Below are positions 1-27,285 of a stretch of DNA of 27,285 nucleotides, one piece after another (positions within the stretch are counted from its first letter, which is position 1; each line of letters begins with the position of its first letter). Position numbers and translations under genes: made by a program. Source of the DNA: a virus; IMG/VR virus record IMGVR_UViG_3300032331_001982, positions 1-27,285 of that record; one strand, 5' to 3'. The notes beneath the pieces were generated by a model. The model was not told the DNA's origin. It searched no databases and was given only the letters and a program-made list of their open reading frames with translations.

Positions 1-239
1 CCAAGAACAATCCCAGGTGGCTCGCTAGGGTATTTAATATTAGTCACCTCCCATGCAGGGCTGTTTTCTGTTGTTAAGTCTTGCTTTTTTAATTCTGAAA
101 AAAAAGAATCATATGCATCATCTTTTTCGGCTAGTTTGTCTATCTTATCATCACTATACCAAGTTTTATATTTTTGGTTCATGGCATCTAGATAATTTTT
201 CCAATAATTAGTTTTAGGAGGATTTACATTTTTTTCCAT
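1..239 (-). CDS. Unknown protein encoded after the portal, C-terminus cut by window edge
   Basis: An ATG at 239-237 opens a frame that stays open for 79 codons to the window edge. It begins ten bases after the portal stop, and the spacer ATAAAATCAA is the A-rich leader typical of starts in this window. The visible part is hydrophilic and rich in Lys, Asp, Tyr and Trp (it starts MEKNVNPPKTNYWKNYLDAM), with no signal peptide or membrane segment. I do not recognise the family. Its position directly after terminase and portal suggests a head-assembly role (for example scaffold or capsid-associated protein), but this rests on position alone. Confidence 0.75.
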   Translation of the reverse strand, partial: MEKNVNPPKTNYWKNYLDAMNQKYKTWYSDDKIDKLAEKDDAYDSFFSELKKQDLTTENSPAWEVTNIKYPSEPPGIVL

Positions 240-249
240 TTGATTTTAT

Positions 250-2598
250 TTATGATGTTTGTGATTTTTGATTTGCAATTTGTTGTTTCATTATTGAAGA
301 TTGTCCTGCAATATGAGTTGAATTTTCTTTAGCTGCCCCTTGGTCAGATGACACTTGCATCTTGGTATTATTATGAGCCATTGCAATTCTTTCATTTGAT
401 TCAATTCTCATTCTTTCTTTTTCTAAATCTCCTTGAATTCTCATTTGTTCTTTTTGCAATTCTAATTGTGCTTGCATTTGGAATCTTTGCGCTTCTGCTT
501 GTTGCGCAATCTGTGCTGCTTGTTGATTTCCTTGTTGCTGTGCTTGAATCTCTTGCATTCTCTGTTGAGCCTGTCTTTCTTTTTCTTTCTTCACTCTGTA
601 AGACCAAATCATTTGTGCTTCTTTAACATTCTTTGTGTTCACAAGAAGCACTGCATCAGATGTGTTTAATAGTCCGTTTTGGATATCCATCTGCATCATT
701 TGCATTAACCACGCTTTCTGGTCTTGAGTTGAGCGCTTTTCTAATTCTATTCCGTAATCTCTCCATGCTATGTCTGGGGAAATCTCAATAAACTGAAGCG
801 TGTTAGAATTTAATGCAGGCGCATATCCGCTTATACCATCTTTCTTTAACCCTTGCTGAGTTCTGCATAACATATCTTCAGCTAATCTTAACATAATATT
901 TTCTTCAGCAAATGCTAATGGATATAATGCTTCGTTTGTGCTTTGTTGTCCGCTTTCATAACCAGGTACTAATGTTTTTGATGAAGCCTGTCCTAGTGTT
1001 ACATCATTATAACCTGTCATCGTTTGGATAGCAGATATAGTATTTATCAAGTCATTGTAGAACATTTGCAATTCACTTGCTGCTGTGTTCTCAATTGGAA
1101 TTACAGGTCTCCAATTTGCGCTCTGTGGAGTTCCGCCATCTGTGTCACTTCTTCCCATTAACACACCTGTCTCAAAAAACATTTGTAACAATTCACTAGG
1201 CTGCATATCTTTTCCACCTTTTGTCATAGCTACCTTCTCTAATGCAGAAATATCAATCCACCATCCAGATGGTACAGCCCTATTTTTAAAGTTCTGTATT
1301 TTAAGCATTGTTAATTGATAGTCATCTATATAAGGGATTAGACGCTCCATCATCCCTTGAGCCTTCATTTGATAGAAGTTGTAAGCATAAAAGTTGTACG
1401 ACAATCTTGTCTTTGCTTTATTTTGCAAATTATTTGAACGCTTTTGGTCATAAGCCATTCCATAGTCATACACTTTGTCTGTGCCTATAATCCACTTACA
1501 TTTATATACATACTTAATTTTCTTTCTTGTGTACTTGTCAGATTTTTTACCTCTAGCAAAGTCGCTCTTTCTGAAGTCAGGGTTTCCGTTTTCGTCAGCA
1601 GAATCTCTGTATACTCTTTCATTGTAAGTATAGAATTCTATATCTAAAACTTTACACTTAAACTTATCGTATGGTTTCATCCAACCAGTTCCCAAACCTA
1701 ATAGTCTTGGGTTACCAAATTGCCCTGCAATAGTTGATGCAAATTGAGTCAAGTCATCATCTGTAAACATTGTATTTCCTTCATCATCTGTAACTGTTGC
1801 AAGTTCCACTAAAGGAACGTCTATGATTTCCCCAGCATGAACAATGTCTTTAAAGTCTCCGCTCTTGTCAAAACTTGTTATTACACACTCAGGGTCAACA
1901 ACTCTAAAGTATGGCTTGCCATCATCTCCTAACCAATCTTTTACCCCTGCTACTCCTAAGTCAAATAAATCTTCGTATATCTTTCTTCTTTTTGTTTTAT
2001 AATCATTTTGATACATTGCTAATTGGATAGCTAATTCTGCATCTTTACTTCTATTAAATTGTTCTCCAAATTCCATTCTCATTTCAAGCTCCTCCATATC
2101 TAAAGGTTCTCCAGTACTTGGTGCTAACATTGGATGTGATGCAAATTCTGGATTTTGTTGAACCATCAATTCCCTGACAGCCATCTTAGCTTTTAATTTA
2201 TTATAAAAGTCATCCATTTCAGACTTAGCTAATTGGTCTACAGGTGTAGCTACTATATTATATTCTTGGTTTAAAAGTCTAGAGATAGCCTTGTCTCTAT
2301 AAGTAGAAACTATAGACCTGATACTCCAATCTAAACTTAACCAAGTATTGTTGGTTGTTTCATCAACGCCTAGCCATTTTTTGTACTGTGAGTTTGGCTG
2401 CTTCCCTAACGCATACAATCTAAACTTAGAGTAATCTCCTCCATTACCAGAGAATATTCCTTTAGGATAAACGAACTGCCAATCGTAATAAGCAGCTCTA
2501 GCGTAATCTCTGCACCATTCCATTCCCTTCTTAGATGGGTCTATATTATTGTCGGGATAAGGATGCTGTCCTGCGCTACTGATTTGTTGATATTGCAT
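250..2598 (-). CDS. Portal protein, crAss-like type
   Basis: The 782-residue protein is the likely portal, the dodecameric ring at the capsid vertex through which terminase pumps DNA. It lies 19 bases after terminase. The N-terminal part (about 25-110) is rich in Trp and Tyr, as in other portals of this type. The most diagnostic stretch is about 495-560: NWRPVIPIEN, then a helix with repeated Ile and Met, then TGYNDVTLGQ, KTLVPGYESG and TNEAL. This matches the crAss-like portal pattern in which a Pro-rich entry leads to an 'I..I...TG.N.VT.G' helix and a 'TN.AL' segment. Residues from about 670 to the end form a Gln-rich, charged coiled coil, suited to a C-terminal barrel or crown. The start is supported by the leader AAAGCAAAGAAAA. 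The family call rests on pattern memory. Confidence 0.85.
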   Translation of the reverse strand: MQYQQISSAGQHPYPDNNIDPSKKGMEWCRDYARAAYYDWQFVYPKGIFSGNGGDYSKFRLYALGKQPNSQYKKWLGVDETTNNTWLSLDWSIRSIVSTYRDKAISRLLNQEYNIVATPVDQLAKSEMDDFYNKLKAKMAVRELMVQQNPEFASHPMLAPSTGEPLDMEELEMRMEFGEQFNRSKDAELAIQLAMYQNDYKTKRRKIYEDLFDLGVAGVKDWLGDDGKPYFRVVDPECVITSFDKSGDFKDIVHAGEIIDVPLVELATVTDDEGNTMFTDDDLTQFASTIAGQFGNPRLLGLGTGWMKPYDKFKCKVLDIEFYTYNERVYRDSADENGNPDFRKSDFARGKKSDKYTRKKIKYVYKCKWIIGTDKVYDYGMAYDQKRSNNLQNKAKTRLSYNFYAYNFYQMKAQGMMERLIPYIDDYQLTMLKIQNFKNRAVPSGWWIDISALEKVAMTKGGKDMQPSELLQMFFETGVLMGRSDTDGGTPQSANWRPVIPIENTAASELQMFYNDLINTISAIQTMTGYNDVTLGQASSKTLVPGYESGQQSTNEALYPLAFAEENIMLRLAEDMLCRTQQGLKKDGISGYAPALNSNTLQFIEISPDIAWRDYGIELEKRSTQDQKAWLMQMMQMDIQNGLLNTSDAVLLVNTKNVKEAQMIWSYRVKKEKERQAQQRMQEIQAQQQGNQQAAQIAQQAEAQRFQMQAQLELQKEQMRIQGDLEKERMRIESNERIAMAHNNTKMQVSSDQGAAKENSTHIAGQSSIMKQQIANQKSQTS

Positions 2599-2617
2599 TT
2601 TTCTTTGCTTTTATTAT

Positions 2618-4705
2618 TTAAAGTGCCTGTCTATAAGGCATTATTGATTCTACTGACTTTGTTGTTTCTTGAGGTTTATAATACCTCTTTGTTTTAGCTG
2701 CTATTAGCGTAAATCCTGCTGCCATAGCATCATCATACTTTTGTGTGTTGTCTACTTCAAATCCTAACCACCCTGATTTTTCTCCTAATAAGTCTGGGAA
2801 ATAGACCTTGTTAACATTCTTCTCAATATATGCTTCTGTATAATCGCATATTTGCTGAGTAGTCTTATTATTTCCCCCACCTGTATATATTCCAGGTTCT
2901 ACTTCATTAGGTAACCACATCAAAAAGTTACTACACAATTTATCTTCAAAAAACTTCTTCCATCCTGTTACGTTTCTCTCAAACAAAACTTGGCATCCAC
3001 AAAACCAAGCCATCTTTAATACATACTCATACTGCATATCTGTTGTTGCAGGTCTTCCACAAAACCTCATAACAAATGCGTCATTGTATTTATTATTTTC
3101 ATCAGCCAAATCTTCCATTTGATAAGCATAAGCCGCACAGTTTGATTTCCTATCATCTTTTGTTTTATCGTATTTGAAAGGGTCACATCCTATTCTAATA
3201 GCATAATTCCCATTAGGCGAAAAGTAACCTGCTCTCTGAAACACATTGTTCATTTCTTTTGGCATCCATCCTGCTACTTTCTCGTAAACTCCGTTTGGAT
3301 TATTTATCCACATTAGCTTGTTTACCTTCATTTCCCTGACACCATTGCCATGTATTACTTCTTTATAAAATTCGTCTCCGTTTTCCCACACTAAGTTACC
3401 TCTTTCTACGCAATCTTTATTAAAATTTAACCAATCTATTTGTTCGTTTAGTTTAAAAGTGTTATATACGCTTCCTTGAAGGCTTGACATAAACATTTCC
3501 CTTTCATCAAATGGATTCATTCTTATTTCTTCTTCAAGTAAAGTGCCTTCTAAGTTCATTCTTTTGCTTAGTAGATATTCTCTTGCTCCTAGTTTAACAT
3601 CTTCTTCTGTTAGGTCTCCTACTCCTACAAAGTTTTCTACTAAATAATCATATTGTTCGGGAGTTGGTGCTTCTATAACCGACATCCCGTAACGGTCTAT
3701 AAAACCCATGTATGAATCGTATGCAGGACTGAAGTACCTAACCATTCTGTTTGGAGTCCTTGGAAACTTTTTAAAGTCCGCCAATTCCCAAACCTTCTTA
3801 TACTCAGCACCTCCGCCCTTAGTCATATCATTCATTGTAGATGGGCATTCTATAAAACCAACTTTCTTCACACCCTTCACTAATGTTTTACTTACAATAG
3901 ACAAGAACTCTGAGAATGGAACATCCAATGGGAACTTACCGCCCTCATCAAATAAACCTCTTGTCAATCTACCCGAATCGTATGCATTCTTCCCTGGCGC
4001 TCTGTAATCAACCTTGCTTCTGTGTCCTGTGTCATTATCTATTGCGCCACCCTTAGTTCCCTTTATGTTTACTGACTTGTGTGCGAATACTAATTCTGTT
4101 ACACTATCCTTGTTGTTTAACTGCTTTGGTTTTAGAAAGACTGGGAGTTGGCGATAGCCAAATGCAACCATGTTCGTAAAGGCTACTTTAGCATCCTTCT
4201 CTGTCTTACTTGTTAAACCGCAGTTGCTATTTTTATAGAATACGCATTCGTATACAAGGTTAGATGTGCCTATTGATGTCTGTCCTTGTCTTCTTTTTTT
4301 ACCTATTAGAACACCAAGACACCATGGTACATTTTCCCAATGATTCAAATAAATAAAGTACCTTCTATCTAAATCTCTGTAGTCAGGGTATATGTCATCT
4401 TCAAGTTTCCAGAATTGTAAGTAGAAATAGTTTTTGCCTGTTATGTATGTCGGTACTCCGTTGTTCATAAACCAAAAACCATCCCTGCATCTGTTTACTT
4501 GTTCCATAGCATACTCTCTCTGTCTGCTGTCTAGTAGGGCATCTCCATTCTTGTCGTATTCTACTTGTTCAAAGAACTCTGGTAGTGGATGTCTTCTCCA
4601 ATACTGTTCTGATATGTCATCAGTTCCCCAACATTCTATATCTTCTATAGGCGGTTGTTCGGGAAGTTCTATATCAGTATTATATATAGTTATTACTTCT
4701 CCCAT
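2618..4705 (-). CDS. terL: Terminase large subunit (packaging ATPase and nuclease)
   Basis: The 695-residue protein carries both halves of a packaging motor. The ATPase half has a variant P-loop at 136-144 (KKRRQGQTS), a Walker B at 251-254 (LFDE, followed by GGKF) and a motif III-like segment at 282-290 (VGFIECPST). The RNase H-like nuclease half shows three acidic positions in the expected order: D508 in IGCDPF, E576 in VLFERN, and D658/D659 in KYDDAMAAGF. It would cut the DNA concatemer and translocate DNA into the prohead through the portal encoded next. Its ATG overlaps the stop of the preceding 144-residue gene as TAATG, so translation is probably coupled. The P-loop has Gln where Lys is usual before Thr-Ser. 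Lysines 136 and 137 may substitute, as in terminases with the Lys early in the loop. Confidence 0.95.
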   Translation of the reverse strand: MGEVITIYNTDIELPEQPPIEDIECWGTDDISEQYWRRHPLPEFFEQVEYDKNGDALLDSRQREYAMEQVNRCRDGFWFMNNGVPTYITGKNYFYLQFWKLEDDIYPDYRDLDRRYFIYLNHWENVPWCLGVLIGKKRRQGQTSIGTSNLVYECVFYKNSNCGLTSKTEKDAKVAFTNMVAFGYRQLPVFLKPKQLNNKDSVTELVFAHKSVNIKGTKGGAIDNDTGHRSKVDYRAPGKNAYDSGRLTRGLFDEGGKFPLDVPFSEFLSIVSKTLVKGVKKVGFIECPSTMNDMTKGGGAEYKKVWELADFKKFPRTPNRMVRYFSPAYDSYMGFIDRYGMSVIEAPTPEQYDYLVENFVGVGDLTEEDVKLGAREYLLSKRMNLEGTLLEEEIRMNPFDEREMFMSSLQGSVYNTFKLNEQIDWLNFNKDCVERGNLVWENGDEFYKEVIHGNGVREMKVNKLMWINNPNGVYEKVAGWMPKEMNNVFQRAGYFSPNGNYAIRIGCDPFKYDKTKDDRKSNCAAYAYQMEDLADENNKYNDAFVMRFCGRPATTDMQYEYVLKMAWFCGCQVLFERNVTGWKKFFEDKLCSNFLMWLPNEVEPGIYTGGGNNKTTQQICDYTEAYIEKNVNKVYFPDLLGEKSGWLGFEVDNTQKYDDAMAAGFTLIAAKTKRYYKPQETTKSVESIMPYRQAL

Positions 4706-5139
4706 TATCTTCTATCCATTGCTATACTGTTAACGAAAGGCTTTTTAGCTTCATCTTCTTCTTTCTTAAGAACACCTGCCATTTGTCCTAATTGTGTTAG
4801 GGAAATAGCGATTTCTGATGCCCCTGTCCACACAACTTTTAACCTATCAAAACTCTTTGACTTAGGGTCGTCTATGTCTAAGTCTTTTAGATTAATAGCG
4901 TTCATAAGTTCAGCCATTTCGTTTGCCTTTCTATTCAAGCTATAGTATAACTTAGCCACTCCGTTATCTTCATACTTAGCTAGTTTTTCTTCTAGCTTAG
5001 TTATTTTAGATTTTAAATACTCTGGAGAAGATTTGTCTACTATTTCTTCCTCCTTAACTGGAGTTGCTACTATTTCACCTCTTTTTATTTTCTTCTCTCT
5101 TGTCTTTTCTATTAGTTCGTCTAATTGTTCGTTTGTCAT
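4705..5139 (-). CDS. Small protein coupled to TerL; candidate terminase small subunit
   Basis: This 144-residue, highly charged protein has a predicted coiled coil at about 40-60 (a Lys/Leu/Glu heptad run starting near SPEYLKSKITKLEEKLAKYE). A more hydrophobic helix follows at about 105-125 (ASEIAISLTQLGQMAGVL). Its TAA overlaps the terminase ATG as TAATG, the usual sign of translational coupling, and the spot directly before terL is where small terminase subunits often sit. I see no clear helix-turn-helix, so the TerS idea rests on position and size. The ATG at 5139 follows the A-rich leader CAAAATCAAAAAAA. Confidence 0.8.
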   Translation of the reverse strand: MTNEQLDELIEKTREKKIKRGEIVATPVKEEEIVDKSSPEYLKSKITKLEEKLAKYEDNGVAKLYYSLNRKANEMAELMNAINLKDLDIDDPKSKSFDRLKVVWTGASEIAISLTQLGQMAGVLKKEEDEAKKPFVNSIAMDRR

Positions 5140-5172
5140 TTTTTTTGATTTTGGTTGGGGAATTGGTAAATG

Positions 5173-5206
5173 ACTCGCTAGCAGTTCTTATGGTATGCTA
5201 GCAAGT
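5173..5206 (-). promoter_or_regulatory. Intergenic stem-loop between ferritin and terminase genes
   Basis: In minus-strand RNA the arms ACTTGCTAGCA and TGCTAGCGAGT can pair over 11 positions, ten Watson-Crick and one G-U, around a 12-base loop. The stem begins five bases after the ferritin stop codon. No U-run follows, so it is not a classic intrinsic terminator. It could stabilise the 3' end of the upstream message, mark a processing site or tune read-through into the terminase genes. The single mismatch at DNA level becomes a G-U pair only in minus-strand RNA, which fits a structure working in the late transcript. Confidence 0.6.
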
Positions 5207-5210
5207 ACTG

Positions 5211-5711
5211 TTATTTATTTTTAAATGCTCTTTTCTCAAATTCATAAACCCAATTCTTATCTTCTTGGTCTATCGTTTCTAATTGATTAAGGAAAGTAGA
5301 ATATTCTGCTACAGCCATTCTTTGTGTTGTTCTATATTGTTGAAGAAAATCAAAGGTACATAAATCTTTTTTATTAAAGATGTCCATACTTATTTCTTCG
5401 TATGCTTCATACAAGTCATATTCCATTTGATATGCCTTTTCAATAGCATCAACTAGTCCAATTACTTTTTGTGGTGGTTCTACTGGTGCAAGCGTAGGTT
5501 GTACATTCCAGTCTGTTAAATATTTCTGTATTCCCTCTGCGTGTTTAAGTTCATCTTCAGCTTCTCCTCTAAAGTATTCAGCAGCCTTTAAGTAACCTAC
5601 ATTTTCACAGTAGTTTGTTACTTGTCTGTAGTAATAATGTGCAGCATATTCATCTCCTAATCTATCTATTAAAAGACCTGCAATTGCTGATGGTAATTTT
5701 ACTGGTGTCAT
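5211..5711 (-). CDS. Ferritin (non-haem, FtnA-like) in a phage late operon
   Basis: The 166-residue protein has the length and four-helix layout of bacterial ferritin, which oxidises Fe(II) and stores iron in a 24-subunit shell. Compared from memory with E. coli FtnA, the ferroxidase ligands appear present: E21, E54 and H57 (in EDELKHAEG), E97 (in AYQMEYD) and Q130 (in RTTQRMAVAE). The third-site glutamate next to the Gln appears to be Ala (A133), with E136 nearby. The block TFDFLQQYR resembles FtnA TFNFLQWYV. There is no signal peptide. The gene sits between the giant ejection protein and the packaging genes, and its ATG follows AATAAAATAAAAT. Whether it stores iron, protects DNA from oxidation or travels in the virion cannot be told from sequence. 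A different ferritin-fold enzyme is less likely because the spacing matches ferritin throughout. Confidence 0.85.
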   Translation of the reverse strand: MTPVKLPSAIAGLLIDRLGDEYAAHYYYRQVTNYCENVGYLKAAEYFRGEAEDELKHAEGIQKYLTDWNVQPTLAPVEPPQKVIGLVDAIEKAYQMEYDLYEAYEEISMDIFNKKDLCTFDFLQQYRTTQRMAVAEYSTFLNQLETIDQEDKNWVYEFEKRAFKNK

Positions 5712-5719
5712 ATTTTATT

Positions 5720-8700
5720 TTATTTTAAATGTAATTTAATCTTTGCTTTACTAATAGCTTTATTATGAGCTGCATCTATTTTATTCTGAAGTTTTTCTTT
5801 TAATCTATTTAATTCAGATTTTTCTTTAGGTGTTTCGGGAACTGCATCTATCATTTTTTGCAGTTTATTTATATCGCTACTATTTGCTGAATAAAAATGA
5901 TTGTATTCTTTTTTAGCATATTCTTTTACTAAAGGTACAAATTCATCATATTCTTTTTCAGACATTATTTTGTCTGGATGCTTATCATCATACTTTACTC
6001 TATAAGAATCTTTCTTATTTATTTCAGGTATATTTAATCCTTTCTCAGTAATGTTAGAATATGCTTCATATTCTTTATTACTTAACTTAGACTTATCCTC
6101 TTTTAATGTTTTTCTCCATAATGGAATTCCTTCTACTAATTTTTCTCCAAGACCAGATGTTTTCCTTTTAACTTCTTCTCCTTCTTGTCTATCTGTCCAA
6201 TCAGCAAGATTTTGCATTAATTGAGGTTCTATTATACTTTGACCAAGCGAAGATAAATATTCATCCATATAATCTCCTTTGTTTTCCATCGCTCTAGATA
6301 TACGCTCACCTGTTCCCAGAAATGGAACTTGTTTTGATAAACCCTTAAATACAGCAGGTATGCCTTCTCCATATTTAATTGCTTCTTCTCCCTTGCCTAT
6401 TTTTGCATCATAAGCCCTTCTCATTGTTGAACCAATCTGAAGCATTTCTAATAATGGGGTATGCATCATAAAGTGAGGCAATTTAGTTCCAAATAATTCT
6501 ATTTCCCCAGCTTCTAATTCATCTTTTTTTCTTTTGCCTGTATAATAACCGCCTATTGCTTGAGGATTCATATATCCTAAAAAGAATATAGCTGTACCTA
6601 TAGCTCCTTTTTTCATTGCTCTCATAAAATAATCAGCTTGCTCACCTGTCATCCCTTTCATCCCCCCTTTGGCTAATGTTGATAATGCTTTATATCCTGC
6701 AATTAATGGCACATATGATGATGCTTCTGCTACATAATTTGTAGGAACTTTTACAATTGGTAATGCAAATTTTAATGCACTTGCAAGGGCTGGATGTTCT
6801 TTATCAAGTTTTTTAACAAGATTTGAATATAAATTAGTAACTACATTGTCTTGCATAAATATAGCTCTTAAAGCATCATTGTATGCAGCAGCGCCTAATT
6901 CTTCATGAACCATTGGGTCTTCAATATCTCTACCTTCTTTCAATGCTTGTTCTGTTCTCATTTCTAAAGAACGGAAAAATTCAGCTTGTTTGGGAAGTAG
7001 TTTTATAGCACTATGCATTCTACCAAAGAACTCCATCCATTCTGGAACTTTAGATGCTTTTGGTTCTTTTTTTCCATATATATAGTCTATAGAACTCATA
7101 CCAGTTGCCATAACTTCCCTAACATCATCATGTGTCATTTTTTCAAACCATGTTCTAAATGCTCTAGCTTCTGCACTTGGACTAAGTCTACCTTCTCTAG
7201 CTGCTTTTTTAGATATACCTCTTACTCCAGGGATTAATGATAATGCTTGACCAACTACGTTTTCCATTCTTGTAACTAAACCTCTTGACAATGCAGCAGA
7301 ACCAATTTTACCTGCTGAAGGTAAACCTGAAAGAATAGCAAATCTATGCCATCCATGAAGATAATCCATACCTTTTTCTAATGGATTTCTTTGCTTGTTT
7401 TTTAAATCTTGTTTAAGGTAATCTATTTGAGTTTTTACTTTTCTTACATCTGCTTGCGCTTGCATTTTTTCTCTTGTCAGGGGAGTCTTGACTTTCTCTG
7501 TATCATATTTTCCCAAGACAATATCCTCTACATCTGATTTAGTTAAGTCTGGTATATCTCCTACTAAGTCTTGATGTATATTGTCTATTATTTTACTTAG
7601 TTTAGTTTCACCTGTTTCAGCATATAGCTTAACCATGTCATTTACATCTTTAACTATAGACTCTATTTGAGATTGTTTTTCAGGTGTCATGGGAACTTCT
7701 GCCGCTTTAGAAACAATTTGAGACTTACCTCCAATATTGGTTCTTTCTTTCATTCTTGCAAGTGTCTTCCCCCACTTATCTAAAATCTTATTTTTTACAT
7801 TTTCTTTTGCTTTTGCAAGTTCTTCTGGGGTTCTTACTACAACTCTAGTTTTAGCTAATTCAGATTGTTTTTTTGTACCTGCTTGTGCTTTTTCAAGTTT
7901 CTCAAGTTTTTTATTAGCTTCTTCTAATTTAGTTACTAAGTCTTTAAGTTTTTCTTGATATTCTTTGGGAACTTCTGCCCCACCATTTGCAGCCTTTAAT
8001 ATATTCATTTGAGTAACTAAAGAATAATCTTGTGCAATAAGCATTCTTCTTGCAGCTAATCCTAATCCTTGCTCATAACCAGATTTCCTTGCAGCTTCAT
8101 CATTCAAATCCATTTGGTCTTCTAATGCTTCCATTTGAGATTGAATAATATCAGCCTTGTCTGTTTCTCCTTTTTCCTGAGCTTCTAATAATTCTGCATT
8201 CTTTTTATTATATTCTTTAGAAATTCTCATTCTATCAATTAACAATACAGCACTTTCTTCAGCCTTTAATGGTCTTGGATTTTTAACTACTTCTGCTGCA
8301 AGCGTAAGTCCATTAATATCATTATTTGCAATCATTTCATTAGCAGTATCAAATACTTTACCAAATGAACGCTTTGCTTCTACTTCAACTTCAGCTAATC
8401 CTCTTTCACCTCTTTCTCTTTCTGTGACTGCATTTTTAATACTTGTAGTTGTCATCTCCTGATGAGCTTGGTCAACAATTTCCTCAACATCCTTATAATA
8501 ATCTCCAAACTCATCTTTTAAAATATCCTTTATTTCTTCTAATGATTTTCCTTCATCAACATATTCTTTTAAGATATCTTTCATGTCAGATATCTTTTTG
8601 TCTATAGGCATTTGAGATTTAGATGTTATTTCTGCTTTAGTTTCTCCTGTACCTTTTTGTAATTGTTCGGGAACTTTTGATATTTTAGTTGTGTGAAATT

Positions 8701-11700
8701 TAGAAACATCAGAAAATTCTGGTGGCAATATAATTGCTTTTTGTTCTGCAAATTTAAAGTCATCATAAACCTTACCTAAAAGGCTTTCAGCTTCATCAAT
8801 CATTTCTTGATTGCCTAGTTTCTTGCCTTCTTTTTTTAATGCAGATGCAGTCTTTATTGTTTCAAGAGTAGCATCATTAACTCCAGAATAATTAACCCAA
8901 GAATTTTGTCCTCTTGTCTCTGCTGATAATGCCCATTGAGCAAGTGGAGAAAACATTTTACTATGTTCAATCCATGCATTTTCTTCTCCATCTTTGCCAA
9001 ATTGATATCCTTCTACAGAGTGTCCATAATAATCATGTACTGCTCTGAATTTGTCGTTTGCAGTTAATCCTTCATTATCTTTTGTTTTGTTACCTAATTC
9101 AGTATGGTCATCACCGCCTTTATATACCCATAGATGATTGAAGTTGTGTACATCATCAAGCATTTCAAAGTTGTTCTCATAATTTCCCTCACCATTCTCA
9201 TGAAAAGTCACCTTTACAGGTAATGCATCATATTGCAGTTGAGTTTCTTTTATAAGTTGGTCATAAGATTTATGTACTAAGTCTTTATAATCCTTAATAT
9301 CATATTGTTTAAATATTTCTGGATGACTACTTTTATATTCAGAGTATATTCTTCTTTCTACATCTGTTTCTTTATATGTTGGGGAATTGACATCTTGCAA
9401 TTTAGGATATAACTTTGCAAGTTTTGTTTGCTGTACAGGGTCTGATGGCTTATACTTATGTGAAGTTACTTCTGGTAATCCTACAGATTCGTTATAACTA
9501 TTAGCAGCCTTTAATGAAGCATTAGTTTCAGGATTCTTTATTTTTGCTTTGGCTTCATTCCTTGCAGCAATCTGTTCGGACTCTGTTCTTTCTCTGCTTC
9601 CGATAGCATCTGTTCCGTTATACCGTACTTTTTCTGAATTAATTTTAACTTCTCCAGTTGTTCTTTCTTTTTCTGGTCTTCCATTTTTTTCTTCTTTAGA
9701 TTTTAAAGGTAATTCTTTTTCTTCTTGTATTTGAGATTTTGATTTAATTTGTTCGGGAATTCTTCCTGTTTCACTTAAATTCACTTCTTCTGGAACAAGA
9801 GATTTTACTAAATCTTTTCCTTTTGTTTCTACTGCTTTGTAAGGATTATCTTTTAATTTTTTAAATTCTGGATGATTATTTATGTTTGGGAAATAATCAG
9901 ATATATGATTAAATTCATTAAATATTCCAATAGGTTCTCCTTTTACAACATATGGATAACTTGAGTGGTCTGGAGCGTCAACATAAAATATACCTTTTCC
10001 CTCATTAACTAAATTTTTTCTTGTAGTATATATTTTAATTATCTTATTTCCCTTTTTGTCTGTAATATATTCAGGGGGCGCTATTTTAATTGCAGCAACT
10101 ATATCATGGTCTGCGGCATTATCTACTTCTGGTTCTGCCAAATGATTTGCTATATCCTCTAATGAAGCAACTGAATGTTGCTCTAAAAATTTATACCAAT
10201 CTCCTGTAGATTTTTTACCCCAAGAGTCTTTCATTATTGTACTCCAAAAACTTCCTCTCTTGTTAAATGATTCTTTATCTAAGGCAGTTTTTAATTGCTC
10301 TAAACTTGTTATTTCTTTTTTAGGTATTTTTTTGTTTTTACCTTCTATTCTTTTACCTTCTTTATCAAAAACTCCTATATTTAATTTTTTACCCGTATCA
10401 GTTCCATGCTCATTTAAAAAATATTCTCCAGATTTAAGTTGTTTACCACCTCTTACATCATTTAATTTGTTGTTTAGTTCTGTTAAAAATTCTTTTTCTG
10501 TTACTTTATTTTCTGTAACAGGTCTTATTAATTCAGCATATGCTGCTTCTTTAAAATTATTATTACCCCTGCTTCCTGTAGCTCTTGACATTCTGTATAC
10601 TAATGTAGCATCTTGGTCTGCTGCATTTTGAATCATTTCTCTTGCTGCTTTTATTGTTACAGATGCCCATCCTAATCCTGCTTCTCTTACCCCTTTTATA
10701 TAAGGGTAAAAAACACCGCCCATTAAATTAGATACTTTTACACCTGTTTTAGGATTATTATATTCCCCAACTTTAGTATGGTCAGACATAGTTACACTAT
10801 ATCGCTTCCCTATCATTGTGTTTTTATCTATAATATCATGGTCTTCCATATCTACACCTTCTTTTAGTGCAGATTTAGATTTTGGTTTTCTTCCTGTTGA
10901 GGGAAGTTCTTTTTCAAGTTTACCAGTAGCATTAAGATTTTTAGGTTCAAACAATTCCCCAGCATAATCTTTAGTTATATTGCTTAAATCTTGACCTTCT
11001 CTAATAGCTGTAGAAACATTATTTAAAAAATCAACTACATCTTTTGTATTCTTAACATCTTCAAATGGTATAAATTTACCTCCAGTTAATTTAGATACAA
11101 ATTCATTAATAATAGTAGCTATTTTTTCTAATGTAGATGGTTTTAAATTAGCAGCATTATCAGCTAATCCTGCGGTTAATTCCGCTAAATATTCTTCATG
11201 AGTATCGCCTTTTGATGCATAATGTTCTGTATCTGAAAATGCACTTAATCTTGCATTTGTTTCAGCACTTAATATTTTAGATATTCTATCTCTAAATGAT
11301 TGGAATAAAGCCTTATTTTCTCCAAATGATTTTAATAATACAGCATGAGTAACCTCATGAGCTATTGTTCTACCATTAGCCTTATCTAAATTTATATCTA
11401 TTCTAAAACCGCTAGTAGAACCATCTGGATTTAATATTTGACTAAAATTACCTGCACTGCTTTCTTTTCCTTTTACTTTATTCATTACATCATTAAAATC
11501 TTTTTCATTTTCGTGCAAATGAATGTCCATGTTAGGGAAAATAGACTTCAATGTTTTAATTGCTTTCCTTGCCTGTTCTATTACTTTAATCTTTAACTTA
11601 TTATCTTTATTTTTTTCTGCAAGTTCATTCAATGATTTTTCATCACTTGATTTAGTTCCTTTATTCTCTAATTCTTTTAATAATTCTTCTGATGTTTTAG

Positions 11701-14700
11701 GTTTACCTTCTTCTATTGTTTCTATTTTAGTTTCTCCTTTACTTTCTCCTTCAGGAACATTTTCTTCTATGTGTTCTGCAACAAATTTAGCTGCTTTACC
11801 TTTTGCCCCTTTTGCTACCTTACCTCTTTTTTTAGTTTTTAGTTCTTTATTAACAGCTTCTACTATTTTATTTTGTTTTTCTGTTCTTTCTGGTTCGGGA
11901 ACTTTTAGTGCATCATGGTAATCATTTGCAAGACTTTCATCTGTTACATTTTCCCTAGCACCATATTCTGCATTCTTTTTTAGATTATCAAATTGTTCAT
12001 CTGATAGGTTTTTTAGTTTAGATTGAGTATTTTCTCTTTCTTTTTGTTCGGGAAGTTCTGCTTTTTTTTCTAACAAAGGAGTAATTAGCTTATCATACTT
12101 ATCATAAATTTCATCAAATGCTTTTACATCTTCTTCATTAGTAAGTTTACTTCTATCTACTTTACCATCTACTATATACTTTTCTGCATTTGGTATTCTA
12201 TTTTTAAGTTCTGCTTGTTCTTCTGCTCTTAGTTTTTCTACTTCTGGTTGTTTGGGAAGTTCTGCTTCTGCTTTCTTAGGCTTTTCTATTGGAACTTCTA
12301 TCTTATCTTCTTTTACTACATCTTCATATACACTATCAAATGCTTCATCTGGAATTTCCCCAACAGTCTCAAGACTTAGTTGTATTCCTAAGTCTAATGC
12401 TTTTTCTGGGTCTGTTATAGTTACCTTATGTCCATCTTTTGTTTCAAATGTAGCTGACTTAACATTTCCATTCTCATCTAATTCTACTGGAGATTCTCCT
12501 TCTGGAACTTTTAAATCTCTATCAGTTATCGCTTTTTCCCCGACAATAATAGGTTCTTTTCCTTCTGATTCTATAACATAATTACCATCTTTAACTTTTA
12601 ACGTACCTTCTCCTGTTGTTCCATCTGCGAGGGTAACTGTTGCTGTACTTCCTTCTGATTGTTCAAGGGCTGGCTTAATTGTGATTTTTTGTTTAGCTGC
12701 AAGAGTACCTTCAACTGGCTTTCTTTCGGTAGTTTTGACAGTTTCAGTCTTTGTGATATTTTCATGGTTTTGTAATTTTAATATTAAAGGTTCTATTAAA
12801 TTAGCCGAATCTGGATTATCAGCTAATGTATTATAAAGTATATCTTCTGCTTCTTTAATTTCTCCTTCATTAATACTTTCATTTTTACTTATTCTATCTA
12901 CTATAGATTGTGTTTTATCTAATTGCTCTTGAGGAATTATTTCTTCTATTTTTTTCTCTTGTTTGGGAAGTTCTGTTTCTGTTGGTTTTACTCCTAAATT
13001 AGATAATTCTTCTTCTGTAAATTTAATTTCTTCGCCTTCTACTTTAGCCCCTTCTGCTACATTATAATCTTTTAAATCTTCAGCTTTATCTTTATTATCT
13101 AATATATTCTTTTGTTGTGTATTATATTCTTCTGCTTTTTCTACATATTTTTGAGATATATTAGGGTCAGATATATCTTGAGCCTTTCTCATCAATATAT
13201 CTTTTTTCATTCCTGCTGACAAATATTTTTGTTTTTGTTCAGTAGTTATATCAATACCAGATTCATTTAAATCATTTGTAATTGTAGTTGCTAATTTTAA
13301 ATTATTTAGCATTTCTTCTTTTTGTTCTGCAATTTTAGGATTTACTAACGCTTCGTCATTTATTAATTTTTCATATTTTGCTGGGTCATTTGCGATTTCC
13401 CATAACACCTTATGATTAGCCTTGCTACTACCTGTGCCTGCTGTTTCTAATAAAGCAAGTACTGGAGTTGTTAAGAATGTAGTTTTAGCCCCATTAACTG
13501 CATCATAAGCTAATTCTGTATATGATTTATCTTGATTTGTTGCACCAAATGCTTTATCAATAGCTTCATGATATAATTCAAACGCAGTCATAACTGCTGT
13601 AGTATTTGCATTTTTACCTAATAATGAAGTTGCTTTTGTAGTAAGTCCTTTTAATTTTGATATGGCTTCATTTTGAGTTATTTTATTATCTAGTAAATTA
13701 TTTATTATTACCTGAGTATCTTTTTTGAATGCACTTGAAAATGCCTTACCAATGGCTTTAGTTGGTAATAATTCGCCTAATAAAGCATCTCCTGCTGTTG
13801 CTGCAAGTGTATATCCTACTTGTTTTTCTACATTACCTGGGAATAATTCAATAGCTTTATCTCTATTATTACCTTCAAATGCAATTATAGAATTTATATA
13901 ATGCCCTCCTTCAACTCCTTTTAATACTTCTCCACCTAATATCAATGGAATTGTAAATCCAACAATATGTCCTGTGGCAGCAGAAATTGCATGAGTGCCT
14001 TTTAAATCTAAATTTACATTTGTTGCATTTTTAGATAATATATTATACAATCTTTGATTATCATTCATGCCATAACTCATCATTGGTAATCCTTCTATAG
14101 TTCTAGCACTTTTACCCATTTGCACATTAAATTCATCTAATGCATTTTCTAATACTCCTGCTGTTTTTATTTTTGCTTCGGGTATAATACCTCCAAATGG
14201 TATTCTTCCTATTCCTCTATATACTGACATTAATATACCAATATCACTTCTTATACTTTTCTCATAATCTTGAACGTCTGTATCAGATAATTTACCTTGC
14301 TGCTTTAATCTTTGTACTACATTATCTACTTGGTCTTGTGTGGGAATATTTACTAGCCAATTTGTTTCTCCCATATCTTCTAACCCCTGAGATATTATAG
14401 TTGAAATTCTAGTTTCATTTGCTTCAGGATATTTAAATCTAAATCCTTTTTTTGTCTCATTGTAAACTCTTGCTAAATCTGGATTAGTTTTAGCTGCTTC
14501 TATTACATCTGGATTATCTAGAAATGATTTAATAATATTACCTTTCATTGCTTCAGGTATTTGTCCACCCAATTGTTCTATTTGTTTTGCAACTAAAGGT
14601 GTTTGTAAAGACTGATAGTTTATCGCGGCTTTTTCAAAATCATCTTGAGTCCATTCGTTACCATTATTATAAACTGGAGGTTCGCCAGGAGATGTTTCTA

Positions 14701-16018
14701 CCTTACCTAATGCATCATTTAATCCTACCTTTTTAGCATAAATGTCATAAGCTGTTTTTATTGCAGGATTACTTAAATCTAATTTTGATGCAATTGAATT
14801 TAAATCAAAGCTATCTAAATCTGCATCACTTGTATATTTAGGATAATCTATTGTCCCGTCTTCCCTTACACCATACTTAATAACATCTTCTTGTGTATTA
14901 GGATGTTTTAAATCTAAATCTGTATCATTTAATTTGTTTTGTAAAAATTCCTTTGCATCTTTATCATCATAATTTTTATAAACTAAAGCGTCAATATGTT
15001 CATCTATTAATCCTAATGCTTTTTTTGTGTCTTCTTTCTCAACTCCTAATCTATCAACTCCTATATGTTTTTTAACATTATTTTTTATATTGTTACTGTA
15101 ATCTTCTACTTCTTGCAATCCTTCAGCTCCTTTAGAAAATTTATTTTGAGCGTTTTCTGTATATAAATAATCATTTACTTCTCCTTTTGTATTTCCTGTA
15201 TTTTTTTCAATTAAATTACCAATTTTGTATTGTGCTAAATATCCTAAATAAGCAGGATAGTCTTTTTCTCTTGTTACAGAAAGTATTTTTGGTAGGGAAT
15301 ATTTCCCCTCAGGCAATCCGTATTTTTTAGGGTCAAATTCTATTGCCCTTTTTGTTATATTTTCCCCCCAAGGAAAATCGTACAATTCTTTATTTAAATC
15401 TTTTTGAGTTTTCTCATCAGCATTTGTCGCCTTTAATTCAAAGTCTATTTTATCTAATTCTTTTTGAGCTTCTGCTGCTCCTACGATGTTTTCACTTGCT
15501 AGCGCATCTGCATATTTTTTTTGTGCTTTTGTTTTGTCAGAAATTAAGGATATAGGGTTGTTTTCTAATTTAACATTTTCCGTTTCCCCTATTATTATTT
15601 CTGCTTTTGGTCTAGGTTTTTTTTCTGTCAATTGTGAGGGAGAAGCTAAATCTGATTGTGTAGGGGAAGTTCCATCTTCCTCTTGAACACCAATTTTTGT
15701 AATCTGACCATCGTTTTTTTTTTGAGATAACGATTGTACAAATTCGTTTTTGCTTCCTATGTTATCTGCGGTATATCCTTCTTTTATAAGATTATCATAG
15801 AATTTATTTGCTTTTGCATTATCTGACATTGCTTTTGCAAATTCTTCTTTACTTCCCAAATTTCCAGTAGTATATCCATCAGAAATTAAATTGTCGTACA
15901 ATTTATGTGCCTTGGGAGGTTGTGGTTTTTGGTCTTGAGTAGTTTGTTCTGTTTGTTCCGTTTGTTCTATTTGGTCTACTTGTTGACCTTCTTCCATATT
16001 TTCAATTTGCTCTGCCAT
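5720..16018 (-). CDS. Giant polyvalent virion protein, probable DNA-ejection protein
   Basis: At 3432 residues this gene fills more than a third of the window. Order of parts: acidic Glu/Gln/Thr-rich N-terminus (1-35); two 28-residue repeats (39-98); a hydrophobic, Gly/Ala-rich zone (about 680-865); a long charged region with repeated ELPKQ, ELPEQ and VPEQ linkers (about 1000-1500); a zincin motif HEVTH (1554-1558); an unnamed domain with YPYIKGVREAGLGWAS (about 1735-2085); a His-rich domain with AVHDYYGH (about 2185-2432); coiled coils; and a C-terminal region with membrane-like stretches (about 3080-3160, LPIVKVPTNYVAEASSYVPL and AIGTAIFFLGYMNP). Several enzyme modules in one virion-carried chain is the hallmark of phage polyvalent proteins, which are injected with the DNA. 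No polymerase motif (DxDGD) was seen. It follows two smaller ejection-type genes. The exact role of each module is not known. Confidence 0.85.
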   Translation of the reverse strand: MAEQIENMEEGQQVDQIEQTEQTEQTTQDQKPQPPKAHKLYDNLISDGYTTGNLGSKEEFAKAMSDNAKANKFYDNLIKEGYTADNIGSKNEFVQSLSQKKNDGQITKIGVQEEDGTSPTQSDLASPSQLTEKKPRPKAEIIIGETENVKLENNPISLISDKTKAQKKYADALASENIVGAAEAQKELDKIDFELKATNADEKTQKDLNKELYDFPWGENITKRAIEFDPKKYGLPEGKYSLPKILSVTREKDYPAYLGYLAQYKIGNLIEKNTGNTKGEVNDYLYTENAQNKFSKGAEGLQEVEDYSNNIKNNVKKHIGVDRLGVEKEDTKKALGLIDEHIDALVYKNYDDKDAKEFLQNKLNDTDLDLKHPNTQEDVIKYGVREDGTIDYPKYTSDADLDSFDLNSIASKLDLSNPAIKTAYDIYAKKVGLNDALGKVETSPGEPPVYNNGNEWTQDDFEKAAINYQSLQTPLVAKQIEQLGGQIPEAMKGNIIKSFLDNPDVIEAAKTNPDLARVYNETKKGFRFKYPEANETRISTIISQGLEDMGETNWLVNIPTQDQVDNVVQRLKQQGKLSDTDVQDYEKSIRSDIGILMSVYRGIGRIPFGGIIPEAKIKTAGVLENALDEFNVQMGKSARTIEGLPMMSYGMNDNQRLYNILSKNATNVNLDLKGTHAISAATGHIVGFTIPLILGGEVLKGVEGGHYINSIIAFEGNNRDKAIELFPGNVEKQVGYTLAATAGDALLGELLPTKAIGKAFSSAFKKDTQVIINNLLDNKITQNEAISKLKGLTTKATSLLGKNANTTAVMTAFELYHEAIDKAFGATNQDKSYTELAYDAVNGAKTTFLTTPVLALLETAGTGSSKANHKVLWEIANDPAKYEKLINDEALVNPKIAEQKEEMLNNLKLATTITNDLNESGIDITTEQKQKYLSAGMKKDILMRKAQDISDPNISQKYVEKAEEYNTQQKNILDNKDKAEDLKDYNVAEGAKVEGEEIKFTEEELSNLGVKPTETELPKQEKKIEEIIPQEQLDKTQSIVDRISKNESINEGEIKEAEDILYNTLADNPDSANLIEPLILKLQNHENITKTETVKTTERKPVEGTLAAKQKITIKPALEQSEGSTATVTLADGTTGEGTLKVKDGNYVIESEGKEPIIVGEKAITDRDLKVPEGESPVELDENGNVKSATFETKDGHKVTITDPEKALDLGIQLSLETVGEIPDEAFDSVYEDVVKEDKIEVPIEKPKKAEAELPKQPEVEKLRAEEQAELKNRIPNAEKYIVDGKVDRSKLTNEEDVKAFDEIYDKYDKLITPLLEKKAELPEQKERENTQSKLKNLSDEQFDNLKKNAEYGARENVTDESLANDYHDALKVPEPERTEKQNKIVEAVNKELKTKKRGKVAKGAKGKAAKFVAEHIEENVPEGESKGETKIETIEEGKPKTSEELLKELENKGTKSSDEKSLNELAEKNKDNKLKIKVIEQARKAIKTLKSIFPNMDIHLHENEKDFNDVMNKVKGKESSAGNFSQILNPDGSTSGFRIDINLDKANGRTIAHEVTHAVLLKSFGENKALFQSFRDRISKILSAETNARLSAFSDTEHYASKGDTHEEYLAELTAGLADNAANLKPSTLEKIATIINEFVSKLTGGKFIPFEDVKNTKDVVDFLNNVSTAIREGQDLSNITKDYAGELFEPKNLNATGKLEKELPSTGRKPKSKSALKEGVDMEDHDIIDKNTMIGKRYSVTMSDHTKVGEYNNPKTGVKVSNLMGGVFYPYIKGVREAGLGWASVTIKAAREMIQNAADQDATLVYRMSRATGSRGNNNFKEAAYAELIRPVTENKVTEKEFLTELNNKLNDVRGGKQLKSGEYFLNEHGTDTGKKLNIGVFDKEGKRIEGKNKKIPKKEITSLEQLKTALDKESFNKRGSFWSTIMKDSWGKKSTGDWYKFLEQHSVASLEDIANHLAEPEVDNAADHDIVAAIKIAPPEYITDKKGNKIIKIYTTRKNLVNEGKGIFYVDAPDHSSYPYVVKGEPIGIFNEFNHISDYFPNINNHPEFKKLKDNPYKAVETKGKDLVKSLVPEEVNLSETGRIPEQIKSKSQIQEEKELPLKSKEEKNGRPEKERTTGEVKINSEKVRYNGTDAIGSRERTESEQIAARNEAKAKIKNPETNASLKAANSYNESVGLPEVTSHKYKPSDPVQQTKLAKLYPKLQDVNSPTYKETDVERRIYSEYKSSHPEIFKQYDIKDYKDLVHKSYDQLIKETQLQYDALPVKVTFHENGEGNYENNFEMLDDVHNFNHLWVYKGGDDHTELGNKTKDNEGLTANDKFRAVHDYYGHSVEGYQFGKDGEENAWIEHSKMFSPLAQWALSAETRGQNSWVNYSGVNDATLETIKTASALKKEGKKLGNQEMIDEAESLLGKVYDDFKFAEQKAIILPPEFSDVSKFHTTKISKVPEQLQKGTGETKAEITSKSQMPIDKKISDMKDILKEYVDEGKSLEEIKDILKDEFGDYYKDVEEIVDQAHQEMTTTSIKNAVTERERGERGLAEVEVEAKRSFGKVFDTANEMIANNDINGLTLAAEVVKNPRPLKAEESAVLLIDRMRISKEYNKKNAELLEAQEKGETDKADIIQSQMEALEDQMDLNDEAARKSGYEQGLGLAARRMLIAQDYSLVTQMNILKAANGGAEVPKEYQEKLKDLVTKLEEANKKLEKLEKAQAGTKKQSELAKTRVVVRTPEELAKAKENVKNKILDKWGKTLARMKERTNIGGKSQIVSKAAEVPMTPEKQSQIESIVKDVNDMVKLYAETGETKLSKIIDNIHQDLVGDIPDLTKSDVEDIVLGKYDTEKVKTPLTREKMQAQADVRKVKTQIDYLKQDLKNKQRNPLEKGMDYLHGWHRFAILSGLPSAGKIGSAALSRGLVTRMENVVGQALSLIPGVRGISKKAAREGRLSPSAEARAFRTWFEKMTHDDVREVMATGMSSIDYIYGKKEPKASKVPEWMEFFGRMHSAIKLLPKQAEFFRSLEMRTEQALKEGRDIEDPMVHEELGAAAYNDALRAIFMQDNVVTNLYSNLVKKLDKEHPALASALKFALPIVKVPTNYVAEASSYVPLIAGYKALSTLAKGGMKGMTGEQADYFMRAMKKGAIGTAIFFLGYMNPQAIGGYYTGKRKKDELEAGEIELFGTKLPHFMMHTPLLEMLQIGSTMRRAYDAKIGKGEEAIKYGEGIPAVFKGLSKQVPFLGTGERISRAMENKGDYMDEYLSSLGQSIIEPQLMQNLADWTDRQEGEEVKRKTSGLGEKLVEGIPLWRKTLKEDKSKLSNKEYEAYSNITEKGLNIPEINKKDSYRVKYDDKHPDKIMSEKEYDEFVPLVKEYAKKEYNHFYSANSSDINKLQKMIDAVPETPKEKSELNRLKEKLQNKIDAAHNKAISKAKIKLHLK
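6540..6780 (-). other. C-terminal membrane-interacting zone of the giant protein
   Basis: Residues about 3080-3160 hold two hydrophobic stretches, one around LPIVKVPTNYVAEASSYVPL and one around AIGTAIFFLGYMNPQAIGGYY, followed directly by the basic cluster TGKRKKDE. A Pro-Thr-Asn-rich hydrophobic segment like the first recurs near the C-terminus of many phage polyvalent ejection proteins. I infer that it inserts in or crosses the host membrane during DNA entry. Confidence 0.45.
8723..9466 (-). other. His-rich 'AVHDYYGH...ETRGQNSWVN' domain in the giant protein
   Basis: Residues about 2185-2432 form a compact conserved-looking domain. Motifs in order: a Tyr/Leu/Ile helix with KETQLQYDALP; NFNHLWVYKGGDD; NDKFRAVHDYYGHSVEG (H2328 and H2332); GEENAWIEHSKMF; ALSAETRGQNSWVN; and a closing FAEQKAIILPPEF. 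I recognise this signature as one that recurs in phage polyvalent and virion proteins but cannot name a reaction. The invariant-looking His, Asp and Glu residues suggest a metal site. Confidence 0.55.
11175..11420 (-). other. Zincin-like metallopeptidase motif (HEVTH) in the giant protein
   Basis: HEVTH lies at 11345-11359 (residues 1554-1558) inside GRTIAHEVTHAVLLKSFG, a standard zinc-binding helix HExxH with Glu as catalytic base. Further on, THEEYLAELTAGLAD offers a Glu as third zinc ligand, as in gluzincins. Such domains in polyvalent proteins are thought to cut host proteins or process the virion protein itself. The substrate here is unknown. Confidence 0.7.
15714..15723 (-). repeat. A10 homopolymer inside the giant gene
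   Basis: Ten consecutive T on the plus strand give A10 in codons 99-102 (Gln-Lys-Lys-Asn), right after the second N-terminal repeat. Slippage by one base in either direction meets a stop within about 40 codons, leaving only the first ~140 residues. It is a candidate hot spot for replication or transcription slippage, or for assembly error. Confidence 0.9.
15725..15904 (-). repeat. Two tandem ~28-residue repeats at the N-terminus of the giant protein
   Basis: Residues 39-66 and 72-98 share the pattern K(L/F)YDNLI, Gly-Tyr-Thr, (L/I)GSK(E/N)EF and a closing hydrophobic helix. They follow a low-complexity Glu-Gln-Thr tail at 12-30. Their place at the extreme N-terminus suggests a docking module that anchors the giant protein in the virion. 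That role is inference. Confidence 0.8.
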
Positions 16019-16020
16019 AT

Positions 16021-17526
16021 TTAATACATTTTATTCTTTGTTCCTTTATATCCTGTTTTCTTTTGTTGTATATATGCGTTTTTAGATTTTGTTCCTTGTT
16101 CTGCACCTACCCCTAATGTCGTTGCTGGAAGTGTAGCTAATAAATAATTATTATTACTCATATCCTTAACTTCCCATTCACCATTATCATTTAATTCTAC
16201 AAACAATTCATTTCTACTTTTTTTGTCATTTTCAGGCTGAGATTTATTTGTATTATCTACTATACTATTAACAAATTCTACATCTAATCCTTGTGCGTTT
16301 AATGGCATTGAATATTTAACCTTACCCAATTTTGCACTTTCTAAGAATGGTTTACTTTTAACTGGGTCTAAATTTACTGCTTTTGCTACTTCTTCAATAG
16401 ATTTTCCTTGCTTAAACAAATCAAAAGCTGTTGTTTTTTTACTTTGCATATCACTATACAATTTAAATGCAGGAGTATGTATATCTCTTATTGTTGATGT
16501 TCCTTTATCACCTCCTCCTGTATTTACAGTAACTCTAGTTACAGGTGCTATTTGAGCTTGTAATGTTTTGTGTTTAAACCCTGCATTAGCTTGTCTTTTA
16601 TATATATCAAATAGTTTTGCTTTTTGAAAAATATCTGTTTCTTCTGGTGTGGGAACTCTGCCTTGCGTTTTTGACATTTCATCAGCAAATTTTCTCGTAT
16701 CTCTATTAACAGCACCCATTATAACATCATTAGATTTTACTCTTTCATAGGTATCATCTGTTATTAAGTTTAATGGTTGAGTAGAATTAGCTTGTCCTGT
16801 TATATAGTCGTTTACTGCTTTAGATGCATCTGTTACTGGTGCTTCTGTATGTTTGGGAACTACTCCTTCAAATACTCCTTGTTTATCTATAGAAGGCTCA
16901 AATCCAGTTGCCGTTTCTATTTCTTTTTTTACTTTTCTCAAAACCTTATTAGCACCTCTTTCTTGAACATCACGAGTTTCGCTATTTTTAGCCATATTTT
17001 GTATATCAAACGCTACAGCTTCATCTATATTGTATATATCTCCAAATTGTCTTACATCTGCATCATAATCTTTTGAATCATCAAGTTCTTGTTTTAGTGT
17101 AACTCCATCTGGATTATAAAATGCATTTTTAATAAATTCCGCTTCATATTTATCTGGTCTAATTCCCTTAACACCTTTAATTTTATCTAATCCTGAATTT
17201 AATTTTTTAGATAAATTTTGTGCTGCTTGATATTTTTTTGTTATTCTAAATATATCATCAGATAATGCTATCTTAGTTTCAGTCTGGCTATATCCTGCTT
17301 TATATAAAGCATTAGCTTTATTTTGCGTAGATTGAATATCCCCAACTAACATCTTATCTGCTACTGTACCAGTTTTATAATCATTTGGATTTATTTCAAA
17401 TAATTTTATTTCTTTTTCAGTAGGTTTTACTTTTGACTTTTCGCCTTCTGCTAAATACTTACCAGCATCTGATAAAAAATCAGCATTTTTTATAGGCATT
17501 AAAAATGGAGAGAATTCTAATGGCAT
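16021..17526 (-). CDS. Medium ejection-type protein (gp15-position), family not recognised
   Basis: I place the start at ATG 17526 (501 residues, MPLEFSPFLMPIKNADFL). The frame could extend to an ATG at 17565, but that would overlap the previous gene by 26 bases. The 17526 ATG lies after that gene's TAA and has the A-rich leader AATAAAAAAACAA seen at other starts here. The protein is hydrophilic and mostly helical, rich in Lys, Asp and Asn, with no signal peptide or membrane span. A Thr/Gly-rich stretch (TRVTVNTGGGDKGTSTIRD) lies at about two thirds of its length. I recognise no enzyme motif. Two bases separate its stop from the giant gene. With a small Gly-zipper protein before it and a giant protein after, it is likely an internal virion protein that leaves with the DNA. 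Confidence 0.8.
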   Translation of the reverse strand: MPLEFSPFLMPIKNADFLSDAGKYLAEGEKSKVKPTEKEIKLFEINPNDYKTGTVADKMLVGDIQSTQNKANALYKAGYSQTETKIALSDDIFRITKKYQAAQNLSKKLNSGLDKIKGVKGIRPDKYEAEFIKNAFYNPDGVTLKQELDDSKDYDADVRQFGDIYNIDEAVAFDIQNMAKNSETRDVQERGANKVLRKVKKEIETATGFEPSIDKQGVFEGVVPKHTEAPVTDASKAVNDYITGQANSTQPLNLITDDTYERVKSNDVIMGAVNRDTRKFADEMSKTQGRVPTPEETDIFQKAKLFDIYKRQANAGFKHKTLQAQIAPVTRVTVNTGGGDKGTSTIRDIHTPAFKLYSDMQSKKTTAFDLFKQGKSIEEVAKAVNLDPVKSKPFLESAKLGKVKYSMPLNAQGLDVEFVNSIVDNTNKSQPENDKKSRNELFVELNDNGEWEVKDMSNNNYLLATLPATTLGVGAEQGTKSKNAYIQQKKTGYKGTKNKMY

Positions 17527-17539
17527 TTGTTTTTTTATT

Positions 17540-18142
17540 TTAAGATGTAGCTGTTCCTGTTCCACTTCCCTTACCTAATCCATAAGCAGATAAATTCAAT
17601 AATCCACCACCAAACTGACTTACTCCTGCCCATGGATTATTCTGAGCAATTGTAGCTTGTCCTGATATTAAACTTTGTAGATAATCATTATAAGCTGCTT
17701 GTTGTTGTGCTATAGATTGTGCTACATTTTGTCTAGCTTGCCCCTTTGCTGCTAAATTTTGAATACCATATTGGGCTTGCTGTGCAGCTAATCCTTCTTG
17801 TGCTTTATTAGTTTGGGCTTGCAATGCACCTGCTCCTGCAATAACTGCATTTGGGTCGGTAGCTGCTCTATTTATATTAGACTGCGCTGTTGCTTGTTGT
17901 TGCTGTAATGCAGCTTCAGCTTCTCTCATTCCTGGCATTACTTGCTGTAATTGAGTTTCTGCTAATTGTTGTTTAGCTAAATCAACACCTTCGCCTGTAG
18001 GTGCTTGGATTTGGTTCATAAGCCCTCTTATTTTTCTATTGGCTTTTCCTTGTGCTATTCCCTGACCAATTAATCCTACAAGACCTAATCCAGCTCCAGC
18101 TATTGCTCCGTATGGAGACATTTTAGTTAAATCTAAACCCAT
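17540..18142 (-). CDS. Small ejection-type protein with Gly-rich hydrophobic N-terminus (gp14-position)
   Basis: This 200-residue protein starts with a Gly/Ala/Leu/Ile membrane-like segment at about 11-32 (YGAIAGAGLGLVGLIGQGIA) and then a basic turn KANRKIRG. Residues about 50-165 are a Gln/Ala-rich helix without prolines or aromatics, and the C-terminus is Gly-rich (FGGGLLNLSAYGLGKGSGTG). Size, Gly-zipper N-terminus and Gln/Ala helix fit the gp14-like class of podovirus internal core proteins, which enter the outer membrane at infection. Close sequence homology to T7 gp14 is not claimed. It lies ten bases after the muzzle-type gene and just before the medium ejection-type gene. Confidence 0.75.
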   Translation of the reverse strand: MGLDLTKMSPYGAIAGAGLGLVGLIGQGIAQGKANRKIRGLMNQIQAPTGEGVDLAKQQLAETQLQQVMPGMREAEAALQQQQATAQSNINRAATDPNAVIAGAGALQAQTNKAQEGLAAQQAQYGIQNLAAKGQARQNVAQSIAQQQAAYNDYLQSLISGQATIAQNNPWAGVSQFGGGLLNLSAYGLGKGSGTGTATS

Positions 18143-18152
18143 AATTGTATTT

Positions 18153-21100
18153 TTAAATTGTGTGTCCTTTACTAATTGTAGTTCCTAATTGTAATAATCT
18201 AAGTTGAAGAATTTCAGTTGTCGGGGAAAACTCGGTTAACACATACATATTGGTATTCCTCATAACCTCTGCTGTTAACAGCCCATCGTAAGTGTAACTC
18301 GTTCCCGTATCAACTCTCTTGTTCCTTAATATTACTGCGTACCAAACTCCTTCTAAATTTATAAAACTTGTTTCATCTAAATCACTCATTTGTAATTTAG
18401 GATAATTATTATAAAAATACACAAAATTTGGCACTAAATTACTTTCTGATACAAAATTATCATAAACTTTTGGAAGTTGTGGTAAAATGTTTGATGTGAA
18501 CATAATTTTGCTTGGGAAATGGTCACCAAAGAAAGTATTTTGATTAACTATATTCGTAGGCTGATTATGCTCGTAAACAAGTCCGTTTTTAAATGTAAAC
18601 AATCTATTTTGTAAAGTTATAAAGTTTTCTACTGTGAATGTGTACGCTCCTTGCCAATGTGGTTGAACAACAGCGCCTGTTCCTAGTTTGTATACTACAG
18701 TTTTACCTTCGTAGTCTAGGATGTCAAATGGATATACCATACCTGAATAGTCAGGTAGATAGCCTTGTGGTGGTGTATTTGAAAGTTTGGGAATTGATAC
18801 TAACAGCTCGTCATGCGATGGGTCAACCGTAGCAAAAACAAAAGGTCTGTCGCCAAATGCTTCTATTTCAGATTTTCCCATACTTAAATATTTCAAACAC
18901 CAATTCTTCCAAAATCTACTCATCTTTACAGCAGATATATTATCTAATCCATTTGCACTATACTGAACCCATCTTCCATTACTTGCATCTAAGAAATAAA
19001 CATTACCACGATACTGAACAACTGATGCAGGGTCTACACAGCCATAATTTCCCTTCATAGTATTAATAGTACTAATCACATTTTGAGCGCCACTAAAGAA
19101 TTGAACAGCGCCAGTAGAATCCGTTATCTGCGTTTCCCCGAGATACATAGAATTAGTTTCTACACTACATAATGATAGCATTACACTACCCTGGTCTTGA
19201 ACCTTAGATGTTAGTTGAAGTTTATTTATAGAACCACAATCATCTGGCACATAAGTATCATTACCTAATCTAAATGTACTAGAGCCATTTATTTGAGTTC
19301 CTGTAATATAAGTATCACTCCAAGCTATATTTGTATTTTTTACTGATTGTCCTAATCTTGTCACTACATTCACTTTGCCTGCATCTGATTCCCAGTCTCT
19401 CCAATATAAATCATTTGGAGACATAGCATTTGCTTTATAAGTTGTGCTAACGCCAAAACTTCTGTATAATAAATACGTATCTCCATTAAATTGTCCATTT
19501 AAATTACTATAAGACCTAATATTAGTTTTTGGATTTAATATACTATATATTTCACCCATTTCGTAATAGTTTTCTTGGTCTGATGTTTTATAAGGAGTAT
19601 ATATTTCAAACACATAAGTATAGCTAGAAATATTACCTGCACTAGATATATCTTGTGCTTTTAATAATATATAATTACCATTTTGTCCAATAACAGGAAT
19701 TCTAAATGATGTATTATCACTTCTAGTTAACAAGCATATATCCCCTTCAGTATAGGTATATCCAAGACCAGCGGCTATTAATGAATCTGTATTTAAGCCT
19801 ATAGCTAAAGCAAAAGCAGGACTATAAATATTATTTACAGCAGTCCAATCTCCAGTTGATGTTTTGCCCATATACTTAGGCAAATTTGCAAAACCCTGCA
19901 CAAAAAATCTTGTTCTTAAGTTAAGCGTTTTTACTACTGTATAATAATAAGCCCATTCTGGAATTTCATCTAATGCATTAGTATTATCTAAACTCCAATT
20001 TATTGTATTTAATGCAGTACTATATGCAAAGTCTCTTGCTGGTGTTGTTGGGGAAGATGGGGTATAACGATATATGTTTACAACTGCATTATAAAATCCA
20101 TAATCGCCTACCGCCTCTGATACTGTTATAGTAGTAGACCCAACACTTACTACGGTGTATGTATCATTTAATATTGTTGAAATTATCTCAACCTTATCAT
20201 CAGGTCGAATATATTGCGTTATATTGCTTCCTACTCCAAAATCAATTGTATGTGGTTCTATACCTGCTACTTGATTACTAAAAGAATTAAATAATGTATA
20301 TTTTGAATCATTTTTTACAACACCGCATTTTCTCATTGCGTAATCATAAAAAACCACTCCGCAAGCATACGATGATAGTTGAGGGTATATATTAAAATTC
20401 TGAGTACCAGACATACCTGTTACAGGTATAAATGGCAAATAAGTTCCATTGAAATTTGTAGTTCCAACTGGAGTTAAGTTGCCAATAAATTCATATCTGC
20501 TATAAGGTGGAGTATCTCTTGTTGCTATTGGTTGAAGAAATTGGTTTGCAGGCTCTGCTTCTATTGATTGAAATACTGCGGATTCTGTTGCCCCTCTAAA
20601 ATTTAAATTAAAAATTGTTGTAGTTAATGGTATTGCACCAGGGTACGGATATGGGTCTGCTGGGGTTCTTACTATAGTTGAGACTAATTCATAAAAACCA
20701 GTTGCAATTGTTCCATTTATATTTATTGTTCCGTAAATCAAATATGAAAAATATTCTTTTCCAGAATTAACTCTGCCACCACCAAAAATATGACAAGTAT
20801 GCAATTGCATATTGATTGTTGTAGATGCTGTTTGTATCGTATTCCCAAGACTTATTTGTAATGATGTCTGTTTTGGAGTATCATAACCTTGTGTATTATT
20901 AGCTAAAAAATATCTACTTTTTGCTACTTCGTGTGTTTGGGAAAATATGGGAACTAAATCAAACGCTCTAATAACATCATCAACAGGTAAAAATGCACCC
21001 GTTATGTCATTATAGAAAATATAAGATAAAACACTAGAAGTTAATCCGCTATTATGATTTTGTATTTCTAACAAATCCGTAGGATTGTCTTTATTCCATG

Positions 21101-23084
21101 TCTTTACAACTAAAGCTGTATCACTTCCAGTTAAGATTCCGTTACTTATTCTTGCTATTATGTTTACTATTTTTACCGTATTTGGTATAAATTCATTAGA
21201 ATCCATAGTAACCCTTATAGAGTTGTAATTTTGATAATCATAATTAAGTCTAGATGCTTGGCTATATGAACTGACTACGCTTATTTCTGAATCATAATAT
21301 TCATATTGAAATGCAAACTCAAAGGATAATTTAGATATAAAGTTATTTAAGTAAAGAGAATCGTATTGTTTTTGTATGTTAGGGGTAAATATGGGAGGTC
21401 TTTTTATCATTGTAATTTCAGAGAAATTCAATGGATATATATATGGATTAGCATCGGTTTCAAAGTTTATATAATTAGCTTTTATTGCAGACTCTATGTT
21501 TATTTTTCTTGGCTCATTAGCAGTTCCCTCAACCCACGACAAGATATTCCCAGACATCTTTGCACTATGTATTAAAGAGTCTTTACTAAAGTTTAATCCT
21601 CCTGTTACTTGTGAACCATATAGTACATCATACTGTGTGTTTGTGTCTGTATATAAGCAGGTTATTTTGTCTATTCTGTTGGGGGAAATGCTATAATTAA
21701 AATACAATATTCTATTATTTTCTGTATCCTCTACAGAACCTATTGTTATGTATTGGTCTTTAATCAAGCGAACATTAAAACCTGTTTGCCAATCTGCTTC
21801 AGCAACAGCTCCTGACACAAAAAAACTTGAATTATAGGACAAGCCTCTAATGTATTGTGGGTTTCCATAACTATTATCATTAGTAGAAGTCCACAAATAC
21901 CCACTAATTCCTATTTGCAAAAAACCGCCAGAAGTGTTTCTTTGTCCCCCAGGCAATCCTGTGAATCCACTGCTATTTGTAGCTCCTGTATTTGGGCTAT
22001 TCCAATTTGTAGTTCCTGCTTCTTTCATCTTTCCCCCAGCAATACTGTCTCCTCCTAAATAAGTAGATAATTCATTGAAATCATCTACAGTAGGCACACG
22101 ATATCCTTCTGGAGCAAATCCCCTTGGGTCATTAATAGCAAATACGTTATACATTTTACCATATTTACCGTAAGTAAATTCATCATTATTATACCAACAC
22201 CAAGCGCCTGTTGTAAGATTTGCCCATTCTGTTGGGTCTGTCACTTCTGGTATCAAATCTCCATTTCTATAGTGAACACTATCGTAGTTTTCTCCAATCC
22301 AAACTTGTTCACCTATTTTTACTTCTGTATATTCATCTTTAATTAACCTTATGTTATAACCATAATCTACATATCCTCCTATCCCAATAATTAAAAAATC
22401 AGGATTATCGTCATCAAATTTTACAAAATAACCTGAACCATCACCAGTTGCAAATACTCCTGTATATCTTATATCTCCATATTCTAAATAGCCGTTACCC
22501 TGCATAGAAAAACCATAATTATCTGTACCATACGGGTTATCCCAATGTGTAGTTCCGACTTCTCTTAACGCATGTGCTGTTTCTCCAGGATGGTCGATAG
22601 AAACAAAATCATATAATTTTTGAACTTCTACAGTAGAAGGTATATGCCAACCTTTTGGCGCTAACCCTTTTAAGCTATTTATAGCCCATATATTATAATA
22701 CTTTCCTAAAGATGCGTTTAATTTATCATACTCCCAATAAGCCCATGCTGGTGTGTTTGATGCTATTAAATTATTCCATTCTTCTGTATTTTTAGCTTGG
22801 GTTATAACTTCTCCATTTGCAAATGATGATACATCAAGATTTTTGCTTGTCCAAGTTTGCGTTCCAATGACTACTGAATCTAGGTTGTTAAATGGTAGTG
22901 GTTTGGGAAGTTCTACGTTACCGCCTATACTCTCAACAATACCTGTAAATCCTTTATCAGTAGTTCCCGAACGTATATTCTCTGCATTAACCCACTCATT
23001 TGTTGTTATTGCAAATGGAGAGTCATCAGCATTTAATCTACCTGACTGAATATCACCAAAATATTTTTTATCTACTTGACGCAT
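18153..23084 (-). CDS. Tail-hub/muzzle-type stabilisation protein with two inserted FISUMP domains
   Basis: The 1643-residue protein begins with a segment (about 8-60, SGRLNADDSPFAITTNEWVNAENIR and GIVESIGGNVELP) typical of the crAss-like stabilisation or muzzle family, which plugs the tail tip. That core resumes at about 445 (YITIGSVEDTENNRILYFNY, then LNFSKDSLIHSAKMSGNILSW and EPRKINIESAIKAN). Late landmarks also fit: YGCVDPASVVQ, GNVYFLDASNGRWVQYSANGLDNIS at about 1345-1390, and LFTFKNGLVYEHNQ near the end. Between residues 70 and 444 sit two FISUMP domains (separate entry). The protein is rich in Asn, Thr, Ser and Tyr, as expected of a beta-rich tail protein. The start follows AATAAAATAAAAAG. 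It is probably the outermost tail element, with the FISUMP pair exposed for host recognition. Family placement is from memory of conserved patterns. Confidence 0.8.
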   Translation of the reverse strand: MRQVDKKYFGDIQSGRLNADDSPFAITTNEWVNAENIRSGTTDKGFTGIVESIGGNVELPKPLPFNNLDSVVIGTQTWTSKNLDVSSFANGEVITQAKNTEEWNNLIASNTPAWAYWEYDKLNASLGKYYNIWAINSLKGLAPKGWHIPSTVEVQKLYDFVSIDHPGETAHALREVGTTHWDNPYGTDNYGFSMQGNGYLEYGDIRYTGVFATGDGSGYFVKFDDDNPDFLIIGIGGYVDYGYNIRLIKDEYTEVKIGEQVWIGENYDSVHYRNGDLIPEVTDPTEWANLTTGAWCWYNNDEFTYGKYGKMYNVFAINDPRGFAPEGYRVPTVDDFNELSTYLGGDSIAGGKMKEAGTTNWNSPNTGATNSSGFTGLPGGQRNTSGGFLQIGISGYLWTSTNDNSYGNPQYIRGLSYNSSFFVSGAVAEADWQTGFNVRLIKDQYITIGSVEDTENNRILYFNYSISPNRIDKITCLYTDTNTQYDVLYGSQVTGGLNFSKDSLIHSAKMSGNILSWVEGTANEPRKINIESAIKANYINFETDANPYIYPLNFSEITMIKRPPIFTPNIQKQYDSLYLNNFISKLSFEFAFQYEYYDSEISVVSSYSQASRLNYDYQNYNSIRVTMDSNEFIPNTVKIVNIIARISNGILTGSDTALVVKTWNKDNPTDLLEIQNHNSGLTSSVLSYIFYNDITGAFLPVDDVIRAFDLVPIFSQTHEVAKSRYFLANNTQGYDTPKQTSLQISLGNTIQTASTTINMQLHTCHIFGGGRVNSGKEYFSYLIYGTININGTIATGFYELVSTIVRTPADPYPYPGAIPLTTTIFNLNFRGATESAVFQSIEAEPANQFLQPIATRDTPPYSRYEFIGNLTPVGTTNFNGTYLPFIPVTGMSGTQNFNIYPQLSSYACGVVFYDYAMRKCGVVKNDSKYTLFNSFSNQVAGIEPHTIDFGVGSNITQYIRPDDKVEIISTILNDTYTVVSVGSTTITVSEAVGDYGFYNAVVNIYRYTPSSPTTPARDFAYSTALNTINWSLDNTNALDEIPEWAYYYTVVKTLNLRTRFFVQGFANLPKYMGKTSTGDWTAVNNIYSPAFALAIGLNTDSLIAAGLGYTYTEGDICLLTRSDNTSFRIPVIGQNGNYILLKAQDISSAGNISSYTYVFEIYTPYKTSDQENYYEMGEIYSILNPKTNIRSYSNLNGQFNGDTYLLYRSFGVSTTYKANAMSPNDLYWRDWESDAGKVNVVTRLGQSVKNTNIAWSDTYITGTQINGSSTFRLGNDTYVPDDCGSINKLQLTSKVQDQGSVMLSLCSVETNSMYLGETQITDSTGAVQFFSGAQNVISTINTMKGNYGCVDPASVVQYRGNVYFLDASNGRWVQYSANGLDNISAVKMSRFWKNWCLKYLSMGKSEIEAFGDRPFVFATVDPSHDELLVSIPKLSNTPPQGYLPDYSGMVYPFDILDYEGKTVVYKLGTGAVVQPHWQGAYTFTVENFITLQNRLFTFKNGLVYEHNQPTNIVNQNTFFGDHFPSKIMFTSNILPQLPKVYDNFVSESNLVPNFVYFYNNYPKLQMSDLDETSFINLEGVWYAVILRNKRVDTGTSYTYDGLLTAEVMRNTNMYVLTEFSPTTEILQLRLLQLGTTISKGHTI
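21753..22877 (-). other. Two tandem FISUMP domains inserted in the tail-hub protein
   Basis: Residues about 70-250 and 251-444 are two diverged copies of the Fibrobacter succinogenes major paralogous domain (FISUMP, PF09603). Shared landmarks: IGTQTWTSKNLD versus IGEQVWIGENYD; NGEVI versus NGDLIPEV; KYYNIWAINSLKGLAPKGWH versus KMYNVFAINDPRGFAPEGYR; GTTHWDNP versus GTTNWNSP; and closing YNIRLIKD versus FNVRLIKD. The second copy also has the typical GG-rich, GYLWTST segment, while the first lacks a clear WTST. FISUMP is common on surface proteins of Bacteroidota and Fibrobacterota. Confidence 0.85.
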
Positions 23085-23096
23085 CTTTTTATTTTA

Positions 23097-23342
23097 TTAT
23101 TGTATGTAATATACCGCATCTGTTGTTATTAAATTATAAAAATAACCAGGGTCTGAAACAAGCGTAAATTGAGTAGAGTTGCTAGCATCAAATATTATAA
23201 CATCATCAACTCTATATAAATCTTGTAATTGACTAATTGCAACTACAGTTCCATATAAAAAAGGAGAATTATCCAAAGTAGGAGAATCATCTTTGTCATT
23301 TAATTTTTGCACTACTATTAATTGCTCTTTTCTTAATATCAT
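23097..23342 (-). CDS. 81-residue protein with a GroES-like barrel pattern
   Basis: The family is not recognised with certainty. The order of segments mirrors a single GroES subunit: LIVVQKL (like RVIVKRK), a loop with DSPTLDNS, YGTVVAIS (like GEVLAVG), YRVDDVIIFDAS (like VKVGDIVIFNDG) and YFYNLITTDAVYYI (like EVLIMSESDILAIV). At 81 residues it is slightly shorter than GroES. It lies between the two paralogous small genes and the tail-hub gene, with 12 bases before the latter. It could be a mini co-chaperonin for the tail-hub protein, or a small barrel-fold virion protein sharing the fold only. The start follows AGAATAAA. Confidence 0.7.
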   Translation of the reverse strand: MILRKEQLIVVQKLNDKDDSPTLDNSPFLYGTVVAISQLQDLYRVDDVIIFDASNSTQFTLVSDPGYFYNLITTDAVYYIQ

Positions 23343-23343
23343 T

Positions 23344-23631
23344 TTATTCTATTGTAACATAATAAAAAAATCCATTTTCTTCTCCTCCTAAGTTTCTTAA
23401 ACTTATTTTATCTCCTATTTTTAGTTGTATGGGAACATCTGATAAATAAGAACTTCCTGATTGCATTTCCCGAACAAAGAACGGATAATTTGTTGTACCA
23501 TCATAAATATACCCTACAACAACATTAGGATTTGCTGATGCATTTGTAAACGCAAATGACTTTATATAACAAGGTATGTTATATGTTTCAGATGAATCTG
23601 TTCCTACTGCATTTCCTTTAAATACTGGCAT
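23344..23631 (-). CDS. Small virion-type protein, paralogue of the 93-residue neighbour
   Basis: This 95-residue protein shares with its upstream neighbour the start MPVF(K/R)G, the block YNIPCYIKSFAFTN, the phrase DVPI followed by a hydrophobic strand and Gly, and the end YYVTIE. The alternating hydrophobic pattern suggests a small beta-sandwich, with no signal peptide or membrane span. Tandem duplication is clear but function is not. Position within neck and tail genes suggests a minor virion component. The stop TAA lies one base before the next ATG. Confidence 0.75.
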   Translation of the reverse strand: MPVFKGNAVGTDSSETYNIPCYIKSFAFTNASANPNVVVGYIYDGTTNYPFFVREMQSGSSYLSDVPIQLKIGDKISLRNLGGEENGFFYYVTIE

Positions 23632-23633
23632 AT

Positions 23634-23915
23634 CTATTCAATTGTAAAATAATAATTAATACTTGATGGATTGCCAGTTACAAATATCGCATACCCTGGC
23701 AATATTTTTATAGGAACATCATATAACACACAATCATTTGCCGCTATTGTTCCAGAATAAATAATATAATCTGCATATTCTGTACTTGTTATAGCTACCG
23801 TTGCATCAACACTACCTCCTGTGACGTTTGTCAGGGAAAACGACTTTATATAGCAAGGGATATTAAATATCTCCGAGATTTGTTTATAAGCATTAAGTCC
23901 TCTAAATACAGGCAT
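23634..23915 (-). CDS. Small virion-type protein, paralogue of the 95-residue neighbour
   Basis: This 93-residue protein begins MPVFRGLN, carries FNIPCYIKSFSLTN at about 17-30 and DVPIKILPGYAIFV at about 66-79, and ends YYFTIE. The same landmarks occur in the same order in the next gene. The middle part differs, so the duplication is old. The stop is TAG, the only non-TAA stop noted among the genes here. It starts four bases after the adaptor-like gene's TAA. Function is unknown; a decoration or neck-surface protein is possible. Confidence 0.75.
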   Translation of the reverse strand: MPVFRGLNAYKQISEIFNIPCYIKSFSLTNVTGGSVDATVAITSTEYADYIIYSGTIAANDCVLYDVPIKILPGYAIFVTGNPSSINYYFTIE

Positions 23916-23919
23916 AATA

Positions 23920-24702
23920 TTAATTTTTTACTGCTGCGGTAAAACCATTTCTTAATGCATTCTTCACATCTATTAAAGTCAATCCACTTAATCTTGCTCT
24001 AAGGTTTTTCTTTCTATTCCAAAACGATACCGCTTCTGGTGAATAGTCATTGTTAGCATTTCCCGAACGCTTCCATTCCTGCCAAGCCCTTATACATTGT
24101 ATTGCTTGAGTATCTATCTGCGTAGCACTATTTATGCTTTGCCCATCAGATATATATTGCAAAACAACACTCTTTCTTTGAAATCCAAGAGACATTTGTA
24201 TTTGCCTTCTTTCTTTTATCACCTTGTATCCAATACTTGTACCACCTGTTGCACCAAAGAATCTTCCTGTTGGCTCACCAAAGTCATTTATATTCCAAAA
24301 CCAAAAAATTCCCAAGCCGCCTAAAAATAAATTATTCCCTTGGTATATATTGTTTACATTATTTGGGTCTACTCCGTTTCTAGGATAATTTAGTCTAGAA
24401 AATTCACTTGTTTCTGGGTCGTACTTTCTCATTGGGCTAATAGATTCTTGATGAGGAAGTTTTTGTAAAACTCCAGCACCATAGTAACCACAAGAAACAT
24501 CGTCAACAAAATCTTCAGGCAAATCAACTGCACCATAATCATTAACAGGTAGTTCTATTGTGTTTACTATCTTGAGTGTGTCAAAGGATAATTCTCTAAG
24601 ACAAGTTGAACCATGTAGTAGGTATTCAAAATAGTAATGTATGGGAAGACCTGATTCAAGTAATCCCCTACGAGTTATAGTATCTAATGTTGCTAATATC
24701 AT
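23920..24702 (-). CDS. Head-tail adaptor/ring-type protein
   Basis: The 260-residue protein has the layout of connector proteins in crAss-like and related podoviruses. It has an N-terminal helix (ITRRGLLESGLPIHYYFEYL), then a strand motif NDYGAVDLPEDFVDDVSCGY in which an 'LP.D..D...' loop precedes a Gly-Tyr turn. A Gly/Asn/Trp-rich middle follows, and the C-terminus is basic and helical (RKKNLRARLSGLTLIDVKNALR). The LPEDFVDD phrase recalls connector proteins that build the channel under the portal. Its ATG overlaps the previous gene's TAA as TAATG, so translation is probably coupled. Exact position in the neck is not known. Confidence 0.65.
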   Translation of the reverse strand: MILATLDTITRRGLLESGLPIHYYFEYLLHGSTCLRELSFDTLKIVNTIELPVNDYGAVDLPEDFVDDVSCGYYGAGVLQKLPHQESISPMRKYDPETSEFSRLNYPRNGVDPNNVNNIYQGNNLFLGGLGIFWFWNINDFGEPTGRFFGATGGTSIGYKVIKERRQIQMSLGFQRKSVVLQYISDGQSINSATQIDTQAIQCIRAWQEWKRSGNANNDYSPEAVSFWNRKKNLRARLSGLTLIDVKNALRNGFTAAVKN

Positions 24703-24860
24703 TATTTTCCTTTTATCTTTTTTTCTTGTTTTAGCATTTCTTTTGTAGGCTTTTTGCCAGAGCCTTTGTTGGCACGAATATTATCCCAAAGACCTCTTTT
24801 AGAATAAGAGCCATCTTTTCTTTTAATCATTTCTTTTGATTCAGATATCATTCCTTTCAT
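24702..24860 (-). CDS. Small basic protein (52 residues)
   Basis: I place the start at ATG 24860 (MKGMISESKEMIKRKDGSYS). The longer frame from 24944 would overlap the upstream gene by 80 bases, whereas 24860 lies just after that gene's TAA with the spacer TATT. The product is strongly Lys/Arg-rich and contains GSYSKRGLWDNIRANKGSGK, a pattern I recall from small basic proteins next to structural genes in other phages. Function is not known; nucleic-acid or virion binding is plausible from charge. The stop overlaps the adaptor-like start as TAATG. Confidence 0.7.
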   Translation of the reverse strand: MKGMISESKEMIKRKDGSYSKRGLWDNIRANKGSGKKPTKEMLKQEKKIKGK

Positions 24861-24864
24861 AATA

Positions 24865-25554
24865 TTATCTATTTGCTTTTTGTTGTACAGTAGGAACTCC
24901 TTTGCTTTCATCAACAGTTGGGTCAACCAATTTATCTGGTACAACTTGAGTTGAGTAAAGTTTATAAACTTGATTAATTACTTCAAATTCTTGTTCGGGA
25001 AGTATTGGTAAAGGTTCGTAATCAGAATATAATGAAATATCCATAATTGCTAACCTCATTGCCACCTTTACATATTCGTGTTCTGATGGTAAATCTCTTG
25101 TGAAAATAACATCCATTCCAAAGTTCTCGTATCCAACCTGCCCCATTAAATCACTAATCAATGGCTGAGATTTTATCAACGCACCTTGCCCCATTTGTAA
25201 TGGAATAAATTCTTTGTCTAACTCATAACTTCCCAGACTATCATACTTAGGATATATAGCCCATATTCCCATATTTCTTGGTAATTTTATTGGCTTTATG
25301 GGAAGTCTTGCTTTACTCTTTCCATTATACGAAACAACATCAATATCTTCATATAGTCCTAAAGTAGTTCCGTTTGGTATAACTTCCCCAACCTTACCAT
25401 TTATACTAAGATATTCTGTTTTAAGTAACTGGTTTATTACATTACCACAAGCTAACTTTACCTCATTAAAAGTAATACTAGAACCTGCTGACCTAGTGCC
25501 ACCCTCAATTAACTTCATAGCTTGTTCAGAAAGTAAGTAGATAGTTGTCGCCAT
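24865..25554 (-). CDS. Neck ring-type structural protein (229 residues)
   Basis: The N-terminus (MATTIYLLSEQAMKLIEGGT, then AGSSITFNEVKLACGNVINQLLKTEYL) is a helical segment common to ring proteins of crAss-like neck complexes. The centre has FIPLQMGQGALIKSQPLISDLMG, then GYENFGMDVIFTRDL, the usual 'PI..G.......P.....G...Y...G..I.F' pattern of that family. The C-terminus is a charged, Pro-rich tail (PLPILPEQEFEVINQVY and onward). It lies ten bases after the 350-residue ring-type gene. It probably forms a 12-subunit ring beneath the portal. The assignment is by pattern; the ring number is not known. Confidence 0.7.
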   Translation of the reverse strand: MATTIYLLSEQAMKLIEGGTRSAGSSITFNEVKLACGNVINQLLKTEYLSINGKVGEVIPNGTTLGLYEDIDVVSYNGKSKARLPIKPIKLPRNMGIWAIYPKYDSLGSYELDKEFIPLQMGQGALIKSQPLISDLMGQVGYENFGMDVIFTRDLPSEHEYVKVAMRLAIMDISLYSDYEPLPILPEQEFEVINQVYKLYSTQVVPDKLVDPTVDESKGVPTVQQKANR

Positions 25555-25564
25555 TTTTTATATT

Positions 25565-26617
25565 TTATATATAATTTACCCCTTGGTAATTTTCTGATGA
25601 TTTTAATTCTGCAAACTGAGAAACTTCTTGGTCGCTCAAGTTTATTCCTATACTTGACAAAGCCTTTAACAAAATAGTATCAATATCTGTATCTCTCCAT
25701 TGTAATTGAGTTGATGTTTCAGGATTATAAACTATTTGTCTTCCCACAACAGTATAACCATAAACAGGCTTTATTGGTCTTTTCATATAGTAAATAGTTC
25801 CTGTATAATAATCTTGACTAGGGTATAATTGTATTTGGTATAGTTTTGTTAATGCTTGGGAAGTCTTAGCAAATGGAGTTACTTCAAATATAGCAAATAT
25901 ATTAGAAGTGTAATTTAAATTAATACCATCTATGCTGTCTAATAAGTCTATTCTTGGATTTATATAAATAGTAGTTCCATCTACTGACATTGTATATCCA
26001 TATTGATTTAATGTCAATGATTCATATACCGCTTGCGCTAATTGCTCTTTTGTTGTAATATTTGAGGTTACTGTATAAGAACATAATTCTATATTTCCTA
26101 ATATTGGGTCTAATACAGAAAACATAATAAATCTTCCTTCGCTATCACTATAAAAACTATCAAAATAAATTGATGCTTGATAATTATTTATTGTAACGCT
26201 AGTATTTAATTCTTGCGCTACTGGCATATGCGTTGTTGGTGGATTTATTTGAGAATTTAATCTATCTGCAAGCTCATCCTCATTCGTTAACTTTAGTCCA
26301 TAATAAGAAGTCCTATAATTAGACATATAAGAAGTGTCTGTATAATTTATAGTGCAATTCAAAAGATTAAAATAATCGGTATCGTTGATTATAATCAACC
26401 CATTTCTTGTAGTACTAGGAGTAAAGTAATATTTATTTTTAAAAGGTTCTAATGTATCTTTTACAATTTGTGAAGTTGCGTATTTTTGTATAATATCATT
26501 GTAAAGCCCTATTTGCGCTCTGTCAATAAGCTGAACAGTTTCTTCTATTGTATAGAAAGAACCACGCTCTTTTTTTATCCAAAAGTTTAAATAATCAACA
26601 CTCTCCTTTATATTCAT
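25565..26617 (-). CDS. Neck ring-type structural protein (350 residues)
   Basis: The N-terminal helix (MNIKESVDYLNFWIKKERGS, then EETVQLIDRAQIGLYNDII) and the C-terminal helix (LQWRDTDIDTILLKALSSIG, then GINLSDQEVSQFAELK) match the ends of ring proteins in crAss-like necks. There a 'Y........G....E......A....' start and an 'L.W......I...AL..IGINL.D....Q......' end are usual. A segment DELADRLNSQINPPTTHMPVA fits the family's middle. A beta-rich stretch at about 145-250 (YDSFYSDSEGRFIMFS-like) may be an inserted surface domain. The spacer before the start lacks the usual A-rich run. Instead, TTCCCCAAC abuts the ATG and a TAAATTTG box lies 17 bases upstream. Confidence 0.7.
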   Translation of the reverse strand: MNIKESVDYLNFWIKKERGSFYTIEETVQLIDRAQIGLYNDIIQKYATSQIVKDTLEPFKNKYYFTPSTTRNGLIIINDTDYFNLLNCTINYTDTSYMSNYRTSYYGLKLTNEDELADRLNSQINPPTTHMPVAQELNTSVTINNYQASIYFDSFYSDSEGRFIMFSVLDPILGNIELCSYTVTSNITTKEQLAQAVYESLTLNQYGYTMSVDGTTIYINPRIDLLDSIDGINLNYTSNIFAIFEVTPFAKTSQALTKLYQIQLYPSQDYYTGTIYYMKRPIKPVYGYTVVGRQIVYNPETSTQLQWRDTDIDTILLKALSSIGINLSDQEVSQFAELKSSENYQGVNYI

Positions 26618-26633
26618 GTTGGGGAAGTTTTGC

Positions 26634-26641
26634 CAAATTTA
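26634..26641 (-). promoter_or_regulatory. Possible Bacteroidota-type -7 box (TAAATTTG)
   Basis: Minus-strand TAAATTTG fits the Bacteroidota -7 consensus TAnnTTTG and lies in the 48-base spacer before the 350-residue gene. No good TTG is seen 19-21 bases upstream, where the -33 element should be, and in AT-rich DNA this match can occur by chance. If real, it would give the neck and tail genes their own promoter. Confidence 0.25.
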
Positions 26642-26665
26642 AACAAATTCCAATAAAAAAAATTT

Positions 26666-27285
26666 TTATTCTACGATTTCTTTCCCAAATATCTTGCTCT
26701 GCTGTAGGATTATAAACTTCTTATCGTTAATTTGATAGTGCTGCGCCTTCAAGTGATTATAAAAAACTAAGTCTCCGTTTGTTGCATTTATTTTTTCTAG
26801 ATGCGACAAGTTTTCTCCTATATGCATTATGTGCGAGCTTTTTGCCTTCTTTTGATTTTTTAGTGAAGGACTTAATATCAGTTTTGATTCTTCGTGTTCG
26901 GTTAACATAACATATCCGTTTACCATTATAATTTCATCTCCACGAATTACTCCAAATAAATTTCTTATGTCGCAGGCAAAGTATTCCTTGCCATTGTATG
27001 TTAAAAGATTTCTGTAAACTGGCTCTCCGTTTTCTTGCTTTATGATTAGGTCGTAAATAACCTTGAAAGAAAATATTGCGATGTCTCCTACTTGTAAGTT
27101 ATCTGTTGTAAAACCTGCGTAATCTGGTGTTTGGCTTATGTGTGCAGGTATTGATATGATTTCCCCGACAATATTAACAACATCTGTTGGGTCAACTGTA
27201 GCTCCGTTTTGTATTGCAGACCTTTTCATTAGGTCTGTTATGTTTTTAGTATATTTTGTCTTGGGAAAAACTATTACTTTATTAG
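26666..27285 (-). CDS. Co-chaperonin with two GroES-like domains, N-terminus cut by window edge
   Basis: The frame is open from 26666 to the window edge. An ATG exists at 27229, but the 18 codons before it continue the domain (KVIVFPKTKY, a GroES-like first strand), so the true start lies outside. Domain 1: KVIVFP, a loop to DPTDVVN, VGEIISIP, LQVGDIAIFSFK, YNGKEYFACDIRNLFGVI. Domain 2: NGYVMLTEHEESKLILSPSL, SHIMHIGEN, ATNGDLVFYNHLK, YQINDKKFIILQQSKIFG. Both follow GroES order (strand, mobile loop, G.V..(V/I)G, .GD.V.F, ....YLI....I.G). The LIL in domain 2's loop sits where GroES has its chaperonin-binding IVL. Such a protein would cap a host GroEL-type chaperonin to fold capsid or tail proteins, as T4 gp31 does. 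Domain calls are by eye. Confidence 0.75.
   Translation of the reverse strand, partial: NKVIVFPKTKYTKNITDLMKRSAIQNGATVDPTDVVNIVGEIISIPAHISQTPDYAGFTTDNLQVGDIAIFSFKVIYDLIIKQENGEPVYRNLLTYNGKEYFACDIRNLFGVIRGDEIIMVNGYVMLTEHEESKLILSPSLKNQKKAKSSHIMHIGENLSHLEKINATNGDLVFYNHLKAQHYQINDKKFIILQQSKIFGKEIVE

Follow-up and report, generated by a model that had tools for sequence, protein, structure and literature searches.

A probable H-type ferritin of a phage-only branch is encoded with head, packaging and ejection-like genes

Our analysis indicates that the virus studied here probably encodes its own H-type (two-iron-site) ferroxidase ferritin, which is specified together with a giant ejection-like protein, the terminase and the portal protein and would be made with the head proteins. 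The window, meaning the whole stretch of DNA that was analyzed, is an IMG/VR virus record of 27,285 bases. The ferritin open reading frame (ORF) is exactly where the original prediction had placed it, and it is on the minus strand (Table 1). Its product passed the curated cut-off of the Pfam Ferritin family (PF00210; 78.2 bits against a cut-off of 24.5, E 7.7e-22) and matched 76 PDB sequences at E<=1e-3, with V. cholerae ferritin (3qz3) as the top match (E 1.8e-13).

Table 1. Features of the window that bear on the ferritin gene and its predicted active site
Feature	Position	Strand	Basis or remark
Type-1 phage ferritin gene	5211..5711	minus	166 aa, ATG start; Pfam, PDB matches, alignment, model
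Codon E21, diiron site A ligand (= EcFtnA E17)	5649..5651	minus	Alignment; invariant in 63 phage + 37 cellular ferritins
Codon Y28, conserved ferroxidase tyrosine (= EcFtnA Y24)	5628..5630	minus	Tyrosine in 47/47 type-1; type-2 has W or Y
Codon E50, phage-specific invariant residue, one turn off diiron ligands	5562..5564	minus	E in 63/63 phage, 1/37 cellular
Codon E54, bridging ligand (= EcFtnA E50)	5550..5552	minus	Alignment
Codon H57, site A ligand (= EcFtnA H53)	5541..5543	minus	Alignment
Codon E97, site B ligand (= EcFtnA E94)	5421..5423	minus	Alignment
Codon Q130 (= EcFtnA Q127)	5322..5324	minus	Alignment
Giant protein, 3432 aa, directly upstream of ferritin; candidate ejection/cargo, HEVTH zincin motif	5720..16018	minus	
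144-aa ORF between ferritin and TerL	4705..5139	minus	Conserved in lineage
Terminase large subunit (TerL)	2618..4705	minus	PHROG 6681, E 5e-86
Portal protein	250..2598	minus	PHROG 6547, E 5e-70

The ferritin gene comes directly after the giant ORF, from which it is separated by 8 bp, and it is followed by the 144-aa ORF, TerL and portal genes, all in the same orientation. Promoter-like sites in the region of the giant, ferritin and 144-aa ORFs were no more common than in shuffled sequences, and a terminator scan found no terminator-like site between these ORFs. The ferritin had been described as lying between the giant ejection protein and the terminase genes. This placement held, except that the 144-aa ORF separates the ferritin from TerL. 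Gene position was the one observation bearing on the further claim that the ferritin is made late with virion proteins, and on that ground its expression may be late. The HEVTH zincin motif of the giant protein is near residue 1554; the earlier suggestion that the ferritin holds iron for this neighboring zincin found no support in our analysis. Conservation of the giant protein among relatives was very uneven (22–76% in pieces), which suggests a mosaic polyvalent or ejection protein.

Several other proteins of the window were also inspected. With regard to a possible place of the phage in Crassvirales, the TerLs nearest to that of the window were from Elemovirus and Cellulophaga phages (24–29% identity), and a crAss-type muzzle C-terminal domain scored 25.5 bits, below the cut-off of 27. 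A muzzle-like virion protein of 1643 aa (18153-23084, minus) contains a Fibrobacter succinogenes major domain at residues 255–442 (E 3e-56). This domain is known mainly from surface proteins of Bacteroidota and Fibrobacteres, and it was perhaps acquired for host binding. At the contig end (26666-27283, minus) there is a protein with a GroES-like C-terminal domain (PHROG 3188).

An H-type assignment depends on the residues of the ferroxidase center. E21, Y28, E54, H57, E97 and Q130 of the window ferritin aligned one for one with E17, Y24, E50, H53, E94 and Q127 of E. coli FtnA, and the ligands also aligned with human H ferritin, bearing out the prediction that E21, E54, H57, E97 and Q130 are intact. 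The residues of the third FtnA site (E126, E129 and E130) are T129, M132 and A133 in the window ferritin, and all 63 phage ferritins compared have A or S where FtnA has E130. With its third site replaced in this way, the active site is of the two-iron H type.

The structural prediction pointed to the same class. An AlphaFold2 model from a 48-sequence phage alignment (pLDDT 96.7) contained five helices at residues 8–38, 41–67, 86–113, 117–144 and 152–162, including a short helix E. Foldseek gave a TM of about 0.9 against bacterial ferritins (3qz3, rmsd 1.1), and VIA-align gave Z values of 23.5–24.1 to H, M and bacterial ferritins over 160–166 residues; cage ferritins superposed on the model over its full length, helix E included. 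Features that define H-type ferritins were found both in the sequence (intrasubunit E, E, H and E ligands plus Y and Q) and in the model (four-helix bundle, long BC loop and short helix E). Other subfamilies were considered and rejected. The protein scored 40.3 bits against the bacterial FtnA equivalog NCBIfam NF007638, whose cut-off is 178 bits, and the third iron site of FtnA is absent. Helix D has Q130-R-M-A133 rather than the E-x-x-H of bacterioferritin (Bfr), and the ligands are all in one chain rather than split between two subunits as in Dps, from which the predicted helix E also distinguishes it. Helix E and homology together make it likely that the window ferritin forms a 24-subunit iron-oxidizing, iron-storing cage.

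Close relatives (71–86% identity) were found on 8 IMG/VR contigs. A family query of IMG/VR identified 130 viral loci encoding relatives, many of them on contigs of 100–385 kb; among the 80 loci that were kept, type-1 relatives outside the close group were about 42–52% identical to the window ferritin. When 50,697 annotated phage records, including the related Cellulophaga phages, were searched by tblastn with the window ferritin and the L010 ferritin, no match was obtained, while E. coli FtnA identified six ferritin places in the same set, all in unannotated records. Scanning 84,980 cellular species with two patterns of family peptides revealed no relative. Because distant cellular relatives would escape a scan limited to two patterns, profile searches were added. 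The sample for these comprised 1,371 genomes, drawn from Bacteroidota and three further phyla; its best cellular ferritin scored 74.5 bits on the family profile, as compared with 203 bits for the weakest type-1 phage ferritin, and the top cellular matches that were inspected were ordinary FtnA-type proteins, nearly all with the third-site motif. A second type of phage ferritin (type 2) is about 25% identical to type 1, scored 51–82 bits on the family profile and gave a model with a like fold (pLDDT 95.8). In trees of 99–100 rows, which have long branches and a limited cellular sample, type 2 was the sister of type 1, and a branch with support of 96/89 and 100/98 separated the two together from every non-heme cellular ferritin in the sample. 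From these data we conclude that the window ferritin belongs, as type 1, to a branch that to date has members only in phages. The tree led us to reject recent acquisition from a Bacteroidota host, and the comparison with host-type ferritins, a check that the original prediction had proposed, thus spoke against recent capture.

Both phage types share N33, E50, Y104 and A/S133 (63/63), and this signature was nearly absent from cellular ferritins, which have mostly A/S, Q/H, I and E at these positions; at E50 in particular, nearly all cellular ferritins have Q or H. Conservation of H25 in the phage proteins is partly a product of the search pattern. N33, E50 and Y104 could alter the chemistry of the site. 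One may go further and read the protein as a ferritin-like diiron enzyme that uses these three residues on a substrate other than stored iron, a reading with which the signature, the long branch between phage and cellular ferritins and an equivalog score of 40 bits, far under the NCBI cut-off, are all consistent. However, Y28, Q130 and every site A and B ligand are as in iron-storing ferritins, and the full-length superposition of the predicted model on cage ferritins, helix E included, also argues against it. We consider a different substrate improbable and retain the assignment as an iron-oxidizing ferritin.

Seven other close-relative contigs have the order giant gene, ferritin, sometimes a small ORF, 144-aa ORF and TerL. 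In L087, L088, L089 and L245 a type-2 ferritin gene is shifted downstream by one place, so that the 144-aa-type ORF precedes it and TerL follows (TerL identity to the window is about 74% in L087, L088 and L089). A third group of 20 contigs (TerL identity about 52%) has a type-2 gene flanked by the portal gene and the gene of a 382-aa protein, beyond which is the major capsid protein (MCP) gene; this order was checked in the sequences of G005 and G019 and inferred from neighbor sizes in the rest, and the MCP was assigned by Pfam SU10_MCP. The ferritin slots are therefore three (giant-ferritin-144-aa ORF-TerL, giant-144-aa ORF-ferritin-TerL and portal-ferritin-382 aa-MCP), with two diverged types between them. 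In G004, G020 and G026 the same neighbors enclose a slot that is precisely empty of ferritin, indicating that the gene is dispensable, and ferritin was absent from Elemovirus. Thus, ferritin was gained, lost, moved and replaced in this lineage, yet kept in that operon.

In two further contigs the linkage was to giant proteins. The more divergent phage G046 has a ferritin, 71% identical to that of the window, directly after a giant protein, with TerL, portal and MCP genes not adjacent, and the terminase is consequently less likely as the functional partner. In L248 a type-2 ferritin is flanked by two giant ORFs (L248:309-10157), of which one has a virion-RNA-polymerase-like match and the other a Zeta-toxin-like kinase domain. 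Annotation of neighbors in the large phages revealed no single conserved partner gene beside ferritin. A PHROG 7595 protein, exemplified by L010:8452-9576 with its conserved C-terminal PLNKPKRGGSKKFYVYV...SGYW domain, was within 5 kb of ferritin in 21 large-phage contigs and immediately before it in 14.

Where dS was unsaturated, ferritin dN/dS was mostly 0.06–0.15, close to the values for TerL, which indicates that the gene is under purifying selection. Pairwise distances of the two genes disagreed: dN was 0.005 for ferritin and 0.105 for TerL between L004 and L005, as opposed to 0.117 and 0.017 between L002 and L008. This disagreement points to exchange of ferritin by recombination among related phages. 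The patchy distribution, with ferritin missing from Elemovirus and some lineage members, is what might be expected of a recent stray host gene or a functionless remnant. However, such an origin is scarcely credible given the low dN/dS, the invariant ligands, the family-wide distribution and the failure to find a close cellular relative in the species and genomes searched. Nor is the gene absent from all relatives, as a recent stray insertion would be, since it occupies the same place in the 7 contigs and other slots of the operon in further ones. The description of a working ferritin rather than a remnant is thus upheld by the intact ligands of 63 non-redundant phage ferritins, purifying selection and a confident predicted model, from which activity is inferred.

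As in the ferritin family generally, 24 subunits would assemble into a cage, the E21/E54/H57/E97 site would use O2 or H2O2 to oxidize Fe(II), and the oxidized iron would be kept in the cage as mineral. The infected cell would thereby contain less free Fe(II) and less peroxide during DNA packaging. The ferritin might act there exclusively, as the product of an auxiliary metabolic gene, tying up Fe(II) or peroxide, with no virion role and with its place in the head operon setting the timing. The intact ferroxidase site and the patchy presence of the gene are consistent with this reading, as is the interpretation of phage Dps and Mn-catalase in terms of oxidative-stress tolerance (PMC8008677). 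By itself, however, it does not account for the recurrent linkage to giant or cargo genes and head genes, nor for the capsid-targeting-like N termini of relatives described below, and we regard it as a substantial possibility that stops somewhat short of even.

A less certain step, possible but rather doubtful, would be packaging of the ferritin in the head alongside the giant cargo protein, whereby protection or iron would travel with the virion. Packaged in this way, and perhaps ejected as subunits, it would shield DNA, whether packaged or incoming, from Fenton chemistry or carry iron to the next host. Virion cargo was among the options of the original prediction, and it gained some indirect support here. 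Favoring it are the association of ferritin with giant ejection-like proteins rather than with packaging genes as such (G046 and L248), the slot beside portal and MCP in the third group, and the crAss001 virion, a precedent whose head and tail contain about 5.5 MDa of cargo (PMC10172136). The crAss001 tail has constrictions under 50 A (PMC10172136). An intact 24-mer cage could not pass through openings of this width, so ejection past them would require unfolding or disassembly.

The large-phage relatives provided a further hint of packaging. Many of their type-1 ferritins have an N-terminal extension of about 20–45 aa, such as MKTFQTFKENGITINE followed by A in L080. Capsid-targeting cleavage in T4 follows an (I/L)xE rule. 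Capsid-targeting sequences of T4 internal proteins such as IPIII are cut off by the prohead protease (PMC9026906), and the prohead proteases of T4 and giant phages cleave after glutamate (PMC5694885). The (I/L)xE motif was present in 24/31 large-phage ferritin extensions, as compared with 8.2 +- 2.4 in internal windows of proteins from the same contigs. Grouped by core identity, 3.95 of 5 groups contained the motif, against 1.57 +- 0.53 in shuffles; grouping by shared 3-mers merged all extensions into one group. Of 16 large-phage contigs tested, 15 encode an S77 prohead protease, which scored above the cut-off in 14, and a gp23-type MCP was found in 13. These T4-like N termini, together with the protease, favor packaging in the large phages. 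On the other side, 7/31 long extensions were without the motif, and some large-phage ferritins have no extension. Moreover, the window ferritin begins MTPVKLPS and has no extension, and neither S77 protease nor gp23-type MCP was found in five contigs of its lineage. We therefore rejected a T4-type capsid-targeted internal protein for the window, and the cargo hint from the large phages does not carry over to it directly; packaging in its lineage would have to proceed by other means, perhaps through the giant protein. A broader proposal, that an old phage ferritin family is carried inside virions, with T4-like N-terminal peptides targeting the head in large phages and the giant cargo protein serving in the window lineage, and that iron-oxidizing cages or their subunits guard the DNA when packaged or incoming, or else deliver iron to the next cell, seems to us somewhat unlikely.

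Peptides of this kind were not confined to ferritins. Many ORFs in six of the large-phage contigs (L044, L034, L055, L056, L031 and L080) open with near-identical T4-like capsid-targeting peptides (MKKVKLFEQFLNE and similar), and 85/770 of their ORFs matched a strict capsid-targeting-like pattern, which suggests that these phages may have a very large set of packaged proteins.

Discussion of iron in phages has so far centered on iron bound to the tail (the Ferrojan horse idea) or on the response of the host. A widespread phage-only ferritin under strong selection, recurrent among head and ejection genes, suggests that phages may handle iron themselves while making particles; it makes phage management of iron and oxidative damage during assembly testable, as well as whether virions carry iron proteins. 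The phage protein also offers biochemistry a new natural ferroxidase variant, with the third site absent and E50, Y104 and N33 present.

Ferritin and Dps genes in viruses were already known: gut phages have Dps and Mn-catalase genes (PMC8008677), and giant viruses (NCLDV) have ferritin genes (PMC7136201). Automatic "Ftn" names are already on proteins of uncultured phages. The open-access literature searched contained no account of this phage-only ferritin family, of its residue signature, of where it sits in the head operon or of the N-terminal extensions, and within that literature these are new. Among database entries, the phage "Ftn" protein A0A6J5MFB8 of BFVD is 45% identical to the window ferritin and probably of type 1, BFVD A0A8D9C9X5 is a phage or giant-virus ferritin-like protein, and PHROG 16594, listed there as of unknown function, was matched by both phage types. 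Bacterial non-heme FtnA (E. coli, and V. cholerae 3qz3) resembles the window ferritin in fold, five helices, site A and B ligands, Y24 and Q127, whereas identity is about 22–25% and the window protein differs in having no third iron site and in having N33, E50 and Y104. Eukaryotic H ferritin shares with it the two-site ferroxidase center without site C and the alanine at the FtnA E130 position, and human FTH1 and frog M were the best VIA matches of the model (Z 23.5–24.1), but identity is about 20%, with no sign of shared descent beyond the superfamily. Gut-phage Dps belongs to a different ferritin subfamily. T4 internal proteins of the IPIII type (PMC9026906) resemble the large-phage ferritins in the short (I/L)xE-type N-terminal extension and the S77 protease, a likeness that we take as an analogy.
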